From a virus, in the IMG/VR virus record IMGVR_UViG_3300035698_024294, positions 1 to 61,789 of that record: 61,789 nt of DNA. One strand, 5' to 3'. This document shows positions 1 to 61,789 of this stretch, one piece after another. How positions within the stretch are numbered: the stretch's first letter is position 1; every line of letters begins with the position of its first letter. Position numbers and translations under genes: made by a program. The notes under the pieces were generated by a model. It was not told where the DNA came from. It searched no databases and worked only from the letters and a program-made list of their open reading frames with translations.

Positions 1-299
1 GCTATATTCTCATAGTTACTTTTTAGAGAACTTGAGTTTTTATTCATTTCTTTAATATTAGAAGAAGTTCCGGTTAGTATACCACTAAAACTACTCGCAC
101 TTTTGCTTGATTTATTTATATTATTAGCTATGTTTTTAAAGCTACTATTTAACATGTTAGATTTTTTATTCATATCTTCCATGTTTTTCACAACTTTATC
201 AGCTAAGTTATCAAAACTACCAAGACTTTTTTCAGCTTTATTTAAGTTTTCATCGAGTCCATCTTGTATGTTAAGAAAAAGGTCTACTGAGCCTGCCAT
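1..299 (-). CDS. tape measure-like tail protein, N-terminal part (runs off left edge)
   Basis: An open minus-strand frame starts at ATG 299 behind GGAGATAAT and is still open at base 1, so only about 99 residues are seen. It begins MAGSVDLFLNIQDG and is rich in Asn, Lys and Ser with a heptad-like pattern (NLNKAEKSLGSF, KNMEDMNKKSNML). That composition, an N-terminal position and a place just downstream of a large baseplate-type gene fit the start of a tail length tape measure protein, which sets tail tube length. No diagnostic domain is visible, so the assignment rests on composition and context. A late-type AAAGATAA motif lies 32 bases before the start codon. Confidence 0.5.
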   Translation of the reverse strand, partial: MAGSVDLFLNIQDGLDENLNKAEKSLGSFDNLADKVVKNMEDMNKKSNMLNSSFKNIANNINKSSKSASSFSGILTGTSSNIKEMNKNSSSLKSNYENI

Positions 300-330
300 A
301 TTATCTCCAAAAGGATTTTTCCTGTTTACA

Positions 331-338
331 TTATCTTT
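331..338 (-). promoter_or_regulatory. late-type motif AAAGATAA
   Basis: On the minus strand the sequence reads AAAAGATAATGTAAA, about 32 bases before the ATG of the tape measure-like gene. It matches the GTAAAGATAA-type motif found upstream of other virion-type genes in the window. Confidence 0.4.
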
Positions 339-362
339 TCAATTGAAAAACATTATGACAAA

Positions 363-2309
363 TTATTCGATACCAGTGGTTGGATATCTTTGTACATCCA
401 ATGTAGTTCTAAATCCACTTGAGCTAATAGTATGTGTAATTTTCTTAATAAGATAATAACCAGTTAAATAACTTTGATTTAGTATTTTGTTGTTACTTGG
501 ATTATATTCATTATAGTTTCTATATATATTTAGTCTAATGTAATACTGATAAGGCTGAAGAGTTGCGTCAAATAAATAAAATGGGTCTCCAAGTATTTCA
601 ACATTACCGAAGAATATACCGTCATTCATATTTTGAACTACTTTATCTGCTACTATATTTGCATTACTATCTCCATTATCCTCAACTACTTTATTTACAA
701 GAGTGAAATTATTACTCTTAAGTTGACCTGCAAAAACTTCATTAACATTAGCAGGAGCAGAACCTTCGTTACTATCAGTTTCCTTTGATGGAGTGGAAAT
801 TAAAGCATCTAATTTTTTACCTTTTACTATTATACTTTGATTTAACTGTATGAAATCTAAACTGTTTTTTACATTAAATGCTGTAACAATTGAAGTTGGT
901 GATTGCATATAATCATAACTACGAACATAATCCTGGCTTGTATTATCCAATCTTCTATAGAAAAATCTGATTACTACTATGGTATCAGTATTTGCACCTG
1001 TACCTAAATCTGCAGTTTGTTCATTTACAGAATATGTATATCGTATAGGTTCAAACACAGAAGCATCATAAGTATTATCTACATTATCAATTATAGCTTT
1101 TACTTTTTCAGCATCTGTAATATATTTATTCGTGTCTTTATTTCTTAATATAGTAGGAACTTTACTTGTAAAGTCATTTAACAATTCTTTAACTGACATA
1201 AATTCATTTACAATTTTGTTTGTTCTTTTCCCGCTTTTGTCTATTTCATAGCTTGGTTCTCCGCCTAAAGAAAGACTTATATTTACCCATTTAGAACTTT
1301 CCTCTAAGTCGGACTTATCAGCATCAGATAAACTGTCTGGATAAACATCATCTCCTTCTTCTGGATCTACTGACCATTGAATAGGTAAATCGCTAGGAGA
1401 TCCGTAATCTACGCTTGAACCAATAGCTCTTGAAACACCGTCTGGAAGAATTGGAGTTCCATTTGAGGTATGAGAACCACCCGCTAATGCTCCTTTTACG
1501 ACTTGAACTCTTCCTCCAGTTGCTAAATATAATTGTTGGCCAATACTATTAAACAATTTTTGAGGAGTTCCTTTCATTAAGGCAAATCTTTTTATTATTT
1601 TTGTTTTATCCAAAAATGTATTAGAAATTGATATTCCTTCTACATTAGCAACTAATCCCTTTTGAGTTAAATTAAAATTTACACCCATCATCATGAAATA
1701 TAACCAAGGACTTTTTATATATAAACTATTTTTTTTATTAGAGGTTGTTCTACTTTTCCATTCTGGTGAAGACTTTAATGCTGGTTGGTATACATTAGAA
1801 CCAGATGCTAAATCTGAATATCCAAATCTAACTCGAAAGTTTATATTAGAGCTTGGATTAGGCATAAATTCAAGTATTGAACTTGGAGTAGCATTATTCA
1901 AATTGTTCATTGCAGCTTCATTACCGCCTTTAGTTGCAATCATTGATTTTATTATTATATTTTCAAGTCTCTCTAAGTCTTTATCAAACAATTGCATTTT
2001 ACAATTTTGAACTCCACCATTATCTTCAATAGTTACTGTTTCAAAATAGTTGTCAAACTTTAAAGAGCTTGTATCATCAGAACCAGTCGGAGGTACATAT
2101 CCGTCACTTGCCTGTCTAAATGTAACAGTAGTCCATTCATTTTCTTGAGTTGGAGTTACTGAATTTAAGTTTCTATCGTCAGAAATAACGTTAGTTCTAA
2201 ATTGTATTTCTACCCATGGCGACATAGGTAACATACCAGTAGCGCTTTGGTTTGTACTATTTGCGTTTATCTTAAAGATACTTTCTGCTTTTACTATAGG
2301 TTTTGCCAT
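363..2309 (-). CDS. baseplate hub/tail structural protein
   Basis: A 648-residue protein, start MAKPIVKAES behind AGAGGAAAAT. The N-terminal third has a pattern common in phage baseplate hub proteins: a beta-rich stretch FETVTIEDNGGVQNCKMQLF, then FRVRFGYSD, as in gpD/gp27-like hub domains that cap the tail tube. The C-terminus (FYLFDATLQPYQYYIRLNIYR) is also beta-rich. No membrane segment or enzyme motif is seen. It lies directly upstream of the tape measure-like gene, the usual neighbourhood of hub proteins, and has a late-type motif 17 bases before its start. The fold is inferred; exact baseplate position is unknown. Confidence 0.6.
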   Translation of the reverse strand: MAKPIVKAESIFKINANSTNQSATGMLPMSPWVEIQFRTNVISDDRNLNSVTPTQENEWTTVTFRQASDGYVPPTGSDDTSSLKFDNYFETVTIEDNGGVQNCKMQLFDKDLERLENIIIKSMIATKGGNEAAMNNLNNATPSSILEFMPNPSSNINFRVRFGYSDLASGSNVYQPALKSSPEWKSRTTSNKKNSLYIKSPWLYFMMMGVNFNLTQKGLVANVEGISISNTFLDKTKIIKRFALMKGTPQKLFNSIGQQLYLATGGRVQVVKGALAGGSHTSNGTPILPDGVSRAIGSSVDYGSPSDLPIQWSVDPEEGDDVYPDSLSDADKSDLEESSKWVNISLSLGGEPSYEIDKSGKRTNKIVNEFMSVKELLNDFTSKVPTILRNKDTNKYITDAEKVKAIIDNVDNTYDASVFEPIRYTYSVNEQTADLGTGANTDTIVVIRFFYRRLDNTSQDYVRSYDYMQSPTSIVTAFNVKNSLDFIQLNQSIIVKGKKLDALISTPSKETDSNEGSAPANVNEVFAGQLKSNNFTLVNKVVEDNGDSNANIVADKVVQNMNDGIFFGNVEILGDPFYLFDATLQPYQYYIRLNIYRNYNEYNPSNNKILNQSYLTGYYLIKKITHTISSSGFRTTLDVQRYPTTGIE

Positions 2310-2325
2310 TATTTTCCTCTATACA

Positions 2326-2345
2326 TTATCTTTATGGAAAGATAA
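2326..2345. promoter_or_regulatory. bidirectional late-type motif
   Basis: TTATCTTTATGGAAAGATAA is an imperfect inverted repeat. It gives TAAAGATAA reading left toward the baseplate gene and GGAAAGATAA reading right toward the small gene at 2371, so one short site carries the late-type motif in both directions. Confidence 0.5.
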
Positions 2346-2370
2346 CATTAGTGCTATATAAGGATTTGAA

Positions 2371-2538
2371 ATGAACTTTAAAGAAGTAAGAAAATTAATC
2401 GGTGATAAAGTATCAGCTAAGAAAATAAGAGAAGCGATGAATAAGATATCTCCAGCGGAATTTAGAAAAGAAATGGGCAATAAAGATGGTTCTATGATAA
2501 GCTTAATTAAGAAAAAAATTAAGGCAGCGTCGGAGTAG
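2371..2538 (+). CDS. small basic protein, possible internal protein
   Basis: A 55-residue frame starting MNFKEVRKLIGDKVSAKK and ending KKKIKAASE, with AAGGATTTGAA as ribosome site. It is basic (many Lys) and predicted mostly helical. It is divergent from the baseplate gene and shares its bidirectional late-type motif; its last 20 bases overlap the 3' end of the convergent gene at 2519. The N-terminus resembles other short amphipathic starts of late genes here. No family recognised. Confidence 0.6.
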   Translation: MNFKEVRKLIGDKVSAKKIREAMNKISPAEFRKEMGNKDGSMISLIKKKIKAASE

Positions 2539-3172
2539 CTGACTTTAATGCGCTTATTGGTTTTGAAGCAAGAGTTCGATTTACTCTATCCGCTATTTCA
2601 GTTTTAGAATAAGCAACTTGCACCTTTGTAAATCCTATCTCTTGTGGTTCTAATTGTTTATTTAGAAATTGAATATATGGATCTTGAAATGGGTATACCA
2701 ATTTACCAAGATGAGTCCAGCCGGCAGAAACCATTTTTGGAGCTACTATCATAGAAGTATGATATCTTCTATATGCTGTTCTGATAATTGTAGGTCTATT
2801 TAACTTAAGAAATCTATAAAATAAACGAGGATTCATAACCTGATTACCTTTTTTAATCAGATAAATAGTTCTTGCAAGCCATTGTTTATCTGCAACACTC
2901 ATATAATGAATATTTAATCCATCTGTATAATGACCAGAAATATGAACGAACCTTCTTGGGCCTGAATATAACGTTAGAATTAAAGGTGCTTGGTCATGCT
3001 TAAAGTTAGAGTATCTCATAGAATAAATGCATCCAAAAATTAAAGCTCTGCCTTGAGTGCTTTGCATAGCATAACGTCTATTTCTTAATTTTGCTAGAAT
3101 CCAATTTACAACAGAGATAAAGCATATCCCCAGTGAAATCCGCCAGCGGTTTTTCTTTTTTCTTTGCAGCAT
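2519..3172 (-). CDS. conserved phage protein, probably structural; uncertain 5' end
   Basis: The frame encodes 217 residues. The conserved-looking part starts near residue 36 (MQSTQGRALIFGC) and contains LILTLYSGPRRFVHISGHY, GLNIHYMS and ADKQWLARTIYLIKK, a pattern I associate with an uncharacterised virion-region protein of T4-like phages. The first ~30 residues overlap, in another frame, the end of a GIY-YIG endonuclease (NUMOD1 repeat at 3106-3258), so they are probably not native. Either translation starts at the in-frame ATG at 3067, which has a poor ribosome site, or insertion of the endonuclease replaced the original start. Function unknown. Confidence 0.55.
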   Translation of the reverse strand: MLQRKKKNRWRISLGICFISVVNWILAKLRNRRYAMQSTQGRALIFGCIYSMRYSNFKHDQAPLILTLYSGPRRFVHISGHYTDGLNIHYMSVADKQWLARTIYLIKKGNQVMNPRLFYRFLKLNRPTIIRTAYRRYHTSMIVAPKMVSAGWTHLGKLVYPFQDPYIQFLNKQLEPQEIGFTKVQVAYSKTEIADRVNRTLASKPISALKSATPTLP

Positions 3173-3258
3173 TCTGTTATCTTAGAGTTTGAAGCAATTC
3201 CAGCAAATTCAGCAGCTTCAACTGTTGTATAAAAAATTTTTCCTGTTTCTATACACAT
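3106..3258 (-). pseudogene. detached NUMOD1 tail of the GIY-YIG endonuclease
   Basis: A 50-residue frame from ATG 3258 reads MCIETGKIFYTTVEAAEF...ECCKEK...AGGFHW, a typical NUMOD1 DNA-binding repeat (compare CIETGKKYNSQQEAA in the HNH gene at 35497). It starts inside the stop codon of the GIY-YIG frame (TGATG) and is one base out of frame with it, so a single-base deletion in a GAAAAG tract separated the module. The TGATG overlap could still allow coupled translation. Confidence 0.7.
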
Positions 3259-3851
3259 CACTTTTCTACCTTTATTCCTTTATTCCTTTTAGCTTCTATG
3301 GATTGATTTTTTCCTGTTAATGCTTCTCTAATCTTATCTCTTGTTTCTTGTAAAACTTCGTGACCTATTAATGTTTCTTTAATCTTATTCCTTGTTTCTT
3401 GTAAAACTTCGTGACCAATCATTTTCTTTCTTCTCTTTTCAATTGTTTCTTTAGATTGTTTTTTACCTAAACTTCTTTGTCTATTTGCTTCATTTTGTTC
3501 AGGTGTTGCTTTTCTTCCAGTTAAGGCAGCACTTATTTTATCCTTTGTATCTTGAGTAAACGGTGCATTAAACCCACCTTCAGTTAAGTTATATCCATTT
3601 GGTGATATACAATTCATTTCATTTATATAAAATTTTTCTTTATCGTTTAACTCATCAAAAGTAAAAGCTTCATCTATTACAGAAAAATCAAAATTTTCTT
3701 TTCCGTATTTATGAATAGCGTTTTTTATAAAACTACGCCCAGTCTTACTCTTGCAACAATGCTGGCTCCACCGTCTCTCTGGTTTCTGTATAGTTTGACC
3801 TATATAGACTTTTCCATTGAGTTTATTTTCAATTTTATAGATACAACCCAT
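3258..3851 (-). CDS. GIY-YIG homing endonuclease
   Basis: 197 residues. The N-terminus has the GIY-YIG core: MGCIYKIENKLNGKVYIGQT, then the Arg of PERRWSQH and the Glu of DKEKFYI, and ends with PNGYNLTEGG. Residues ~100-190 carry NUMOD3-type DNA-binding repeats (IGHEVLQETRNKIKE twice, then LTGKNQS). Such genes spread by cutting cognate alleles. The C-terminal NUMOD1 module has been split off by a frameshift (see 3106-3258). It sits between small late-strand genes with 1 base to the upstream neighbour, so it is probably co-transcribed with them. Confidence 0.85.
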   Translation of the reverse strand: MGCIYKIENKLNGKVYIGQTIQKPERRWSQHCCKSKTGRSFIKNAIHKYGKENFDFSVIDEAFTFDELNDKEKFYINEMNCISPNGYNLTEGGFNAPFTQDTKDKISAALTGRKATPEQNEANRQRSLGKKQSKETIEKRRKKMIGHEVLQETRNKIKETLIGHEVLQETRDKIREALTGKNQSIEAKRNKGIKVEK

Positions 3852-3852
3852 A

Positions 3853-4035
3853 TTATCTACTATCTTCTATTTCTTCTTTTAATTCTACCATATAAGTGCC
3901 AGAAGATGACAAACTATTTATAAAACCTGTAAATGACTTCTTTGTTTTTGTGTTTATAACTTCAACTGTTCTATCATCTTCTTTTTCAATGAATTGCCAG
4001 TCGGTTTTGCCAATTACTATTTTTATTAAATCCAT
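3853..4035 (-). CDS. small hypothetical protein
   Basis: 60 residues, MDLIKIVIGKTDWQFIEKED..., acidic C-terminus. The start codon follows the stop of the upstream gene without a gap, so it is translated as part of the same minus-strand operon. A short beta-rich pattern is visible; no family recognised. Confidence 0.5.
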   Translation of the reverse strand: MDLIKIVIGKTDWQFIEKEDDRTVEVINTKTKKSFTGFINSLSSSGTYMVELKEEIEDSR

Positions 4036-4293
4036 TTATTTGCCTCTTTTGGCCATACTTCTCTTTCGTCTGGCATTTATTTGGGCTCTCTTTCCTTTCA
4101 TTCTACGAGCTGCTTTCTTGCCTGATAATCTTCTTTTTCTTATTTCACTTGGACTCATTCTTACTTCTTTTCGTTGTCCGTCATTATTAAGAACTCTATA
4201 TCCTTCACGGCTGGAAGTATATCTAATCTTCCACTTACCCTTTCTAATTACTCTCTCTTTTTCCATCATTTCCAGTATTTGCTTAAGTTTCAT
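4036..4293 (-). CDS. small very basic late protein
   Basis: 85 residues if it starts at MKLKQILEMMEK (ATG 4293, behind GAAGG). The frame is open further upstream, but that part overlaps the divergent gene at 4357 and looks non-native. The C-terminus is extremely basic (KRRLSGKKAARRMKGKR, RRKRSMAKRGK), suggesting nucleic acid binding, for example DNA condensation in the head. The N-terminal helix fits the capsid-targeting-like pattern seen in other late genes. A GTAAAGATAA motif is 18 bases upstream of the start. Confidence 0.65.
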   Translation of the reverse strand: MKLKQILEMMEKERVIRKGKWKIRYTSSREGYRVLNNDGQRKEVRMSPSEIRKRRLSGKKAARRMKGKRAQINARRKRSMAKRGK

Positions 4294-4310
4294 AGTTAAT
4301 CCTTCAGTAG

Positions 4311-4320
4311 TTATCTTTAC
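4311..4320 (-). promoter_or_regulatory. late-type motif GTAAAGATAA
   Basis: A perfect GTAAAGATAA on the minus strand upstream of the basic protein gene at 4036-4293. Confidence 0.5.
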
Positions 4321-4356
4321 AATAAGCCTAACCCATATATAACAATAGATAATCTT

Positions 4357-5268
4357 ATGGAGAATAACTTGAAGAAAAAAACTAAAGATGATTTTATAAT
4401 AGAAGCAAATAAAATTCATAATAATAAATATGACTATAGTTTAGTTGAATATAAAAATAATAGAACTAAAGTTAAAATTATATGTCTTAAACATGGCGTA
4501 TTTAAAAAGTCTCCAGATAGTCATATCAATCAAAAACAAGGGTGTCCTTTATGCAATAAAATGAAAATATTTAATAAAGATGACTTTATAATAGAAGCAA
4601 ATAAAATTCATAATAATAAATATGATTATAGTTTAGTTGAATATATAGGTTCTAAAATGAAAGTTAAAATTATATGTCCTAAGCATGGAATATTTGAACA
4701 AGTAGTTAATAATCATATTCATCAAAAACAAGGATGTCCTTTATGCTATGGTAATAATAGAAAAACTAAAAATGATTTTATAGCAGAAGCAAATAAAGTT
4801 CATAATAATAAATATGATTATAGTTTAGTTAAATATAAAAACAATAAAACTAAAATTAAAATTATATGTTCTAAGCATGGAATATTCGAACAAGCTCCTC
4901 AAGATCACTTAAAAGGAAGTGGATGCGCTATTTGTAATTCATCAAAGGGAGAAATTAAAATAATAAATTTTTTAGAAAAAAATAATATTGATTTTAAAAC
5001 TCAAAAGACATTCGATGAATGTAAAGATAAGTATAAATTAAGATTTGATTTTTATTTACCTAATAGTAATTCATGTATTGAATATGATGGAATTCAACAC
5101 TTTAAACCTATTTCTTTTTTTGGTGGATACGAAGCGCTAAAGAAAATTAAAAATAGAGATGACATTAAAAACTCGTACTGTAAAGATAATAATATTAGCT
5201 TATTACGAATAAAATATAATGAAATTATAGAAAATAAACTACTGAATTTTATCCGTAAAGGTAATTAA
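4357..5268 (+). CDS. VSR-like (EDxHD) homing endonuclease with zinc-ribbon repeats
   Basis: 303 residues. Three near-identical ~65-residue repeats begin DDFIIEANKIHNNKYDYSL, each followed by a CxKHG...H...GCPLC zinc ribbon (DUF723-like DNA-binding units). The C-terminal ~90 residues form a Vsr/PD-(D/E)xK-like nuclease: LRFDFYLPNSNSCIEYDG followed by IQHF, as in the I-Bth0305I (EDxHD) family. This family is linked to fractured genes and intron mobility. It lies free-standing between the basic protein gene and the late gene at 5292. The ribosome site is weak. Confidence 0.8.
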   Translation: MENNLKKKTKDDFIIEANKIHNNKYDYSLVEYKNNRTKVKIICLKHGVFKKSPDSHINQKQGCPLCNKMKIFNKDDFIIEANKIHNNKYDYSLVEYIGSKMKVKIICPKHGIFEQVVNNHIHQKQGCPLCYGNNRKTKNDFIAEANKVHNNKYDYSLVKYKNNKTKIKIICSKHGIFEQAPQDHLKGSGCAICNSSKGEIKIINFLEKNNIDFKTQKTFDECKDKYKLRFDFYLPNSNSCIEYDGIQHFKPISFFGGYEALKKIKNRDDIKNSYCKDNNISLLRIKYNEIIENKLLNFIRKGN

Positions 5269-5291
5269 AAGAAATGCTTCAGGAGAAAAAA

Positions 5292-5789
5292 ATGAAACTT
5301 AACGACCTATTAGAAGAAATTAAATTCGGAAAAGAATTTGTAGATTCTAAAAATACAATAAAAGAAATAAATGATTTTATGGATGAAGATTTCAACATTT
5401 TCCTTGCAGGCAAACGGTCTGAATCTCTATTGGAAAGTTGTGATAACAAAAAATCGTTTATTAAGAAATTAGAGAGAGCTACAAGAAACTATGTAGAATT
5501 TGAGAATAAACTTTTAGAAGGAAGAACTGTATCTTCTGTATATGCTAAAATGAAAATCGATTCTATAGTAGAAGATGTTAATGCAGCGGTCATAGAATTA
5601 GATAAAAACCCAAAAGTTTTACGAGAATCTAACAAGGAAGCTATTGCAAAGTCAATCGCAACTTTAGAATATGGTATAACGCTTTTAGGTGAATCTACAG
5701 TTTCTGGCAAAAGAAAAATCAAAGAAGCAAAAGCTACGCTTCAGGCTTTTGTAAATAAAGAAACAAATATTATTAAAGAAACAGTCTAA
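5292..5789 (+). CDS. late helical protein, candidate internal head protein
   Basis: 165 residues from ATG 5292 (ribosome site AGGAGAAAAAA); an earlier ATG at 5274 is less well placed. Mostly charged helices. The N-terminus MKLNDLLEEIKFGKEF is strikingly like the start of the HExxH protein at 47886 (RLNDYLIELKIGK), and LEE followed by IKFG fits the [LI]-x-E cleavage pattern of T4-type capsid-targeting sequences. It ends just before a bidirectional terminator. Function unknown. Confidence 0.65.
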   Translation: MKLNDLLEEIKFGKEFVDSKNTIKEINDFMDEDFNIFLAGKRSESLLESCDNKKSFIKKLERATRNYVEFENKLLEGRTVSSVYAKMKIDSIVEDVNAAVIELDKNPKVLRESNKEAIAKSIATLEYGITLLGESTVSGKRKIKEAKATLQAFVNKETNIIKETV

Positions 5790-5802
5790 AAGAATATTAC
5801 CT

Positions 5803-5835
5803 AAAAAAAAGACATCCAATTGGATGTCTTTTTTA
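5803..5835. terminator. bidirectional terminator
   Basis: A-tract, stem GACATCC, loop AATT, stem GGATGTC, T-tract, between convergent genes. The same hairpin with the same flanks recurs at 26314-26346. Confidence 0.9.
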
Positions 5836-5850
5836 TTGCTTTTTTATAAT

Positions 5851-7503
5851 TTAGAATGTAACATTCTCGATAATTATATTTTTTAATGAAACACTTTCAT
5901 TAGTTACTGGTGCTTCTTTCTTGCTGCCAACTGCTTTTTCTATCTCTTTATTCACAGCTTCAATCATTAACGTTTTAAAATAACCCATTACTTTTACTTT
6001 ATTTTTAGAATATTCTTTCTTAGCTGCTTCAAGTTCATCTAATCTTGCTATTTGTTTAGCAAGTCCAGGAACTCTTGCTAAGAACTCTGCTTTTTTAATT
6101 TTATCTTCTTTCTTTCTTCCCTTCATTACCTTAAGAGATTTAACTCTTTTTGAAATAGGAACAAGAGCTTTATATTCTTCTCTCATTTTCTTAGGCATAA
6201 GACCAAATAATCCCATTCCACCAGCGTTTGTAATACCAGCATGTCCACCCATTTCTTCATCTACTATATTAAAAGCCCATTTATTATATTTTGTCTCAAA
6301 CTTCTTTTTAACTTCACCGAAGACTTTCTTCATAATTTCGACAAGGTTGACTTTATCTTTAACTTCTTTAGGAGCTTCTGGACTAAGTGATACTTGGAAG
6401 AATCCCATCCCGCTCCAGCTTCTCATCATAGCAAAATATTTCTTTACGTCTGGATCGTCATTAGGAACTGTAAATCCAAGATATCGTGATGGTTGTTTTG
6501 AACCGCTTAAATCTGAAAGAACTACATACTTTCCTGCTTTTGCAAAATATTTATCTTTATCTGCAAAGTCTTTAACATTCTTTTCCTTAAGGTTTTCAGG
6601 AGTATTTACAAATTTTGCTTGCGTTCCTTTCTTAACATCAAGAGCAAAGCTTTTGAAACCTTTCTTTATTAGTTCATTACGAACTTCATCAGCAAGCTTT
6701 TGATTAGGAACTTTTTTATTAAGAGCACCTTGACCTTTTACCTGAAGATTGATAGCATCTGCTAATTTCTTGGCATATGTATTCATAGAAAGTAAAGAGT
6801 CTCCACTATTTTTAATAAATAATGCAACTGCTTTTCTATGTTTTCTTCCTCTTGCAAACTGCGATAAGTTTATAAAAAGATCACCAATTAGTTTTAATTT
6901 TTTACTATCTGATTTCTCAAGACCAAGAGACTTGGTTAAACTTTCTCTGAATGTTGCTGAGTCTGCATCTGAAAATGCAAGAACTGCTTTAGCATCAACA
7001 CCCTTTGTAACATTTTTGGTAGCAAGGTGTTCTGTGTCTGATTTGAACTCAGTAGCACCAGTTTTACCACCACCTTTAGTTATTGGATCGTCTGATTCAT
7101 GATGATCAGACTGAAAGTTCACAGCTCCTGCTTTCATAGCAGTTTTTACTTTATCTCCAAACTTTGTAAATCTATCAAAGTCTACTACTAATACCATCTG
7201 GTTAGGATCTGACTTTAAGATTTTCTCTACATAATCTGGTTTAGAACTATCTGTAACTTCAGTAGAGGTTATTCTACTATCAATTATTTTACCAATTTCT
7301 TTATCGGACTTGTTTGGATTTTCTTTTCTGAACTGTTTGAACACTTGATTGTGAATTTGTTTACGAGCCATTTTGGCAGAACCTAAGCCATCTGCGTCGT
7401 CATGATGTAAAATCTTAAACGCTTTTGTTCCAGCAGGAATTCTTATACCTGCTTCAGTAAGTAATTCTATCTTAGAGGATTCTAAAATATTATTAATATC
7501 CAT
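5851..7503 (-). CDS. DHH-family phosphoesterase, possibly virion-packaged
   Basis: 550 residues. DHH motifs in order: HHDDADGLGSA (residues ~33-43), VLVVDFD (~105), QSDHHESDD (~133), and far downstream GGHAGITNAGG, which resembles the DHHA1 GGHxxAxG motif. Family members (RecJ, NrnA, exopolyphosphatase) are metal-dependent phosphodiesterases or phosphatases on nucleic acid, nanoRNA, cyclic dinucleotides or polyphosphate; the substrate here cannot be read. Unusually, the DHH domain follows an N-terminal extension, MDINNILESSKIELLTE, then AG, which fits a T4-like capsid-targeting peptide. It shares a late-type promoter with the gene at 7503-7859, which it overlaps by one base. Confidence 0.8.
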   Translation of the reverse strand: MDINNILESSKIELLTEAGIRIPAGTKAFKILHHDDADGLGSAKMARKQIHNQVFKQFRKENPNKSDKEIGKIIDSRITSTEVTDSSKPDYVEKILKSDPNQMVLVVDFDRFTKFGDKVKTAMKAGAVNFQSDHHESDDPITKGGGKTGATEFKSDTEHLATKNVTKGVDAKAVLAFSDADSATFRESLTKSLGLEKSDSKKLKLIGDLFINLSQFARGRKHRKAVALFIKNSGDSLLSMNTYAKKLADAINLQVKGQGALNKKVPNQKLADEVRNELIKKGFKSFALDVKKGTQAKFVNTPENLKEKNVKDFADKDKYFAKAGKYVVLSDLSGSKQPSRYLGFTVPNDDPDVKKYFAMMRSWSGMGFFQVSLSPEAPKEVKDKVNLVEIMKKVFGEVKKKFETKYNKWAFNIVDEEMGGHAGITNAGGMGLFGLMPKKMREEYKALVPISKRVKSLKVMKGRKKEDKIKKAEFLARVPGLAKQIARLDELEAAKKEYSKNKVKVMGYFKTLMIEAVNKEIEKAVGSKKEAPVTNESVSLKNIIIENVTF

Positions 7504-7859
7504 TACTCATCATCCTCTTCTGGTTCTTCTGCTTTAACCACTCTTATTTCTTTCTTAAAGGTTTTTTCTATTTCTTCTTCAACTACTTTAAGTTTTTCTT
7601 TAGCTATTGAGTGAAGTTTTCCCATATCTACAGTTTTTTCTTGTTCTGTTTTTTCAGCAGGTGTCATATTATTAGAATTATAACCATAATAATTAATTCG
7701 TTCTGCATCAGCCTGTATGAATTTTAACTCTCTAAGTAAGGAACTAAAAGCACCTATGAGTCTTGATTCAGCGCTCATTGTTTTCGCCTGACTTATTTCT
7801 GATTCATTCAAACCAACACCAGAATAATTTTTCATTTCTTGTATTAATTTTTTTGACAT
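7503..7859 (-). CDS. hypothetical late protein, acidic C-terminus
   Basis: 118 residues, start MSKKLIQEMKNYSG behind AGGAGAACGAT. Helical, ends EEPEEDDE. It is first in a two-gene operon with the DHH phosphoesterase (ATG overlap) under a GTAAAGATAA motif. No family recognised; it may be a partner or scaffold-like protein. Confidence 0.6.
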   Translation of the reverse strand: MSKKLIQEMKNYSGVGLNESEISQAKTMSAESRLIGAFSSLLRELKFIQADAERINYYGYNSNNMTPAEKTEQEKTVDMGKLHSIAKEKLKVVEEEIEKTFKKEIRVVKAEEPEEDDE

Positions 7860-7896
7860 ATCGTTCTCCTAAATACTTACATGTTTCTTTATATTA

Positions 7897-7906
7897 TTAT
7901 CTTTAC
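7897..7906 (-). promoter_or_regulatory. late-type motif GTAAAGATAA
   Basis: A perfect GTAAAGATAA on the minus strand followed by TAATATAAAG, about 38 bases before the gene at 7503-7859. Confidence 0.5.
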
Positions 7907-7934
7907 TGTAACAAAATATACTGTTTACTCAAGT

Positions 7935-7984
7935 AAAGCAAAATTTTGCTTTGACGACAAGCAAAATTTTGCTCGTTAATAATA
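7935..7984. repeat. paired AT palindromes, possible operator
   Basis: Two perfect palindromes, AAAGCAAAATTTTGCTTT (7935-7952) and AGCAAAATTTTGCT (7960-7973), centred 23 bases apart between divergent late genes. The second plus the following CGTTAATAATA recurs exactly at 52717-52741. The spacing (about two helical turns) suits binding of paired dimers of a regulator. Confidence 0.6.
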
Positions 7985-8106
7985 TAGTGGAGAAAATAGA
8001 ACTACTAGTAGGAGAGAAATATTTTGCTTAACTCAACTTTAACAAATAAAAATTATTCAGGAAAGGTAGGTCATATATAACAGTAGAAAATAAGGAGAGC
8101 TATTGC

Positions 8107-8955
8107 ATGCCAGAAAATAAAGCTCCAGAAGCACCTAAGATTGATTTATCTAAGATAGTAAACGTTCCAGGTGCTGAGCGAAAGAAAAGAAAGGGTAAGT
8201 TTAATTTCACTGAAGCTGAAGTAACTGCTTTACCATCAAGAGGTATTTTGTATAAGAATGTAACACAAGATACAGATATTCTTAATGGACAGATTCAAAT
8301 GTATCCAATGACAGTAAAAGATGAAGAGATTTTATCAACCAGTAGATTTCTAAAATCAGGTGCTGCAACCAGAATGGTTATTGATAACTGTATTGCTTCT
8401 GATATTGAAGCAAGAGACATTCTTCTATACGATAGTAATTATTTGCTATTTTTCCTTAGAAGTATTTCTTATGGAGATGATTATAAGTTCAAACTAAAGT
8501 GTTCTAATTCATCTTGCGGAATGGAATTTGACCATACAGTTAAAATTTCAGAATTGAAATTTGAAGAAATTCCTGAAGACATAGTAGAACCTTTTGTTGT
8601 TGACTTACCTAAATCAAAATACAAAGTTACATTTGTATTACCACGATTAGCACATTCAGAAGAAATTTATAACAGAAATCGAAAAAGAAAAAAATCAACT
8701 GCTGATTCAGATCAGAGATTGGTTGATAATTTAATTGTGACAACAATTAAAATAACTGCACCTGATGGAACTGAAGTTCCTATGGGAGATTGGGAAGAGT
8801 TTTATGAATCCTTAATCGGAATGGACAGAGCAGTGTTAAACGAAAAGGCGGATTTTTCTACAGGAGTAGATAAACTGGAAGGAGTCGTTTGTCCATACTG
8901 TGAAACGGACTTCTCGGGTACTATCCCTATCGGCGTAGACTTCTTTTGCTTTTAA
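8107..8955 (+). CDS. gp26-like baseplate/tail assembly protein
   Basis: 282 residues, start MPENKAPEAPKIDLSK behind AAGGAGAGC. It matches the T4 gp26 baseplate protein family: LPSRGILYKN near residue 40, MTVKDEEILSTSRFLKSG, then a CxNSSC and CPYC pair (residues ~138 and ~267) likely to bind zinc. The frame ends TTC TTT TGC TTT TAA C. The following +1 frame is open and protein-like for 68 codons (8954-9160) but has no start codon at its head, and Phe-tRNA on TTT can re-pair with TTT one base on. This looks like a programmed +1 frameshift giving a longer product. Confidence 0.8.
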   Translation: MPENKAPEAPKIDLSKIVNVPGAERKKRKGKFNFTEAEVTALPSRGILYKNVTQDTDILNGQIQMYPMTVKDEEILSTSRFLKSGAATRMVIDNCIASDIEARDILLYDSNYLLFFLRSISYGDDYKFKLKCSNSSCGMEFDHTVKISELKFEEIPEDIVEPFVVDLPKSKYKVTFVLPRLAHSEEIYNRNRKRKKSTADSDQRLVDNLIVTTIKITAPDGTEVPMGDWEEFYESLIGMDRAVLNEKADFSTGVDKLEGVVCPYCETDFSGTIPIGVDFFCF

Positions 8956-9160
8956 CGAAGAAAATAGACAAAGAATACAGGAAAGCATCTTTTATTTAAT
9001 CAAGTGGGGGTTTGATTACTCCGACTTGAAAAATATTCCTATTGAGGAATATAATAAATATGTTAAAATGTTGAATCAACACTATAAAGACAAAAAAGAT
9101 GCGACTGATAAAATAAATACAAAAGGAACTGGATAAAATAATCAGTTCCTTTTTTTATTG
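8954..9160 (+). CDS. +1 frameshift extension of the gp26-like protein
   Basis: Codons after the shift read NEENRQRIQESIFYLIKW, then GFDYSDLKNIPIEEYNKYVK and a Lys-rich tail, a pattern like the second domain of phage tail assembly proteins. The frame opens at 8939 and has no ATG before 9068, so translation most likely comes from the preceding gene by +1 slippage at 8950-8953. The last codons run through the terminator hairpin and stop inside the next promoter's -35. A 3'-terminal mutation that separated two once-fused parts is the alternative. Confidence 0.6.
9124..9155 (+). terminator. intrinsic terminator
   Basis: Stem GGAACTG / CAGTTCC with an 11-base loop, followed by seven T. It closes the gp26-like transcript just before the permease promoter. 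Confidence 0.85.
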
Positions 9161-9185
9161 ACAATAAAAGTATAATATGTTATAA
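9157..9185 (+). promoter_or_regulatory. early-type promoter
   Basis: TTGACA, 17-nt spacer ATAAAAGTATAATATGT, TATAAT. Drives the NCS2 permease, whose ATG is 18 bases after the -10. Confidence 0.9.
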
Positions 9186-9202
9186 TTATTTAAGGAGAAA
9201 GA

Positions 9203-10525
9203 ATGATAGGTTTTTTGAAGAGGTTTTTCAAGATTGAGGAAAACGGGACAAGCATTAAGACAGAAATTACTGCTGGTTTTACAACGTTCCTTACAATGGC
9301 ATATATTATTATAGTTAATCCAGCTATATTAAGTGCTGTAGGCGTTCCATTCGCCGGGATAATGTTTGCAACTATTATAGTGGCAAGTGTTTCAAGTATA
9401 CTAATGGGTCTATATGCAAATTTACCATTTGCACTGGCTCCGGGAATGGGACTAAACGCGTTTGTTGCATTTGGAATGATTCTTGGAATGGGAATTAGTT
9501 GGGAAACTGCAATGGGTGCAGTTGTGATTTCTGGTATAGTATTTATTATTATATCATTACCAAAAATTAATCTAAGAGAGAAGATAGTTAAAGCTATCCC
9601 TAAAACGTTACGGCTTGGAATAGCTGCTGGTATCGGTTTATTTTTAGCATTTATAGGTTTAGTAGATGCAGGAATTATAATTCCTAACGCGGCAACCCTA
9701 GTGGGGTTTTCAGGATTAACTCTAAACTTTGTGTTGTTTTTGTTTGGAATTATAGTTACAGGAGTTTTATTAGCCAAGAAAGTTAAAGGTGCTTTAGTAA
9801 TTGGAATAATTTCTACAGCAATTTTAGCGACGGTAACTTCGCTTGCTGGAATTGGAATGGTAGTAACTTTACCAACTGCAATTTTCGCATTACCAAGCCT
9901 TGAGATTTTTGCACACTTTGATATCTTAGGTGCGTTAAGTGTTGGAATGATTGCTCCACTATTTACACTTCTATTTACTGATATGTTTGATTCAATTTCA
10001 ACATTCGTAGGTGTTTCAGAAGTTGGTGGAATGATGGATGAAAATGGAGAACCTAAAAATGTAGGTAAAGCACTTTTAGTAGATGCAGTATCAACAACGA
10101 TTTCAGGTTTGACAGGAACATCACCCGGAACGACTTTTGTAGAAAGTGCATCTGGTGTTGAAGCAGGTGGAAGAACAGGATTGACTGCAGTAATCGCAGG
10201 ACTTTGTTTCTTGCCATTTATGTTTCTAAGTCCATTACTGAGTTTTATTCCAGTTGTGGCAACGGCTCCGGCATTAGTTATTGTTGGATTGTTTATGATG
10301 TCAGCATTGACAAAATTGGATTGGAAAGAATATACAACTTCCATTCCAGCATTTTTGGCAATGATTGCAATTCCGTTAACTTACAGTATTACCACGGGAA
10401 TTGTAGTAGGGTTTATAACGTATATATTTATGATGGTTTTCGCAAAGAAAATCAGAGAAATTCCAGTGACCTTATGGGTCGTAGGGATGTTCTCAGTATT
10501 CTCGTTAATTCTTACAGTAATCTAA
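9203..10525 (+). CDS. NCS2-family purine (guanine/hypoxanthine-type) permease
   Basis: 440 residues, nearly all hydrophobic helices (about 12-13 membrane segments), normal length for the AzgA/PbuG branch of NCS2. Family signatures are intact: EITAGFTTFLTMAYIIIVNP at the N-terminus, ALAPGMGLNAF, LFTDMFDSI, and GTSPGTTFVESASGVEAGGR. These proteins import guanine, hypoxanthine or adenine with protons or sodium across the inner membrane. It has its own early-type promoter (AAGGAG ribosome site) and terminator, so it is an independent unit. A nucleobase importer is an unusual phage gene and most likely feeds purine salvage during replication. Probably captured from a host. Confidence 0.9.
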   Translation: MIGFLKRFFKIEENGTSIKTEITAGFTTFLTMAYIIIVNPAILSAVGVPFAGIMFATIIVASVSSILMGLYANLPFALAPGMGLNAFVAFGMILGMGISWETAMGAVVISGIVFIIISLPKINLREKIVKAIPKTLRLGIAAGIGLFLAFIGLVDAGIIIPNAATLVGFSGLTLNFVLFLFGIIVTGVLLAKKVKGALVIGIISTAILATVTSLAGIGMVVTLPTAIFALPSLEIFAHFDILGALSVGMIAPLFTLLFTDMFDSISTFVGVSEVGGMMDENGEPKNVGKALLVDAVSTTISGLTGTSPGTTFVESASGVEAGGRTGLTAVIAGLCFLPFMFLSPLLSFIPVVATAPALVIVGLFMMSALTKLDWKEYTTSIPAFLAMIAIPLTYSITTGIVVGFITYIFMMVFAKKIREIPVTLWVVGMFSVFSLILTVI

Positions 10526-10533
10526 TTTGATAT

Positions 10534-10557
10534 AATCCCTAAACTTAATTAGGGATT
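10534..10557 (+). terminator. terminator after permease
   Basis: Nine-base-pair stem AATCCCTAA / TTAGGGATT with loop ACTTAA, followed by a T-rich but interrupted tract. Confidence 0.6.
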
Positions 10558-10581
10558 ATTCTCTTATTGTTTAGTGAAAGC

Positions 10582-10610
10582 TTGACAATAAAAGAATAAT
10601 ATGTTATAAT
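10582..10610 (+). promoter_or_regulatory. early-type promoter
   Basis: TTGACA, ATAAAAGAATAATATGT, TATAAT. The next ATG (10616) is only six bases after the -10, so its transcript would be leaderless or nearly so. Confidence 0.9.
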
Positions 10611-10615
10611 AAAAT

Positions 10616-10759
10616 ATGGAAAAGAAACGATTTGATATATTTTTAGCTAAACATTTTGGGTTTGGAATTAGGTGGGATAGTTTTTCGTATAAACTTGACC
10701 TTTCGATTTCATTTCCGTTCTTTACGATAGTTTTTGGACTTGGTAAAGAGCTTAACTAA
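10616..10759 (+). CDS. small protein, possibly leaderless mRNA
   Basis: 47 residues, MEKKRFDIFLAKHFGFGIRW, with a hydrophobic C-terminal half (SISFPFFTIVFGLG). It fills the space between two early-type promoters. The start codon is at the expected transcription start, so no ribosome site is possible; either it is read as a leaderless message or this frame is not translated. No family recognised. Confidence 0.45.
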   Translation: MEKKRFDIFLAKHFGFGIRWDSFSYKLDLSISFPFFTIVFGLGKELN

Positions 10760-10764
10760 AAACA

Positions 10765-10793
10765 TTGACAATAAAAGAATAATGTGTTATAAT
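10765..10793 (+). promoter_or_regulatory. early-type promoter for SSB
   Basis: TTGACA, ATAAAAGAATAATGTGT, TATAAT. It yields a leader of roughly 85 bases before the SSB start. The leader has complementary segments (TATGGG with CCCTATA; GGAC with GTCC; TCCC with GGGA) that could form alternative hairpins or a pseudoknot. Confidence 0.9.
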
Positions 10794-10884
10794 TATTATA
10801 ATGTTCCGTATGGGACAAAAAAATAAAATCGCCCTATAGTCCAAATCCCCAAAGATGGGAAATGACAAACGGCAAGGAGAAAAG

Positions 10885-11733
10885 ATGAACGCACAAGAAA
10901 CAAAAGCTATGTTAGCAGCAATGGAATCAGATCAAAAAAAGGGAAGCGGTAATTTCTGGTCACCAGAAGCCGATGAAAATGTAATCCGTTTCCTCCCACC
11001 TATTAAATCACTTGGTGAAGTAGTACCTTATTTTCACCACAGAGTTCACTGGATTGATGGAACCCCTTACGAATGTATCGGACAAAGTTTTATCGACAAA
11101 CACGGAAATTTGCACGAAGCTGAGGCATGTCCTGCATGTCAGAAATCAAAAAAGTTTTACAAGATCGGAGAAAAGGATTCAGAGGAAAGAGATATCGCTT
11201 ATGAACTATCCGGAAAAGACAGGTATGTCTTTAGAATTGTAGACCGAGCAAAAGATGAAAATACAGTGACCGAACCTGAATTTTATGAAGTTGGGCCATC
11301 TATCTTTAAGAAGTTCTTCGGAATTATGAAAGGTGGAAGATATGGAAATATCGTTCATCCTCTTGAAGGAAGAGATTTCATTATTGATAAGCAAGGAACT
11401 GGTCGTAGAACCAATTACGATAACAGCGCACCTGATCCTAACATAACTAAAATTTTTGATAACAAGGATGACCTTGTAAAAGTTCTAACTGCTGTCAAAG
11501 AAATGAAGTATACCGATCTGATCAAATTTCCTTCTGCTCAAACTATTAAAGAAGCTGTGGATGAATTTCTTAATCCAGATGAAGCAGTTCCTGAAGTAGT
11601 AACTCGGAAGAAAGCAGCTGACGAAACTGGTGATGAAAAAGTACCAGCAAAAGTTACTGAAGAGCCAGTTGATGCTAAAAATGAAGAAGCAAACACAGAT
11701 GCTATCGACGACATTTTAGGTGAATTTGTCTAA
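10885..11733 (+). CDS. 32: gp32-like single-stranded DNA-binding protein
   Basis: 282 residues from ATG 10885 (CAAGGAGAAAAG); an ATG at 10855 lacks a ribosome site. Gp32 hallmarks: Lys-rich N-terminus, NFWSPEADENVIRFLPP, a zinc-site candidate with HxxxAEACPACQKSKKF, FKKFFGIMKGGRYG, and a long acidic tail ending DDILGEFV. Such proteins coat ssDNA and recruit replication and recombination partners through the acidic tail. The final residues resemble those of the 5'-3' exonuclease at 40404 (VDDFLKEFV). Followed by a terminator and uvsX. Confidence 0.85.
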   Translation: MNAQETKAMLAAMESDQKKGSGNFWSPEADENVIRFLPPIKSLGEVVPYFHHRVHWIDGTPYECIGQSFIDKHGNLHEAEACPACQKSKKFYKIGEKDSEERDIAYELSGKDRYVFRIVDRAKDENTVTEPEFYEVGPSIFKKFFGIMKGGRYGNIVHPLEGRDFIIDKQGTGRRTNYDNSAPDPNITKIFDNKDDLVKVLTAVKEMKYTDLIKFPSAQTIKEAVDEFLNPDEAVPEVVTRKKAADETGDEKVPAKVTEEPVDAKNEEANTDAIDDILGEFV

Positions 11734-11738
11734 AAGTG

Positions 11739-11766
11739 ATGAGCCGGCAATCGTCGGCTCATTTTG
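11739..11766 (+). terminator. GC-rich terminator/attenuator between SSB and uvsX
   Basis: Stem ATGAGCCG / CGGCTCAT then TTTTGTT. No early-type promoter is seen before uvsX, so the hairpin may only partly stop transcription and lower uvsX relative to SSB. Confidence 0.75.
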
Positions 11767-11779
11767 TTAAAGAGGAATA

Positions 11780-13930
11780 ATGGCAAAGAAAAAAGAAGTA
11801 ATAAAAGACACTGAAATAAATGTCTTCAATAACTTAGATAAACTAATTAACTCTCAGTTCAAGGATGTTATTGACTTATCTAAAGTAGATGGAAAAGTAA
11901 AAACGTGGTATGATACAGGAATTTATAGTCTTAATTATGCTATGTCGAAGCACCTCCTTAAAGCAATACCTTGTGGCAGGATATCATCTTTTGATGGGTT
12001 AAGTGGCTGTCTTTATGATAATACAATTATTAAGATAAATAGAGGTAATAGAAGTAATTATAGAGAATATACAATTGCAGAACTTTATAGAAAGTTTCAT
12101 AAATTTGGTCCTTTTGACAGAGGAGAGAAGCCTTGGAATAATAGTCCAACTAATACGTTTTCATTTAAAGGTGACTCTATAAGATATAATGAAATTACAA
12201 ACGTAATTGATTCTGGAACTAAGGAATGTTTTTTATTAAAAACAGAGTCTGGAAAGATGATAATAGTGTCTTCAGAACATCCGTTTAAAGTTCCTGATGA
12301 TAAAGTAGGAACGAGAGGTGTATTAGAAAAAGATAATTTTGTAGCATTAAAAGATTTGATTGTTGGTGAAGTAGTTATGGTCAAGTCAGACGCTAATAGT
12401 AAAGTCAAACTTGGCGGAAGAAAAAAAGGAAGAAGAGAAGTTTGTGGAGTAGAGTATCATCCGTATGCTTGGAAAAAAGAAACTGGTGATTATTCCTATA
12501 AAAGAATTCATTTTGCAAGACTTGTTGTTGAAGCTGATATGAATAACATATCGATTACAGAAATGATAAACTTTGTAAAAAATGAAGCACACAGATCAAA
12601 GTGTTTAAAGTATTTAACATCAGATTTAATTGTTCATCATAAAGATTTTAATCCTTCTAATGATGTTCTTGAAAATCTTAAGGTTATGACTAAAAAAGAA
12701 CACGACAAACTTCACGCAGAAGAAAAAAACTTTAGAGCGTTTGGGTATAATGAATTTCACTATGAAAAAATAACATCAATTAGTTCTGTTGGTGAAAAAC
12801 ATACATATGATATTAGAATGAAAAAACCATATAGTAATTTTGTTGCTGATGATTTCATAGTCCATAACACAGGAAAATCATTAATTGCAGCAACGGTAAT
12901 GAGAGATCCACAATTAGATATGGTTATTGTTATTGAAACAGAGGGTGGCGGTCAAGCAAAAGAATTAATTGAATTTGCTGGTGTTGATGCAAGCAAGGTA
13001 AGGATTCTTAAAGCTCATACATTTGGTAACTACAAAATTAATAAGAAGAATGGTAAAATTGACGAGGTTTCTGATAATAAATTTCCAGTAAAAATAGATA
13101 CACCTGAAAGTTTTTTTGTAGAAGGTGCAACACGAAAGATTAAGAAAATAGTTAACGCATTACAGTTTAATCCTAAACTTAGAGAAGCAAAGATTTTAAT
13201 TCTTCTTGATTCTCTTGGAAACTTACAATCAGTAAGAGAGTTTGGCGGAACTGTAGATATGGGTGCAAGAGCTCAGGATGTTGGAAAGTTTTTCAGAACT
13301 TTTGATACAGCATTTGAAAGATCTAATATAGCTTTCTTATTTACTAATAAGATATATAATTCTTTCAATATTTACGATCCTTATAAAGCAAATGGTGGAG
13401 TTAACGCAGCATATAATCCATCCGTAAGCGTAAGATTTACAGAGTTATCTGCTAACGAAGAAATTGCAGATAAGGATATGACAAAAGAAAAAGACAGAAG
13501 AAAAACTTCATTAGGAAGTTCTCTGAAGTCAATAAGAGGACAGATTACTAAATCAAGATTTGGTACAGAGCGTCGGAACGCTTGGTTCTTGTTTGATTAT
13601 GCGGTTGGGCCTGTTAGGCATTCTGGTCTATTTACATTATTGAAAGATTTTGGAATAGCGCAGAAAGTAGGAACTTTATATCTTATAGATGGTTGGAATA
13701 ATGATAAATCATTTTACAAGAAAAACTTTATTTCCATTTTGTTAAAAGATGAAGCTAAATCAATTCTTTATTTTCAGGATTTACTTGAGAAGAAAGAAAA
13801 AGAAATGATAGAAGAAAAGAAGAATCTTCAGATTAATGATTTGAGCGAATTAGAAGAAACTGAAGAAGAAGAAGGCGAATACGAAACTGCAGAAATGTTA
13901 ACTGCAATGGTAAAAGACGTAGAAGGTTAG
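11780..13930 (+). CDS. uvsX: UvsX/RecA-like recombinase containing an intein
   Basis: 716 residues as translated; about 429 after removal of the 287-residue intein (residues 77-363). The join restores the P-loop DGLSG + TGKS. Downstream are MVIVIETEGGG, a Walker B-like ILILLDSLGNLQS and a SxRFTELSAN segment; the C-terminus is acidic. UvsX forms filaments on ssDNA and drives strand invasion and recombination-dependent replication with gp32, UvsW and gp46/47, all encoded nearby. Ribosome site AGAGGAATA. It is followed 8 bases on by the GroES-like gene. Confidence 0.9.
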   Translation: MAKKKEVIKDTEINVFNNLDKLINSQFKDVIDLSKVDGKVKTWYDTGIYSLNYAMSKHLLKAIPCGRISSFDGLSGCLYDNTIIKINRGNRSNYREYTIAELYRKFHKFGPFDRGEKPWNNSPTNTFSFKGDSIRYNEITNVIDSGTKECFLLKTESGKMIIVSSEHPFKVPDDKVGTRGVLEKDNFVALKDLIVGEVVMVKSDANSKVKLGGRKKGRREVCGVEYHPYAWKKETGDYSYKRIHFARLVVEADMNNISITEMINFVKNEAHRSKCLKYLTSDLIVHHKDFNPSNDVLENLKVMTKKEHDKLHAEEKNFRAFGYNEFHYEKITSISSVGEKHTYDIRMKKPYSNFVADDFIVHNTGKSLIAATVMRDPQLDMVIVIETEGGGQAKELIEFAGVDASKVRILKAHTFGNYKINKKNGKIDEVSDNKFPVKIDTPESFFVEGATRKIKKIVNALQFNPKLREAKILILLDSLGNLQSVREFGGTVDMGARAQDVGKFFRTFDTAFERSNIAFLFTNKIYNSFNIYDPYKANGGVNAAYNPSVSVRFTELSANEEIADKDMTKEKDRRKTSLGSSLKSIRGQITKSRFGTERRNAWFLFDYAVGPVRHSGLFTLLKDFGIAQKVGTLYLIDGWNNDKSFYKKNFISILLKDEAKSILYFQDLLEKKEKEMIEEKKNLQINDLSELEETEEEEGEYETAEMLTAMVKDVEG
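12008..12868 (+). mobile_element. UvsX intein with HNH endonuclease domain
   Basis: Begins CLYDNTIIKI (Cys1, block A), has block B SSEHPFKVP, an HNH-type core LIVHHKDFNPSNDVLENL followed by KEHDKLH, and ends FVADDFIVHN before Thr+1. It sits inside the ATP-binding P-loop, so recombinase activity needs splicing. The endonuclease looks intact. Confidence 0.92.
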
Positions 13931-13938
13931 GAGAAAAA

Positions 13939-14247
13939 ATGGTAGAAAATATTAGAGCACTTGGCGAGATGGTTATCATCAAGTTTGTAAAAGCAGACAG
14001 AAATAATAAGTCACCGAATGGGATTATTATTGTTGATAAAACTGAAGATAAGTATCACGCAATTGTGGATGGTATCGGTAATAAAGTAGATAAGGATTGT
14101 GGATTTGAAGTTGGTGATAAAATCATCTTTAATCAGCATGACATTATGTCCTTTGATGAAGAAGATCCAGATAATCCGCTGAAGACAATTCAAAAAGGAT
14201 TGATTCAAGCAAGTTCTGTCTGGGGAGTTTACGACTCTGCTAAATAA
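13939..14247 (+). CDS. GroES/gp31-like co-chaperonin
   Basis: 102 residues, near GroES length. Visible pattern: IRALGEMVIIKFVKADRN, a mobile-loop region, GIIIVD, HAIVDGIGN, then FEVGDKIIFNQHD, typical of the GroES beta barrel. In T4, gp31 replaces GroES to fold the capsid protein gp23; a similar role for the capsid protein at 58297 is inferred. It lies between uvsX and uvsW, 8 bases after uvsX, with ribosome site AGGAG. Confidence 0.75.
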   Translation: MVENIRALGEMVIIKFVKADRNNKSPNGIIIVDKTEDKYHAIVDGIGNKVDKDCGFEVGDKIIFNQHDIMSFDEEDPDNPLKTIQKGLIQASSVWGVYDSAK

Positions 14248-14411
14248 TGTTAGAGAGTAAAACTAAAAAAAAGATACTCGCCTTGTTAAAAGAGCAAGGC
14301 GGGCATAACGGAATTAGTTATTCAGGAAAAACTGAACTTTATACTATAAAATTTAACAAAGGTATTGTTATCAGTTTATCTTTTGATGAAATGAAGGAAC
14401 TTGAATTTTGA
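14247..14411 (+). CDS. small hypothetical protein between co-chaperonin and uvsW
   Basis: 54 residues, MLESKTKKKILALLKEQGG, ending MKELEF. It overlaps the co-chaperonin stop (TAATG) and the TTG start of uvsW (four bases), so all are translationally coupled. No family recognised. Confidence 0.6.
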   Translation: MLESKTKKKILALLKEQGGHNGISYSGKTELYTIKFNKGIVISLSFDEMKELEF

Positions 14412-16852
14412 AAATATTATTAACTGATTCTTACATAGCAATTGGTGATATATCTAAAGAAGTAATACTCAGCATAAAAGCTGAGTTTACTTATAAGGAC
14501 ATGTCTCAAGCAATGACTTCAAAAGGTTTTAATAAAAGAAAGATCAAAAAAGTATGCTTTGCAAAACAGAAAGGAAGCGCTTTAGTTTTAAGAGCTGGCT
14601 TTATAAAGGAATTACTTTTATTTATTAAAACAAATGGATACTCAGTTTCAGAGTTTCAGGATAAAAGAACTAAAGTAGAAATAAAAAAGTATACAGATGA
14701 ACAGTTAAGAAAACTGTTCGATCCAAAATTCAAATATGTTAAACATCAAATTAATTCGCTTCAAGCTTTATTAAAAACAAATGTAGGAATAATAAAAGCT
14801 CCTACTTCTGCTGGAAAGACTTCTATAATAATAGCTCTTATGAAATTGGTAAATATACCAACATTAATATTAGTTGATAGTGTGTCGTTAGCAACACAAA
14901 CGCTCGAAAGACTTAATGACGCTGGAATAAATTGTGGAATTTGTTATGGTAAAGGAAAAACTGATGGAGACCATGTGATTTCCACAATCGGTTCTTATAA
15001 AAAGCTTGGTGATTTAACCAGATATCAGAGAGTGATTGTAGATGAGTGTTTTCCAGGAGATACGAAAGTATTAACAGAAAATGGAAAAAAAACAATAGCA
15101 TCTTTGGTTAGATCGAAGTCTACTGAAAAAGTTTGGTCTTTCAGCGAAGAAACTGAAGGTTTTGAACTTAAAGAAATTTATAATTGGTATGAAAAGAAAA
15201 CTGAATCTAACTTAATAAAAGTTTGGTTTAACGGAATAGATTTTATTAAATCTACCCCTAATCATAAATATTATGTTTTAGAGAATAATTGTATTTTAGA
15301 AAAAAAGGCTGAAGATCTGAAGATCGGAGATGATTGCGTTGTTATGCCTAAAAAAACAAATAATAATAGAAGCATATCTCCTAAATTAAGTGAAAAACAA
15401 TACAAAGCAGCTATAGGTATGATTATCGGAGATGGTTGTATTCATAAGACGTCAAATCTTGCAAGGTTAGTTTTCTCTCAAGGAGAGGATCAATTAGATT
15501 ACTTGAATTATAAGTTATCTCTTCTTGATAACTTATATCAAAGAGATAATATAGCTGAAGGTGTTTCTGGATATAATGAAGAAAGGATAGTATACAACAC
15601 CTCAACACAGTCTTCTCAGGATTTTCTTGATTTATATGAGAAGTTTTATGTAAATGGTGTAAAAACAATTAAAAATATTATAAAAGAAATAGACGAAGTG
15701 AGCTTAGCTTTTTGGATAATGGATGATGGATGTCTTCAAAAAAAGTCTAAGACGTATGATCTATCAACTCATTCTTTTTCAAAAGAAGATAATGAGTTGA
15801 TAATGAAAGTATTTGAAGAAAAATTCGACATTTTATCAGTATTAAGATACGATAAAAGAATTGGAAAGTATTGGATCTATATAAGAAAAGAATCAACTGA
15901 AACAGTTTCTAGATTAATTTCTAAATATGTTCCTTCCTGTATGAATTATAAGTTGCTTGATGAAGATAAGAATAATTTTAATTTTATTATTGATGATAAG
16001 GTTTCTTATGGGATAAGAAGAGTTAGAAAAATAGAAGAGTTGATTCCTAGATTCAAGAACGTATACAACATATCAGTCAAAGATAATCATAATTATCTAG
16101 TTAATGATAACTTTCTTGTGTCTAATTGTCACATCGTTGGTTCAGCAAGGTTTCAGGAGTTTTTTGAAACAACAAGTTATCCATATAGATATGGATTTTC
16201 AGCAACACCTGATGGAAATGATAAATACAGATATGCTACTATTCGCCAGCATATTGGTGGAGAGATTTTTGAGATTTTTACTGATGAGCTGATGGAAAAT
16301 GAAGTAATGTCAAGACCTAAGATTAAATTTGTTCATGTTGATTGTATTGAAACACCGTCTTGGGATGCTGCGTATGAGAAATGTATTGTAAAGAATGAAT
16401 CCAGAAATAAGAAAATTGTAGAGTTAGCTAATCAGCAAGATGTTCCAACCCTTATTTTATATAAGATTATAGAACATGGAAAGATGCTTGGTGAAATGAT
16501 AGAAGGTTCTGTTGTATTAAATGGTAAAAGTACTGTTGCTGAAAGGCAAGATGCAATTGATAGATTTAAGTCTGGAGAAATTAAGTGTTTAATTGCTTCA
16601 AATATCTTCAAGCAAGGAATTTCTATCAATAACATTCAAACTTTAATAAATGCATCTGGCGGAAAATCAAAGATAGAAGTCCTTCAGAAGATAGGTAGAG
16701 CTCTCAGGCTTCACGAAGGAAAAGATTATGCACTCGTATATGACTTTATGGACGCAGGAAATAAGTATACAGATAGACACTCTCTTCAGAGAGAAAATCT
16801 GTATAGAAAAAATGGTTTTGATGATATAGAGTTTATAGAAGTAGAAGTTTGA
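14408..16852 (+). CDS. uvsW: UvsW-like superfamily 2 helicase containing an intein
   Basis: 814 residues as translated, about 454 after excision of the 360-residue intein (residues 214-573). Starts with TTG. Helicase motifs: Walker A APTSAGKTS (~residue 135), DExH box completed only by splicing (IVDE + CHIVG), motif III FSATP, then the second RecA domain with LIASNIFKQGISI and QKIGRALRL. UvsW rewinds and branch-migrates DNA and removes R-loops in the switch to recombination-dependent replication. It is the last gene of the SSB-uvsX-GroES segment and runs up to an early-type promoter. Confidence 0.88.
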   Translation: MKILLTDSYIAIGDISKEVILSIKAEFTYKDMSQAMTSKGFNKRKIKKVCFAKQKGSALVLRAGFIKELLLFIKTNGYSVSEFQDKRTKVEIKKYTDEQLRKLFDPKFKYVKHQINSLQALLKTNVGIIKAPTSAGKTSIIIALMKLVNIPTLILVDSVSLATQTLERLNDAGINCGICYGKGKTDGDHVISTIGSYKKLGDLTRYQRVIVDECFPGDTKVLTENGKKTIASLVRSKSTEKVWSFSEETEGFELKEIYNWYEKKTESNLIKVWFNGIDFIKSTPNHKYYVLENNCILEKKAEDLKIGDDCVVMPKKTNNNRSISPKLSEKQYKAAIGMIIGDGCIHKTSNLARLVFSQGEDQLDYLNYKLSLLDNLYQRDNIAEGVSGYNEERIVYNTSTQSSQDFLDLYEKFYVNGVKTIKNIIKEIDEVSLAFWIMDDGCLQKKSKTYDLSTHSFSKEDNELIMKVFEEKFDILSVLRYDKRIGKYWIYIRKESTETVSRLISKYVPSCMNYKLLDEDKNNFNFIIDDKVSYGIRRVRKIEELIPRFKNVYNISVKDNHNYLVNDNFLVSNCHIVGSARFQEFFETTSYPYRYGFSATPDGNDKYRYATIRQHIGGEIFEIFTDELMENEVMSRPKIKFVHVDCIETPSWDAAYEKCIVKNESRNKKIVELANQQDVPTLILYKIIEHGKMLGEMIEGSVVLNGKSTVAERQDAIDRFKSGEIKCLIASNIFKQGISINNIQTLINASGGKSKIEVLQKIGRALRLHEGKDYALVYDFMDAGNKYTDRHSLQRENLYRKNGFDDIEFIEVEV
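15047..16126 (+). mobile_element. UvsW intein with LAGLIDADG endonuclease
   Basis: Starts CFPGDTKVLT (block A), has block B TPNHKYYVL, two LAGLIDADG helices AAIGMIIGDG and LAFWIMDDG, and ends YLVNDNFLVSN before Cys+1. The C-terminal residue pair is Ser-Asn rather than His-Asn. Inserted exactly in the DECH box. Confidence 0.92.
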
Positions 16853-16877
16853 TAATAAAAGAATAATATTCTATAAT
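16849..16877 (+). promoter_or_regulatory. early-type promoter
   Basis: TTGATA (one mismatch), ATAAAAGAATAATATTC, TATAAT. Overlaps the last codon of uvsW and drives the Cys-rich gene at 16908. Confidence 0.85.
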
Positions 16878-16907
16878 TATTTATAAGGTAAAAAAAAGGA
16901 AGGAAAA

Positions 16908-17249
16908 ATGGCAAAGAAAAGATTTTGTAAGGATTGTGCGAAATTCTATAGCACAGGAGAGAAATCACTATGTGAGTTCTGTTTGACTAATGATGAGGCA
17001 GATAAAGATAAATTCTCTACTCCGCCCGCTGGACATTTGGTTGTTCACTGTCAAGCAAAAGAATGTTTCACTGACTTAGAGGCAGAAAAACCTTCATTTA
17101 TTACTGGATACGATGGTCTTTCAGAACCTGGCCAGGTTCGTGTAAAGGGTTGTGCTCAGTTAAACAAGGATTTCAACTGTCCTCATTTCAGTAAAACTAT
17201 TTTAAGTATAGTTAGAAAGAATGGGTCTAAAAAAAAAGTAACTTACTGA
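16908..17249 (+). CDS. Cys-rich, probably zinc-binding protein
   Basis: 113 residues behind AAGGAAGG. Cys pairs CKDC and CEFC at the N-terminus (zinc ribbon) plus further Cys near residues 49, 53, 84 and 93. The Cys-rich start suggests a metal site; no enzyme family recognised. A very short in-frame peptide MFAKLGNMIKKS (17262-17303) follows it before the late motif. Confidence 0.55.
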   Translation: MAKKRFCKDCAKFYSTGEKSLCEFCLTNDEADKDKFSTPPAGHLVVHCQAKECFTDLEAEKPSFITGYDGLSEPGQVRVKGCAQLNKDFNCPHFSKTILSIVRKNGSKKKVTY

Positions 17250-17299
17250 AGAGCAATTTTTGGTATGTTCGCAAAACTCGGTAATATGATTAAGAAGTC

Positions 17300-17309
17300 G
17301 TAAAGATAT
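17300..17309 (+). promoter_or_regulatory. late-type motif GTAAAGATAT
   Basis: GTAAAGATATAAGTATAAC, about 33 bases before the start of the 663-residue gene. Confidence 0.5.
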
Positions 17310-17342
17310 AAGTATAACTTACAAAAAAGGAATTATACTATA

Positions 17343-19334
17343 ATGGCTAATCTTGAAGATATAATTTTTAACGAACTTAAAACCGAAGATATTACCGACG
17401 TTAATTTAGTAGAAGGGGTTCTACCTATGAACCCTATTCTCGCTTTCTATGTGCTCAAAAGAAATGTTAGAAAAAACCTTAAAAAGGTTTCTGGCGCTAC
17501 TGTTGGTAACGTCAAGAAAGCAGCTAAGAAAGCTAAAGGCGCTGCAATATTAGGTAGAGAAAAACTAAGATCTGACCTTGAATTTGAAGGTGGAAAAGAT
17601 AAAGACTCTACTGTATACAAACTCACAAAGAAACAGACAGAAGTAATGTCTGAAATTTACGAAAAGTATGGCTCATCTCTTATAAAAGACATAATGACTT
17701 TTAGAAAATCTGTCCTTGCTCCTTATCAAGTAATAAAAAGAACTGTTAAAAAGAATAAAATGCTCACTTCTACGGAAACTCTTGGTATGACAAAAGAGCA
17801 ATTTAAGTCAGCTTTGGAATCTGGAAGAAGAAAGATTGAAGCCAGAGGTCAACGTTTTGATAAGTTTGACGACTTAAAAGATAGAGTTGAAAAGCAAGAC
17901 AGAGTAATAGAAAGTCTTGAAACTGTAAAGAAAGGAATTATTTCAAATAAAAGTATTCCTCCAACAATTTTAGAAAGAATACTTAAAGAATATGATTTAG
18001 GTAAAGAAGAGTTTGAATCATATTCCTTGAATGACTTAAAAAAAGCTTTCTTTGAGATAACTAAGAATGTCGAAAAGCTTGGTGAACTTGGTGCTGATGA
18101 TTCTGCTGATAATGTCGAAAAAGCTACAGAAATAAGTAAATTAGTTCAAAGAAACATAGATCTAAGAAAAGGTAAAATAGCTAAAGAAGCTGTTGCTAAA
18201 CGATTAGAACAGAAACAAGCAGAAGCAGGTTATACAGCTTCTGATAGAACTGATGAAGATGTTTTATTAGAGTATAAGGTAGATTTAACTAAGAATAAAA
18301 ACTTTAGGCTTAGCAATGGTGGATTTAATTCAGCCCTTGGATTATATTTTTTGAGAAGAAATATAATGGAACAATTAAAGCCAGAAAAAAGAGATAGTAT
18401 TTATCGACAGACATATGTTAAAATTGTAGATAATCTTATAAAAGACGCAAAAGAAAGAAAGGCATCTCATCATACAAAAATTTCTAAGAATAAAAGTTCT
18501 GTAGAGTTTAACGATAGAGAAAGAAAAGTATGGGAGCTTAGACCTTCTGTAAAAAAACAATCTGATAAAGTTAGTGATTATGTTCAGAAACTTAAAGAAG
18601 AAGATTTCTTCAATCCTAAATTCTTTAAGAAGTCTGACCAACTTACAAAAGCAGAAAAGACAATTGAAGCTGGAGTTAAAAGATTTGAGAGAAGTCTTAA
18701 GAAAAAGCTTTCCGATGAGGATTATAAAAAACTTAAAAAATATAGATTGATAAATAATTTAATAACAGTTAGAGAAATGAAGTCTCCTGATAAGTTATTC
18801 AAAAGTCCAGAAGAGCTTCAAGGTTCAACTACTAAGAAAAAGAATTTCATTTCAGATGCTGAGTTTGAAAGAAAGATAAAGGAAATAGCTTCTGCTGAAT
18901 ATGATTCTATTTCTGAATTAAATAATGCTAAGAAAGAAGCTTCTGATTTATTTAATGCAAAGAGAGAGCAGGGTGATGATGAAGTTGCTGATAGTATGGA
19001 AAGTGTTCTTACGAAAATCAAGAGAAGAAAAGACGTTAAGTCAGGAAAATCTGATAAGACAGACATAACAATGGCCGATAATGATTTAGTTGATGCTAAA
19101 ACAATAGAGATAGAGTTAAATAAGATAATTGAAAAGAAATATGATGGTAACATAGAAGCTCTTAAGAGAGATAAATCAAGACTTAATAAAATGGTTGCTA
19201 AATATAAAGAAGAAGAAGGTGCTGACGCTGAAAGAAACCTTGAAGAGATTGAGTTCTTATTCAAGAAGTTAAGAGGAAAAGACGCTGAAGGCAAAGAAAA
19301 CAAAAAGTATGATGAAGAGGAAGAAGGTAAATAA
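17343..19334 (+). CDS. large charged helical late protein, candidate internal virion protein
   Basis: 663 residues, very rich in Lys and Glu, long coiled-coil-like stretches. Two related segments may reflect internal duplication: NPILAFYVLKRNVRKNLK (~residue 30) and NSALGLYFLRRNIMEQLK (~residue 328). The N-terminus MANLEDIIFNELKTEDITD with LVE followed by GVLP resembles capsid-targeting peptides with a prohead-protease site. It follows a late-type motif and overlaps the next gene (TAATG). Function unknown; packaged scaffold or internal protein is the inference. Confidence 0.6.
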   Translation: MANLEDIIFNELKTEDITDVNLVEGVLPMNPILAFYVLKRNVRKNLKKVSGATVGNVKKAAKKAKGAAILGREKLRSDLEFEGGKDKDSTVYKLTKKQTEVMSEIYEKYGSSLIKDIMTFRKSVLAPYQVIKRTVKKNKMLTSTETLGMTKEQFKSALESGRRKIEARGQRFDKFDDLKDRVEKQDRVIESLETVKKGIISNKSIPPTILERILKEYDLGKEEFESYSLNDLKKAFFEITKNVEKLGELGADDSADNVEKATEISKLVQRNIDLRKGKIAKEAVAKRLEQKQAEAGYTASDRTDEDVLLEYKVDLTKNKNFRLSNGGFNSALGLYFLRRNIMEQLKPEKRDSIYRQTYVKIVDNLIKDAKERKASHHTKISKNKSSVEFNDRERKVWELRPSVKKQSDKVSDYVQKLKEEDFFNPKFFKKSDQLTKAEKTIEAGVKRFERSLKKKLSDEDYKKLKKYRLINNLITVREMKSPDKLFKSPEELQGSTTKKKNFISDAEFERKIKEIASAEYDSISELNNAKKEASDLFNAKREQGDDEVADSMESVLTKIKRRKDVKSGKSDKTDITMADNDLVDAKTIEIELNKIIEKKYDGNIEALKRDKSRLNKMVAKYKEEEGADAERNLEEIEFLFKKLRGKDAEGKENKKYDEEEEGK

Positions 19335-20104
19335 TGCCATTTGTTAACGGTATCTGGATAGAACCAGATAAGAAACAAACAGAGAAACATAAAATTATAC
19401 CATCTCAGGTAAATCTTCATTTTACTTTAGGAAGAGCTGTTAATAAAACATATAGAGTAGTTTATATGGTTATTATTCAAGATAAAATGTCGATGTCTAC
19501 CGGTGCTCTTCCGTTACAAAATAGATTTATAGATCAAGAATCTTTAAAGTCATCTATTATTGCGAGTATCGAACCAGTTGATAGAGACTATATGAAACTG
19601 GTTAAGTTTTCTTCTGTTAGCGCTACATTTGAATTTAACTGGAATAAATGGTTTAACGATTCTCTGAAAAATGTTAGACCAAATAACAGACTGGCTAAGT
19701 TTGAGCAGACATTTAAGTTTAAGAAACAGGTTCCGAAGATGATTGCGTTCTCTACGACAAGAAATAATTTTGATAAGTTTATACTTAGAAAATTCAAAGT
19801 ATATATGGAAAAAAATAGAAAGGCGAGAACTTGGTTTGAGAAGTTTTTACCAAGAGAAATAAGCGGTAAGATAAGACTTGGTATTTCTACTATGTTTGAT
19901 TATGAATTTAACTGGCAGACTAATTCTATAGTTGCCAAACTTAAACCCGTATATGTTATGGGTATATTATTTTCGATTTCAGCAATAGCAAGCACTAAAA
20001 AACAGGATTATATTAAAGTAGACTTTAGTAAATCAGTTAAGAGAAAAGCTAAAAACTTTAATAGAAAAAAATGGAAGAGCTTTATAAATAGGCGCTTTAT
20101 CTAA
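19334..20104 (+). CDS. hypothetical late protein
   Basis: 256 residues, start codon overlapping the stop of the 663-residue gene. Begins MPFVNGIWIEPDKKQTEK; beta-rich with aromatic patches (FEFNWNKWFND, FDYEFNWQTN) and a very basic C-terminus. Virion protein by context. The stop is followed within 4 bases by an early-type promoter. Confidence 0.55.
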   Translation: MPFVNGIWIEPDKKQTEKHKIIPSQVNLHFTLGRAVNKTYRVVYMVIIQDKMSMSTGALPLQNRFIDQESLKSSIIASIEPVDRDYMKLVKFSSVSATFEFNWNKWFNDSLKNVRPNNRLAKFEQTFKFKKQVPKMIAFSTTRNNFDKFILRKFKVYMEKNRKARTWFEKFLPREISGKIRLGISTMFDYEFNWQTNSIVAKLKPVYVMGILFSISAIASTKKQDYIKVDFSKSVKRKAKNFNRKKWKSFINRRFI

Positions 20105-20107
20105 AGC

Positions 20108-20136
20108 TTGACAATAAAAGAATAATTTTGTATAAT
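20108..20136 (+). promoter_or_regulatory. early-type promoter for Hsp20
   Basis: TTGACA, ATAAAAGAATAATTTTG, TATAAT, with a ~55-base leader. Confidence 0.9.
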
Positions 20137-20197
20137 TAATTAAGAAAACGTTCGCTTCGTATGAAGGAACAAAAAAATACTCTATAGGAGAGTTACT

Positions 20198-20632
20198 ATG
20201 AATGAATTTTATAATTTAGGTGAAATTTTTGATGCAATGTTTGAGGATTGGGAAAAATTCTGTAGTGGGCCACTGACAAATAGCGGTGATGATATATATC
20301 ATGCTGCAAACTTCCCACCAGTGAATATCTTTATGGATGAAAAGACTAAAGATTTAAGGTTTGAATTTGCATTAGCTGGTTATGCTAAATCAGATGTAAG
20401 TATTACATTTGAAGGCGATAAGATGAAATTAAAAGTTGGAGCAAAAGAGGATGAACATTTCCTTAAAGTTTTGAAGAAAGGTTTTAAGACTTGTGCTATT
20501 GATGCAGATTATACCGTTCCAGCGGGAAAGTATAACACTGAAAGCACTATTGCCACAATGTTAAATGGAGTTCTGATTGTTCATATTTTAGCACTCGTAA
20601 AGCCAAAGCCAAGAAAAGTTAATATAAACTAA
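20198..20632 (+). CDS. Hsp20/alpha-crystallin-like small heat shock protein
   Basis: 144 residues. The alpha-crystallin domain is visible: PPVNIFMDEKTKDLRFEFAL, GYAKSDVSITFEGDKMKLKV, then a YTVPAGKYNTESTIATMLNG segment followed by VLIVHI, matching the strands before the usual A-x-x-x-N-G-V-L motif (here ATMLNGVL). The C-terminus has no clear IxI tail. Small heat shock proteins hold unfolded clients; Hsp20 genes also occur in T4-like cyanophages. Single-gene unit with its own promoter and terminator. Confidence 0.85.
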   Translation: MNEFYNLGEIFDAMFEDWEKFCSGPLTNSGDDIYHAANFPPVNIFMDEKTKDLRFEFALAGYAKSDVSITFEGDKMKLKVGAKEDEHFLKVLKKGFKTCAIDADYTVPAGKYNTESTIATMLNGVLIVHILALVKPKPRKVNIN

Positions 20633-20633
20633 G

Positions 20634-20662
20634 GTTTTATTATACCCCCCCTACAATAAAAC
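20634..20662 (+). other. hairpin with a C7 loop
   Basis: Stem GTTTTATT / AATAAAAC encloses ATACCCCCCCTAC. A run of seven C is out of character with this AT-rich DNA. It is followed by CTTTTATC; it could be a weak terminator or a binding site. Confidence 0.5.
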
Positions 20663-20675
20663 TTTTATCATTTTT

Positions 20676-20704
20676 GGAGTTGTTAGAAATAGCAACTCCT
20701 TTTT
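20676..20704 (+). terminator. terminator after hsp20
   Basis: Stem GGAGTTG / CAACTCC with a 10-base loop, then TTTTTA. Confidence 0.85.
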
Positions 20705-20740
20705 ATTGCTAAAAAATACTTATAATTGATATTTACGCAT

Positions 20741-20770
20741 AAAAAAACCCGATAATTATCGGGTTTTTTT
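20741..20770. terminator. bidirectional terminator
   Basis: A7, palindromic stem CCCGATAATTATCGGG, T8. Serves the hsp20 side and the convergent tail tube gene. Confidence 0.9.
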
Positions 20771-20785
20771 TACTAAATTTTAGAC

Positions 20786-21325
20786 TTAAAATACAGGGGT
20801 AGTATCTTCGTCTGCGCCTTTTATTGCGTAATCATATTTGAATGTTATAGCACATTCAGAAATCGTGTCGTCGTCATAAGAAAGAGCGTCACCCCAACCA
20901 ACACTTGTTGGCCAGATATAGTAAACATTCCAAAGTCTTACAATTCCGCCTGCTGGATCTAATTGAGCCATTGTTGAAGAAGTACTGTATTGAGTTTTGA
21001 AATACATTTGTCCGGTAATAGGATTATAGATACTTTGTGACCAATCGTAAAGAATTTGTCCGGCGGATTTTGCGCCAGCGATATAGTCATAAAAAGTACA
21101 TGAAAGGTCGTTGTAAGTTGGTTTACCAGCAGTAAAAACTCTTTCATTCAGTCTCTGGCTTTCAATTGGATTAAAGGTAATCTGAGGAATTGTAGCTGTG
21201 TGCATTGCAAATGCTAATTCAGCAGCATCTCCTCCGCCTGGAATTGCAGAAAACTGCATAACGAAACGATTTTTCTTTAAGGCTTCTAATGTGGAACTTT
21301 TACTTGTGGTTAATGATATAGCCAT
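20786..21325 (-). CDS. 19: tail tube protein (gp19-like)
   Basis: 179 residues, the expected length of T4-type tube protein. Starts MAISLTTSKSSTLEALKKNR behind AGGAGAAAATAA and has FVMQFSAIPG, FAMHTATIPQITFNP, TYNDLSCTFYDY and CAITFKYDYAIKG, matching the two-sheet tube fold. Tube subunits stack as hexamers inside the sheath. It stands alone on the minus strand between a terminator and an HNH gene; no sheath gene is adjacent, which is unusual since sheath and tube are normally neighbours. Confidence 0.85.
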   Translation of the reverse strand: MAISLTTSKSSTLEALKKNRFVMQFSAIPGGGDAAELAFAMHTATIPQITFNPIESQRLNERVFTAGKPTYNDLSCTFYDYIAGAKSAGQILYDWSQSIYNPITGQMYFKTQYSTSSTMAQLDPAGGIVRLWNVYYIWPTSVGWGDALSYDDDTISECAITFKYDYAIKGADEDTTPVF

Positions 21326-21346
21326 TTATTTTCTCCTAAACTAATT

Positions 21347-21356
21347 ATATCATTAC
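21347..21356 (-). promoter_or_regulatory. late-type motif, one mismatch
   Basis: GTAATGATATAATTAG on the minus strand, about 21 bases before the tail tube start. One mismatch from GTAAAGATAT. Confidence 0.4.
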
Positions 21357-21419
21357 CTTAACTCATAAATAATAAAAACGCAACAATTGTTGTCAAAGAA
21401 TTTTTTTTGAGGATATTTT

Positions 21420-21998
21420 ATGGATAGAAAAGAATACCAGAAAAGCTATAGAGAGTTACACAGAAGAGAAATAAAAGAGTATAAGAAGAAGTGGTATCAG
21501 AAGAATAAAGCAATCATTATAGATAGAGCTAAAAAATATTACCAAAAACATAAAGCTGAAATAAGAGAGAAGAACAAATCAGATTATTTCAATAAAAAAA
21601 ATGGTGACATGAACTTCATAATGAAACAGAGGATTCGTAAGTCTGTATATGACTGTGTTAAATCTGGTAGCGTCAACGTAGAACTTGAAAACCTTATAGG
21701 TATAACTATTAAAGAAATAAAAGAAACCCTTGAAGGTAAGTTTGAAGGAGTTATGAGATGGGAAAATTTCATCAACAGTTGGAGAATAGATCATATAATA
21801 CCAGACAGAGTATATAATTTTTATGATAAAAATGATATAAAGAGATGTTGGAATAAAAATAATTTATTTCCATCATTTCTTTTCAATAATTTCAATAGAG
21901 AAATAGATTGGGTATTAGTTAAAAAAAATAAGATAGAGGAATTAGTTCCTGATACTTTGTTAATAGAGGATTTTTTTGGAGTGAAGGATGAAATTTAA
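21420..21998 (+). CDS. HNH homing endonuclease
   Basis: 192 residues. Basic repeats in the first 60 residues (KKWYQKN, KKYYQKHKAEIREKNK) probably bind DNA. The HNH core is SWRIDHIIPDRVYNF with later CWNKNNLFP. Ribosome site TTGAGGATATTTT. It overlaps the next gene by 11 bases and sits at the head of the gp47 operon, so it is a free-standing intron-type endonuclease. Confidence 0.8.
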   Translation: MDRKEYQKSYRELHRREIKEYKKKWYQKNKAIIIDRAKKYYQKHKAEIREKNKSDYFNKKNGDMNFIMKQRIRKSVYDCVKSGSVNVELENLIGITIKEIKETLEGKFEGVMRWENFINSWRIDHIIPDRVYNFYDKNDIKRCWNKNNLFPSFLFNNFNREIDWVLVKKNKIEELVPDTLLIEDFFGVKDEI

Positions 21999-22284
21999 TA
22001 CTATGGTTAAGAAATTCGTATATTTCTTAGAAATGCATAACCAATATAATAAACATTATGCAGATATGATACTTGAAACAGCAGTTGCTTGGAACAAAGA
22101 AGCTCTCCTTAAAGAATTAGAACATCAGGTTCGCATCTTTATTGAGTATGACGAACAGCCAGACAAGGTTAATTTTAACTACTTACCTTTTTGTGAGATG
22201 TTTATGGTGAAATTACCACCAACCTATACGGTTGACAAAAAAAGAATAATAGTTTATAATTCAGATAGAGGTGAGAACAAATAA
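21988..22284 (+). CDS. hypothetical protein upstream of gp47
   Basis: 98 residues, MKFNTMVKKFVYFLEMHNQY; helical N-terminal half. Its 3' end contains an early-type promoter whose bases are read as codons VDKKRIIVYN. Translation ends next to the start of the gp47-like gene. No family recognised. Confidence 0.55.
   Translation: MKFNTMVKKFVYFLEMHNQYNKHYADMILETAVAWNKEALLKELEHQVRIFIEYDEQPDKVNFNYLPFCEMFMVKLPPTYTVDKKRIIVYNSDRGENK
22232..22260 (+). promoter_or_regulatory. early-type promoter inside a coding region
   Basis: TTGACA, AAAAAAGAATAATAGTT, TATAAT, embedded in the end of the 98-residue gene and 25 bases before the gp47-like start. Confidence 0.85.
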
Positions 22285-23262
22285 ATGAAAGTACTTTTAA
22301 CATCAGATTTACATATTCAATCTGGAATATATACAGATATAGGAATTGATTATATAGATTATCTATCAGTATTTTGTAAAGAGAATGGAATAAACGATAT
22401 AATAATAGCTGGCGATATATTTGAGAAATCAAGCAAAATAAATAATGATGCTTTTATTCCATTGTTTTTTAAATTTATGGAATTGAAAAAAGATGGGTTT
22501 AATATCGTTATTGTTCTTGGAAATCACGATATATTTTCAGTAGATAACGATAGTCTTGTAGAAACTTTTTCAGTATTTGGGAAAGTTGTAAAGAATTTAG
22601 AGCAAATAAAATTAGGTGGTAGAACAATAGATTTACTTCCATATACAAAAAAAGAAGATGATATTCCTTCTGGTGGAGATTTGCTTATAACTCATTTAAG
22701 TATTGCAGATTTTTCTTTTGATAATAAATATCATGTAAGTGAAAAAGCAGGTTTTACCAGAGAATTGTTCAAAGACTATGATACAGTTTTTACAGGACAT
22801 TTCCACAGACCACAAAAAAAAGGCAATGTTGTTTATATGGGTTCTCCATACCAGATGAACTTTGGAGAGATAGATCAGAAAAAAGGCTTTATCGTTTTAG
22901 ATTTAGAATCTAATAAATGGGATAGACATTTCTATACAGAAGCTCCTACATATAAAAAAATAAAAGGAGAAAACTTTCAAAACGAAGATGTAAAAAATAT
23001 GTTTGTTCAAGTTGAAATAGAAAAAAAACTTGATAATTATGTTAAGCTAAAACATCTTTTATATGAGAAAGGTGCTCTTAATGTTTCTCCTTATTTTATA
23101 GAAAACGATAAAGACTTGATTGTTGACGATGAGACAAAAATAGATATGAACTCATCAGTTCCAGTTATGGTTAAAGAGTATATTTTAGATAGCATAAAAG
23201 CTCCTAATATAGATAATAAAAAGTTAGTTAAGATTTTTGATAAAGTCCTTGCAGAAATATGA
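22285..23262 (+). CDS. 47: gp47/SbcD (Mre11)-like nuclease subunit
   Basis: 325 residues with the calcineurin-like metallophosphoesterase motifs in order: SDLHIQ, AGDIFEKS, VLGNHDIF, LLITHLS, FTGHFHRP. With gp46 it forms the Mre11-Rad50-type complex that resects DNA ends for recombination. First gene of the 47-46 operon, overlapping the next small gene by 4 bases. The late-acting UvsX, UvsW and SSB are encoded about 8-12 kb away. Confidence 0.92.
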   Translation: MKVLLTSDLHIQSGIYTDIGIDYIDYLSVFCKENGINDIIIAGDIFEKSSKINNDAFIPLFFKFMELKKDGFNIVIVLGNHDIFSVDNDSLVETFSVFGKVVKNLEQIKLGGRTIDLLPYTKKEDDIPSGGDLLITHLSIADFSFDNKYHVSEKAGFTRELFKDYDTVFTGHFHRPQKKGNVVYMGSPYQMNFGEIDQKKGFIVLDLESNKWDRHFYTEAPTYKKIKGENFQNEDVKNMFVQVEIEKKLDNYVKLKHLLYEKGALNVSPYFIENDKDLIVDDETKIDMNSSVPVMVKEYILDSIKAPNIDNKKLVKIFDKVLAEI

Positions 23263-23519
23263 TAAGGATGATTGATAGATTTGGAGCATTAGCAAAGATA
23301 TTTAATAATTATGCATCAAATGAAAGTATTGAAGTATTTGATATTTTTGTTGGTGGAGATTTAGTTGTCTTATACCTAAACAATCCTCCATTTAAAAAAA
23401 ATGAAGATATTATGATTGGAACATATGTTCCGATTTTTACTCCAACTATATACAAAAATGTTATAAGGTATGAAAGTTTTTTAAATAAATCGTTAGTGTC
23501 TACTACTACAAGGTCATAA
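23259..23519 (+). CDS. hypothetical protein between gp47 and gp46
   Basis: 86 residues, start codon overlapping the gp47 stop (ATGATAAGG). Short beta-rich protein (EVFDIFVGGDLVVLYL). Lies where T4 carries small ORFs (47.1). No family recognised. Confidence 0.55.
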   Translation: MIRMIDRFGALAKIFNNYASNESIEVFDIFVGGDLVVLYLNNPPFKKNEDIMIGTYVPIFTPTIYKNVIRYESFLNKSLVSTTTRS

Positions 23520-23539
23520 ATTACGAATGGAGAAAAAGA

Positions 23540-23698
23540 ATGAAAGCAACGAGAGGAAGATTAGGGTCTTTTCCCTTTATTTTCAAATATTATCTTAAAG
23601 ATTCTATTATGATTTCTTTAAGTAAAGAAAAAGTTTCTATTTTCCCTGATGGAAGCATAAGAAGAACAAAAAAGTATATAAGGAATAAAAACAAATAA
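23540..23698 (+). CDS. small basic hypothetical protein
   Basis: 52 residues, MKATRGRLGSFPFIFKYYL..., ending KKYIRNKNK, behind TGGAGAAAAAGA. Stop overlaps the gp46 start (TAATG). Confidence 0.55.
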   Translation: MKATRGRLGSFPFIFKYYLKDSIMISLSKEKVSIFPDGSIRRTKKYIRNKNK

Positions 23699-25875
23699 TG
23701 AAATTTGAGTGTGTTAAATTTAAGAACTTTAAGAGTTATCCTGATTCAGAAATAGCAATAGACTTAAGCTTTGATGGCATCAAACTTTTAGTTGGAGAGA
23801 ACGGTCATGGCAAATCAACAATAGTTGACGCTATTATTTGGGGAGTTTATGGAAAAAATAAAGATGGAGTTGATGGAGTTGTTAATAGAAAAACAAAGAA
23901 GAATTGTAAGGTAGAAGTTCTCTTTAAGGTTGGAAGTAATAACTATTCTATAGTTAGATATAGAAAACACGAAACTAACGGAAATAAATTGCTCTTCTTT
24001 AAGAATGGTAAAAACATTTCTCAAAGAACAACAGGAGCTACTCAAGAAGTTATTGATAGTGTAATTGAAATTTCTTATAGTGCTATGGTTTCTTCTGTAA
24101 TATTATCTTCAGAATTATATACTTCATTTTTAAGATCTTCAAGAGGAGATAGGCTTAAAACATTTGAGTCTATTTTATCTCTTAAGGATATAACTATTTT
24201 TTATTCTAAACTTAAGAAGTTAAAAATTCCAGTTGATGAAAAGGTTGTAACAACTAATAGAGAAAAAGATAAGATTGAAGTTTCAATATCATCCTTAAGC
24301 GATAATATTGATGAATATAAAGATGGAGTCAAGAGAACTTTATTAGAACTTAAAGTTGAAAAAGAAAGACTACAAGATGAAGTGTTTAAGCTAACTGGAA
24401 AGATTTCTGAATACGATGGAGTAAACGTAGAAAATGAATTAAAAGAAAATGAATCTTATGACTTAATAGTAGAAAGAAACAGAACTATTCAGGCATTAAT
24501 TGATAATGAAGAAGTAAAGTTAATCGACTTAAACCTTCTTGTTGGTAGTATTGATGAGAATAAAGAAATAATAAAAAATCTTAAATCAATCGACATTCAA
24601 AAAGAGATGGACTTAATAAAAAGATATGATGAAGCTATTGTTAAAAATGAAAAAATAAATAATGGAATAGATAAACTCAAAACTGGAATTAAGCATGTTG
24701 ACGAATTAAAAAGGACTATTGCTAAAGACGCTTTTAGCAAAATTACTTTAGAGGAAGAAGAAAAAGGCTTACAGGAAAACGTTAATATATGTCCAACTTG
24801 CAAGCAAAAAGTTGACAAGGAATTAACCGAAAGACTTTTGAAAGAGTGCCAGTTAAAATTAAAAGAGTTACTTAATTCTATTGAGGAAAACACTAAAGAG
24901 TTAAATACAATAGAGACTAAAAACCTTGAAATTAATGATGCTATTAAAAAGCTTAATGGTTTGATAGTTGAGCTTAAAGAAGTTCCTAAGTATGATAATA
25001 ACTACTTAATAAAACTAAATAATCAAATAAAAGAGTTACAGACCAAAAGTCTTTTATTAAATAAAGATATAGAAGCTGGTGAAAATTCTAACATAGATAT
25101 AAAGAAAAGAATTATTGCTTACGAATCTGAGATTAGGGAAAATGAAGAAGGACTAAAAGAGCCTTCTTATCACACAATATTCTTGAAAGACTTAAAAGAA
25201 AAAATACTTCTCCTTAAGGATGAAGCTGAAGAAAAAAGGACTAATATAGAAAAAATTGATGTTAAAGCTAAATCATCATATGATAAAGGGTATATAGATA
25301 ATACATTAAATACAATTAAAAAGCTTAAAAGAAAATTAGTTAGAGTAAAGAAAAGATTAAATGATGAAATTTCAGATCAGGAACATTACGAAGCATTGCT
25401 TACAGTTTTTTCTAATAAAGATTCAGGATTTAAAAAGTTCTTTATTAACAAAATGATAAGTGTATTTAATGATAGAATAAATTTTTATCTTCCATTTTTC
25501 TTTGATAATGAAGTGCATATAGAATTTGATAAAGACTTAAACGAAACCATTGAACTTGAGAAGGAGGTTGTAAGTTTTGCATCGTTTAGCTCTGGTCAAA
25601 AAACGAGATTTGATCTTTCGATTTCTTTCTCTTTATTTATGATGGTCAAGATGTTCTTTTCATCTACTATAAACCTTTTAGTGTTTGATGAGATACTTGA
25701 TATGAATTTAGATAAAAAAGGGTTTAATTCTGTTTATGATATTGTTGATAGTCTTGGAGCAAATAATACGGTATTTGTAGTATCACATAGGGAACTCTAT
25801 AAGGATAAGTTTAATCATCATATACAAATTAAACTTAATGATAAAGGCTTTAGTTATATTTACAGCGAGGTTTAA
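23698..25875 (+). CDS. 46: gp46/SbcC (Rad50)-like ATPase
   Basis: 725 residues. Walker A GENGHGKST (~33-41), two long coiled coils flanking a zinc hook CPTCKQK (~365), signature FSSGQKTRFDLS and Walker B NLLVFDEILD near the end, then VVSHRE. The layout is that of Rad50/SbcC family ATPases and length is normal. Works with the gp47-like nuclease to process DNA ends. Translationally coupled to its neighbours. Confidence 0.93.
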   Translation: MKFECVKFKNFKSYPDSEIAIDLSFDGIKLLVGENGHGKSTIVDAIIWGVYGKNKDGVDGVVNRKTKKNCKVEVLFKVGSNNYSIVRYRKHETNGNKLLFFKNGKNISQRTTGATQEVIDSVIEISYSAMVSSVILSSELYTSFLRSSRGDRLKTFESILSLKDITIFYSKLKKLKIPVDEKVVTTNREKDKIEVSISSLSDNIDEYKDGVKRTLLELKVEKERLQDEVFKLTGKISEYDGVNVENELKENESYDLIVERNRTIQALIDNEEVKLIDLNLLVGSIDENKEIIKNLKSIDIQKEMDLIKRYDEAIVKNEKINNGIDKLKTGIKHVDELKRTIAKDAFSKITLEEEEKGLQENVNICPTCKQKVDKELTERLLKECQLKLKELLNSIEENTKELNTIETKNLEINDAIKKLNGLIVELKEVPKYDNNYLIKLNNQIKELQTKSLLLNKDIEAGENSNIDIKKRIIAYESEIRENEEGLKEPSYHTIFLKDLKEKILLLKDEAEEKRTNIEKIDVKAKSSYDKGYIDNTLNTIKKLKRKLVRVKKRLNDEISDQEHYEALLTVFSNKDSGFKKFFINKMISVFNDRINFYLPFFFDNEVHIEFDKDLNETIELEKEVVSFASFSSGQKTRFDLSISFSLFMMVKMFFSSTINLLVFDEILDMNLDKKGFNSVYDIVDSLGANNTVFVVSHRELYKDKFNHHIQIKLNDKGFSYIYSEV

Positions 25876-25877
25876 GG

Positions 25878-26315
25878 ATGAGCAACGAAGACGAAAATAA
25901 AAACGAAGACGAAGTTGAAGCTGATACAAGGTCAGTAATCGAAATAGCAGAGGCAGCTATGAAAAAATTTAACTTTATTGATAAAGTTAAGAGTTCTTAT
26001 GGAATAGCTGTTTTAACTAACGGGACTATAGTAAAAATATTATATAATTTTGAAATTGTTGCTGAGAATTGGCGAATGTATAACAAAGCTATTTCTCTTG
26101 ACGATCAAAACTTAATTAAAGAAATATTAACAGTAAATACTGACGGAGGAATTGTAGATACTGGAGATGTAATGATTGACATTAATCTTATTTCTACGAT
26201 GCATCCTTTATATAGAAATGCAGCCTTGAGCGAAAAAGATTTTATGGAATATACAAAAAGGGAAATGATTATTGAGAGTTATTTTTATAATTCTGATGGA
26301 GAAATTGAAGAGTAA
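25878..26315 (+). CDS. hypothetical protein downstream of gp46
   Basis: 145 residues, acidic start MSNEDENKNEDEVEADTRSV. Mostly helical, no motif recognised. Two bases after gp46, ribosome site AAGGATG within the preceding stop region; ends in the bidirectional terminator. Confidence 0.6.
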   Translation: MSNEDENKNEDEVEADTRSVIEIAEAAMKKFNFIDKVKSSYGIAVLTNGTIVKILYNFEIVAENWRMYNKAISLDDQNLIKEILTVNTDGGIVDTGDVMIDINLISTMHPLYRNAALSEKDFMEYTKREMIIESYFYNSDGEIEE

Positions 26316-26346
26316 AAAAAAGACATCCAATTGGATGTCTTTTTTA
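26314..26346. terminator. bidirectional terminator (copy of 5803-5835)
   Basis: A-tract, GACATCC-AATT-GGATGTC, T-tract between convergent genes. The hairpin, A-tract and T-tract are identical to those at 5.8 kb. Confidence 0.9.
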
Positions 26347-26347
26347 T

Positions 26348-27742
26348 TTATGCTATTTTAGAATTTACTTTATCTGTAGCTTGCTTAGCTACCATTATGT
26401 TTTTTGGTGGTGTTCCAGTTTGTTTAGCTGGTTTTGCTTTTGCAAGTCTTCTTACTTTATCAGCAGCTATTCTTGCTTCTTCTCTCTTCTTTTTTGCTTT
26501 ATCAAGAATATCTTTTTTAACGGCTGGGTCGTCAGAGTTTACAAATTTCTCAAACTCTTTTGGACTATATTTTTTAATGATACTATCAGCAGTTTCCGTT
26601 TTAACTTTAGAGATAACCTTTTCTGCTGTTCTTTTAATAACAGGAGCTGCTGTTTCGCTACCTCTTTTTACAACTTCTCCAACTTTTTTAGCGGCTACTC
26701 CAACTTTGTCTTTAGCATCTTGTGCTATTTTAGAGCCGGCAACTTTGCTTATGCCTTTTTTTACAGATGCAGCACCTGCAGCAATTGAAGAACCTGCTCT
26801 CTGAGCTACGCTATCTAAACTTTTAACAATAACTGCATTTTCTGCGGTATTTACTATTTGTTTTATTTCGTTATATAGCTTTTTTGAATTAGTGGTTGCT
26901 TTTAATCTGGAAGAAAAATTTGAATGAGACGAATAACCAGATTGTTGTTTTTCAATAGAGTTTATTTTTTTATTTACTTGTTTTTCAAGGTTTGTTATAA
27001 CCTTTTTCATTTTTATTTTTTTCTGATCTGACAAGTTTTCTTTTGATGCTTTTTCGTTAAACTCTTCCATTTTATCTTTAAGAAGAGTTGATGCTTCTTG
27101 AGAATAAAACTCTGGACTTTTTTTATCATTAACATTAGGGGTTCTCATAGAACCTGACTTGATATCTTTTTGAAGGGTTTTACTTCTTTTGATTAAGTCT
27201 TCAGATTTATCGAACTCTTTTGGGGCAGGAGTTTCTGGTTTGTCATTTTCTCCTGATGCTTCAGCGGGTTCTTCTGCTTCAGCAGGAGCATCCTTTTCAG
27301 CAGGAGCATCCTTTTCAGCAGGAGCATCCTTTTCAGCAGGTGTTTCTGTTTTCAGGGATTTGATGTAATCTTTAGTTCCGGCTTTGATGTTTTTAATAAT
27401 AGGAAGGTTTTTAAGTTTTCCGTCTTCGCCAGGTATAATTCCAAGGCTACTTAATGACTCAAGAGCAGCTTTATCTGCGTTTGTTGATAAAACTTCAATA
27501 GCTAATGCAAGATTTTTATAATCATCTTGTTTTATGCTAACAGCTTTAGAACCAGCATCATTCTTGAAAGCAGCTATAAGTTCTTTGTTAGCAGAAGCTT
27601 TCTTGAGAACTTCGGCAGCTTTTACTTTGGCTTCCTTGTTTTTCTTAAAGCCTATTCCGTATTCACCTATGAGAGCTTCAAAAGAATCTTTCTCAAGAGC
27701 TTCGTTAATTCTATCGTTATAATAATCTTTGAATGATTTCAT
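26348..27742 (-). CDS. Ala/Lys-rich late protein, candidate internal head protein
   Basis: 464 residues, rich in Ala, Lys and Glu, largely helical, with a proline-rich repeat (APAEKD three times) around residues 135-160. It begins MKSFKDYYNDRINE followed by ALEKDS: INE-A matches the I-x-E cleavage rule of T4 capsid-targeting peptides, and MKSFKDYY resembles T4 MKTYQEFI. A late-type motif precedes it. Internal protein packaged with the DNA is the best guess; no enzyme motif seen. Confidence 0.6.
   Translation of the reverse strand: MKSFKDYYNDRINEALEKDSFEALIGEYGIGFKKNKEAKVKAAEVLKKASANKELIAAFKNDAGSKAVSIKQDDYKNLALAIEVLSTNADKAALESLSSLGIIPGEDGKLKNLPIIKNIKAGTKDYIKSLKTETPAEKDAPAEKDAPAEKDAPAEAEEPAEASGENDKPETPAPKEFDKSEDLIKRSKTLQKDIKSGSMRTPNVNDKKSPEFYSQEASTLLKDKMEEFNEKASKENLSDQKKIKMKKVITNLEKQVNKKINSIEKQQSGYSSHSNFSSRLKATTNSKKLYNEIKQIVNTAENAVIVKSLDSVAQRAGSSIAAGAASVKKGISKVAGSKIAQDAKDKVGVAAKKVGEVVKRGSETAAPVIKRTAEKVISKVKTETADSIIKKYSPKEFEKFVNSDDPAVKKDILDKAKKKREEARIAADKVRRLAKAKPAKQTGTPPKNIMVAKQATDKVNSKIA
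27279..27340 (-). repeat. 18-bp tandem repeat inside the Ala-rich gene
   Basis: TCAGCAGGAGCATCCTTT three times in tandem followed by a partial fourth copy, encoding the repeat APAEKD. Slippage could change its copy number. Confidence 0.9.
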
Positions 27743-27762
27743 ATTTTAATTCTCCATTTAAT

Positions 27763-27772
27763 ATACCTTTAC
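27763..27772 (-). promoter_or_regulatory. late-type motif, one mismatch
   Basis: GTAAAGGTATATTAAA on the minus strand, about 20 bases before the Ala-rich gene. Confidence 0.4.
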
Positions 27773-27781
27773 AGTATATAG

Positions 27782-27810
27782 TTGACAATAAAAGAATAAT
27801 ACTCTATAAT
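27782..27810 (+). promoter_or_regulatory. early-type promoter for dnaE N-terminal part
   Basis: TTGACA, ATAAAAGAATAATACTC, TATAAT, 17 bases before the ATG. Confidence 0.9.
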
Positions 27811-27827
27811 TAACTAAAGGAGATAAA

Positions 27828-29117
27828 ATGAGCTTTTCGCACTTACATATCCATTCTCACATTGGAAGTCAATTGGATGGGGTAGGAACGCCTACCCAAT
27901 ATGCCGAATTGGCTAAAAAGATGGGTCATACATCTTTAGCAATTACAGACCACGGAAAAATGAATGGTCATTACGAACACTATCAAGCATGCAAAAAAGC
28001 TGGTATAAAACCTATCTTTGGAGTTGAGGCTTATGTAGAATTTGAGCTTGAAAGAATGGCTGAAGTTAAAGGAAAGGTGAAACGTCAAAGAAATAAAAAC
28101 ATGCATATGGTTTTATTGGCTAAGAACGAGATTGGATATAAAAACTTATTAAAGTTAAATTACTTATCTAATTCAGATGAAAAACATTATTATTACACAA
28201 ATCACATTTTAATTAAAGAAATTTTTGAGCATAAAGAAGGAATAATTATAGGAACTGCTTGTATGGGTTCTCCGTTTGCAAGATTATATAGAGATGATAA
28301 AAAAGATTTATCTGAAAAATTATTCAAGACTTTTAAGGAGCAGTTTGGAGAAGATTTTTACGCTGAAATTCAGATGAATGAAATTACTCATCCTATTGAT
28401 AATTTTGAGCATGGACAAAAATCTGTAAACGAATGGATGATTAGCCTTGCCAAAAAGTATGATGTTCCAATTGTAATGACGGGAGACGTTCACTATGCAG
28501 AACCAGGACTTGATAAAATTCAAACTCTTGCTATTGCAATAAGTAGAAAAACAACTCTTGCTGAATTAGATTGGAAGCTTGAAGGAAAAAGTTTATTCTA
28601 TATGGATGAAAGCGACTTTCATAAGTTTAATGAAGATTGGGATTATGGATACACAAAAGAAGAGATTGATGAATGGTGTAATAATACTCAATTGATTGCT
28701 GACAGATGTGAGTTTAAATTTATGGAAAGAAACAGATTGTTACTTCCGAAGTTTTCTAAGGATGATGATAGTTTATTGATTAAGGAAAGCAAGAATGGAC
28801 TCGTAAATAAAATGAAGCTTTCACTTTGGGAAGAAGTTCCAGTAAAATATAGAAAGCGACTTGTTAGAGAACTTGAAATTCTTTTAAGAAAAGGGTTTGC
28901 AAGTTATATTATGATTCTTTGGGATGTGTTTAACTTTTCAAAGAGAGAAAATATTATGAGAGGCCCTTCTCGCGGCTCTGGTGGAGGTTCTTTAGTTTTA
29001 TATTCCTTAGATATAACAACTTTAGATCCAATTGAATATGAACTGATTTTTGAAAGATTTCTTTCTGATGAACGTTCGATGGATGTTATATATGATTACT
29101 TTGGAGAAGCAATATGA
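27828..29117 (+). CDS. dnaE: DNA polymerase III alpha (DnaE), N-terminal piece: PHP domain and start of palm
   Basis: 429 residues. The PHP domain (1-~230) keeps metal-site motifs: HLHIHSHIGS, ITDHGKMNG, FGVEAYVE, GTACMGS and TGDVHYAEP, so proofreading by PHP is possible. Palm follows: MRGPSRGSGGGSLVLYSL, then TTLDPIEYELIFERFLSDER. In DnaE the next residues are SMPD(I/F)D.D with the catalytic Asp pair; here the frame reads SMDVIYDYFGEAI and stops, so the piece lacks all catalytic Asp. The missing part continues at 32087-33167 after 3 kb of other genes. Ribosome site AAAGGAGATAAA. ATGA overlap with the next gene. Confidence 0.92.
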   Translation: MSFSHLHIHSHIGSQLDGVGTPTQYAELAKKMGHTSLAITDHGKMNGHYEHYQACKKAGIKPIFGVEAYVEFELERMAEVKGKVKRQRNKNMHMVLLAKNEIGYKNLLKLNYLSNSDEKHYYYTNHILIKEIFEHKEGIIIGTACMGSPFARLYRDDKKDLSEKLFKTFKEQFGEDFYAEIQMNEITHPIDNFEHGQKSVNEWMISLAKKYDVPIVMTGDVHYAEPGLDKIQTLAIAISRKTTLAELDWKLEGKSLFYMDESDFHKFNEDWDYGYTKEEIDEWCNNTQLIADRCEFKFMERNRLLLPKFSKDDDSLLIKESKNGLVNKMKLSLWEEVPVKYRKRLVRELEILLRKGFASYIMILWDVFNFSKRENIMRGPSRGSGGGSLVLYSLDITTLDPIEYELIFERFLSDERSMDVIYDYFGEAI

Positions 29118-29407
29118 AAACAATTTATAAATACGAATTAGAAGTTGCAGATAGACAAATGGTTAAATTGCCAGTAGGTGCTGAAATTCTTTCTGTATTT
29201 TCGCAAAAGAAGGAAGGAACAGAAGAATTGTTTATATGGGCTATGATAGACACTAAAGAAGAAAATACTTCAGTCAGATGGATTAATGTATATGGAACTG
29301 GAAATCCAATAATTGATTCTGAATATCTTGACTTAAAATTTATAGGAACTTGCCATATGTTTAAAGGTTCTCTTGTTTGGCATGTTTTTGAAAGTGTAGG
29401 GAGTTAA
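29114..29407 (+). CDS. conserved small phage protein
   Basis: 97 residues, MKTIYKYELEVADRQMVKLP, then AEILSVFSQ, GTGNPI and GSLVWHVFE. I recognise this as a widespread uncharacterised phage/bacterial family of this length. It overlaps the dnaE piece by 4 bases and starts a cluster of small genes inserted between DnaE parts. Confidence 0.65.
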   Translation: MKTIYKYELEVADRQMVKLPVGAEILSVFSQKKEGTEELFIWAMIDTKEENTSVRWINVYGTGNPIIDSEYLDLKFIGTCHMFKGSLVWHVFESVGS

Positions 29408-29408
29408 A

Positions 29409-29570
29409 ATGGACGATGAAATTTATGATGAATTTGTTGATGGGTTTAATCAAGGCAAAGCATTTCTTGCTGATTATTTATTGGAGTGGATAAATACTGA
29501 TGAAAGTATTCCGCAAGAAACTTCAGAACTTTTAAGGCAAAAGATAGAAGGTTTTAATAATGAAGATTGA
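29409..29570 (+). CDS. small acidic hypothetical protein
   Basis: 53 residues, MDDEIYDEFVDGFNQGKAFL, two bases after the previous stop, overlapping the next gene by 11 bases. No family recognised. Confidence 0.5.
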   Translation: MDDEIYDEFVDGFNQGKAFLADYLLEWINTDESIPQETSELLRQKIEGFNNED

Positions 29571-29772
29571 GTTTATAGAAGGTGAGTTAGAAAAAGTTTC
29601 AACACAAATATTAGAATTTTTATTAGAGTTTTTTTTAAATAATTGTGATGATCAAGAATTAGGTTATATTGTATATCATATGGAAGATTATGCTTATAAA
29701 GTTTCTATTGATAAAGAACGTAACAGAATAAATATAGAAAAGTATCTTAACGATGATAAGGAAGTAATGTAA
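29560..29772 (+). CDS. small hypothetical protein
   Basis: 70 residues, MKIEFIEGELEKVSTQILEF, acidic, helical first half. Overlaps neighbours on both sides (TAATG downstream). Confidence 0.5.
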   Translation: MKIEFIEGELEKVSTQILEFLLEFFLNNCDDQELGYIVYHMEDYAYKVSIDKERNRINIEKYLNDDKEVM

Positions 29773-29942
29773 TGGAAGTAGAGTATACTGTATCTTGTAA
29801 TGAATGTGGCGAAAAGTTTAAGGTAAGATTTGATACATCAGGCTTAGACAAAGAAATGCAGATGATGGCTGTTTGTCCATCATGTCAAAAAGAAGTTGAA
29901 GTTACCCTCAAAGGAAATATTCAAAGAATAAAAAAAGATTGA
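29772..29942 (+). CDS. small zinc-ribbon protein
   Basis: 56 residues with CNECGEKF and CPSCQKEV, a four-Cys zinc ribbon. Start overlaps the previous stop. Its stop codon lies in the -35 of the next promoter. Confidence 0.6.
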   Translation: MEVEYTVSCNECGEKFKVRFDTSGLDKEMQMMAVCPSCQKEVEVTLKGNIQRIKKD

Positions 29943-29967
29943 CATAAAAAGAATAATTGTCTATAAT
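29939..29967 (+). promoter_or_regulatory. early-type promoter for Pif1-like helicase
   Basis: TTGACA, TAAAAAGAATAATTGTC, TATAAT. ATG follows five bases after the -10, so the message would be leaderless or start very close to the ATG. Confidence 0.88.
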
Positions 29968-29972
29968 TAGGC

Positions 29973-31277
29973 ATGAACCAAGAAGAAAAAGATGAACTGA
30001 AAATAATTATAGACAAGTATCTAAAAGACTTTGACGATTTAGGATACGAAATGAATGATGAACTCAAGAAAGCACTTTTGCTTGCTGAGTTCTCTGAGAA
30101 AAACGTTATCGTTTCTGGGAGTGCAGGGACTGGTAAATCTACATTTATAGAATTATTGCAGGCTAATACGGAAAAGAATTTAGTCTTGTTGGCTCCTACT
30201 GGAGTTGCTGCAGTTAATATTAAAGGTGTAACTATACACTCATTCTTCAAACTTGCCTTTGGCATAATAAATAAATTCGCAGTATCGTCAGGAAATAAAG
30301 ATGTAATAATGAAAACAGATGTTATTATTATAGATGAAATTTCAATGGTGAGAGCTGACTTAATGGATGCTATGGATTATCAGCTAAGAGTTTTAACTGG
30401 TAATTCTAATGTTCCATTTGGCGGAATTAAAATTATTGCTGTTGGTGACTTATTTCAATTACCTCCAATCGTTAGGAGAGGAAGTGCAGATGAGAAATAT
30501 ATAAAGGAAAACTTTTATTCTTCTTGGTTCTTTAGTGCTCCTGATATTGGACATTTCTCTATCGTTGAACTAACAAAAATTTATAGACAAAAAGACGAAA
30601 ATTTTGTAGAAACTCTTAATAGAATTAGAACAGGAAAACAGTCTTGGGATGATTTGAAATATATTAATAAAAGAGTTGTAAAAGAAGAAAGTTTTGGTGA
30701 TGATTATATTTATTTATCTACTACTAACAGAGTAGCTGATGAAATAAATAGAAAGCGTCTAAAGGAAATTAAGGAAAGGTCATATTATTTTTCAGCTCTT
30801 ATTTCAGGGGATTATCCTCAAGGTTCATATCCAACAACTGAAAGATTAGAGCTTAAGAAAGGCGCTCAAATAATGATGATTAAAAATGGATTGAATTGGT
30901 ATAATGGTCAAATAGGTTTTATTACTTCTATTGGAGAAGATTATATTAAAGTTTCTCTTGATGGTATAACTCGTTTAATTGCTAAAACTGTTTGGATAAA
31001 TGGAGACTATGAATTAAAGAATGGGAAAATTCAGATTACTGAAAAGGGACGTTTTACTCAATTTCCAGTTAAGCTTGCTTATGCAATAACAATTCATAAA
31101 AGTCAAGGAAAAACTTATGATAAAGTTTATATTGATTTAGGAAATGGAGCGTTTAGTGCAGGACAGACTTATGTTGCATTATCAAGATGCAAAACGTTAA
31201 AAGGAATTGGACTAAAGTATAAAGTGGAAAAATCAGATATTATAGTTGATAGAGTTTTGAAAGAAAATTTTGCATGA
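29973..31277 (+). CDS. Pif1-like superfamily 1B helicase (Dda role)
   Basis: 434 residues. Walker A GSAGTGKST (49-57), APTGVAAVNIKG, Walker B VIIIDEISMV, AVGDLFQLPP, and C-terminal YAITIHKSQGKTYDKV and TYVALSRCKTLKG. These are the motifs of the Pif1/RecD branch of 5'-3' helicases, as in T4 Dda. It likely removes proteins or structures at forks. Its gene lies between DnaE pieces and has its own promoter; the stop overlaps the HNH gene by 4 bases. Confidence 0.9.
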   Translation: MNQEEKDELKIIIDKYLKDFDDLGYEMNDELKKALLLAEFSEKNVIVSGSAGTGKSTFIELLQANTEKNLVLLAPTGVAAVNIKGVTIHSFFKLAFGIINKFAVSSGNKDVIMKTDVIIIDEISMVRADLMDAMDYQLRVLTGNSNVPFGGIKIIAVGDLFQLPPIVRRGSADEKYIKENFYSSWFFSAPDIGHFSIVELTKIYRQKDENFVETLNRIRTGKQSWDDLKYINKRVVKEESFGDDYIYLSTTNRVADEINRKRLKEIKERSYYFSALISGDYPQGSYPTTERLELKKGAQIMMIKNGLNWYNGQIGFITSIGEDYIKVSLDGITRLIAKTVWINGDYELKNGKIQITEKGRFTQFPVKLAYAITIHKSQGKTYDKVYIDLGNGAFSAGQTYVALSRCKTLKGIGLKYKVEKSDIIVDRVLKENFA

Positions 31278-31741
31278 CAAAAGCAGAATATAAAAGAGAC
31301 TGGAAAAGAGAAGCAAGAAAAAAAGATCTTTATTATAAGTCATGGGATAGTTTAGCTCGCCTTATCCGGCAAGATATCGGAAAAGAAAAAAAAGGAATAT
31401 GGATTGGAGAAATTGTAGGATATTCTAAGCAAGATTTTGGTAATTATATAGAAAGCATTTTTGAAGAAAAAATGAATTGGAAAAACTATGGAAAAGGAAA
31501 AGGTTTTTGGAATATAGATCATATTATTCCAAGAAATTTTTTTTATGATGCTTATGGATATAATTTAGAGGCAGCTAAAAAAGCAAACTCTTTAAGGAAT
31601 TTAAGACCTTTTTGGTTTGAAGATAATGTAATAAAAAGAAGAAACATAAGATTAGAAGAAGTGGAAAAATATCAATTAGAAGATTTAATTCCAGAGGTGT
31701 TTTTTGAAAAGCTTAAGTTATTAAAAGCAATAAAAACTTAA
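31274..31741 (+). CDS. HNH homing endonuclease
   Basis: 155 residues, basic N-terminus MTKAEYKRDWKREARKKD, HNH core FWNIDHIIPRNFF and NSLRNLRPFWFEDNV. Begins inside the helicase stop codon (ATGACA). It sits upstream of a decayed HNH gene and 0.6 kb before the group I intron, which carries no endonuclease of its own. Confidence 0.8.
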   Translation: MTKAEYKRDWKREARKKDLYYKSWDSLARLIRQDIGKEKKGIWIGEIVGYSKQDFGNYIESIFEEKMNWKNYGKGKGFWNIDHIIPRNFFYDAYGYNLEAAKKANSLRNLRPFWFEDNVIKRRNIRLEEVEKYQLEDLIPEVFFEKLKLLKAIKT

Positions 31742-31757
31742 CTAAAGGATAATAAAA

Positions 31758-32100
31758 ATGTTAAAAGAGAAAAAAACTATGATAATTAAAGTTCCTAGGA
31801 AGAGATAAAGACGGAAATAAATGGACTGAAATTTTAGGTTATAATGCTGATGATTTATTAAAGCATTTTGGAGTTTCTTTTATTCCAGAAGAATATCAAA
31901 TAGATCATATAATTCCAATAGATTTATATAATTTTTGTGGAATAGATGAAGAATTTATGAAATGCTGGAATATTAGAAACTTAAGAATAATTCCAGCTAA
32001 AGAAAATCAAGCAAAAGGAAATAAGCTTGACAAAAAAAGAATAATTGAGTATAATATAATAAACTTGTTACCAAAGGAGATAATTTTTGAAGACATTTGA
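31758..32100 (+). pseudogene. decayed HNH endonuclease
   Basis: The ATG frame at 31758 stops after 16 codons. The next frame is open for ~95 codons with EILGYNADDLLKHFG, then YQIDHIIPIDLYNF and CWNIRNLRIIPAKENQAKGN, a clear HNH core of the phage intron type. A one-base shift near 31800 separates start and domain. The early-type promoter at 32027 lies inside its 3' part. Confidence 0.75.
32027..32055 (+). promoter_or_regulatory. early-type promoter for dnaE middle piece
   Basis: TTGACA, AAAAAAGAATAATTGAG, TATAAT. Followed by AAAGGAG and a TTG start at 32087. Confidence 0.88.
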
Positions 32101-33167
32101 AGACTTAAAAAGTCTTTGCGAAAAGTCAGAAAGATTTTTTGTTCTCACAGAAGAACAGAAAAAAAGATACAAAAAAGAAATTAGTGTAGCTAAAAGATTT
32201 TATGACAATGGAAGAAATTTATATAATGAATTAGTTGAAAAACAGTTAATGTTAAAAACTCAATATATAATTCCATACATTATAGGATTAACAGATATGT
32301 TAACTGATGAAAAACCAGTTTATATTCAAGTAAAGTCTGGAGCCTCAGGTGGTAAGGCTTATGCCACCCGTTATAGAAATATAGCGTAAAAAATGTTCTA
32401 AATTGTCGGGGAACTCCAGAGATGGACAATCCGCAGCGAAACCCGAAAGGGGACGTTCAACGACTATAATGGACTGCCTAAACGTAAAGACGTAGGTAAA
32501 GGGATAGTCTGATCTTACTATATAATCTAAAAAGAAAAGTAAGCTAACATAAATGATAGACATAGATACTGACTGGCAAGGGAATGGTCGTGAAAAAATA
32601 TATAACTATCTTAAAGAAAAATATGGTGAAGATAGAGTTCTTCACGTAGGAACGTTTTCTGCACTTGGGCCAGCTTCTGCTGCTAAAGATGTTTTAAGGG
32701 CTAATGGAGCAGACTTTGGAAAATCAAATAAGTTTACAAAAGTTCTTGAAAAGAATGAAACTTGGCAAGAAAATCTCGATAGGATTAAAAGAGAAGAGCC
32801 AGAAAATTGGAAGTTCTATTTAGCTAACGAGAAAATTTTTGAAAGTGTTCCTCATCTAATCGGAAAAATTCGTCAGAGCGGAAAACATGCTGGAGGTATT
32901 GTAGTAAGTGATAAACCTATTTACAATTATATTCCAGTTGATAGAGTTAATGGAGAAGTTGTAACAGCTTTTCCAGAATCTGGAAGTAACGCCGTTCTTG
33001 ATGAATTAGGTATTATTAAATATGATATTCTTGGTATATCAATTCTTGACGTTATGGCAGAAACTATTGATATGATTGATGAAGAAATTTATATGATTGA
33101 AGATGATGATGGAGTAATTAAATTTGTTCCTCAGAGTTATATTGATAAAGAAATAGAACAATTTTAA
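32087..33167 (+). CDS. dnaE: DnaE middle piece with catalytic aspartates, interrupted by a group I intron
   Basis: Read as join(32087-32353, 32556-33167), 292 residues. Exon 1 gives 89 residues from a TTG start (AAAGGAG), MKTFEDLKSLCEKSERFF to QVKSGASGG, which I cannot align to DnaE. Exon 2 opens IDIDTDWQGNGREK, the palm motif with two catalytic Asp, continues VLHVGTFSALGPASAAKDVL, GKHAGGIVV and ELGIIKYDILGIS (third catalytic Asp, equivalent to E. coli D555), and stops at the position where DnaE continues in the 34805 gene. Without splicing only a 100-residue peptide ending in the intron is made, so polymerase activity depends on splicing. Whether exon 1 replaces a lost N-terminal join is unknown. 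Confidence 0.8.
32354..32555 (+). ncRNA. group I intron, 202 nt, no ORF
   Basis: P1: exon GGTGGT (32348-32353) pairs with GCCACC (32363-32368), giving the U-G pair at the 5' splice site. P6 is CCC-GAAA-GGG with a GNRA loop. P7 is CGACTA (32461-32466) with TAGTC (32505-32509). P8 is CCTAAACGT/ACGTAGG. P9 is CTTAC/GTAAG. The last intron base is G32555. P10 pairs exon 2 AUAG with UUAU next to the guide. Both exons join in frame. The core resembles the T4 td-type (IA2) intron. Confidence 0.85.
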
Positions 33168-33177
33168 GGGAGAGAAA

Positions 33178-33439
33178 GTGAAACTAAAATATAAAGAGTA
33201 TAAAGAAAAGGAAGTTAATATACATAAACGCGAAATGTTCTGATCTTTGCATATGTATTATTTATGATTCAGACGGCAATTTGTTAAAAGAAACTGACGG
33301 ATATGTTCCTTCATTTATGCCAGATGGCGGTGGAGATTATGTTGATTTAGAAATTGATGTAGATACAGGTCAAATTCTAAACTGGAGAGCAAACAAAGAA
33401 AATCTTGAAGATTTTATAAATGAAAAAGGAGATGAATAA
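33178..33439 (+). pseudogene. small gene with an internal frameshift
   Basis: A GTG frame (AGGGAGAGAAA ribosome site) reads MKLKYKEYKEKEVNI and stops at 33241. The +1 frame continues NAKCSDLCICIIYDSDGN, then YVPSFMPDGGGDYVDLEID and ends with TAAATG at the next start. Together they look like one 85-residue protein broken near 33220. A sequencing error or programmed shift is possible. Function unknown. Confidence 0.55.
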
Positions 33440-33652
33440 ATGAGAGCAAAATTTGAATGTTGTAGCGTAACGAGACTTAAAGATACTGTTGAAGCTTCAT
33501 TGACCGCTGTGTCAGGAGAAGATAAAGCAGATCAGGAGTTTAATAAATATACTCCATCAGGCACATTAACAATAATGATTGATAATAAAGCAGTTTTTAA
33601 TTTTTTTGAGCCTGGTAAAAAATATTTTCTTGACATTTCCGAGGAGGGTTAA
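33440..33652 (+). CDS. small hypothetical protein
   Basis: 70 residues, MRAKFECCSVTRLKDTVEAS, beta-rich, with FFEPGKKYFLDISEE at the end. Similar to small phage proteins of unknown function often seen beside replication genes. Start overlaps the previous stop region (TAAATG). Confidence 0.55.
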   Translation: MRAKFECCSVTRLKDTVEASLTAVSGEDKADQEFNKYTPSGTLTIMIDNKAVFNFFEPGKKYFLDISEEG

Positions 33653-33871
33653 GTGGCAATAAAAAATAAAGAAGTAATGGTTTTAGTAAACAAGAAAATA
33701 GAAGAGATGGAAAAACACTTTAATGTTTTAGAAACTGAAATTCAAAAAGATGATGATAAGTTTAATAAATCTATTGTCGCAGTTAGTGTTGGAAAATTGA
33801 TGAAACTCCATCAAGATGTTTCATTTTTTCTTGGTGTATTTGATGGTAAACCAAAATACGAAGGGCAATAA
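33653..33871 (+). CDS. small helical hypothetical protein
   Basis: 72 residues from a GTG start directly after the previous stop (GAGGAGGGT serves as ribosome site). Helical, charged. No family recognised. Confidence 0.5.
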   Translation: MAIKNKEVMVLVNKKIEEMEKHFNVLETEIQKDDDKFNKSIVAVSVGKLMKLHQDVSFFLGVFDGKPKYEGQ

Positions 33872-33874
33872 GAT

Positions 33875-34138
33875 ATGGAATTTTATAAAGGAATGTCAAT
33901 CCCTGGATTAGTTAGCGGATATATTTTTGAAGGAAACTTGCCTTTTTATAACGGTAAAAATGATTCAGGGATTACAATAGAAATGGATGGTGGCGTTAGA
34001 GGATTTAACATACGAGCAACTGCTATTTTTGACGGGGAAAAATGGAAAGTAAGTGGTAGCAGTTTTGACTTTACTGGAGAGAAAGTTTATATATGTGAAA
34101 AGGTAAGAACTCTCGTTTACGAAAAGGAAAAGGAATAG
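33875..34138 (+). CDS. small hypothetical protein
   Basis: 87 residues, MEFYKGMSIPGLVSGYIFEG, beta-rich (alternating hydrophobic, several Gly). Three bases after the previous gene; runs into the sigma-like gene. Confidence 0.5.
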   Translation: MEFYKGMSIPGLVSGYIFEGNLPFYNGKNDSGITIEMDGGVRGFNIRATAIFDGEKWKVSGSSFDFTGEKVYICEKVRTLVYEKEKE

Positions 34139-34141
34139 TAA

Positions 34142-34528
34142 TTGTTAAATATAGATAAAGATATCCTTAATGAAAAATATAATTCTGGTGATATGGATTA
34201 TTTTTTCAGTAAGGCTAACGAAATAACAGATTTCATTTTAACCAGAAAGTATAATATATATGATGATGAGAAGCGTGCTGATATGACTCAAGAATGTCTT
34301 GAAAACTTATGGAAGAAAGTAAAAGTAGGTAAGGTTGATGGTTCGAAGAACTTGATGAGTTTTGTTTGGCAAAACTCAACTTTCAGAATACTTGAAATTT
34401 TAAGGAAAGAAAAGAATCGAAATAGGATTGCACCTTTCATTTCGTATGACAATGAAGAATTTGAATTTCTTAAAGGCGTAGATAGTGCTAAGTATGGTCA
34501 AGCAGAAATAGATAAGATATTTGCGTAA
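34142..34528 (+). CDS. sigma-like factor, candidate late sigma (gp55-like)
   Basis: 128 residues from a TTG start (AAAAGGAATAG). The central part resembles sigma-70 region 2: DEKRADMTQECLENLWKKVK, then GSKNLMSFVWQNSTFRILEI and LRKEKNRNR, as in ECF factors and T4 gp55. The C-terminus is short and holds no region 4, like gp55, which needs other phage proteins. The window's late genes share a GTAAAGATAA-type motif that such a factor could read. Assignment by pattern only; a non-sigma helical protein is the alternative. Confidence 0.6.
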   Translation: MLNIDKDILNEKYNSGDMDYFFSKANEITDFILTRKYNIYDDEKRADMTQECLENLWKKVKVGKVDGSKNLMSFVWQNSTFRILEILRKEKNRNRIAPFISYDNEEFEFLKGVDSAKYGQAEIDKIFA

Positions 34529-34540
34529 AGAGGGGATAAA

Positions 34541-34768
34541 ATGAATGGATTTATAGCGAACAATTTCAGAGTAAAGTTTGAGTATATGTTGCTAGAACAA
34601 TACTCAAATGGGCCAGACCAGCACGAACGCTGGGTTAAAGTGATACAACTAAAGACAGAAGATGCGTTATTCATTGTTAGAGAGCGTTCCTTTGAACAAA
34701 TAAAAGATAAAGAATTTGAAAGTATGTGTAATTATACTGTTTGGGTTTTAGCAGGAAAACCAGAATAA
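34541..34768 (+). CDS. small hypothetical protein
   Basis: 75 residues, MNGFIANNFRVKFEYMLLEQ, behind AGAGGGGATAAA. Beta-rich start, no family recognised. Last gene before the promoter of the DnaE C-terminal pieces. Confidence 0.5.
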   Translation: MNGFIANNFRVKFEYMLLEQYSNGPDQHERWVKVIQLKTEDALFIVRERSFEQIKDKEFESMCNYTVWVLAGKPE

Positions 34769-34770
34769 CC

Positions 34771-34799
34771 TTGACATAAAAAGAATAATATAGTATAAT
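34771..34799 (+). promoter_or_regulatory. early-type promoter for dnaE C-terminal pieces
   Basis: TTGACA, TAAAAAGAATAATATAG, TATAAT; ATG at 34805 is five bases after the -10, so there is no room for a ribosome site. Confidence 0.88.
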
Positions 34800-34804
34800 T
34801 AGTT

Positions 34805-35476
34805 ATGAGAATAATAAAAAAGGTAACTAAACAAGAATTGAAAGATCGTCTGTATAATATTGATACAGGCGATCTTAATCTTTACAAAGAAGCTAACAAC
34901 GAAAATTCTATTGGTATTTTTCAACTCAATGGAAATCTTGCACACGAAATAATTAAAAAAGTAAAACCTCAAAATTTTGACGAGATAAATGCAGTCTCTG
35001 CTTTCGCAAGACCTGGAACATCAAGTTTCGTCGATAAATACATTAAAAACAGAGAAAATCATAAATCTCAGTATCCAGAAAAAATAGCTGCATTGTTACA
35101 AGAAACTCAATCCGTTGTTTTATATCAGGAACAGGCAATGTCTGTATTTAATAAGATTGGTGGATTTTCTCTTGAAGAGTGTTTAACTGGAGATACTATA
35201 ATTCTTACAAATAAAGGGGATATTTCAATAAAAGAAATAGTAGAAAATAAATTAGATATAAAAGTTTTATCACTGAATGAAGAAACTGGTGAACTTGAAA
35301 TGAAACCAGTGATTAAGTTCTTTAATAATGGAACAAGAGAACTAATAGAAATAGAGATAGAAGCAGGAAATGCTATAAAATGCACTCCAGAACATGAATT
35401 TTATACAAAGAATAGAGGCTGGATAGAAGCTAAAGATTTAACAGAAGAAGATGAACTTTTTCATAACCCATCGTAA
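34805..35476 (+). CDS. dnaE: DnaE third piece fused to N-terminal half of a split intein
   Basis: 223 residues. Residues 1-125 continue DnaE after the catalytic Asp: SIGIFQLNGNLAHEIIKKVK, FDEINAVSAFARPGTSSFVD, SVVLYQEQAMSVFNKIGG (fingers). After FSLEE the intein half starts at Cys126, CLTGDTIILT, with block B CTPEHEFYTK, and ends DELFHNPS with a stop. Residues 126-223 (98 aa) are a normal split-intein N half. The partner is at 36371. An HNH gene separates them, the layout called a fractured gene. The spliced product is DnaE residues joined as FSLEE + CDSIRGLM. Confidence 0.93.
   Translation: MRIIKKVTKQELKDRLYNIDTGDLNLYKEANNENSIGIFQLNGNLAHEIIKKVKPQNFDEINAVSAFARPGTSSFVDKYIKNRENHKSQYPEKIAALLQETQSVVLYQEQAMSVFNKIGGFSLEECLTGDTIILTNKGDISIKEIVENKLDIKVLSLNEETGELEMKPVIKFFNNGTRELIEIEIEAGNAIKCTPEHEFYTKNRGWIEAKDLTEEDELFHNPS
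35180..35473 (+). mobile_element. split intein, N half (DnaE)
   Basis: 98 codons from Cys1 (TGT 35180) to the stop, blocks A and B present. Split is at the canonical position between the horseshoe halves. Confidence 0.92.
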
Positions 35477-35482
35477 AGATAA
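35473..35482 (+). promoter_or_regulatory. late-type motif GTAAAGATAA before the HNH gene
   Basis: A perfect GTAAAGATAA that includes the stop codon of the N-intein gene, followed by TATAAGGAG and the HNH start. If functional, it would give the endonuclease late expression separate from the polymerase pieces. Confidence 0.45.
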
Positions 35483-35496
35483 TATAAGGAGATACG

Positions 35497-36381
35497 ATGA
35501 ACTATGAAAAAAACTATAATGATTATATTAATTATGTTAAATCTTTAAATAGAAAAAAAAGTGACTGTATGTATTATGAATTACATCATATAATCCCTAG
35601 AAGCTTAAAAGGAACAAACGATGACGGCAATTTAGTTTTGTTGACATATAGAGAGCATTATTTAGCCCATTTTTTATTATGGAAAATTTATAGCAATAAA
35701 GAAATGATGTATTCTTTTTGGTTAATGAATAACACAAAGAGCAAAGTTAAGTTTAACATAAGTTCAAGATTATATGAAAGTCTAAAAACTTCTTTTATAA
35801 AGGCACAAGAGAAAAAAGTTATTTGTTTAGAAACAGGTAGAGTTTTCGATTCTATGAAAAAAGCTTCCTCTTTTTATGACTTAACAAGTGCAGACGGGAT
35901 AAGGATTTCAATAAAGAATAAAAACAGTATTTCAGCTGGATATCATTGGGATTATTATTATGATAATATAGATTATACAAGAGATAAGTTTTACAAAAAA
36001 CAAAAAAATGTATATACTGTTATTAGGCTAGAGGACGTGGAAAAATATCTCTCTTATAAAGAGGCTGGAATAGATAATAACATAACAGGATCTACTATTT
36101 GTGATGCTGCAACTGGCAGAACAAAAACAGCCAATGGATATCATTGGAGTAAATTTGATAGCCTTGTTGATTATACTAAAAATAAGTTTTATAAAAAAGA
36201 AAGAATGTCATTTCCTTCTGGATACAAAAAAGTTGTTTGTATCGAAACAGGAAAAAAATATAATTCTCAGCAAGAAGCTGCTAGAGACATAGGATATAAA
36301 ATATCTGGAGATATAGGCAGATGTTGCGACGGAAAATTGAAGTCTTGTGGCGGATTTCGCTGGAGAAGAAATGAAAATTAA
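35497..36381 (+). CDS. HNH endonuclease with NUMOD1 repeats, inside the split-intein gap
   Basis: 294 residues. HNH core YYELHHIIPRSLKGTNDDGN, then LVLLTYREHYLAHFLL. The rest holds three NUMOD1-like DNA-binding repeats: VICLETGRVFDSMKKAS, an internal copy YLSYKEAGIDNNITGSTI, and VVCIETGKKYNSQQEAA, each ending in (A/G)GYHW or CGGFRW. It lies exactly between the two intein halves and overlaps the C half by 11 bases. It presumably targets intein-free dnaE. Confidence 0.88.
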   Translation: MNYEKNYNDYINYVKSLNRKKSDCMYYELHHIIPRSLKGTNDDGNLVLLTYREHYLAHFLLWKIYSNKEMMYSFWLMNNTKSKVKFNISSRLYESLKTSFIKAQEKKVICLETGRVFDSMKKASSFYDLTSADGIRISIKNKNSISAGYHWDYYYDNIDYTRDKFYKKQKNVYTVIRLEDVEKYLSYKEAGIDNNITGSTICDAATGRTKTANGYHWSKFDSLVDYTKNKFYKKERMSFPSGYKKVVCIETGKKYNSQQEAARDIGYKISGDIGRCCDGKLKSCGGFRWRRNEN

Positions 36382-36472
36382 AAACATAAAAAAAATTGAA
36401 TCAGAAACTGTTTACGATATAAAAGTTAAAGATAACCATAACTTTTTTGCTAATAACGTTTTGGTTCATAAT
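36371..36472 (+). mobile_element. split intein, C half (DnaE)
   Basis: 34 codons ending His-Asn before Cys+1 (36473), matching the N half at 35180. Confidence 0.92.
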
Positions 36473-37615
36473 TGCGATAGTATTCGTGGTCTTATGAAAA
36501 AACTTGGAAAGGCTGAAAAAAAGAAAGAAGATCTTGATAAATGGGATGTCGTTATTAAACGATTTACAAAAGGAGCACAAGAAACTGGTATCTCTTTAAA
36601 AGATGCAAAAAATGTTGCTAGCGATATGCTTAAAATGTCGTCGTACCAATTTAATAAATCTCATGCAACTGCATATACTTTTATTGCAGCTCAAACTTTG
36701 TATTTATCATATTACTTTAGAAAATACTTTTATGCGTCAGTTCTCCATTACGAGGTAGGACGAGATAAGTATCTTTTAGAGAGATTAAAATCTGTTAAGT
36801 CTCAAGGGTTTAACATACTTCCTCCAGATGTAAACAAATCAAAAATAAGTTTATCTCCTGTTAAAGGAAGCGCAAACTCTATTATCTTTGGATTATATGA
36901 TGTTAAAGGTATTGGAGAAGTTCCGGCAACTACTATTAAATCGTTACAACCATTTGATTCAATGATAGATTTCATTCTTAAAATTCAGGGTAAAAGAATT
37001 TCTATTACTGTTATAAAGGCTCTCGTTGTAGCAGGTGCTTTTGATGATATAGAGGATTATGATAAGAAGATTTTATATGAAGCTGTTCTTTTATTCTGGA
37101 AGGATAAGAAGTCGACAAAAGTTCCAGAAAAGTTAGAGCAGATTTGGGATGCTTCTTTACAAACAGTTATAGAGACAACTCTTCCAGCTACGTTTGAGGA
37201 ACAGAAAGACTATGAAAGAAAATCTCTTGGGTTTAATTTCTTTATAAATTCTTTCACAGAAGAGTTCTTATCAGCAATTGATGTTCTTGTCAAGAAAGGA
37301 TTAGCTTATCCGTCAATAGATAAAGTAAGAAAAGGATCTGCTAAAGTTCCTGTAGTTGTTAATAAGATTAAAACCCTTAACGACAAGAATGGTAAAGAAA
37401 TGGCTTTTCTTGATTTAGAAGATCAATTAGGCCAAGACTTAAGCGTTCCAATATTTCAAAGTTTTTGGAAGGTTCTGAAGACAAGGTTTGTTGAAGGTAA
37501 GATGCATATGATAAATTTGTATCTTGATGATGATCAGGTTATGTTCGGAAAGAGTGGATATGTCAGGAAGGATATGGAAATTTCAAGAATGGTGAAGAGA
37601 TTAGATAACCTGTAA
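36371..37615 (+). CDS. dnaE: C-terminal half of split intein fused to DnaE C-terminal piece
   Basis: 414 residues from ATG 36371 (TGGAGAAGAA); an upstream ATG at 36347 lies within the HNH gene. Residues 1-34, MKIKNIKKIESETVYDIKVK to NNVLVHN, are the intein C half (blocks F and G), followed by Cys+1. DnaE continues CDSIRGLMKKLGKAEKKKED, SSYQFNKSHATAYTFIAAQT (fingers), GFNILPPDVNKS, YDVKGIGEVPA (HhH) and an OB-like C-terminal region. A clear clamp-binding peptide is not visible. About 505 DnaE residues result after trans-splicing with the 34805 product. Confidence 0.93.
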   Translation: MKIKNIKKIESETVYDIKVKDNHNFFANNVLVHNCDSIRGLMKKLGKAEKKKEDLDKWDVVIKRFTKGAQETGISLKDAKNVASDMLKMSSYQFNKSHATAYTFIAAQTLYLSYYFRKYFYASVLHYEVGRDKYLLERLKSVKSQGFNILPPDVNKSKISLSPVKGSANSIIFGLYDVKGIGEVPATTIKSLQPFDSMIDFILKIQGKRISITVIKALVVAGAFDDIEDYDKKILYEAVLLFWKDKKSTKVPEKLEQIWDASLQTVIETTLPATFEEQKDYERKSLGFNFFINSFTEEFLSAIDVLVKKGLAYPSIDKVRKGSAKVPVVVNKIKTLNDKNGKEMAFLDLEDQLGQDLSVPIFQSFWKVLKTRFVEGKMHMINLYLDDDQVMFGKSGYVRKDMEISRMVKRLDNL

Positions 37616-37617
37616 TT

Positions 37618-37627
37618 GTAAAGATAA
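37618..37627 (+). promoter_or_regulatory. late-type motif GTAAAGATAA
   Basis: Perfect match just after the dnaE stop and 22 bases before the late gene at 37650. Confidence 0.5.
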
Positions 37628-37649
37628 AGTCATAAGGAATTATGACTAT

Positions 37650-38738
37650 ATGAATGTAACTGATATTTTACTTTTGGAAGGCGCTCACAATATAATTGAT
37701 GCTATAGCTGTATCCAGAAAGCCTATGCCCCATCTTATAAAAAAGGGAGTAGGCTCTTCTTTTATTGATATTTACTTGCACTATAATAAATTGACAAATA
37801 CAAACAGAGAAGAAAAAATAAAGAAAATACTAAAAGACATAAAAGGTATTGACACAAAAAAGCCTATAATTTACAAGAGCTATAAGAACATAGAAAGTCT
37901 AAACAAGGCTCGTGCTGATCTGAAAAAGTACTTAAATGACACTCTTGAATATGATAAAAAGGTCTCTAAACATAAAAAGCAAGAAGAAATTATAGAGAAA
38001 GAATATGCTAAAAAATCATCTGTTAAAGATCCTGAGATACAGCTATCAGCAGATGAAAGAAGTATGAGGTTTAGTGGAAAAATAAATGCGTTAATTAAAT
38101 CTTCGATTGGCGGAAATACAAATTTTTTTATTAATTATTTAAGTAGCGGTAAAGAAGTTAATTTCTTTAAGTCTGACGTTAAACTCGAAACCAAGAAAAA
38201 AGATTATCCCTCTAAAGGCGAAAAAAAGATAAGTAAAAACATATCACACATAGAGGTAAAATTAGAAGATCCAAGCAAAAAATTCAAATTTGGAGAAATC
38301 CTTTCAATAAGAAGTGAATCACAGTGGATACAATATAGAGACGGGCTAATGGCAGAGCTAAAGAAAAAAGGTATGGCTAAAAATGTTTCAAATACAGATA
38401 AAATAGCTTCTATATATTTTACAAAATTAGTAACTGCTTTAGACAAAGCTCCAGATTCCGAAAAGAATAAAATTATAAATAGAGTTTTTACTCATGCCGG
38501 CAGAACACATAGTAATTCTTTTATCTCAATAGGTAAAGGAAAACACAATCAAGTTACAGTTCCATTTAATAAGAAATACGTAAGACTAACTTTAGAAAAA
38601 GGTAATCTTATGAGACCAAGTTCAAAAATTAAATACCAAATACCAAGAATTATAGTAAAGTTTCAGGTTATAAAAAAGTTTGAAGGAAATGTTACAGAAG
38701 CGTTAAAAGCCTTTAAGAGTGAGATGCTAAATGATTAG
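37650..38738 (+). CDS. late protein, candidate internal virion protein
   Basis: 362 residues, basic, mixed helical. Starts MNVTDILLLE followed by GAHNII; LLE-G fits the capsid-targeting/cleavage pattern. The C-terminal part (THAGRTHSNSFISIGKGKHN and VTVPFNKKYVRLTL) looks like a folded beta domain. Follows a late-type motif and overlaps the next gene by 8 bases. No family recognised. Confidence 0.6.
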   Translation: MNVTDILLLEGAHNIIDAIAVSRKPMPHLIKKGVGSSFIDIYLHYNKLTNTNREEKIKKILKDIKGIDTKKPIIYKSYKNIESLNKARADLKKYLNDTLEYDKKVSKHKKQEEIIEKEYAKKSSVKDPEIQLSADERSMRFSGKINALIKSSIGGNTNFFINYLSSGKEVNFFKSDVKLETKKKDYPSKGEKKISKNISHIEVKLEDPSKKFKFGEILSIRSESQWIQYRDGLMAELKKKGMAKNVSNTDKIASIYFTKLVTALDKAPDSEKNKIINRVFTHAGRTHSNSFISIGKGKHNQVTVPFNKKYVRLTLEKGNLMRPSSKIKYQIPRIIVKFQVIKKFEGNVTEALKAFKSEMLND

Positions 38739-39192
38739 ATTAAATCACTCCACTATAGTAGAAAATAAACAAGTAACTCCATTTCTTATTCAAGGAACTA
38801 ATGTTTATTGCTTTGACAAGAAAAAAGAAACGATAATTTTACCAATAGATTCCTTTAAGACTAAAAGAAAAAATAAAAAACCAATTGTTGTTCCAATAGC
38901 AAGAACTAACAATACCAGATCAAGTAGCAGAATATATCCAGTAAAACCAACTATGATAGTTAAAGCTGTTGGTAGCGGAATAATTAAAGTAATGGGCAGT
39001 GCTGATTTTTCTCATGTTGCAAATGAAATTGTTGTACAAGAAGTTGGCAAATATAGATATAAAGCATCTGGAATGATTAAGACGATTGGTGCCGCAGATG
39101 TTAGAAAAGAAGTAGTAGAAGAAACTATAATTCCACCAGTGGTTGATAATAGTAGATATGTAAGACCATCGTTAGATAACGATTATATTTAG
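38731..39192 (+). CDS. hypothetical late protein with internal repeat
   Basis: 153 residues. Two related stretches are visible, VKAVGSGIIKVMGSADFSHV and YKASGMIKTIGAADVRKEV, each with a GxI(K)xxGxADxxxV pattern, so a short domain seems duplicated. Overlaps the upstream gene; cotranscribed with 39201. Virion protein by context. Confidence 0.55.
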   Translation: MIRLNHSTIVENKQVTPFLIQGTNVYCFDKKKETIILPIDSFKTKRKNKKPIVVPIARTNNTRSSSRIYPVKPTMIVKAVGSGIIKVMGSADFSHVANEIVVQEVGKYRYKASGMIKTIGAADVRKEVVEETIIPPVVDNSRYVRPSLDNDYI

Positions 39193-39200
39193 GAGATAGC

Positions 39201-39521
39201 ATGAAAGCTTCAGAAGTAATAAAAGAAGAATTAAATCCAGTATTTATGAAAGAACTTAATTCATTAGCAGCAACAAAGAAACAGATTGACGCAGTTTTAG
39301 CGCAAAATCCTTTAATCGCAAAGCAGATGGCTGCACCTGTTGGAGAAATAGATAAGAAAATTAATAGTCTTAAAATGGCTTTAGCGGCAGAACAGCAAAA
39401 AGATAGAAGCAAACAAAAAGACGGAGTAGGAACTCAAACTACAGCTAAAAAAACTGTAGCTCCAGTTGTAGCTCCAGTTGTAGCTCCAGTTAAACAGCCA
39501 ATAAATGTAAAGCCTGTTTAA
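39201..39521 (+). CDS. small Ala/Val-rich late protein
   Basis: 106 residues, start MKASEVIKEELNPVF behind AGGAGATAGC. Helical, with a C-terminal repeat of VVAP (three copies). IKE followed by E near the start fits the targeting-peptide pattern loosely. Last gene of the late block before an early-type promoter. Confidence 0.55.
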   Translation: MKASEVIKEELNPVFMKELNSLAATKKQIDAVLAQNPLIAKQMAAPVGEIDKKINSLKMALAAEQQKDRSKQKDGVGTQTTAKKTVAPVVAPVVAPVKQPINVKPV

Positions 39522-39523
39522 CC

Positions 39524-39552
39524 TTGACAATAAAAGAATAATCTGTTATAAT
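39524..39552 (+). promoter_or_regulatory. early-type promoter
   Basis: TTGACA, ATAAAAGAATAATCTGT, TATAAT. Heads the operon 39579-43033 with the exonuclease, PPAT-like and tubulin-like genes. Confidence 0.9.
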
Positions 39553-39578
39553 TATATAACAACAGGGAGATAAAACAT

Positions 39579-39842
39579 TTGAATGATTTTTGCAAAGAGT
39601 GTCAGAACCGCGATGTGCCAAAGAGCATAAAAGATAAGTTTAATGAAGGGTTTAAAAACACTTTTGTTGAATGTCCTACGTCTGATAAAAAAGTAGTTGG
39701 ATGCGTTATTCCAATAAACTTTAAGATTAACTGGGATAGTTTTTGCGTTTGGCTAGAAGAACAAAATGATTTAACTGTAAAAGAAGCAGCTGAAATGACT
39801 AAGTTAGGTTTATACAATAAAGGGGGAACTACTACAACGTGA
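39579..39842 (+). CDS. Cys-containing hypothetical protein
   Basis: 87 residues from a TTG start (AGGGAGATAAAACA). CKEC at the N-terminus and further Cys (VEC, VGC) suggest a metal site. Overlaps the next gene by 4 bases. Confidence 0.5.
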   Translation: MNDFCKECQNRDVPKSIKDKFNEGFKNTFVECPTSDKKVVGCVIPINFKINWDSFCVWLEEQNDLTVKEAAEMTKLGLYNKGGTTTT

Positions 39843-40402
39843 TAAAAGAAGAGGTTTCTTATAGATTAGCAAGTGCTTTTATGAAAGAGTATAAGAATTA
39901 TGGTTCTTATCTTTTTTCAATGAGAAATGTCGATAAAACTAAATGGTGGGTTCACTTTGAAAGAGCTGCTGGATATCGTTCTATTGAAGGATGGACTCCA
40001 GAAACTCACGTTAAAAGTTGTTTTGAGAAATATGGAAAAATTCTTCCATTTAGAATTTATGGAAAGACAGCATTAGAAGCTTGGAAAGAATATCATCATA
40101 GATATGATGAACCTAACAAAAATAGTTTTGTTATACAGATGTTAGGCACATATAAAAAGATGAAAAAATGGGGAAACGGATACGATTCAAAATTTTATGA
40201 AGCTAACAAACTGGCTATCAGAAGAAAACTTTTATCAATTCACTTCCTTTCTTTGTCAAAAGCATTTAGAGAATTAAATGAAATAGAGCGATATTATGAT
40301 GATGATATGTTAGACATAAAACGTTCGATTGTTTATACAAACAAAAAATTGTATAGTAAAATGAAAGAATTGTTTAACGACGATTTTTACGAAGGGGAAT
40401 AA
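39839..40402 (+). CDS. hypothetical protein
   Basis: 187 residues from GTG overlapping the upstream TGA. Aromatic-rich N-terminal half (TKWWVHFERAAGYRSIEGW) and helical C-terminal half. Directly precedes the 5'-3' exonuclease gene. No family recognised. Confidence 0.55.
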   Translation: MIKEEVSYRLASAFMKEYKNYGSYLFSMRNVDKTKWWVHFERAAGYRSIEGWTPETHVKSCFEKYGKILPFRIYGKTALEAWKEYHHRYDEPNKNSFVIQMLGTYKKMKKWGNGYDSKFYEANKLAIRRKLLSIHFLSLSKAFRELNEIERYYDDDMLDIKRSIVYTNKKLYSKMKELFNDDFYEGE

Positions 40403-40403
40403 A

Positions 40404-41366
40404 TTGAAAGTATTGATTGACCATATGAACTTTCTGTTCATGGGGTATCACGCAGCACGAAGACAATTAAAAGAAGAGTTTGGAAAAGACGAAATTCTAT
40501 TAGAAGATATGGGTTTCTTTTATCATATACTTTTTAACAAATACAATAACTATTTCAAAACTTACGGACAGTTAATTATTTGTCATGAAGGTAAAGGATC
40601 TCTTGATTGGAGAAGAAATATCTATGATGGATATAAAAGAAATAGAGATAAATCAAAACAAGAACAGTCTTATGCAGATCTGAAAACAACTTTTCCAATT
40701 ATTGAAAAGGTATTAGACTTATATCCAACTAAGCAAATCAAGGTTGATGGTATGGAAGCTGATGATGTAATGTATGCTTTAGCTATGGAATTTGCTGAAA
40801 ATGCTGATGATGTGTTAATTATTTCTTCTGATAAAGATATGATACAACTTAAAAATCATTACAGGAATATTGATGTATACAGTCCAATCATGAGAAAGTA
40901 TTATGAAAAAGTTCCAAACATCGTAATGGAAAAGGCAATTTGTGGAGATACTTCAGATCATATTCCTGGATTGTATAGAGTTGGTCCAAAAACATTAGAG
41001 AAAATGTTAGTTGATAAAACTCTTTGGAATAAAAAAATGGCTGGAGGTAATCAAGAGATTTATGAAAGTTTTCTTAAAATTGTAGATCTAAGCGTTTTTC
41101 CGGAAGAAAAGCATGAAGAAGCAGTTAAACAGTTTTACGAAAAAGACTATAATCTTTTTGACCCAAATCAGATTGAATTGTTTTATTATGAAAATAAAAT
41201 GCAAGACCATCTTGGTCGATGGGGAAACGAAGCAGGAAATATCATAGATGAATTGATGAATAAAGGAATTAAGACTAAACCTTATAATCCATTCAAGAAC
41301 ACAGAGACATCTGTTGAAGTTGAGATTGATACAGAAGTTGATGATTTTTTAAAGGAGTTTGTGTAA
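40404..41366 (+). CDS. 5'-3' exonuclease / RNase H-like (FEN family)
   Basis: 320 residues from TTG. FEN/PIN motifs: VLIDHMNFLF (first Asp), RRNIYDGYKRNRDKS (arch), VDGMEADDVMYAL, ISSDKDMIQL, CGDTSDHIPGLYRVGPKTLE (helix-hairpin-helix). In T4 the equivalent Rnh removes RNA primers and short flaps from lagging strands. The C-terminus ends VDDFLKEFV, close to the SSB tail DDILGEFV. Its stop overlaps the PPAT-like ATG. Confidence 0.9.
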   Translation: MKVLIDHMNFLFMGYHAARRQLKEEFGKDEILLEDMGFFYHILFNKYNNYFKTYGQLIICHEGKGSLDWRRNIYDGYKRNRDKSKQEQSYADLKTTFPIIEKVLDLYPTKQIKVDGMEADDVMYALAMEFAENADDVLIISSDKDMIQLKNHYRNIDVYSPIMRKYYEKVPNIVMEKAICGDTSDHIPGLYRVGPKTLEKMLVDKTLWNKKMAGGNQEIYESFLKIVDLSVFPEEKHEEAVKQFYEKDYNLFDPNQIELFYYENKMQDHLGRWGNEAGNIIDELMNKGIKTKPYNPFKNTETSVEVEIDTEVDDFLKEFV

Positions 41367-41797
41367 TGGAAAAAAAATTAGGAATTTATGCAGGTAGTTT
41401 TAATCCATATCATATTGGGCATGAAGATATTTACCGACAAGCTTCTAAAGTTTTTGATGAAGTTATGATAGCACAATGTTATGATAGAGGAAAGGGTCAG
41501 CCAGCAAATCTTAAGCTAAAAGGAAGAAATGTTATTCACCATGGAGGACTTTTATATGAACTGTTTTATAAAGAATATCAAGTAGGAAAGTTTCTTGTCA
41601 GAGGGCTTAGAACGAGTTTCGATGTTGGGTATGAAAGTGATTTAAGAAATGTGCTTCTCGATTTTGATCCAACAATCAAAATCGTATATTTCTTTTGTAA
41701 GAAAGAACATGAACATGTATCTTCTTCAATGATAAGAAGTTTATATGGTTTTGGAGATGAAAATTATAAAAAATATTTAGTAGAGGGAGATATATAG
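41366..41797 (+). CDS. coaD: phosphopantetheine adenylyltransferase-like nucleotidyltransferase
   Basis: 143 residues, slightly short for CoaD (~160). Motifs: LGIYAGSFNPYHIGHEDI (HxGH nucleotide-binding site), FLVRGLRTSFDVGYESDL (RG substrate loop), then HVSSSMIRSL near the end, as in CoaD and related adenylyltransferases. CoaD transfers AMP to phosphopantetheine in coenzyme A synthesis; a change of substrate in this phage protein is possible. Start overlaps the exonuclease stop and its stop overlaps the next GTG. Confidence 0.75.
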   Translation: MEKKLGIYAGSFNPYHIGHEDIYRQASKVFDEVMIAQCYDRGKGQPANLKLKGRNVIHHGGLLYELFYKEYQVGKFLVRGLRTSFDVGYESDLRNVLLDFDPTIKIVYFFCKKEHEHVSSSMIRSLYGFGDENYKKYLVEGDI

Positions 41798-42819
41798 TGA
41801 TAGTTATAGGAAGTGGAAATTGTGGTTCTAAGTTAGCTACTTTATTTGACGATGATCCAATTCTAATTTCTACAGCTCATCAGGATTCGATGAACTTTAG
41901 TGATTACAAAGTAAATACGTTTACAGACGAAGGATGTGGTAAAAAATATGGAACTGGAGTTAAACTCTGGAATACTCATCTTAAGGAACTTGAAGCTGTA
42001 TTTGAAAAAGTAGATAACGAACAGGTCATTATTTTCTCAAGTATGGGCGGAGGTTCAGGAAGTTCTTCTCTTCAATTTATATCTAAGATTTTAATTGAAA
42101 AGGGAAATGATGTTTTAATTATTGGAGTTTTGCCTTTCAAGAAAGAAGTGGTTCCTCCTTTGGCAAATGCAGTTCAATCAATTAGCAGCCTTATGCCTTT
42201 GATAAATGATATAACAATTATGTTATTCGATAATCAAATATTATTAAAAGAACATAACAATGACTGGACTGAAGTAAATAACAATATAGTTAGAAAAGTA
42301 AATTATGCTGTTAATTTAATTGATAATCATTCAGTTGATGGATATTCTCCATTAACTATTGATCAGTCAGAAGTTGAATCTGTAGTGTTTGGTGGTGGAT
42401 TTTTAGATGTATCGGATGTGTTTCTTGAAGAAAATCCGCCTAAGTTTCAATATGGAAGATTAGACAAAGAAACAAAAAATGTAATGATTGCAATGTTTGT
42501 AGATGAAATGGTTGAAGATGATAAGCTTGAAGACTATCACAAAAAGTTAACTGAGGTTCAAAGCAAATACGCAGGAAGAGCAAAGAACGCAAGGATTGTT
42601 CCTGGCATAATTCGAGGAAGAGTTCTAAATTCATATTCAGAAGAAAAAGTAACTGATAGAGCTTATATCACAATTGCTTCTGGGTTGAATGTAGAAAAGT
42701 ATCTTGTTCGAATAGAGAAACTTAGAGATTTTGCTGTAGAGAAGGCAACTATTTTTTCCAGTAAGATTGTTGGAAGAAAAGTTGTTAGCAATAAAGAAAC
42801 AAAGATACTGGATATTTAA
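41797..42819 (+). CDS. FtsZ/tubulin-superfamily GTPase
   Basis: 340 residues from GTG. The N-terminal nucleotide loop is MIVIGSGNCGSKLATLF, the tubulin signature is SMGGGSGSSSLQF (residues ~83-92; GGGTGTG in FtsZ), followed by IIGVLPFKKEV as in FtsZ GVVTxPF, and LFDNQILL like the FtsZ N-x-x-L segment. A helix with NNNIVRKVNYAVNLI follows. The C-terminal domain is shorter than in FtsZ and has no conserved tail. Phage tubulins (PhuZ, TubZ-like) form filaments that position phage DNA; alternatively this protein interferes with host FtsZ. It is cotranscribed with replication-type genes. Confidence 0.78.
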   Translation: MIVIGSGNCGSKLATLFDDDPILISTAHQDSMNFSDYKVNTFTDEGCGKKYGTGVKLWNTHLKELEAVFEKVDNEQVIIFSSMGGGSGSSSLQFISKILIEKGNDVLIIGVLPFKKEVVPPLANAVQSISSLMPLINDITIMLFDNQILLKEHNNDWTEVNNNIVRKVNYAVNLIDNHSVDGYSPLTIDQSEVESVVFGGGFLDVSDVFLEENPPKFQYGRLDKETKNVMIAMFVDEMVEDDKLEDYHKKLTEVQSKYAGRAKNARIVPGIIRGRVLNSYSEEKVTDRAYITIASGLNVEKYLVRIEKLRDFAVEKATIFSSKIVGRKVVSNKETKILDI

Positions 42820-42820
42820 T

Positions 42821-43033
42821 ATGAACTTACGAGAATTAAAAGAAAGAATAAAAACTGCTGAAGAAATGGGAGCGATAGAAGAAGATGATTTAGTAGGAGT
42901 TTTGATTCATACTAAAGACGGAGTTGTAACGAAATTTATTTCAACTATTGCAGCTCCTGCCTTAAAAAGAAATATTTTTCCTGAAGACTTTGACAGCATT
43001 CCAATGCAAATAACGTTCTTTAGAAATGCTTGA
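42821..43033 (+). CDS. small hypothetical protein
   Basis: 70 residues from ATG 42821 immediately after the tubulin-like gene, MNLRELKERIKTAEEMGAIE. No family recognised. Its stop overlaps the -35 of the next promoter. Confidence 0.55.
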   Translation: MNLRELKERIKTAEEMGAIEEDDLVGVLIHTKDGVVTKFISTIAAPALKRNIFPEDFDSIPMQITFFRNA

Positions 43034-43058
43034 CAATAAAAGAATAATATTCTATAAT
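43030..43058 (+). promoter_or_regulatory. early-type promoter
   Basis: TTGACA, ATAAAAGAATAATATTC, TATAAT. Start of the long small-gene operon including primase and deformylase. Confidence 0.9.
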
Positions 43059-43078
43059 TACAACATAAGGGAGAAAAA

Positions 43079-43333
43079 GTGGGAAAAAGAAAAATAGCAT
43101 TACGAAAGAAAAATCCTGATAGGCATAAGGCTTATTTGAGGATTAGAGAGAAAGACACAAGTGAACTTTTTACGATGAGTAATGGAGCTCAAGTTGTTAT
43201 AAACCCTATGAAGAAATTTCTTCTTAAAGAGAAATATGCTCATTCGGAATTTAAGGCTGAGCTTTTAAGATTGGTCACTAAGTTTAGTCTTGGCGAAAAG
43301 AAATACAATGAAGTAATTAGAGGAGAAAATTAA
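43079..43333 (+). CDS. small basic hypothetical protein
   Basis: 84 residues from GTG (AGGGAGAAAAA). Very basic start MGKRKIALRKKNPDRHKAYL; possibly nucleic acid binding. One base before the next gene. Confidence 0.5.
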   Translation: MGKRKIALRKKNPDRHKAYLRIREKDTSELFTMSNGAQVVINPMKKFLLKEKYAHSEFKAELLRLVTKFSLGEKKYNEVIRGEN

Positions 43334-43334
43334 A

Positions 43335-43580
43335 ATGGCGTTAGATCCGGCAGAAAGAAAAGAAGTTCAAAGTTCTTTTCAGTTATGGCTTGAAGTTCAA
43401 GACAGACGAAAAGAACTCACAGTTGAGAATAAAAATATTGTAGAAACGACAGCAAGTCTTTTAGACCAAAAACCAAAGATGATTAACAAACTATTCAAGG
43501 TTTTGCAGTCAAAACTGGAAGATGGTGAAGATGAACTTGAAGATCTTTACAATTTAATGGCTGAGGTTGAAGGCGAGTAA
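43335..43580 (+). CDS. small helical hypothetical protein
   Basis: 81 residues, MALDPAERKEVQSSFQLWLE, acidic C-terminus EDLYNLMAEVEGE. Helical. No family recognised. Confidence 0.5.
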   Translation: MALDPAERKEVQSSFQLWLEVQDRRKELTVENKNIVETTASLLDQKPKMINKLFKVLQSKLEDGEDELEDLYNLMAEVEGE

Positions 43581-43586
43581 AGATAA
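43577..43586 (+). promoter_or_regulatory. late-type motif GTAAAGATAA
   Basis: A perfect motif overlapping the stop codon of the upstream gene, followed by TAATATAAAC and, 29 bases later, the start at 43615. Confidence 0.5.
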
Positions 43587-43614
43587 TAATATAAACTTAA
43601 TAAGGAATATTATT

Positions 43615-43980
43615 ATGAAAAAACAAGAAGATCTTTTAGATTGGTATCAAACGCTTAATGAAGAAGAAATAGCAAAAATAACAGTTCCTGTGTTAGATGC
43701 TGGGGATGATCATCCCCACGGATTTCCACCAGTTCTACAAGAACCAGAAGTTGAGCCAGAAATAGACATTGAACCAAAGAAAGTAGAAGATCCTGTAGTT
43801 GAAAAAGACAAGGATACTTCTTTGGTTGCTTTTGTAATGGCAAAAGGGATGCAAGATTTGTTGGTTAGAATAGCTGGACTATCAGAACCATACGAATCTG
43901 ATTCCGAACAACGACAAGCAATGGTCGATAAAATAAAAGCATTATATACCAGTCTTGGAGAACACATAGGAAAATTATAA
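43615..43980 (+). CDS. late protein with capsid-targeting-like start
   Basis: 121 residues from ATG 43615 (TAAGGAATATT). MKKQEDLLDWYQTLNEEE fits the targeting pattern with LNE before E. A middle Pro/Glu/Val-rich linker (EVEPEIDIEPKKVEDP) joins a C-terminal helix. A GTAAAGATAA motif precedes it. Function unknown. Confidence 0.6.
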   Translation: MKKQEDLLDWYQTLNEEEIAKITVPVLDAGDDHPHGFPPVLQEPEVEPEIDIEPKKVEDPVVEKDKDTSLVAFVMAKGMQDLLVRIAGLSEPYESDSEQRQAMVDKIKALYTSLGEHIGKL

Positions 43981-44156
43981 TGGATGAGGTTTCGAAAGCT
44001 AAACTGCAAGAAATTATCAATCTTCTTAAGAACATTGATAAAACAATGAATGAACAACTGAATTTCTTCAGGGCAATTGAAGAAAGCTCTTTAGGGGACG
44101 ATAAAGGATATAACGAAGAATTAAAGAAGGACAGTTTTCGTCCAAAGATTGTATAG
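43980..44156 (+). CDS. small helical hypothetical protein
   Basis: 58 residues, MDEVSKAKLQEIINLLKNID, start overlapping the previous stop (TAATGG). Single helix-like, ends DSFRPKIV. Confidence 0.5.
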   Translation: MDEVSKAKLQEIINLLKNIDKTMNEQLNFFRAIEESSLGDDKGYNEELKKDSFRPKIV

Positions 44157-44188
44157 CTATACCACTTAAATAATTTTGGGAAGGCAAC

Positions 44189-44632
44189 ATGGTAAAAGCA
44201 ATTGAAGCTTTAGTTTCAGTGAAATTTATTCAAAGAGGGAATAAGATTTTTCAACACTTTGTTATAGAAAAAAAAAGAGGTGTATCTAAATACTTATTAG
44301 ATACACGTTTTTTGGTTTACGACAAGTTTGAAGAAAAAATAAAAGAATTTGCCTTATCTAACAAAAGTGATGAGTATCACTTTCTTGAAAGAAGAAATGA
44401 ATCAGATAGAATTGTATTAGAGTTTCAGACAAATTTGAACAAAAAATGGAATAACTATTATTTTGTTATTCCAGGATTTGTTCCTACTACTGCAGGGTGT
44501 GAATCTTGCAAATTTAGAAAAGACAACGAAGATGGAATTTCTTTTTACTGTAATTATAAGGAAAAGATATTTGCATATAAATTAAAGAACTGTCAATTCT
44601 TCAGACAAGAAGAAGGACTGTTCAAAACTTAG
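44189..44632 (+). CDS. hypothetical protein with C-terminal Cys cluster
   Basis: 147 residues. Begins MVKAIEALVSVKFIQRGNKI; the C-terminal part has CESCKFRKDNEDGISFYC and a final CQFF, so four Cys may bind a metal. Lies directly upstream of the primase gene; could be a primase or helicase accessory protein, but no family is recognised. Confidence 0.55.
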   Translation: MVKAIEALVSVKFIQRGNKIFQHFVIEKKRGVSKYLLDTRFLVYDKFEEKIKEFALSNKSDEYHFLERRNESDRIVLEFQTNLNKKWNNYYFVIPGFVPTTAGCESCKFRKDNEDGISFYCNYKEKIFAYKLKNCQFFRQEEGLFKT

Positions 44633-44641
44633 GGGAAATTT

Positions 44642-45637
44642 GTGACATTCAATATACCGGAAAACATAATCATAACTTTTATAGAAGCAAACTTTCCAGA
44701 AACAAAACAAACTTCGTCAGGTGAATATCATTTCAATATTCCATCTGAAAAAGACGGAAAGCTTAGATTATACGTAAATCCATCGAAAGGAAGATTTTAT
44801 AATCAAAAAAGTCAAACAGGTGGAACGTTTTCAAACTTTGTTGCTGAGTATTTAGGAGTTTCATCTACTGAAGTTGCCTCTATCTTAATAAGAGAATACA
44901 GCAGTAGAGGTGATGAACAAATAGATCTTAAAGAAGTAATAGAAGTTAAAAAGGAACTTGAACTTCCAAAAGGTTTAGTGTTTTTCGACAATAAACTTGA
45001 TGGTATATTCAGAAATATAGCTGCAAAATATTTAACTCGACGAGGAATAAACACAAGTGGATTAGGTTATATTTTTAAGCCAGGTTCTGATTTTCATAAA
45101 AGAGTTTTTATTCCATTCTACGAAGAAGATAGAATGATTTACTTTATTGCAAGAGCATTTGACGGTAGTAAATTAAGATATAAAAACCCTGATGGTGTTT
45201 CAGCAAGTTCTGCTGTATTTAACATAGATAATATAGAAGATGAAGTGTTTATTTTTGAAGGAGTGTTTGATGCATTATCCTTAAAAAATCAAGTAGGAAC
45301 TTGTATGTTATCTAATTCATTAAAAAGAGAACAGGCAATTAAAATTCTTGATAGAATGCCTGAACGCATTATTTTTGTTCTTGATAATGACAAAAAAGAA
45401 AAAACCAGAAGAACAATTGAAAAAAGTTTAGAAAAAAATATAGATATGTTAATGGAATATAAATCAAATTCTTTGAATCTAAAAGTTTATACGTTTAGAC
45501 CACCAAAAGATTTCAAGGACTTTAATGAATATTCAGTATCAACTGGCATACATCATATTTATCTTGAAGATTGTGAATTATGGAAAAAACCTACAGTTGA
45601 TACGTTAGTAAATAGATTAAACTGGAGTAGCAAATGA
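44642..45637 (+). CDS. DNA primase with TOPRIM domain (gp61/DnaG-like)
   Basis: 331 residues from GTG. An N-terminal DNA-binding-like part (YVNPSKGRFYNQKSQTGGTF, similar to DnaG-type zinc-binding domains but without the Cys set) is followed by the RNA polymerase core: FHKRVFIPFYEEDRMIYFIA, then TOPRIM motifs FIFEGVFDALS and FVLDNDKKEK. It makes RNA primers with the gp41/DnaB-like helicase encoded 3 kb away. Overlaps the next gene by 4 bases. Confidence 0.85.
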   Translation: MTFNIPENIIITFIEANFPETKQTSSGEYHFNIPSEKDGKLRLYVNPSKGRFYNQKSQTGGTFSNFVAEYLGVSSTEVASILIREYSSRGDEQIDLKEVIEVKKELELPKGLVFFDNKLDGIFRNIAAKYLTRRGINTSGLGYIFKPGSDFHKRVFIPFYEEDRMIYFIARAFDGSKLRYKNPDGVSASSAVFNIDNIEDEVFIFEGVFDALSLKNQVGTCMLSNSLKREQAIKILDRMPERIIFVLDNDKKEKTRRTIEKSLEKNIDMLMEYKSNSLNLKVYTFRPPKDFKDFNEYSVSTGIHHIYLEDCELWKKPTVDTLVNRLNWSSK

Positions 45638-45909
45638 AAGATAAAGATCTTTTAATAAAGTGTTTGAAGTCGCAAATGGAGAAATCGTATTTTAACGGAA
45701 TTGTAAAAGTAAAAGCAGGAGAAGAAACTCTTTGTATTCCAGTTGCTGCAATAAGCCTTGAACATTTAACTATTATAGATTTTTCTATAAGTAATGGCGG
45801 CTATTTAATACCAGAAGTTAGTAAAGGACTTTTTGAAAAATGGTATAAAAATGCTTTTACTGTATCTAATTTATCGAAAGGAATTATTGGAGAATGTTTA
45901 TATGAATAA
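45634..45909 (+). CDS. small hypothetical protein
   Basis: 91 residues, MKDKDLLIKCLKSQMEKSYF, start overlapping the primase stop. Mixed alpha/beta. No family recognised. Confidence 0.5.
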   Translation: MKDKDLLIKCLKSQMEKSYFNGIVKVKAGEETLCIPVAAISLEHLTIIDFSISNGGYLIPEVSKGLFEKWYKNAFTVSNLSKGIIGECLYE

Positions 45910-46138
45910 AATAACAGAGATAGATGCTAACACTCAAATAAAGTATGATAAGTTATTATCTAAAAATGAATCTAAAAAAAGAAGATTGTTAAAGAGAACT
46001 CTCAACAAATGCACAAAAAAACAAATAAAGTTTTTTAACAGGCTTTATGTTTCTGTAAATAAAATTCCTGAAGATAAGATTAAACATGCAATTTTTCAAT
46101 GTGAAAATTCTATTAAAAAAAACAAGGAAGAGAAATGA
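45902..46138 (+). CDS. small basic hypothetical protein
   Basis: 78 residues from ATG 45902, MNKITEIDANTQIKYDKLLS, Lys-rich (KKRRLLKRTLNKCTKKQIK). Overlaps both neighbours by a few bases. No family recognised. Confidence 0.5.
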   Translation: MNKITEIDANTQIKYDKLLSKNESKKRRLLKRTLNKCTKKQIKFFNRLYVSVNKIPEDKIKHAIFQCENSIKKNKEEK

Positions 46139-46482
46139 AAAAGAGTGAAGTTTGTAAGTACGCTATTAAAAAAAGTTCTGATTGGTATAAATGCGAATTG
46201 ACGTCTCCTAAAGGTATAACGAATATATCGTGTGTTGTATGTGCGGAAACTCATGAAGCTCCGCTTGAAGATTTCGCCTTAACTAATTGCGACGTTAGAA
46301 TACGAAATGAATTAAAGAAAATGGAGAAAGAGAAGATGAAAGACGATAAAACAGATGTAGAAATAGAAATTAGCGATGAAGATTTTCTTTTTTGGGCAAA
46401 AGAAGCACACAAACGAGATATTACTATTAATCAAATGATAAATGAAGCATTAAAAAAAATGCTTGAGGAAGAAAATGTATAA
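46135..46482 (+). CDS. hypothetical protein with Cys motif and ribbon-helix-helix-like tail
   Basis: 115 residues. N-terminal Cys residues (VCKYA, KCEL, CVVC) suggest a zinc site; the C-terminal part EISDEDFLFWAKEAHKRDIT followed by INQMINEALKKML resembles the helix pair of small DNA-binding proteins. Overlaps the deformylase start. Confidence 0.5.
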   Translation: MKKSEVCKYAIKKSSDWYKCELTSPKGITNISCVVCAETHEAPLEDFALTNCDVRIRNELKKMEKEKMKDDKTDVEIEISDEDFLFWAKEAHKRDITINQMINEALKKMLEEENV

Positions 46483-46966
46483 ATATAATAATGAAGAATT
46501 AGAATTATCTCCTGCAGAATTAATAGAAAATGTTAAGTGTGATGATGTAACACTTGAAGAGTTTCCGGAAATTAAAAAACTTGGCGAAGCAATGATTCAC
46601 TTCTGTGTAGAGAATGGTGGTATCGGACTGGCTGCTCCGCAAGTAGGAGTTAATCTAAATATGTTTGTTTGGATGAATGGAGATAAACAATTTCAAATCA
46701 TTCTCAATCCAGCCTTGTTTCCAGGCAAGAAGAAAACAAATGTAGTTGAAGCTTGTTTGTCATATCCAGGAGAACACTATTTCCTTACAAGGTCAAAAGA
46801 ATGTAGAGTTAAGTTTTATTACGTTAAAGACGGAGAAATGAAATCACATAGCAGAAACCTTCAGGGAGAAAGATCATTTATCTTTCAACACGAATATGAT
46901 CATCTTAGAGGTGAAACTATAGCAATGAAAGGAACAAGCTTTGGAAAAGAAAACAATAACTCATAA
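46475..46966 (+). CDS. def: peptide deformylase
   Basis: 163 residues from ATG 46475 (GAGGAAGAAA). All three Def motifs: GGIGLAAPQVG, EACLSYPG (EGCLS equivalent, metal Cys) and FQHEYDHLRG (HExxH). Def removes the formyl group from nascent proteins; phage copies occur in marine T4-like viruses and may help rapid protein maturation. Length and metal ligands are intact, so it should be active. It overlaps genes at both ends. Confidence 0.92.
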   Translation: MYKYNNEELELSPAELIENVKCDDVTLEEFPEIKKLGEAMIHFCVENGGIGLAAPQVGVNLNMFVWMNGDKQFQIILNPALFPGKKKTNVVEACLSYPGEHYFLTRSKECRVKFYYVKDGEMKSHSRNLQGERSFIFQHEYDHLRGETIAMKGTSFGKENNNS

Positions 46967-47351
46967 GGAGTATATTAAATCTCCTTATTGGAAGAGGTTT
47001 TCAAAAAAGATATTAGATGATCCAGAAGTTGAATGTGCAATGTGTCATAGAAAAAAATGGAGCATCTATAAAAGAAACACAAAAAAGCGCAAGAAAGGCG
47101 ATAAAAAAAGATTGATTGTATTAAATCTTCATCACGTTGATTATGAAGATTTAGGTGAAGGTCGCGATCACGTTATTGCTTTATGCAGAAGATGTCACAT
47201 GTTATCTCATGACTTAGAAAGAGCTGGACAGGTAGAACAGTTATGGGCAAAAGTATATGACTTTTTAGTTAAAAATTCAAATTGGGAATTTGAACACGGA
47301 GACTTTTATGAAGTTCCTGTAGATTTTATATTATCAAAAAAAAGGGAGTAA
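46941..47351 (+). CDS. HNH nuclease
   Basis: 136 residues from TTG 46941, overlapping def by 26 bases. Zinc-type HNH: CAMCHRKKW, LNLHHVDYEDLGEGRDHV and CRRCHMLSHD. The fold is that of McrA/terminase-linked HNH proteins rather than of intron endonucleases. It could be a homing enzyme or nick DNA for replication or packaging. Confidence 0.75.
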   Translation: MEKKTITHKEYIKSPYWKRFSKKILDDPEVECAMCHRKKWSIYKRNTKKRKKGDKKRLIVLNLHHVDYEDLGEGRDHVIALCRRCHMLSHDLERAGQVEQLWAKVYDFLVKNSNWEFEHGDFYEVPVDFILSKKRE

Positions 47352-47352
47352 G

Positions 47353-47586
47353 GTGTTGGAACAGAGATTAATATTTTTACATTTTTTATTTATAGAAACA
47401 AGTTATGATTCTGTAGTAACTACTTCTGTAGATATATTAAATAGTAAAGTAAACGAAGTTCTTGGAAATTCTCCAAGCCAAAGAAAAATGTTTTTAGCTG
47501 TAGTATACAACAAATATATTAAATGTTTACCAAACGTAAAATGCGAAGAAAAAAAGAAATCCACTTTCAAAATGACAAGAGTGTAA
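47353..47586 (+). CDS. small hypothetical protein
   Basis: 77 residues from GTG behind AGGGAGTAAG, MLEQRLIFLHFLFIETSYDS. The next gene overlaps it by 64 bases in another frame, so one of the two ends or starts may be shorter than drawn. Confidence 0.45.
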   Translation: MLEQRLIFLHFLFIETSYDSVVTTSVDILNSKVNEVLGNSPSQRKMFLAVVYNKYIKCLPNVKCEEKKKSTFKMTRV

Positions 47587-47846
47587 AAAAGGGAAGACTT
47601 GTAATTCTAATAAAACTTTTTGGTTGTAAACCAGGCTCTACTTATGAAAAAATTATTAGAGAAACATATACTAATTCACATAGAAATGAACATATGACAA
47701 TACATTATAGTGTTAAGGAAAACGACCTTAAAGCTTACACAGAAGAAAAAAATATATTTTTCCCTAAAGCAAATGAGTATAATACTATAGCATATCATAA
47801 TGCTATACACCAGTTAATAAAAAAGTTTGATGAAAAATATGAATAA
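47523..47846 (+). CDS. small basic hypothetical protein
   Basis: 107 residues, MFTKRKMRRKKEIHFQNDKS, then VILIKLFGCKPGSTYEKI. No clear ribosome site; a later start is possible. Ends just before a late-type motif. Confidence 0.45.
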   Translation: MFTKRKMRRKKEIHFQNDKSVKKGRLVILIKLFGCKPGSTYEKIIRETYTNSHRNEHMTIHYSVKENDLKAYTEEKNIFFPKANEYNTIAYHNAIHQLIKKFDEKYE

Positions 47847-47852
47847 TTCTAT

Positions 47853-47862
47853 GTAAAGTTAA
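47853..47862 (+). promoter_or_regulatory. late-type motif, one mismatch
   Basis: GTAAAGTTAATAGTAAC, 23 bases before the HExxH gene. Confidence 0.4.
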
Positions 47863-47885
47863 TAGTAACAAAACAGGAGATAATA

Positions 47886-48461
47886 ATGGCCAGATTAAAC
47901 GATTACTTAATAGAGTTAAAGATAGGAAAAAGACCGGATGTAGAAAAAGTCTTTAACCTTTCATTAAAAGAAGTGTTTTCTTTAACTTTTTTAAGTAAGA
48001 TTGAGAATACAATAAAGAAGAGAATTAAAATAAAAGAGAAAATTTCTAAAGATCAGAACGTAGTTGCTTGGAATACAGGAACTACTATATTTATAAACAA
48101 ACCTGTGTTTTATACTAAATCACTAAAACAACAAATGAGCTATTTGTTACATGAATTTGTGCATGTGCTTCATCACTCAAAGAGTTTCTTTGTAATAAGA
48201 AATTTCAAAGAGATGAAACAATTATCTAAAAAACTATGGGACATTATAGAGGATAACACAAGAGATAAAGGAATGTTTTTAACCGGAAAGAGAATTGATA
48301 AGAAATTTCTTAATTCAGAAGAAACTGTTTCTTACTTAATGAACGGTAGCATTAAATGGAACTTTATAACCTCAAGAGGTAAACTTCTGTTTATCAATGA
48401 ACTGAAAAAATCTGGTATGTTTAATCTATCAAATCAATTCTGGATTAAAAGACTAAAATAA
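47886..48461 (+). CDS. HExxH metalloprotein, candidate packaged protease
   Basis: 191 residues, ribosome site AGGAGATAAT. The core SYLLHEFVHVLHHSKSFF has the HExxH zinc motif of metallopeptidases, and a later EETVSYLMN could give the third ligand. The start MARLNDYLIELKIGKRP closely matches the late gene at 5292 (KLNDLLEEIKFGK), consistent with a capsid-targeting peptide removed in the prohead. Preceded by a late-type motif. Substrate unknown. Confidence 0.65.
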   Translation: MARLNDYLIELKIGKRPDVEKVFNLSLKEVFSLTFLSKIENTIKKRIKIKEKISKDQNVVAWNTGTTIFINKPVFYTKSLKQQMSYLLHEFVHVLHHSKSFFVIRNFKEMKQLSKKLWDIIEDNTRDKGMFLTGKRIDKKFLNSEETVSYLMNGSIKWNFITSRGKLLFINELKKSGMFNLSNQFWIKRLK

Positions 48462-48465
48462 ACAT

Positions 48466-48494
48466 TTGACAATAAAAGAATAATTGAGTAAACT
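48466..48494 (+). promoter_or_regulatory. early-type promoter for the DnaB helicase
   Basis: TTGACA, ATAAAAGAATAATTGAG, TAAACT: spacer conserved but -10 degenerate. Confidence 0.8.
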
Positions 48495-48511
48495 GACATA
48501 AGGGAGAAGGT

Positions 48512-49225
48512 TTGTCAAAAAAAGAAAACTTAAAATTACCAAGTGAAATATTAGAACCATATATCATAGTTCATTCATTAAATAATATTTCATTTTTCTT
48601 AAAAATTAAACAGTATCTATTTACAAGTAGTGATAACAAATCATATTTTACAGACAAAAAGCTGCAAAGGATATTTAACGGTATCTGTAAGTGGCATAAT
48701 AAGTTCTCAACCTTTCCGAAAGAGAAAGAACTTCTTATCATAATAGACAAAACAGAAAAAGACGAAGCTGTAAAAATTCTTGTAAAATCGAAAATAAGGG
48801 AGTTATATAATGGAGATCCGGGAGATCTGGATGTTAGATATGTAGAAGAAGAAACAAAGAAATTTATTCAAGAAAATCAAGTATATGAAGCAATACTAAA
48901 TTCGCAAGTAGATATTGATGCAGGAAACTTTGGTGCAATTTCAGAAAGAATGACTAAGGCTGTTACTGTTAATTTTGATAAAGATTTAGGAATTAGTATT
49001 CGCGATGTAGCAGCCGGAATTGCTGAAATCAATTCTCTGAACGATGAATCAGTTATTCCTTCAGACTTTGATACGTTAGATAGCGAATCGGTGTTAGATG
49101 GTGGATTTCGTAACGATGAAATTTATGTATTCGCTGCAATTCCTGGACTTGGAAAATGTTGTTTTCGGGATATAAAGGTAATGATATCCTACGAAATTGA
49201 TACAGAAACTGGAGAAATAATGTAA
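48512..49225 (+). CDS. gp41/DnaB-type replicative helicase N-terminal piece fused to a 22-residue N-intein
   Basis: 237 residues from TTG (AGGGAGAAGG). The N-terminal domain and linker lead to DGGFRNDEIYVFAAIPGLGK, the start of the RecA-type Walker A. The intein begins at Cys216, CCFRDIKVMISYEIDTETGE, and the frame stops after 22 intein residues. Cys1, Asp and Val match block A. The rest of the intein and the helicase core are in the 49344 gene. Without trans-splicing the P-loop is broken and the helicase is dead. Confidence 0.9.
   Translation: MSKKENLKLPSEILEPYIIVHSLNNISFFLKIKQYLFTSSDNKSYFTDKKLQRIFNGICKWHNKFSTFPKEKELLIIIDKTEKDEAVKILVKSKIRELYNGDPGDLDVRYVEEETKKFIQENQVYEAILNSQVDIDAGNFGAISERMTKAVTVNFDKDLGISIRDVAAGIAEINSLNDESVIPSDFDTLDSESVLDGGFRNDEIYVFAAIPGLGKCCFRDIKVMISYEIDTETGEIM
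49157..49222 (+). mobile_element. atypical split intein, N half (helicase)
   Basis: 22 codons only, split right after block A. This resembles the atypically split class with very short N halves such as AceL-TerL. Confidence 0.88.
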
Positions 49226-49347
49226 TGGGGAGAGCAGAAAGAGAGTTTATTTGTATAATTTGCGGTAAAACTTTTCTAAGAAATATGAAAAACAAATATC
49301 AAGACAGATTAGAAATAAAACACGATCCATATGAGGAAGCTAAGTGA
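49225..49347 (+). CDS. small Cys-pair protein in the split-intein gap, possible endonuclease remnant
   Basis: 40 residues, MGRAEREFICIICGKTFLRN, one zinc-finger-like CxxC. It overlaps both flanking genes (TAATG and GTGATT). In other fractured genes a homing endonuclease fills this place; this may be its vestige. Confidence 0.55.
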   Translation: MGRAEREFICIICGKTFLRNMKNKYQDRLEIKHDPYEEAK

Positions 49348-49763
49348 TTAAAACAATAACAGAAGAAATAGAAGTTGGAAAACTTTTTAAGAAATTAAAC
49401 ATTAATAGCCAAGGAACATATAAAGCTCCATCCTCATTAAAAGTAAAAACTGTTGATGGATATAAAAAAGTTAATGGATTATTAAGAACTCAACTCAATC
49501 CAGAATGGGTTGTTAAAACCGAATCTGGAAGAGAGGCTATTTTTGCTGATAAGCATAAATTAGAAGTAAAGAAATCTAATATGCTTGATGTTAATAGATT
49601 TTGGAAGCATGTAGACAATTTAGTAATTGGAGAAGAAGTAAATACAGAAAATGGTTGGGAAAAAATAACAGAATGTTATTTTAATGGTAATGAAAGCGAA
49701 ATGTATGACATGGAAGTGTCTAAGGTTAAGAGCTTTTATGCTAATGGATTTAATTCGCATAAC
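49344..49763 (+). mobile_element. atypical split intein, C half (helicase)
   Basis: 140 codons ending Ser-His-Asn, then Thr+1 at 49764. No endonuclease domain inside; total intein 162 residues. Confidence 0.9.
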
Positions 49764-50447
49764 ACAGCTTTGCTTGGAAACATTGCTGTAAATTCTTTCC
49801 TTCAGGGAAAGAATGTTTTAGTGTATACTTTTGAAACATCTAAGAAGAGACTTCTTTCAAGGTATTACTCAAATTTAATTGAAATGACTAAGAAAGAGAT
49901 TATAATAGATAATCAAAAGACAGAAGATGAACTGAATAATGTAATGGCACAAACTACTGGAGATATTATTCTAAAAGAATATCCGGCAAATACAACATCT
50001 TCTAATGACCTTCTGGCTCACATTAACGACTTGTGGCTTTACAAGAAGTGGAAACCTGACATTATCATTGGTGATTATATCTTAATTATGGCAGCTAACG
50101 ATAAATCATTAAAATCAGATAATTCATATAAATATTATAAAACTGTAACAGAAGAATTTAGAAATTTATGTTGTTTGCTTCACATACCGGGAGTTTCAGC
50201 AACGCAGATAAACAGAGCAGGACAAGATGATCGTGGTGGTTCAAAAGCATTAACAACATCAAAAGATATTTCAGAAAGTCGTGGTATTTACGATACAGCA
50301 GATTTTTTCGCTACTATAAATCAGACAGCGAAAGATAGAGAATTTGGTAAGATTATGATTTACGTCGACAAAAATCGCAACTCAAATAAAGGAGCGAAGA
50401 TTAAAATGAGCATAGACTATGAACATATGCGCTTTAGTGAGATATAA
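49344..50447 (+). CDS. C half of atypical split intein fused to helicase core
   Basis: 367 residues from GTG. Residues 1-140 are the large C half: MIKTITEEIEVGKLFKKLN, block B-like ADKHKLEVK, block F EMYDMEVSKVKSFYANG, ending FNSHN before Thr+1. Splicing gives PGLGK + TALLGNIAVNSF, an intact Walker A. Helicase motifs follow: VLVYTFETSKKRLLSRYYS, DIIIGDYILIM (Walker B), VSATQINRAGQDDRGGSKAL and YVDKNRNSNKGAKI. It is the gp41/DnaB-type fork helicase partner of the primase. Confidence 0.92.
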   Translation: MIKTITEEIEVGKLFKKLNINSQGTYKAPSSLKVKTVDGYKKVNGLLRTQLNPEWVVKTESGREAIFADKHKLEVKKSNMLDVNRFWKHVDNLVIGEEVNTENGWEKITECYFNGNESEMYDMEVSKVKSFYANGFNSHNTALLGNIAVNSFLQGKNVLVYTFETSKKRLLSRYYSNLIEMTKKEIIIDNQKTEDELNNVMAQTTGDIILKEYPANTTSSNDLLAHINDLWLYKKWKPDIIIGDYILIMAANDKSLKSDNSYKYYKTVTEEFRNLCCLLHIPGVSATQINRAGQDDRGGSKALTTSKDISESRGIYDTADFFATINQTAKDREFGKIMIYVDKNRNSNKGAKIKMSIDYEHMRFSEI

Positions 50448-50480
50448 AATGAAATTATTAGAAATATTAAGGGATGAAAA

Positions 50481-51146
50481 ATGATGACAACTTATTTTTT
50501 AGTATACGCGCTATTTTTCTTAGCGGTAATTATTGGAAGAGTGATTATAACAGAGCTTGAAAGTAAAAAACTTTGTTCTTGTTACATAAAAGTTCCATTT
50601 ACTTTAATGTCAGGATTAGTAATGCTTGGCTATTATGCATTATCTGGTTATACATTATCGTTAATGATTATTATAGTAATGGGATTAGCAATGATTGGTA
50701 ACGCTCTCGTTGGAAATTTATCAAAAAAGTTTAAGTGGGCCGAGCTTACTGGTCAAATAAGTTTATTACTGTCATATGTAGTTATGACAGTAACGATGAT
50801 AGCATTATACGGAATACCAACGTATTATGTTTTTATAATAATAAGTTCTTTATTTATTATATATATATCATATATGAAATTCTGGTTAAAAATTTCTTTT
50901 TTGAAGAATTGGCAAGAATACATATATATGACAGTGATGATTATAATGTTATCTGTTGCTTTTCAAACAGCAGTTCCATTAACAATTATGATAGCAATAA
51001 CGTTTTGGTTCTATAGTGAACTAATTCTTCAGATTTCAAGACTAACTAACTTACTCAAGCCAAAAGCTGAGTATAATGCAGCATCAATATATTTATTGGC
51101 AATGGCTTTTTTAGCTATGCCAGAAAACTTTTTAGGAGTGTTATAA
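50481..51146 (+). CDS. integral membrane protein
   Basis: 221 residues with about seven hydrophobic helices spread over the whole length; only short charged loops (ESKKLCSCYIK, NLSKKFKWAE, NLLKPKAEYN). Size and a K-x-P near the start of helix 2 recall the YhhN/TMEM86 family, but the match is weak. Ribosome site AGGGATGAAAA. The short peptide frame 50448-50483 before it is probably just leader. Confidence 0.6.
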   Translation: MMTTYFLVYALFFLAVIIGRVIITELESKKLCSCYIKVPFTLMSGLVMLGYYALSGYTLSLMIIIVMGLAMIGNALVGNLSKKFKWAELTGQISLLLSYVVMTVTMIALYGIPTYYVFIIISSLFIIYISYMKFWLKISFLKNWQEYIYMTVMIIMLSVAFQTAVPLTIMIAITFWFYSELILQISRLTNLLKPKAEYNAASIYLLAMAFLAMPENFLGVL

Positions 51147-51147
51147 A

Positions 51148-51330
51148 GTGGTAAATTTCAGAATTTGTGAATGCGGCAAAGACTCTATTTATTTTAGAAC
51201 GGAAGATGCAGGCAAAACAAAAGTTTGTCCTGCGTGTGGAAGAGAGTATACAGTTTTTATTGAGTTTGAAGAAGATTCAAAGAACTACGAACTTTACGCA
51301 GAACCAAATGAAGTACTTTTAGTAGAGTAA
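51148..51330 (+). CDS. small zinc-ribbon protein
   Basis: 60 residues from GTG. CECG and CPACGREY form a four-Cys ribbon. Its last 37 bases overlap the convergent gene at 51294. Confidence 0.6.
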   Translation: MVNFRICECGKDSIYFRTEDAGKTKVCPACGREYTVFIEFEEDSKNYELYAEPNEVLLVE

Positions 51331-51596
51331 ATTTTTACCATAACTTTACTATAAAATGGGTGTGATAGAAGATGTTCTATTACACCCTCGTCAAACCATT
51401 CTCCTCTAACGTGAAATCTTGCACAAACACTATGAACGTGTAATTCAAAATCTTCAGGCACATTCTCTATCTTATAAAGTAACCGCAAATCAACAGAATT
51501 AGCAACTTGTAATTCCTCTATTCTTCTCTCTACATCTATAGAACGACCTATCTTAACTTCGTTCCCTCTTTTAATGAAATATATGTTTGTATCCAT
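51294..51596 (-). CDS. T5orf172-type GIY-YIG protein
   Basis: 100 residues. YFIKRGNEVKIGRSIDVERR is the degenerate GIY-YIG start of the T5orf172/MUG113 family, followed by LHVHSVCARFHVRGEWFDEG with the conserved E-W-F. Such small domains are nucleases often attached to phage regulators; here it stands alone on the minus strand. Divergent from the collagen-like gene, 32 bases away. Confidence 0.8.
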   Translation of the reverse strand: MDTNIYFIKRGNEVKIGRSIDVERRIEELQVANSVDLRLLYKIENVPEDFELHVHSVCARFHVRGEWFDEGVIEHLLSHPFYSKVMVKIYSTKSTSFGSA

Positions 51597-51614
51597 AACT
51601 TATATAAGAAACTG

Positions 51615-51624
51615 GGAAAGATAA
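51615..51624 (+). promoter_or_regulatory. late-type motif GGAAAGATAA
   Basis: GGAAAGATAATTATATG: the motif lies only four bases before the ATG at 51629 and overlaps any ribosome site, so its role here is uncertain. Confidence 0.35.
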
Positions 51625-51628
51625 TTAT

Positions 51629-52375
51629 ATGAATAAATTCAAAGATTACTTAAAAAACAAAGAAAATCAAAACAAACCAATCGATAAAAAAACTCCTTTC
51701 AAAAACTTTATAGATGAAAAAGAAGATTTAGGGTTTCCTTTATTTGCTGAAGGTTCTAACTTTTTTTTCGTTTCTGAAGGGTACATTAAGTTCAATAATG
51801 AATATGAAGAGATTGTAGAACTCTTAGAGGTCAACACAGACAAAGAAAACTTCATTAATATAAACGTTATAAAAGATAAATTAGAATGGAAGTTTATTGA
51901 TGAAACTATTTGGAGAGTGGCTGAAAATACAAATAATATTTTATTAGATGAAAACTTCATAGAAATACATACAGATAAAAACTGGAATAAGATAAGTATA
52001 TTAAAAGAAGAAGAAAGTAGGCTTAAGGGGTCTAACGGTAAAGACGGTGTTGCTGGAAAAGATGGTATTGTTGGAAAAGACGGCATTGCTGGAAAAGATG
52101 GTATTGCTGGAAAAACTGGTGAACAAGGACATAAAGGAATTTCCGGAAAAGATGGTGTTGCTGGAAAAGACGGTATTGACGGAAAAGATGGTCTTGCCGG
52201 TAAAAACGGAATTGATGGTAGAGATAGTAAAGAAATTCAGCTCAAAAGTGTTTTTAAAAAAATCATGTGGAAATACAAGGGCGAACCAAAATGGACTTTA
52301 CTCTTAGATTTAGATAAAAAAACAGATAAAGAAAAGATTAAAGATTTAGTTGGAAAAGAAGAAAAAAACTATTAA
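51629..52375 (+). CDS. virion protein with collagen-like repeats
   Basis: 248 residues. The N-terminus MNKFKDYLKNKENQ resembles other late starts. Residues ~133-192 form an unbroken Gly-X-Y tract, mostly GKDG(V/I)A units, typical of trimeric collagen-like stalks in phage fibres and decoration proteins. A Lys-rich C-terminal domain follows. The preceding domain contains two short similar segments (ETIWRVAENTNN, DKNWNKISIL). Probably a fibre or head decoration. It ends before a terminator. Confidence 0.75.
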   Translation: MNKFKDYLKNKENQNKPIDKKTPFKNFIDEKEDLGFPLFAEGSNFFFVSEGYIKFNNEYEEIVELLEVNTDKENFININVIKDKLEWKFIDETIWRVAENTNNILLDENFIEIHTDKNWNKISILKEEESRLKGSNGKDGVAGKDGIVGKDGIAGKDGIAGKTGEQGHKGISGKDGVAGKDGIDGKDGLAGKNGIDGRDSKEIQLKSVFKKIMWKYKGEPKWTLLLDLDKKTDKEKIKDLVGKEEKNY

Positions 52376-52410
52376 GTTTAGCCAATTTTATTGGTTTAAA
52401 ATAAATTACT

Positions 52411-52440
52411 AAAGACACCTATTTTGGGTGTCTTTTTTTT
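52411..52440 (+). terminator. terminator
   Basis: AAAGACACC, loop TATTTT, GGTGTC, T8. Same GACA...TGTC style as the convergent-gene terminators. Confidence 0.88.
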
Positions 52441-52456
52441 TGCAAAGGAGCAATAT

Positions 52457-52702
52457 ATGAATAGAAAAAATTTACCTTATGAGTGGGAAAGAGAAGATTT
52501 TAAAGTCCCAATGATTGGAGAAACACCTTTAATGGAAAGATGTTTCTGTGTCTATAATTCTTTTGATAGAAAAATAGGGAAAGGATGTTACACTGTTATA
52601 GAAAACTGTCCTGATTGTAAGGAAACAGGATTTATGATAACAGGAGCAGGAAAGGCAATTATCAGTTTATTGAAATGGAATAATGCTTTGGAGAGCAATT
52701 AA
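52457..52702 (+). CDS. small Cys-containing hypothetical protein
   Basis: 81 residues from ATG 52457 (AAAGGAGCAATAT). CFCV and CPDCKETGF suggest metal binding. Its last codons lie in the palindrome cluster at 52693. No family recognised. Confidence 0.55.
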   Translation: MNRKNLPYEWEREDFKVPMIGETPLMERCFCVYNSFDRKIGKGCYTVIENCPDCKETGFMITGAGKAIISLLKWNNALESN

Positions 52703-52741
52703 TTGCTCACTGATAGAGCAAAATTTTGCTCGTTAATAATA
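52693..52741. repeat. palindrome cluster, second locus
   Basis: GAGCAATTAATTGCTC (52693-52708) and GAGCAAAATTTTGCTC (52716-52731), then CGTTAATAATA. The 25 bases from 52717 to 52741 repeat those at 7960-7984. Confidence 0.7.
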
Positions 52742-52747
52742 AGCATG

Positions 52748-52790
52748 GCGGAGTTCCCTAAAGGAAACTCCTTGCCAAGTAGGAGTTTTT
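52748..52790 (+). promoter_or_regulatory. mutually exclusive hairpins, terminator/attenuator
   Basis: GGAGTT (52750) can pair with AACTCC (52766), extended by GGC/GCC outside; AACTCC can instead pair with GGAGTTTTT (52782-52790), which is terminator-like. The two folds exclude each other. It lies upstream of the DHH gene promoter and would act on read-through from upstream. Confidence 0.5.
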
Positions 52791-52791
52791 C

Positions 52792-52820
52792 TTGACAAAA
52801 AAAGAATAATATGTTATTAT
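52792..52820 (+). promoter_or_regulatory. early-type promoter for DHH/DHHA1 gene
   Basis: TTGACA, AAAAAAGAATAATATGT, TATTAT; ATG six bases after the -10 (near-leaderless). Confidence 0.85.
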
Positions 52821-52826
52821 AATTAT

Positions 52827-53864
52827 ATGAAGAAAGAAATAGAATTATTTAAGACATTTATTACAGAGATGAAGGCATCACTGACAGCTGATGAAGGTAC
52901 AGTAAATATAGCTGTTCATGATGCACCTGATCCAGATGCTATGGGATCTGCAGTAGGAATTCAATTTCTCTTAAAAATGAATGAAATTGAATCTACTATT
53001 TATTACAGAGGAGAAGTTTCTCATCCACAGAATAAAACATTAGTTAATATTCTCAATGTACAAATGGAAAAGGTTACTGAAGATATTAGTAATCCTTATT
53101 TCACAATTTGTGTTGATTGTACTGAAACTAACAGTTGCGCAACTAAACCTGACTTTATTATTGACCATCATAAAAACGCTACATCTTCAAAGAAGAAAAT
53201 TATCCTTCCTCAATTCGGAGCTTGCTCTACTATTGTTTTCACTTTAATAAAAGCAATCTATCCGGAGTACAAAGACATGACAGAATACACTGACGTATTC
53301 ACTGCACTACTTTTAGGAATTAGAACAGATACAAATGATTTAATTTCTGAAAATATGATTAAAGAAGATTTTACAGCATATCAAGAACTTCTTGATTTGT
53401 CAGACAAAGAAAAACTACAAAAAGTAATGAACTATCCTTTACCACGATATTCATATGACAAAAGACTATTACTTCATAAAGAAGGAAATAGTTCTGAGTC
53501 TAATGGAATGTTTGTGGGTGGGATAGGGTTTATTTCAGAAACACAGAGAGATGTTATTGCAGTTCTTTCTCAGGAATATGTTAGAATGGATTCTATAACA
53601 ACTGCTGTGATTTTTGCAATTGTTGATAAAAATAAGTTACAGATTTCAGTGCGTTCTACTAACGTAGCTTTAGATGTTGGTGCGATGTGTAAAGATTTGT
53701 TTAATGATTTTGGAGGAGGCACTTCTTATAAAGCAGGCGCTTCTATTCCATTGAATTTCTATTCTAATTTAGAGAATGGAGAAAAAGAAGACTTGTGGAA
53801 AATAACTTGTAAACATATGTTTAGAAGAGTTTTGAAAGAAACATTGGATGTAACAAATGAATAA
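52827..53864 (+). CDS. DHH/DHHA1 nanoRNase-type phosphodiesterase
   Basis: 345 residues. VHDAPDPDAMGSAVG (motif I), FTICVDCTETN (motif II), FIIDHHKNA (DHH motif III), FGACSTIVFTL, GIRTDTNDL (motif IV) and C-terminal DFGGGTSYKAGASIPL, the DHHA1 loop. In NrnA-like enzymes this loop reads GGGHxxAAG; here Thr replaces His, which may alter substrate binding. Likely roles are degradation of short oligonucleotides or cyclic dinucleotide signals. Overlaps the next gene by 8 bases. Confidence 0.85.
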   Translation: MKKEIELFKTFITEMKASLTADEGTVNIAVHDAPDPDAMGSAVGIQFLLKMNEIESTIYYRGEVSHPQNKTLVNILNVQMEKVTEDISNPYFTICVDCTETNSCATKPDFIIDHHKNATSSKKKIILPQFGACSTIVFTLIKAIYPEYKDMTEYTDVFTALLLGIRTDTNDLISENMIKEDFTAYQELLDLSDKEKLQKVMNYPLPRYSYDKRLLLHKEGNSSESNGMFVGGIGFISETQRDVIAVLSQEYVRMDSITTAVIFAIVDKNKLQISVRSTNVALDVGAMCKDLFNDFGGGTSYKAGASIPLNFYSNLENGEKEDLWKITCKHMFRRVLKETLDVTNE

Positions 53865-54189
53865 TAAGTATGAAGAATTGCAGAGTATGAGTTTTAATGA
53901 TGTCAAGCCTGTTTTTGACGATATATTTTCAGGAATGGATAATCTTTCTTTACAAAAAGTTTATGAAAGTCTTGTGAATAGACTTGGAGATAATTCTATT
54001 GTAGATGATGAATCTTATGATAAAGGTTATGAAGAAGGTTATGAAGAAGCTGATAGAAATAGTGAATCTGATCAAGAAGATGCGTATGATAATGGAGTAG
54101 AAGATGGACAAGAAACTTTTAGAAAAGCTGTGAATGCTTTAGAAGAAGAGTTAAATAGTTCTTTAGCAAATTTGAGAAATGAAGTATAA
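53857..54189 (+). CDS. acidic hypothetical protein
   Basis: 110 residues, very acidic middle with repeated (D/E)xGYEEG (SYDKGYEEGYEEADRN, AYDNGVEDGQ), helical ends. Overlaps the DHH gene. Possibly a partner protein; no family recognised. Confidence 0.5.
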   Translation: MNNKYEELQSMSFNDVKPVFDDIFSGMDNLSLQKVYESLVNRLGDNSIVDDESYDKGYEEGYEEADRNSESDQEDAYDNGVEDGQETFRKAVNALEEELNSSLANLRNEV

Positions 54190-54191
54190 GA

Positions 54192-54779
54192 ATGTATATT
54201 CATCTTACAGAAGTTTATAACAGAGAATCTATTAGAAGGAATGGAATTGTTCCTTCTAAAATCAATCTTAGACACCATCTTGATTTTTTTAAGGAACAAT
54301 GCCTTTGTACTAAAGACGGTAAGATGATTTATCTTTGGAATGATTGCGATAAGAATGAAAGATTTATACGAGATATGATATACGTTAAAGTCTTTGGTCA
54401 TGCAAGAAACGCATTTCAAAATAAAATAGATGAAGATCTTGAAGTAAAAAAAATGTATCCAAAAGGTATAAAGTATTATGATGATTACTACTATGAACAA
54501 ATGGATATGACAAGATTTAAAGGTAAACCATTTTATAAATTTAATCAAATGTTATTTGATATTCATTTAGTTGAAACATCTGAACCTGTTTATGTTGGTG
54601 GCATTCACATTCAAACAGCTTCTGATAGTAAAATTGGTTCATTTTATGAAATGGATACAAGATATGAACATGATGATAAAAAAATGTTTGTTGCAAAAGT
54701 TCCTGTGAAAAGCACAGTAATTGGACAAGCAGAATATTATTATGATAATAATAAAATAAACATTAGAGTAATTAGATAG
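54192..54779 (+). CDS. hypothetical protein, possible ADP-ribosyltransferase-like fold
   Basis: 195 residues, MYIHLTEVYNRESIRRNGIV. The HLT...NRESIRRNGI start recalls ADP-ribosyltransferase-like proteins (H-x-T followed by xxSIxxxGI), but the downstream catalytic residues cannot be assigned. Two bases after the previous stop; 10 bases before the VWA gene. Confidence 0.45.
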   Translation: MYIHLTEVYNRESIRRNGIVPSKINLRHHLDFFKEQCLCTKDGKMIYLWNDCDKNERFIRDMIYVKVFGHARNAFQNKIDEDLEVKKMYPKGIKYYDDYYYEQMDMTRFKGKPFYKFNQMLFDIHLVETSEPVYVGGIHIQTASDSKIGSFYEMDTRYEHDDKKMFVAKVPVKSTVIGQAEYYYDNNKINIRVIR

Positions 54780-54789
54780 GGAGAAAATT

Positions 54790-55428
54790 ATGAATGAGAA
54801 TTTAACGGAAATTGTAGTTATTTTAGACAGGTCTGGTTCTATGGCAGGATTAGCAAAAGATACAATTGGTGGCTTTAATTCCTTCTTGGAAAAGCAAAAA
54901 CTCCTTAAGGGAGAAGCAAAATTAACGCTTATTCTTTTTGATGATAGTTATGAAGTATGCGATAACGCAGTTGATATTAAACTTGTTTCTCCATTAACTG
55001 ACAGTGCTTATTTTGCAAGAGGTATGACTGCGTTAAATGATGCAGTTGGTAAAACAATAAATACTATTGGAGAACGTCTTAAAAATACTAAAGAGAGCGA
55101 ACGACCAGGAAAGGTAATTTTCTTAATTACTACAGATGGTCAGGAAAATTCCTCAAAAGAGTTTAAGGCAAGCCAGATTAAAGAAATGGTAAAGCGTCAG
55201 CAAGAAACTTATAATTGGGAGTTTGTATTTTTAGGAGCTAATATTGATTCTTTTGCTGAAGGCGATAAAATGGGATATAGTTTAAATTCTACTGCTAATT
55301 ATGAACCATCAGTAAAAGGAATGGAAGCATTGTATTCTGCATTATCAAGGTCTGTAACAGATACGAGAAATGGAGTGACAGAAAAAATGTCTATGGGCGA
55401 TTATATGAAAGAAGAAGAAAAGAATTAA
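54790..55428 (+). CDS. von Willebrand factor A domain protein
   Basis: 212 residues. MIDAS metal site complete: VVILDRSGSMAG (DxSGS), ARGMTALND (Thr) and ITTDGQENSS (Asp). A single VWA domain with a short tail. VWA proteins bind partners through a metal ion, often with MoxR-type ATPases (none seen here). It precedes the ligase promoter. Role unknown. Confidence 0.85.
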   Translation: MNENLTEIVVILDRSGSMAGLAKDTIGGFNSFLEKQKLLKGEAKLTLILFDDSYEVCDNAVDIKLVSPLTDSAYFARGMTALNDAVGKTINTIGERLKNTKESERPGKVIFLITTDGQENSSKEFKASQIKEMVKRQQETYNWEFVFLGANIDSFAEGDKMGYSLNSTANYEPSVKGMEALYSALSRSVTDTRNGVTEKMSMGDYMKEEEKN

Positions 55429-55438
55429 TACAAAATTC

Positions 55439-55467
55439 TTGACAGTAAAAGAATAATTTTGTATTAT
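55439..55467 (+). promoter_or_regulatory. early-type promoter for ligA
   Basis: TTGACA, GTAAAAGAATAATTTTG, TATTAT, 17 bases before the ATG. Confidence 0.85.
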
Positions 55468-55484
55468 AAATTAAGAGGGAATAA

Positions 55485-57356
55485 ATGAAATTAGAAGAAA
55501 AAATTAAATATCATCAAGATAAATATTATAATGGTGAAGCTGAAATAACTGATTTTGAATTTGATGCTTTATGGAATCAACTAAAAAAAGAAAATCCTAA
55601 TAGTAAGTTGTTAAAATCTGTTGGAGAAACTTCTTGGAATGGTTGGCCTAAAACTGAACATAAAATGATGATGGGTAGTCAGGATAAATTTAATAATGAA
55701 ATTGATTTTAAGGATTGGTTAAGAGTTAAAAGAATTAAATTCCCTCTTATTTTACAACATAAGCTTGATGGGTTATCTTTAGAATTACAATATGTAGATG
55801 GAAAACTTAATAAAGCTGTTACAAGAGGTGATGGCATCATTGGTGATGATATTACTCCTAATGTAAAAAAAATGAATGGAGTGCCTATTGATCTGAAAGA
55901 CAAATGGACTGGTTCTGTTCGTGGAGAAATCATTCTAAAGAATAGTGTTTTTAATAAATACTTCAAAGATTCTAAAAACCCAAGAAACATGGCTTCTGGT
56001 ATTACTAAAAGAAAAAACGGTGAAGAAACTGAACTGTTAAATTTAATTGTATATGATGTTCAAGGAGAATTTACTTCACTTTCTCTGGAAAGTGATAAAG
56101 TTGAACAATTAAAACTTTGGGGGTTTGATGTTGTAGAGACTATATGTTGTAATGCTTCAGAAGAAGTTATAATAGAAAGAGATAGAATTGTTCAAATTAG
56201 AGAAAGTTTAGATATAGCAATTGATGGTATAGTTCTTAAACAAAATTTAATTGTGATGTCTGATTTGTACAGAAAACGTCCTGAATATCAGAGAGCTTTC
56301 AAATTTGAGACAGAAGAAGCTGTTACAAAGCTACTTGATATTGAATGGTCAAGGTCTGGATATAATTATACTCCTGTTGCTAATCTTGAGCCTATAGATT
56401 TAATGGGAAGCATTGTTAAAAGAGCAAGCCTTGCGAATCTTGATAACATTAAGAAACTTGGTGTTAAGATAGGTGATAAAGTTCTTATTCACAAAGCTGG
56501 TGATATTATTCCGCAGATATTAAAAGTTGTTGAAGAAGGAGAAATTAGAGGTGAAAAACTTCCTCCTGCATTATGCGAAGTTTGTGGAACCGAATTAATT
56601 GTTACAGGTGCAAGAGTTTATTGTCCTAATTTAGATTGTGGTGGAAGAGATTTTCATAGATTAGAAAAATGGATTGATAAAACAGGTGTGAAAGGTTTTG
56701 GGCCGGCTCTCATGAACCATCTTTTTGATAATAGATTTGTTGTTAATATTGTTGATTTGTATGAACTTGATTTAGACGAAATTTTGAAATCAACTAATTT
56801 AAAGAAGGCTACAGAAAAAGCTTTCAAAAAGTTGTATGATATAAAAGAATTGAAATTAGAAACATTTGTTTCTGGATTTGACATTGAAGGTATTGGTGAA
56901 GGTGTCGTTAAGTTCGCAGTAAATGCTGGATATGATACACTTGAAAAACTTCACGATGCAACTGTAAATGATTTAATTCAGGTTGAAGGGTTTAGCGATG
57001 GAAGAGCAGTTTTACTTTATAATGCAATGAGAAAGCTCTATACAGAAATGGTTGAATTGTCAAACTACGTTAGTATAAAAAAAGTGGTAGAGATTGAGGA
57101 GGATGATATGGGTAAATTGAATGGAGCTAGCTTTTGTTTTACAGGGAAACTTGAGAATATGACAAGAGATGAAGCTGCTGAAAAGGTTCTCAGTAAAGGT
57201 GGAATAGTTAAATCAGGAGTGTCTAAGGATTTAGATTTCCTTGTGACAAATAACGCAACAGATGATACTAAGTCATTGTCTGCAAAACTTAAAAAGGCTT
57301 TAACTTTAGGTGTAAAGTTAATAACTGAAGGTCAGTTTATGAAAATGTTGTTATAG
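55485..57356 (+). CDS. ligA: NAD-dependent DNA ligase
   Basis: 623 residues, slightly shorter than bacterial LigA. Domain order: Ia (YHQDKYYNGEAEIT), adenylation domain with KLDG active-site Lys93, GRGD-like TRGDGIIGDD, SVRGEI, OB fold (GDKVLIHKAGDIIPQI), four-Cys zinc finger (CEVC...CPNLDC), HhH (TGVKGFGPALM) and a C-terminal BRCT (GASFCFTGKLENMTRDEA). Joins lagging strand nicks using NAD. T4 uses an ATP ligase, so this gene marks a non-T4 replication history. Confidence 0.95.
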   Translation: MKLEEKIKYHQDKYYNGEAEITDFEFDALWNQLKKENPNSKLLKSVGETSWNGWPKTEHKMMMGSQDKFNNEIDFKDWLRVKRIKFPLILQHKLDGLSLELQYVDGKLNKAVTRGDGIIGDDITPNVKKMNGVPIDLKDKWTGSVRGEIILKNSVFNKYFKDSKNPRNMASGITKRKNGEETELLNLIVYDVQGEFTSLSLESDKVEQLKLWGFDVVETICCNASEEVIIERDRIVQIRESLDIAIDGIVLKQNLIVMSDLYRKRPEYQRAFKFETEEAVTKLLDIEWSRSGYNYTPVANLEPIDLMGSIVKRASLANLDNIKKLGVKIGDKVLIHKAGDIIPQILKVVEEGEIRGEKLPPALCEVCGTELIVTGARVYCPNLDCGGRDFHRLEKWIDKTGVKGFGPALMNHLFDNRFVVNIVDLYELDLDEILKSTNLKKATEKAFKKLYDIKELKLETFVSGFDIEGIGEGVVKFAVNAGYDTLEKLHDATVNDLIQVEGFSDGRAVLLYNAMRKLYTEMVELSNYVSIKKVVEIEEDDMGKLNGASFCFTGKLENMTRDEAAEKVLSKGGIVKSGVSKDLDFLVTNNATDDTKSLSAKLKKALTLGVKLITEGQFMKMLL

Positions 57357-57364
57357 GAGAAAAA

Positions 57365-58264
57365 ATGATTGGAGTTTATTTAATAGAAAATAAGGTTAAT
57401 TTAAAGAAATATATTGGAAGTTCTAGCAATATAGAAGAAAGAGTATATAGACATAAAAGAATGTTAATAAACAACAATCATTTTAATAAACATCTTCAAA
57501 GTTCTTGGAATAGATATGGAGAAAATAATTTTCTTTTTTCTATTTTAGAAGAAAATGTTTTAGAGGAAAATCTATTAGAAAGAGAGAGTTTTTGGTTTGA
57601 GAGTTATGATATTTTTGAAGAAAATAAAGGCTATAATATTCTTTCAATAGCAAAAAGGCATAAAGGAAGAAGATTAAGGTTAACAGATAAACACAAAAAA
57701 AACATTTCAGAAGGGTTGAATAAGTTTTACAATAATAACGATAGTCCAAAAAAAGGAAAAAAATATCCTGAAATAAATATTATACAATCAAAAGAAACAA
57801 AAAATAAAATTTCTTTATCTTTAAGAAAGTTTTATGAGAATAATGATAATCCTATGAAAGGAAAAAAGCATACAAAAGAATCAAGATTAAAAATGAGCAA
57901 TTCACAGAAAAAATATTTTAGTGAAAATGATAATCCTATGAAAGGAAAGAAGCATACAAAAGAATCAAGATTAAAAATGAGCAATTCACATAAAGGATAT
58001 AAACAATCAGAAGAACAAAAGAAGAAATTATCTGAAAGAGTATCTGGAAAAAATCATCCTTTATATGGTAAAAAAGGAAAAGAAAATCCAAAGTATATTT
58101 CTTTAACAGAAGAAAATATAAATATTATTATTGATTTATATTGTATGAAGAAATATAGCATAACTAAGATTGTAGACGAAACAGGAATTAAAAGACCTAT
58201 AATTACAAGAGAGTTGAAATTAAATGGGGTTGAAATAAAAAAAATAAATCAATTCACTATATAA
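57365..58264 (+). CDS. GIY-YIG homing endonuclease with NUMOD3 repeats
   Basis: 299 residues. GVYLIENKVNLKKYIGSSSN (GIY-YIG), RHKRML, ENNFLFSILEE, LERESFWFESY with the catalytic Glu. Four NUMOD3 (SegE-like) repeats follow, such as NPMKGKKHTKESRLKMSNSQ, and a helix-turn-helix-like C-terminus YSITKIVDETGIKRPIITR. It lies 8 bases after ligA and ends in a terminator. Confidence 0.9.
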   Translation: MIGVYLIENKVNLKKYIGSSSNIEERVYRHKRMLINNNHFNKHLQSSWNRYGENNFLFSILEENVLEENLLERESFWFESYDIFEENKGYNILSIAKRHKGRRLRLTDKHKKNISEGLNKFYNNNDSPKKGKKYPEINIIQSKETKNKISLSLRKFYENNDNPMKGKKHTKESRLKMSNSQKKYFSENDNPMKGKKHTKESRLKMSNSHKGYKQSEEQKKKLSERVSGKNHPLYGKKGKENPKYISLTEENINIIIDLYCMKKYSITKIVDETGIKRPIITRELKLNGVEIKKINQFTI

Positions 58265-58293
58265 AAAAAAGACACTCAGTTGAGTGTCTTTTT
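58263..58293. terminator. bidirectional terminator
   Basis: A8, GACACTCA-GT-TGAGTGTC, T6 between convergent genes. Confidence 0.9.
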
Positions 58294-58296
58294 TAT

Positions 58297-59955
58297 TTAA
58301 TTAGCGGAATATCCGGTTAGTGTAACTTTGTGATACATAGTGTTTCCACCGTTTACTTTTGTTATTCCAAATCTGTTAATGATTGCTTGAGTTAATGAAA
58401 AATCAGAATTTGTAATTGTATTTCCAAGAGCAATTACATATGGTGAATATACAATTCCAGCACTCATATTTCCAATTGGCTTTTTTCCTACATACATATC
58501 ATATGATGTAGTGTCAAAAGTATTTACGTAAACTTCAAGATAATCAAGCTTTCCAATTTTACTTATAGGGCCAAGAGTTGGTTCTGCAGAAGCAACGAAA
58601 CCAGGCATCGATGTAATAAGTTCCTGAACAAGAGTTGGAACAATAATAAAATTAGCCAATCCTTTTCTTGTCGCCGAAGCTATGTTTCCAGAAGCTCTCA
58701 TAATAGCAACTTTTAATTCATAAAGAGAATTAAGGAAGTTTACTGTTGAACTCCAATCAAAACCGTCAGAAATATCAACAGTTGAAGTAGTTGTTGCTTT
58801 TGTAACTTCTACTCCTGCAGTTGCTGCATCTACTCCTGTCAATAATGTTATTAATGACGAACCAAGAGCAGGAGCTGCTATTAAAATAGAAGACGATGTT
58901 AAAGAATCTGAAGTAACTCTAATTTTTCCATCACCGTCAATTGTAACTGTAACAGAAACTGCACCAGTTACAATATCAGCATCTTCATTTATTGCTGTTT
59001 GAATAGCTGTTATGATATCTGCAAATGTTTCATTAGCGGCTAAAGCTACAGATAAATCTCCAGAACCTGCGATTCCATCTACTGTTACAGTAAAAGTATA
59101 ATTTTGGGCTAAAGACGTTGTTGGATCTGTAATAGATGTGAAAGTTTGATAACCAGAAACGGCATCGATTCCGGTATATGTTGCTGCGGTAAATCCTAAA
59201 GTTGATAGACCAGTTCCTCCAGCATCTATTATAAAATTACCATCAATTCCATCTACAGTAGCTGTTAAAATTATATGAGTTGCATCGTTAGTTGCGATTA
59301 AAGTACTTGGTAAAGTGTTGTTTATTAAATTTTGAACTTCTGTAATGTTTGTAGTTACTTTATTTAATAGTATTGAAGATACTCCAGCATTTAAGCCAAT
59401 AACTTCTGTATTATTATCCCAGCTATGATTTATTGCTGTATGATAATCTGAGTGAGCTTTTATTGCTGCTATGATATCGTAATCAATACCTGCTGCAATT
59501 TCGGCACCAACTGTTTTAACTTTTTCACCTTCAAGGTTAAATTTTAATGTTCTTAAATCTTGAGCTAATTCTTGAGTGTAGTTTAACTTAGCTTTTCTTG
59601 TTTTAGCTACTACTATTGATTCTTTTAGTTTAAGCACTAAGTCTGGTATATCGCTGTTTTCTGATATTTCAGAGAAAGCATTATTAAATGTATCAACGGC
59701 AGACGTACCAGATATAACATTACCTGCGGCGTCTTGAATGTCGATACCGTAAACTCTACCTTCCTTAAAATTGATTGGTTGAACATCAACAAGTTCTTTA
59801 GCTACGAGATTTTGCTGAACGTGAAATATTAATGGTTTAACAAGTTCTTGGCTAAAAGAACTATCGGCAGTTGCTGTTAGAGCTTCGTTCAAATTGTTCA
59901 ACATTATCTCTGCTGTATTTTTATCTTCTTCATTTAGGTTTTCAAAATAGTCCAT
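58297..59955 (-). CDS. 23: major capsid protein (gp23-like)
   Basis: 552 residues. T4 gp23 landmarks: FSQELVKPLIFHVQQNLVAK followed by ELVDVQPIN, VVAKTRKAKLNYTQELAQDL, and in the C-terminal half GLANFIIVPTLVQELI, LDYLEVYVNTF and MSAGIVYSPYVIALG. Between them (~residues 205-395) is an inserted Thr/Gly-rich beta region with two TVDGI(D/A)G segments, probably surface exposed. The N-terminus MDYFENLNEEDKN to NNLNE followed by ALTA gives a short propeptide with LNE-A, like the T4 I-A-E cleavage site. Late-type motif upstream. Confidence 0.85.
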   Translation of the reverse strand: MDYFENLNEEDKNTAEIMLNNLNEALTATADSSFSQELVKPLIFHVQQNLVAKELVDVQPINFKEGRVYGIDIQDAAGNVISGTSAVDTFNNAFSEISENSDIPDLVLKLKESIVVAKTRKAKLNYTQELAQDLRTLKFNLEGEKVKTVGAEIAAGIDYDIIAAIKAHSDYHTAINHSWDNNTEVIGLNAGVSSILLNKVTTNITEVQNLINNTLPSTLIATNDATHIILTATVDGIDGNFIIDAGGTGLSTLGFTAATYTGIDAVSGYQTFTSITDPTTSLAQNYTFTVTVDGIAGSGDLSVALAANETFADIITAIQTAINEDADIVTGAVSVTVTIDGDGKIRVTSDSLTSSSILIAAPALGSSLITLLTGVDAATAGVEVTKATTTSTVDISDGFDWSSTVNFLNSLYELKVAIMRASGNIASATRKGLANFIIVPTLVQELITSMPGFVASAEPTLGPISKIGKLDYLEVYVNTFDTTSYDMYVGKKPIGNMSAGIVYSPYVIALGNTITNSDFSLTQAIINRFGITKVNGGNTMYHKVTLTGYSAN

Positions 59956-59972
59956 ATTTTCTCCTGTATAAC

Positions 59973-59982
59973 TTATCTTTAC
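59973..59982 (-). promoter_or_regulatory. late-type motif GTAAAGATAA for the capsid gene
   Basis: A perfect GTAAAGATAAGTTATAC on the minus strand, 17 bases before the capsid ATG. Confidence 0.55.
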
Positions 59983-60024
59983 ATCTTCAGAACGGTTAGT
60001 CTATATATGAGTGGGAAACTTTTA

Positions 60025-60053
60025 TTGACAAAAAAAGAATAATTTTGTATAAT
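60025..60053 (+). promoter_or_regulatory. early-type promoter
   Basis: TTGACA, AAAAAAGAATAATTTTG, TATAAT, 18 bases before the gene at 60072. Confidence 0.9.
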
Positions 60054-60071
60054 TAATCAAGGGGAAAAGAT

Positions 60072-60650
60072 ATGACATTAAAAAATGCAACGAAAGATAC
60101 TGTTTTTGTAGGGGCTATTGTTTATATGGGTAAGGTTAAATTGCATGTCTATAAGGCAAATGCAAAGTCTCTTTATGTTGGAGAGATGACTGAAAAACTT
60201 TTCTCAGAAAAGGTTGAAGCAAGTAAAAAAGCTGGTTTCAAATGGACTGAGTTTGCACTTAAGAATGGTGCTAAAAAGGTTTCTTATGATGGGCTTACTA
60301 TGTCTACCGAAGAAGCAGCTCGCAGAGAGGGTTTTATTCAGATGATGAAGGCTCGCGAATCAATGAAGGACTGGCTTGGCAAACCAGGAAAGAAAGTTAT
60401 AAAAGGTTTGCTTGCTCTTGATAAGAAAAATAGAAGTGTAACAATGACACCAGCTTCTTATGGAAATCATAAGATTTATATGCTGGCTATTCATCCAGAT
60501 AAAAATGGTCTGTGTTTATTTCGGTTGGATGAAGCTTATTTTTTCTATGACGCGGAGACTGAAGTTTATACTCGGTTCAAGAAAGACATTCATAAAGATG
60601 GTGCTAATGTAATTTGGCCTGAACGATTAGTAGAAAAGGTGGCTATTTAA
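60072..60650 (+). CDS. hypothetical early protein
   Basis: 192 residues, MTLKNATKDTVFVGAIVYMG behind AGGGGAAAAGAT. Basic, alpha/beta, with EAARREGFIQMMKARESMKDW and a beta-rich C-terminal half. No family recognised. Single-gene unit with an early-type promoter and strong terminator; placed next to a cluster of small early genes, so a host-takeover role is plausible but unproven. Confidence 0.6.
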   Translation: MTLKNATKDTVFVGAIVYMGKVKLHVYKANAKSLYVGEMTEKLFSEKVEASKKAGFKWTEFALKNGAKKVSYDGLTMSTEEAARREGFIQMMKARESMKDWLGKPGKKVIKGLLALDKKNRSVTMTPASYGNHKIYMLAIHPDKNGLCLFRLDEAYFFYDAETEVYTRFKKDIHKDGANVIWPERLVEKVAI

Positions 60651-60695
60651 TTTTTTTAAAAAAAGTATTTTTAAAAAAATTAAAAAAGTATAATA

Positions 60696-60733
60696 GCGTC
60701 GGCGGGGTTCCTCCCCGTTGACGTTTATTTTCT
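60696..60733 (+). terminator. GC-rich terminator
   Basis: Stem GCGTCGGCGGGG / CCCCGTTGACGT, loop TTCCT, then TTATTTTC. It stands out in AT-only surroundings. A TATAAT at 60689 just before it has no -35. Confidence 0.75.
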
Positions 60734-60741
60734 CTTAGGCA

Positions 60742-60781
60742 TATGGGGGTATATAGGACTATATAATGGTGTATCCCCATA
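60742..60781 (+). other. long hairpin, possible structured RNA
   Basis: TATGGGGGTATA pairs with TGTATCCCCATA (12 pairs, two wobbles) around a 16-base loop. No coding frame fits. It may be part of an RNA element or a second terminator. Confidence 0.45.
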
Positions 60782-60782
60782 G

Positions 60783-60848
60783 GAAATAAAAAAAATAAAC
60801 AATAAATTAAAAAAATTAAAAAAAAATTAAAAAAATTAAAAAAAACAA
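60783..60848. repeat. low-complexity A/T repeat
   Basis: Repeated TTAAAAAAA-type units (ATTAAAAAAATTAAAAAAA). No gene. It may be a curved or easily melted segment ahead of the tandem promoters. Confidence 0.7.
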
Positions 60849-60891
60849 AACAATTCTGCAAAAAATCCTGTAAAACAAAAAAAATCCATAC

Positions 60892-60920
60892 TTGACAATA
60901 AAAGAATAAATCTGTATAAT
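60892..60920 (+). promoter_or_regulatory. early-type promoter, array copy 1
   Basis: TTGACA, ATAAAAGAATAAATCTG, TATAAT; followed by AAAAGTCGAAAGGG but no gene. Confidence 0.88.
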
Positions 60921-60969
60921 ATAAAAGTCGAAAGGGAAAATAAAATCTTAACAGATTAGAAAATACCGA

Positions 60970-60998
60970 TTGACAAAAAAAGAATAATTGTTTATTCT
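60970..60998 (+). promoter_or_regulatory. early-type promoter, array copy 2
   Basis: TTGACA, AAAAAAGAATAATTGTT, TATTCT; followed by GAAAGTCGAAAGGG. Only a weak 31-codon frame (61027-61122) lies downstream. Confidence 0.75.
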
Positions 60999-61069
60999 TT
61001 GAAAGTCGAAAGGGATAGAATCAATTATGATACTGCAAGTCAGGTTAATCATAAAAAGGAAAATCCCGA

Positions 61070-61098
61070 TTGACAGTAAAAGAATAAATGGTTATTGT
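61070..61098 (+). promoter_or_regulatory. early-type promoter, array copy 3
   Basis: TTGACA, GTAAAAGAATAAATGGT, TATTGT; followed by AAAAGTTGAACGGG and a T6 run. Confidence 0.7.
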
Positions 61099-61163
61099 GT
61101 AAAAGTTGAACGGGTTTTTTAGTTATTGTTTTTCTTAAATTGATTTTGGATTTTACAGGTCGG

Positions 61164-61192
61164 TTGACAGAAAAAGAATAATCTTGTATAAT
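61164..61192 (+). promoter_or_regulatory. early-type promoter, array copy 4
   Basis: TTGACA, GAAAAAGAATAATCTTG, TATAAT, 18 bases before the gene at 61211. Confidence 0.9.
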
Positions 61193-61210
61193 GTTTTCAA
61201 GGGGGATGAT

Positions 61211-61465
61211 ATGACTGAAATGATAAGCAGACAAGATAGACTGGAAATGAAAGCGCGGAAAGATTCAGCAAACAGGATTTTCGCACTTGGTATTCACGTA
61301 TCGCCGACAAAAAACAGAGTAGCAAAATGCGTGAGCGGTGTTCACAAGGTTAGAATGTATAGCAGAAATATCGTTCAGAAAAATGATCCGCGGTCGGATT
61401 CTTTCAAAAAGAGAATTGCGGACTTGCAAAAAAAAGCGAGAGCAAAAGACTTGGTTAGATTTTAG
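61211..61465 (+). CDS. small basic early protein
   Basis: 84 residues from ATG 61211 (AAGGGGGATGAT). MTEMISRQDRLEMKARKDSA, strongly basic with FKKRIADLQKKARAKDLVRF at the end. Probably nucleic acid binding; no family recognised. Confidence 0.6.
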   Translation: MTEMISRQDRLEMKARKDSANRIFALGIHVSPTKNRVAKCVSGVHKVRMYSRNIVQKNDPRSDSFKKRIADLQKKARAKDLVRF

Positions 61466-61505
61466 TCTGGAAAAGTGAAACCTTGTCGGAATAAATCTGG
61501 CAAGG

Positions 61506-61534
61506 TTGACAGAAAAAGAATAATATTGTAAAAT
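61506..61534 (+). promoter_or_regulatory. early-type promoter
   Basis: TTGACA, GAAAAAGAATAATATTG, TAAAAT. This promoter and its leader (to 61546) repeat almost exactly at 61664. Confidence 0.82.
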
Positions 61535-61553
61535 AATTCAAGAGGCATGAAAA

Positions 61554-61667
61554 ATGGATAATTTTTTTGACGATATTGAAGCTATTCTTGAGCAAGATTC
61601 TGCTCCGTATAATGAAAGCGAATTATTCGATGAGTATGATTGTTTTGATTTTTTGTATGATGATTGA
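61554..61667 (+). CDS. highly acidic 37-residue protein
   Basis: MDNFFDDIEAILEQDSAPYN, ending DEYDCFDFLYDD, behind AGAGG. Twelve or more Asp/Glu and no Lys or Arg. Size and charge recall small anti-host or DNA-mimic proteins of phages, an inference only. Own promoter; stop overlaps the next -35. Confidence 0.6.
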   Translation: MDNFFDDIEAILEQDSAPYNESELFDEYDCFDFLYDD

Positions 61668-61692
61668 CAGAAAAAGAATAATATTGTAAAAT
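61664..61692 (+). promoter_or_regulatory. early-type promoter (duplicate of 61506)
   Basis: TTGACA, GAAAAAGAATAATATTG, TAAAAT. The TTGACA-to-AGAGG block (61664-61703) is the same as 61506-61545. Confidence 0.82.
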
Positions 61693-61710
61693 AATTCAAG
61701 AGGTAAGAAA

Positions 61711-61789
61711 ATGAAAAAAAGAACTGGCGAACTCTGTTCGTATTCGCAAGATTTTATTCAATCTCAAATTGATTATTATAAAAAACTAA
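61711..61789 (+). CDS. early protein, N-terminal part (runs off right edge)
   Basis: ATG 61711 behind AGAGGTAAGAAA; reads MKKRTGELCSYSQDFIQSQI and is open at the end of the window (26 codons seen). Family unknown. Confidence 0.5.
   Translation, partial: MKKRTGELCSYSQDFIQSQIDYYKKL

Follow-up and report, generated by a model that had tools for sequence, protein, structure and literature searches.

A tubulin/FtsZ-superfamily GTPase encoded among T4-type genes and a bacterial-type DNA polymerase III in a viral contig, and its relatives

The tubulin locus and its genomic background

The window (the whole stretch of viral DNA that was analysed, 61,789 nucleotides in length) contains, at positions 41797 to 42819 of the plus strand, a gene for a 340-residue GTPase of the tubulin/FtsZ superfamily, an assignment that draws on Pfam, PHROG and PDB matches, a structural model and fold searches. 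In the window's list of open reading frames the gene opens with a GTG codon at 41797, overlapping by one base the stop codon of the preceding gene, and its own stop ends at 42819; a GAGGGAG resembling a ribosome-binding site lies 5' of the start, and the start residue is common to all six of the relatives described below, which carry ATG in place of the window's GTG. Upstream on the same strand are a gene for a CoaD-like protein of the cytidylyltransferase fold (41366 to 41797; PF01467, 1.2e-9), a FEN-type 5'-3' exonuclease gene (40404 to 41366; PF02739, 1e-22) and a gene for a 187-residue protein with no assigned function (39839 to 40402), the last being conserved 5' of the tubulin in six of six relatives. 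An earlier note on this DNA, made from the sequence alone, had named FEN and CoaD-like genes as neighbours of the tubulin. The FEN gene is indeed there, and in four of the seven family contigs (the window, L003, L009 and L010, hence three of the six relatives) it or a homologue precedes the tubulin by no more than about 1 kb; the CoaD-like match holds in the window but was found in none of the six relatives, and its presence is an accident of one genome.

Further upstream, also on the plus strand, lie an amino-terminal part of DNA polymerase III alpha that includes a PHP domain (27828 to 29117; PF02811, 2e-33; PF07733, 2.4e-27) and a carboxy-terminal part that follows an intein remnant (36347 to 37615; PHROG 405, 1.9e-46, with HHH_6 and intein matches). 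The tubulin is found downstream of polymerase III alpha in all seven contigs, and the order polymerase III alpha, a 153-residue protein, the 187-residue protein and tubulin is kept in every one of the six relatives. On the other side of the tubulin, two small genes recur in L003, L009 and L010; an 81-residue reading frame (43335 to 43580, plus strand) is conserved in the same three contigs. A gene order of the rnh-dsbA-like kind is familiar from T4, and the 81-residue product was considered as a possible DsbA-like protein; that identity was dropped, its match to PHROG 639 being weak (E 0.15). In five of the seven contigs a conserved gene for a protein of 81 to 90 residues lies within about 1 kb 5' of the tubulin (L004, 9559-9816; L005, 9755-10000; L006, 9004-9252; L009, 9544-9816; L010, 9749-10000), and no match to it was found at E <0.3 in the window or in L003; this protein is a possible partner of the tubulin.

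The earlier note had also described the surroundings as a T4-type replication operon. In support of that description, the window encodes a T4 Gp23-family major capsid protein (58297 to 59955, minus strand; PF07068, 2.4e-25), a gp32 single-strand binding protein (PF08804, 4.4e-13), UvsX, UvsW, 46/47, Dda, DnaB/gp41, a primase and a T4 baseplate protein; the polymerase found there, however, is the bacterial-type polymerase III alpha with its PHP domain rather than T4 gp43, which makes this a hybrid lineage, T4-like only in part. Polymerase III alpha was detected in seven of seven family contigs and in Bacillus phage G, and in neither contig G007 nor any of three chimalliviruses. Gp23 was found in two of the 12 records searched, namely the window, itself a 61.8-kb fragment, and a relative of 201 kb, the other family contigs being fragments of 26 to 71 kb.

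Several additional features of these contigs were recorded. The polymerase III alpha of the window is spread over four reading frames, with endonuclease genes and intein sequence in between, and inteins or their remnants, together with homing endonucleases, also occur in the UvsX-like, UvsW and perhaps DnaB genes (the regions concerned being 11780-13930, 14408-16852, 36347-37615 and 48512-50447). The window further encodes a 440-residue transporter of the Xan_ur_permease family (9203 to 10525, plus strand; PF00860, 4.5e-39), whose best PHROG (27398) bears the label 'tail protein' and looks misannotated; within the phage collection, many tblastn matches to this transporter fall in contigs that are bacterial or lack annotation. 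A peptide deformylase (46463 to 46966; PF01327, 2.6e-26) is kept in L003 and L009. Directly after the tubulin in L004 (12052-20477) and L006 (11025-16240) stands a set of nucleotide-sugar or glycan genes, in which translations judged by eye are epimerase-like, GHMP-kinase-like and aminotransferase-like.

Superfamily membership, nucleotide-binding residues and predicted fold

The window protein is a genuine member of the tubulin/FtsZ superfamily, with homology that lies far beyond chance. It matches the Pfam Tubulin model (PF00091) at 6.6e-15, with 56.3 bits where 33 are required, a threshold that was also exceeded by three of three relatives searched with that model (of the six in hand). Its sole PHROG match is the PhuZ family (PHROG 4733, 6.9e-6), and PDB chains of CetZ, FtsZ and TubZ are matched at 1.5e-4 to 2.6e-4, those of CetZ and FtsZ being about equally distant from it. 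The NCBI equivalog model for FtsZ gave only 26.2 bits against a required 295.2, and the protein is therefore to be regarded as a tubulin-superfamily protein and not as FtsZ, an identity that was dropped. Together with the fold and with six full-length relatives, the Pfam match upholds the tubulin/FtsZ-like GTPase of the earlier note, the position of its reading frame included.

The two nucleotide-binding signatures reported earlier are both present, the second in variant form, and both are recognisable in an alignment of 34 rows. The T1 loop (residues 5-10, G-S-G-N-C-G; 41809 to 41826) follows the pattern G-x-G-N-x-G, with G5, G7, N8 and G10 invariant in the seven family members. The T4 phosphate loop (residues 84-90; 42046 to 42066) reads GGGSGSS in all seven, a serine replacing the last glycine of the textbook GGGTGTG. 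The signature pattern of tubulin T4 loops, [SAG]GGTG[SA]G, is accordingly unmatched throughout the family; PhuZ members deviate from it as well (GGGSGSV in 201phi2-1), so that superfamily membership does not strictly depend on the signature. The T7 or synergy loop, located by alignment (residues 187-192, T-I-D-Q-S-E; 42355 to 42372), supplies D189 and E192, whose counterparts in the aligned FtsZ and PhuZ sequences are the catalytic acids; both are invariant in seven of seven. The stretch formed by T7 and the part that follows it is the most conserved of the protein: 30 of 63 positions are invariant in residues 177-239, the corresponding counts being 58 of 176 for residues 1-176 and 25 of 87 for residues 240-326.

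All seven proteins end in x-L-D-I, within a tail of low model confidence. In the window this end is part of K-x-L-D-I (42802 to 42816, plus strand, as for the three loops), of which K336, L338, D339 and I340 are invariant across the family; bacterial FtsZ sequences in that alignment carry carboxy-terminal peptides such as LDIPAFLR. The last 25 residues of the window protein hold 2 acidic and 6 basic residues, as against 5 acidic residues in four of the six relatives, and an acidic carboxy-terminal knuckle of the PhuZ type was not seen in the window protein.

An AlphaFold model of the window protein (pLDDT 80.3, pTM 0.82) was built from 30 aligned rows, among them other tubulins including FtsZ and other phage tubulins; when only four family members were supplied, AF2 gave a poor model (pLDDT 52.8), which was kept out of the fold searches. 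With other tubulins thus in the alignment behind it, the model has a whole-chain tubulin fold, its VIA-align Z-scores to TubZ, CetZ, PhuZ, FtsZ and tubulin ranging from 24 to 29. The best match was a TubZ (Z 28.9 over 310 residues), followed by CetZ (27.3 and 27.2), the TubZ of c-st (26.8), PhuZ (25.2) and FtsZ (about 25). Among the 50 Foldseek matches listed, all were FtsZ, TubZ or CetZ. In BFVD ten matches fell below 0.001, the top one, from an uncultured phage, being labelled 'FtsZ Cell division GTPase'; the names given were those of tubulin, PhuZ, FtsZ or cell-division proteins, apart from one uncharacterized protein.

Relatives, phylogenetic position and the absence of detectable nucleus genes

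Six relatives, all full-length and on independent IMG/VR contigs, are 52-70% identical to the window tubulin (L003, 70.3%; L004 and L005, 55%; L006, L009 and L010, 52-53%), that of L003 being located in a contig of 201,184 bases. They were reached stepwise in the viral contigs, an alignment of the window protein with a Cetobacterium protein leading to three, then a fourth, then two more; single-protein queries of the same contigs (the window tubulin, FEN and the Cetobacterium tubulin) returned no relative, and alignments alone reached them. In the phage collection (50,697 records) tblastn gave no match for the window tubulin at E 1, none for the Cetobacterium tubulin at 0.01 and none for the window capsid protein. 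In the plasmid collection one protein proved similar and was the nearest there, a tubulin from a Cetobacterium somerae plasmid (28.6% identity over 73%). A scan of genome contigs with an alignment as query produced 161 pattern matches and no relative, and a second such scan, led by Escherichia coli FtsZ, provided 80 FtsZ-like loci as material for the trees.

Pairwise comparisons among the window protein and its six relatives gave dN values of 0.12-0.44 against saturated dS values of 1.3-2.6; full-length relatives with so low a dN indicate a real gene under purifying selection, which is apparently strong. Across the relatives the tubulin (52-70% identical) is better conserved than the adjoining polymerase III piece (39-59%) and than a neighbour that falls as low as 25%. 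In L004-L006, L009 and L010 the tubulin is 52-55% identical to that of the window and the polymerase III alpha piece 39-43%, while for the 187-residue neighbour the figure is 25-38% in L004-L006 and L009; in L003, by comparison, FEN (77.5%) is more similar than the tubulin (70.3%).

A first tree was calculated from the seven family members, 8 PhuZ proteins (201phi2-1 and 7 of 141 records), 10 TubZ-like proteins (the plasmid TubZ rows being 8 of 37 records), 8 FtsZ proteins (7 of the 80 genome loci and E. coli) and the tubulin of contig L011. The family occupied one side of a branch supported at 100/100, as did FtsZ and, without the family, the 8 PhuZ rows. A second tree of 42 rows, which omitted three FtsZ rows of the first, took in 11 new tubulins, 14 of the 23 loci from the scan described below having entered the fold alignment; PhuZ again formed its own 100/100 group without the family. 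The Cetobacterium protein joined the family at 93/97 in the first tree, with a warning for long branches, and made no clear join in the second. Approximately unbiased (AU) tests rejected no union of the family with PhuZ (p 0.269), TubZ (0.155) or FtsZ (0.112). The phylogeny with FtsZ, PhuZ and TubZ that the earlier note had proposed thus returned a well-supported clade of the seven tubulins and picked none of the three groups as its partner, all three joins being left standing.

The chimallin family (PHROG 4795) and the nvRNAP family (PHROG 2987) were each detected in three of three chimalliviruses and in none of eight IMG/VR tubulin contigs, phage G also being negative. A direct search with the chimallin protein found no match in the window and four relatives, with 201phi2-1 positive. 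Seven of the eight contigs do not exceed 71 kb, and the eighth, of 201 kb, is possibly incomplete, so that absence is no proof; the 201-kb contig constitutes the strongest case for a lack of nucleus genes. As far as these contigs allow it to be judged, the earlier view that this tubulin lies outside the nucleus-forming phages is supported.

One further scan returned 23 tubulin loci, of which 3 repeated family contigs, 1 repeated L011 and 1 was Bacillus phage G, whose gp138 is already annotated as FtsZ-like; these five had been covered by the earlier searches for chimallin, polymerase III and Gp23. The other 18 contigs contained no match to chimallin or to Gp23 (0/18 each, positives being confined to separate runs), and 3 of the 18 contained polymerase III alpha. 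At least two further tubulin clades emerged, each at 100/100. One, a second lineage of 450-residue proteins, comprises L110-L113 and L011 (3861-5213, beside a UvsW-like helicase gene) and occurs in large phage contigs, one of them 406 kb in length; the other (L121, L123, L126, L128 and L130) is found on contigs of 25-250 kb with no match to chimallin, polymerase III alpha or Gp23. Since none of the 18 contigs carries a detectable chimallin, tubulins outside the Chimalliviridae are not rare, even if a part of these contigs may be fragmentary or derive from plasmids, and the earlier statement that phage tubulins are known mainly from nucleus-forming phages and prophages proves too narrow.

Possible functions and comparison with known systems

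The favoured explanation, to which a probability of roughly one half is assigned, is that the protein would assemble into cytomotive filaments and so position or segregate phage DNA, or the sites of its replication, in a cell that has no chimallin nucleus. Its observed basis comprises the superfamily, the GTPase residues, the fold model, the synteny, the purifying selection and the lack of a detectable chimallin or nucleus-type RNA polymerase; from these we infer polymerisation, motility, cargo and timing, conservation itself being silent as to cargo. In FtsZ and tubulin, the acids of T7 are established to act on the GTP of the neighbouring subunit. In the proposed mechanism, GTP would be bound between T1 and T4 of one subunit while the T7 loop of the next supplied D189 and E192; because such acids work across subunits, hydrolysis would need head-to-tail polymerisation. 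The tubulin would be produced along with the replication proteins, in a T4-headed phage with polymerase III alpha and no chimallin nucleus, and the resulting dynamic filament would push or carry its cargo (phage DNA, replication sites or capsids) inside the host cell, as the filaments of PhuZ and TubZ do, or would anchor it there.

Among the alternatives, a TubZ-type partition system, in which the filament would segregate phage genomes kept as an episome (in pseudolysogeny or as a phage-plasmid), is the main rival, though unlikely. TubZ is the best fold match, the Cetobacterium plasmid tubulin is the nearest plasmid-collection sequence and joined the family in one tree, and the small gene 5' of the tubulin in five of seven contigs invites comparison with a partition locus. 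TubZ partition, however, works with the DNA-binding protein TubR and a centromere, and nothing recognisable as a winged-helix or TubR-like gene flanks the window tubulin, where FEN and the CoaD-like enzyme lie upstream; the small upstream protein (in its L004 copy) has no match to a helix-turn-helix family, whereas seven of eight plasmid TubZ loci have a gene of about 100 residues just 5'. The Cetobacterium join carries the suspicion of long branches meeting and is no longer clear in the larger tree. ParA (PF13614), which was detected in the Cetobacterium plasmid, was found in none of the seven family contigs, and an integrase (PF00589) in none of the seven, with no phage or plasmid record positive and 14 of 14 control genomes positive; these absences, that of TubR included, are weakened by fragment length. 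No iteron array was seen at the locus, its repeats being chance-like or coding, and two TubZ control loci were weak in this respect too. In view of the missing TubR and plasmid genes the TubZ label was dropped. FtsZ-like segregation during pseudolysogeny of jumbo phages is nonetheless described in the consulted part of PMC7824862, which favours partition.

A true PhuZ spindle, belonging to a nucleus-forming phage whose shell gene is too diverged or lies on a missing part of the genome, is very unlikely. The PhuZ PHROG is the only PHROG match, the AU test allows the family and PhuZ on one side, and the GGGSGS box is common to the PhuZ of 201phi2-1; against this, PhuZ forms its own group without the family, chimallin and nvRNAP are missing from the 201-kb relative and seven other contigs, a Gp23-type capsid is present in the window and in that relative, a search of three chimalliviruses having returned none, and no acidic tail is seen in the window protein. 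With a PHROG match as its sole basis, AU tests that single out no partner and no acidic tail, the PhuZ label was likewise dropped. Interference with host division, by which the protein would co-polymerise with host FtsZ or compete for its partners so that septation is blocked during replication, is improbable: the x-L-D-I end of all seven proteins might, as a lead only, represent mimicry of the FtsZ tail, but the likeness consists of three or four residues spotted post hoc and does not extend to the P-x-F-L-R half of the FtsZ peptide, which the family lacks, and identity to FtsZ is only 18-20%. Comparably improbable is a tubulin-derived, GTP-binding regulator that does not polymerise, to which the changed last glycine of the T4 box in all seven members would point, since the T7 acids that act across the polymer interface are invariant and their region is the best conserved. 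Of the cytoskeletal or anti-division role that the earlier note had suggested, the cytoskeletal half is thus the likeliest reading, and the anti-division half lacks direct support beyond the hint in the tail. A scheme that merges the two, with the tubulin clade as a core gene of the replication block in T4-headed phages with polymerase III alpha, whose spindle or track would organise viral DNA without a nucleus while x-L-D-I docked onto host division proteins that bind the FtsZ tail, is speculative and improbable.

In the consulted parts of earlier studies, PhuZ is described as present in about two thirds of chimalliviruses and as dispensable (PMC10299810, PMC11724907); the biology of PhuZ and TubZ, including the acidic knuckle of PhuZ, is covered (PMC7950403, PMC3678025), and tubulins of huge or marine jumbo phages are told along with nucleus genes (PMC7162821, PMC9123017, PMC13282480). 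PMC7824862, in its consulted part, distinguishes two types of FtsZ/tubulin in jumbo phages, assigns polymerase III alpha to group 3.2, phage G and c-st, and reports that tubulin correlates with multisubunit RNA polymerase, a correlation, as given there, to which the window family runs counter. Titles and abstract openings, within a literature from which preprints and most subscription papers fell out of scope, mentioned no tubulin in phages with Gp23 and polymerase III alpha; what is new is the clade and its genomic setting, the kind of protein being already known. Phage tubulins have so far been discussed mostly as nucleus-positioning spindles or as plasmid-style partition motors, and this family, conserved in T4-headed phages whose polymerase is of bacterial type and in which no nucleus genes were detected, offers a setting in which to study the role of a viral tubulin where there is no nucleus. 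It also raises the question of whether a filament that first served to organise DNA was only later turned to positioning a nucleus.

When these tubulins are compared with known systems, PhuZ (of 201phi2-1, PhiPA3, RAY and others) resembles them in being encoded by phages, in the lack of a long amino-terminal extension, in the T7 acids, in a GGGSGS-type T4 box (201phi2-1) and in the fold (Z 25.2), and differs in sequence (13-18% identity), in its separate 100/100 clade, in its acidic tail, not seen in the window protein, and in phages with a chimallin, a nucleus-type RNA polymerase, a different polymerase and a capsid other than Gp23, so far as the records searched extend. The TubZ of plasmids and phage-plasmids (TubZRC) provides the closest fold matches (Z 28.9 and 27.0) and shares the T7 acids, but is only 17-21% identical and is set apart by TubR, recognised nowhere beside the window tubulin, and by the ParA and integrase genes that went unfound in the family contigs. 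Phage G gp138 and the L011 tubulin likewise come from phages with no detected chimallin, phage G also having polymerase III alpha, yet they are 18-21% identical, fall outside the family clade and have no Gp23 match in either record. CetZ and FtsZ, finally, share the fold (Z 24-27) and stand at a similar distance in sequence searches; FtsZ is distinguished by the 26 bits that the window protein scores against the equivalog cut-off of 295, and by a carboxy-terminal peptide of which the family tail has only the first letters.

What the first reader, a model, noticed from the sequence alone, without database searches (positions are those of the whole stretch)
48512..50447. Atypically split intein (22 + 140 residues) in the replicative helicase P-loop
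The split falls directly after block A, giving a 22-residue N half and 140-residue C half, like the rare AceL-TerL class. It breaks Walker A (GLGK | T), so no helicase activity is possible before trans-splicing. The gap holds a 40-residue Cys-pair ORF that may be an endonuclease remnant.
Basis: partly seen in the sequence, partly recalled or inferred. Interest (0 to 1): 0.82.

Follow-up and report, generated by a model that had tools for sequence, protein, structure and literature searches.

The report
Split intein inside phage replicative helicase
A phage makes its replication helicase as two separate protein halves that a self-splicing 'split intein' must stitch together in the middle of the ATP-binding loop; it is real, and it belongs to a wider group of similar split inteins that already has characterised members.

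Summary
A T4 gp41-like (DnaB-family) helicase is cut inside Walker A: ...GLGK plus a 22-residue intein N-piece (48512-49225), then a 140-residue intein C-piece plus TALLG... (49344-50447). A relative virus (L001) carries the same helicase uninterrupted (...GLGKTALLG..., 80% identical to the joined exteins), which fixes the splice sites to the residue. A sequencing or assembly error does not explain the split: the gap is 121 nt (not a multiple of 3), N-frame read-through meets six stops, and 22+140=162 residues is already a whole intein (159 in a contiguous relative). I found ten more atypically split inteins at the identical GK|S/T site in other environmental phage helicases. In one of them the halves lie 76 kb apart. 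The 40-residue ORF resembles the N-terminal zinc finger of nucleases that sit in this gap in relatives, but not to statistical significance. Verdict: a new member of a known kind, with an informative family around it. Splicing itself is inferred, not shown.

The parts
48512..49156 (+). N-terminal half of the gp41/DnaB-like replicative helicase (N-extein), ending in the Walker A residues GLGK
   Evidence: phrog_19 DnaB-like replicative helicase, E 1.1e-15; aligned with intact helicase of L001
49157..49222 (+). IntN, 22 residues CCFRDIKVMISYEIDTETGEIM, Cys1 start; stop codon TAA at 49223-49225
   Evidence: absent from intein-free L001; aligns with IntN of relatives CCKGNTKITV.., CCVSGTYIKI.., CVHPDTLITI..
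49225..49347 (+). 40-residue ORF with CxxCGKxF...KH; its ATG overlaps the IntN stop (TAATG) and its TGA overlaps the IntC start (GTGA). Possible zinc-finger remnant of a gap endonuclease
   Evidence: no homologue in phages; weak likeness to zinc finger of the L259 nuclease
49344..49763 (+). IntC, 140 residues: helix alpha-1, block B (FADKH, Ala in place of Thr, His kept), block F (MYDMEV), block G (NSHN)
   Evidence: Pfam Intein_splicing weak 0.019; 37% identity to TerL mini-intein, E 1e-8; AlphaFold pLDDT 81 and Foldseek matches to inteins incl. VidaL 6vgv and gp41-1 6qaz
49764..50447 (+). C-terminal half of the helicase (C-extein), starting with Thr+1 of Walker A (TALLGN)
   Evidence: DnaB_C 3.9e-12, phrog_19 4e-45 from profile 367; 85% identical to L001 from residue 141 on

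Best explanation
This is a naturally and atypically split intein (S1 position, VidaL-type) that interrupts the Walker A loop of a phage gp41-like replicative helicase. The two helicase halves are translated separately from adjacent ORFs, with a small ORF overlapping both in between. The 22-residue IntN inserts into the otherwise complete IntC HINT fold. Cys1 attacks the Lys-Cys bond, the N-extein moves to Thr+1, Asn140 cyclises, and GLGK is joined to TALLG, restoring GLGKT. The split probably arose when a homing endonuclease gene entered a contiguous mini-intein gene. Relatives still carry that nuclease, in whole or as fragments; here only a 40-residue ORF remains. Shown: anatomy, splice boundaries, split, homology, predicted fold, recurrence. 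Inferred: that splicing occurs, its chemistry, and the origin of the gap.
For: Intein-free orthologue with exact empty site. Catalytic residues present: Cys1, block B His, block F Asp, penultimate His, terminal Asn, Thr+1. IntC homologous to contiguous TerL mini-inteins that also sit at GK|T. Predicted HINT fold. Ten further split inteins at the identical helicase site: where both halves are on the record, the phrog_19 match of the N half usually ends at position 366 and that of the C half starts at 367-369. In G009 and G010 the halves are about 76 kb apart (N 104156-104728, C 28338-29024 in G009). Gap nucleases or remnants in seven of them. Shine-Dalgarno-like GGAG / GAGG before ORF2 and IntC and start/stop overlaps.
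Against: No splicing data. Block B Thr is Ala and the block F His is absent (VKSFYANG), though the same Ala is common in the group and in the TerL inteins. The window's IntC is only 22-32% identical to the other group members, and the tree leaves its place unresolved. Only one copy of this exact arrangement is known, from one metagenomic contig.
Confidence: 0.88

Rival explanations
1. A frameshift or assembly error breaks a contiguous intein.
For: Single metagenomic contig; the gap is short.
Against: Three frames, 121-nt gap, six stops in the N frame; N+C already equals a full mini-intein; the same split architecture recurs in ten other loci.
Confidence: 0.03
2. The element is decaying: the intein is split by mutation, no longer splices, and the helicase is dead or replaced by another helicase.
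For: 40-aa gap ORF looks like debris; block B Thr lost; divergent intein; the window is a 61.8-kb fragment, so a second helicase elsewhere cannot be excluded.
Against: All core catalytic residues kept; exteins open and 80% identical to the intact orthologue; start/stop overlaps suggest the three ORFs are translated together; no other match to the helicase C-half in the window.
Confidence: 0.07
3. The 40-residue ORF is a functional small zinc protein (for example a regulator of splicing or a chaperone of IntN) rather than a nuclease remnant.
For: Ribosome-binding-like site and overlapping start and stop codons suggest it is translated; CxxCGKxF retained.
Against: No homologue found; the same gap in relatives holds nucleases, several with N-terminal zinc fingers, or their fragments.
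Confidence: 0.15

Closest known systems
VidaL atypically split intein (PDB 6vgv)
   Same: S1 split: short IntN, helix alpha-1 in IntC; Cys-dependent; best PDB match to the group profile (E 6e-14); shares CA..H block B and the NHRYY..GI.SH end with the group
   Different: IntN 16 aa (PMC13014065) versus 22; its host gene could not be checked here (from memory it is a T4-like helicase, 'T4Lh-1')
AceL-TerL / GOS-TerL / Cat inteins
   Same: Short IntN (25-37 aa) and long IntC; phage gene; HINT fold (6dsl matched)
   Different: Split after alpha-1 (S2, PMC13014065); in terminase, not helicase; eight of the ten relatives at this helicase site are S2, the window is not
gp41-1 split intein (PDB 6qaz)
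   Same: Split intein in a gp41-type helicase of a T4-like phage
   Different: Canonical split (long IntN, short IntC); inserted at TRSGY|SSSDV, another helicase motif (insertion site from memory)
TerL contiguous mini-intein of Ackermannviridae (e.g. Klebsiella phages)
   Same: Same GK|T position in a P-loop, 37% identity with IntC, similar AxxH block B
   Different: Contiguous, in terminase
Fractured genes with split inteins and a nuclease ORF between the halves (Dassa et al. 2009, paper not held; known from citations and memory)
   Same: Two half genes, split intein, nuclease or remnant between them
   Different: Here the nuclease is reduced to a 40-aa ORF of unproven origin

Membership tests
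Split intein (class 1) | Cys/Ser at position 1, block B His, C-terminal His-Asn, Cys/Ser/Thr at +1 | tested here: met
   C1, FADKH, NSHN, T+1
Split intein (class 1) | Interrupts a gene that is intact in relatives, at a conserved motif | tested here: met
   L001 intact GLGKTALLG
Split intein (class 1) | HINT fold | tested here: met
   AlphaFold of IntC, pLDDT 81; Foldseek E down to 7e-7 to inteins; IntN itself not modelled
Split intein (class 1) | Trans-splicing activity | not testable with these tools
   needs co-expression assay
Atypical S1 split (VidaL type) | Split after beta-2 and before alpha-1; short IntN | tested here: met
   IntN 22 aa; alpha-1 at IntC 11-18; definition from PMC13014065
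Atypical S1 split (VidaL type) | Clusters with VidaL in a tree | tested here: inconclusive
   tree unresolved, long branches
AceL-TerL type (S2 split) | Split after alpha-1 | tested here: not met
   alpha-1 is in IntC
Canonical split intein | IntN about 100 aa, IntC about 35-50 aa | tested here: not met
   22 + 140
Fractured gene with nuclease between halves | Nuclease ORF between the split halves | tested here: inconclusive
   Met in L155, L171, L230, L231 (full ORFs); in the window only a 40-aa ORF with weak zinc-finger likeness

The most novel reading that the evidence does not exclude
One intein lineage at the helicase Walker A site has been broken at more than one backbone position (S1 in the window, L120 and L223; S2 in the others) by nuclease-gene insertion. 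The nuclease is then lost and the halves may drift far apart in the genome (76 kb in G009), leaving phages permanently dependent on trans-splicing to make their replicative helicase.
Probability: 0.35. Interest if true: 0.65.

Novelty: new member of a known kind. Interest (0 to 1): 0.52.

Why it matters
Natural inteins with a short IntN are rare and useful, because the short half can be made synthetically for protein labelling. This gives a 22-residue S1 example plus ten relatives at one insertion site, several with their nuclease still in place. The set shows what look like successive states of a split gene, from full nuclease through fragments to a 40-aa ORF and to unlinked halves, so the origin of split inteins can be tested by comparison. 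It also appears to make an essential replication protein wholly dependent on protein splicing.

Tried and rejected
Frameshift or assembly error: rejected on frames, stops and lengths. AceL-TerL class: rejected on split position. Homologues of the window's intein by back-translated peptide scans: none, so I searched by a DNA pattern across the HN|T...GKNVL junction instead. Homology of the 40-aa ORF: tblastn none; Pfam and PHROGs only sub-threshold matches; zinc-finger HMM not better than shuffles; pairwise only suggestive. Intein tree to order S1 and S2 splits: unresolved, long branches. Search for the term T4Lh: no paper held; the Burton 2020, Bachmann 2015 and Dassa 2009 papers are not held. 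Klebsiella phage TTM-TASP117 TerL looked split but the record has a run of N there, so it is most likely an assembly gap.

Full report
WHAT IS THERE. In the window, a T4 gp41-like, DnaB-family replicative helicase is encoded in two pieces. The first ORF (48512-49225) matches phrog_19 (DnaB-like replicative helicase, E 1.1e-15) and ends ...AAIPGLGK followed by CCFRDIKVMISYEIDTETGEIM and a stop. The third ORF (49344-50447) begins with 140 residues ending NSHN and then continues TALLGN..., matching DnaB_C (3.9e-12) and phrog_19 from profile position 367. A 40-residue ORF lies between them (49225-49347).

EMPTY SITE. A relative virus record (L001, 201,184-bp IMG/VR contig) carries the same helicase as one 443-aa ORF reading ...AAIPGLGKTALLGN.... 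The exteins of the window, joined, are 80% identical to it. This fixes the splice junctions at GLGK|C and HN|T and shows that 49157-49763 (607 nt) is what was added. No relative of the window's IntC was found in the L001 record.

NOT AN ERROR. The gap between the last IntN codon and the IntC GTG is 121 nt, the three ORFs are in three frames, and the N frame meets six stops in the gap. IntN plus IntC is 162 residues, against 159 for the contiguous homologous TerL intein. No single frameshift would give a contiguous intein, and nothing is missing from the pair.

FAMILY. By itself the window's IntC matches contiguous TerL mini-inteins of Ackermannviridae (37% identity, E 1e-8), which also sit at a P-loop GK|T. 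Most are contiguous Ala1 inteins with LAGLIDADG-like cores. Ten distinct helicases besides the window carry an atypically split intein (L098, L102, L120, L155, L171, L213, L223, L224/L229, L230, L231). Their IntN pieces, where present, are 30-47 residues and begin C (CC in L098, L102 and L155, as in the window). phrog_19 matches of the N halves end at 366 in most records (353 in G003, L102; none found in G007, L213, a fragment) and those of the C halves start at 367-369. In G009 and G010, two contigs with near-identical matches that may be close kin, the two halves lie about 76 kb apart, with IntN CVCAESEICVRNKKTGQTMKIPIGDFFKMIENGKTN. There only trans-splicing, or non-covalent assembly, can make the helicase.

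SPLIT POSITION. PMC13014065 puts VidaL and PolB16 at S1 (after beta-2) and AceL-TerL and GOS-TerL at S2 (after alpha-1). In the window alpha-1 (TEEIEVGKLFKKL) is in IntC; AlphaFold on the group alignment (pLDDT 81) makes a helix at IntC 11-18 followed by HINT strands. Foldseek matches are inteins, including VidaL (6vgv), gp41-1 (6qaz) and Cat (6dsl). By sequence the group profile matches VidaL best (6e-14), then gp41-1 (2e-11), with Cat lower (7e-8); that profile is dominated by S2 members, so it speaks for the group more than for the window alone. From inspection of the sequences, L120 and L223 are also S1-like and the other eight are S2 (for L213 the N half is not on the contig, so this rests on IntC alone). 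The tree cannot say whether S1 arose once.

THE GAP. In L155, L171, L230 and L231 the gap holds a full nuclease ORF of 340-382 residues. The two tested match Pfam MTES_1575 / DUF559 at scores at or below the curated cut-off. I take these as the EDxHD (Vsr-like) homing endonucleases of the fractured-gene paper, but that paper is not held and the identification is from memory. In L098 the nuclease is frame-broken, in L102 a 41-aa C-terminal piece remains, and in L223 an N-terminal zinc-finger piece and a C-terminal piece remain. Several of the nucleases start with a CxxC...H...H finger right after IntN. The window's ORF2 has CIICGKTF...IKH near its start; the best pairwise likeness is to the L259 nuclease of the L231 virus (CKLCGKEF...SH), p 0.0015 against plain shuffles but 0.02 when the motif is kept, best of five, and an HMM test is negative. 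So 'nuclease remnant' is likely from position and unproven from sequence.

MECHANISM. IntN docks on IntC; Cys1 forms the thioester at Lys-Cys; transfer to Thr+1; Asn140 cyclisation; product GLGKT. This is the established class 1 pathway applied by inference to conserved residues. Because the Lys and the Thr of Walker A are on different polypeptides, ATP hydrolysis before splicing is very unlikely, but this is untested. Overlapping start and stop codons (TAATG at 49223-49227, GTGA at 49344-49347) with GGAG and GAGG upstream suggest coupled translation of the three ORFs, which would keep the halves in balance.

VERDICT. Real, ordinary in mechanism, uncommon in kind. A new member of the known class of atypically split inteins, closer to VidaL than to AceL-TerL in split position. 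The surrounding family, with both split positions and several stages of nuclease loss at one insertion site, is the more interesting result.

Noticed in passing
window 34805-35476, 35497-36381, 36347-37615: DNA polymerase III alpha is also split by an intein, this one canonical: IntN CLTGDT..., an HNH/NUMOD nuclease ORF between, IntC ending HN|C.
   Followed up: partly
window 27828-29117, 32087-32389, 32553-33167: The same polymerase is broken again at its PDIDxD active-site motif (...ERSM / IDIDTDW) with Dda-like helicase and other genes between, and no Rfam match even at a relaxed threshold. L001's virus has a similar break (G001:171839 and 174040), its second piece reading ...VKSGASGG-IDIDTD.
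   Followed up: partly
window 11780-13930: UvsX/RecA-like gene with a contiguous intein carrying an HNH domain in its P-loop (SG|C...HN|TGKS).
   Followed up: partly
window 14408-16852: UvsW-like helicase with a LAGLIDADG intein. The window thus has at least four inteins, all in DNA replication or repair genes.
   Followed up: no
L272/L273 (virus of L001): Polymerase III alpha of the relative has another canonical split intein (GKIRQ|CLPWN... and ...HN|SGKHAGG) with a zinc-finger HNH ORF between the halves.
   Followed up: partly
G009:C1:28338-29024 and 104156-104728; also G010: Helicase halves with matching split intein pieces about 76 kb apart on one contig.
   Followed up: partly
L088, L091, L095, L101, L106 and many others: Contiguous Ala1 LAGLIDADG-type inteins are common at the very same helicase GK|T site in environmental phages.
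   Followed up: no
L263 3007-3900 (Salicola phage SCTP-2): An isolated phage whose terminase C-half starts with an atypically split IntC 46% identical to that of L155; an N-terminal terminase piece lies far away at 429407-429694. A possible laboratory case.
   Followed up: partly
L001 4681-6156: A 491-aa nuclease-like gene (Vsr-like by eye) follows directly on the intein-free helicase gene.
   Followed up: no
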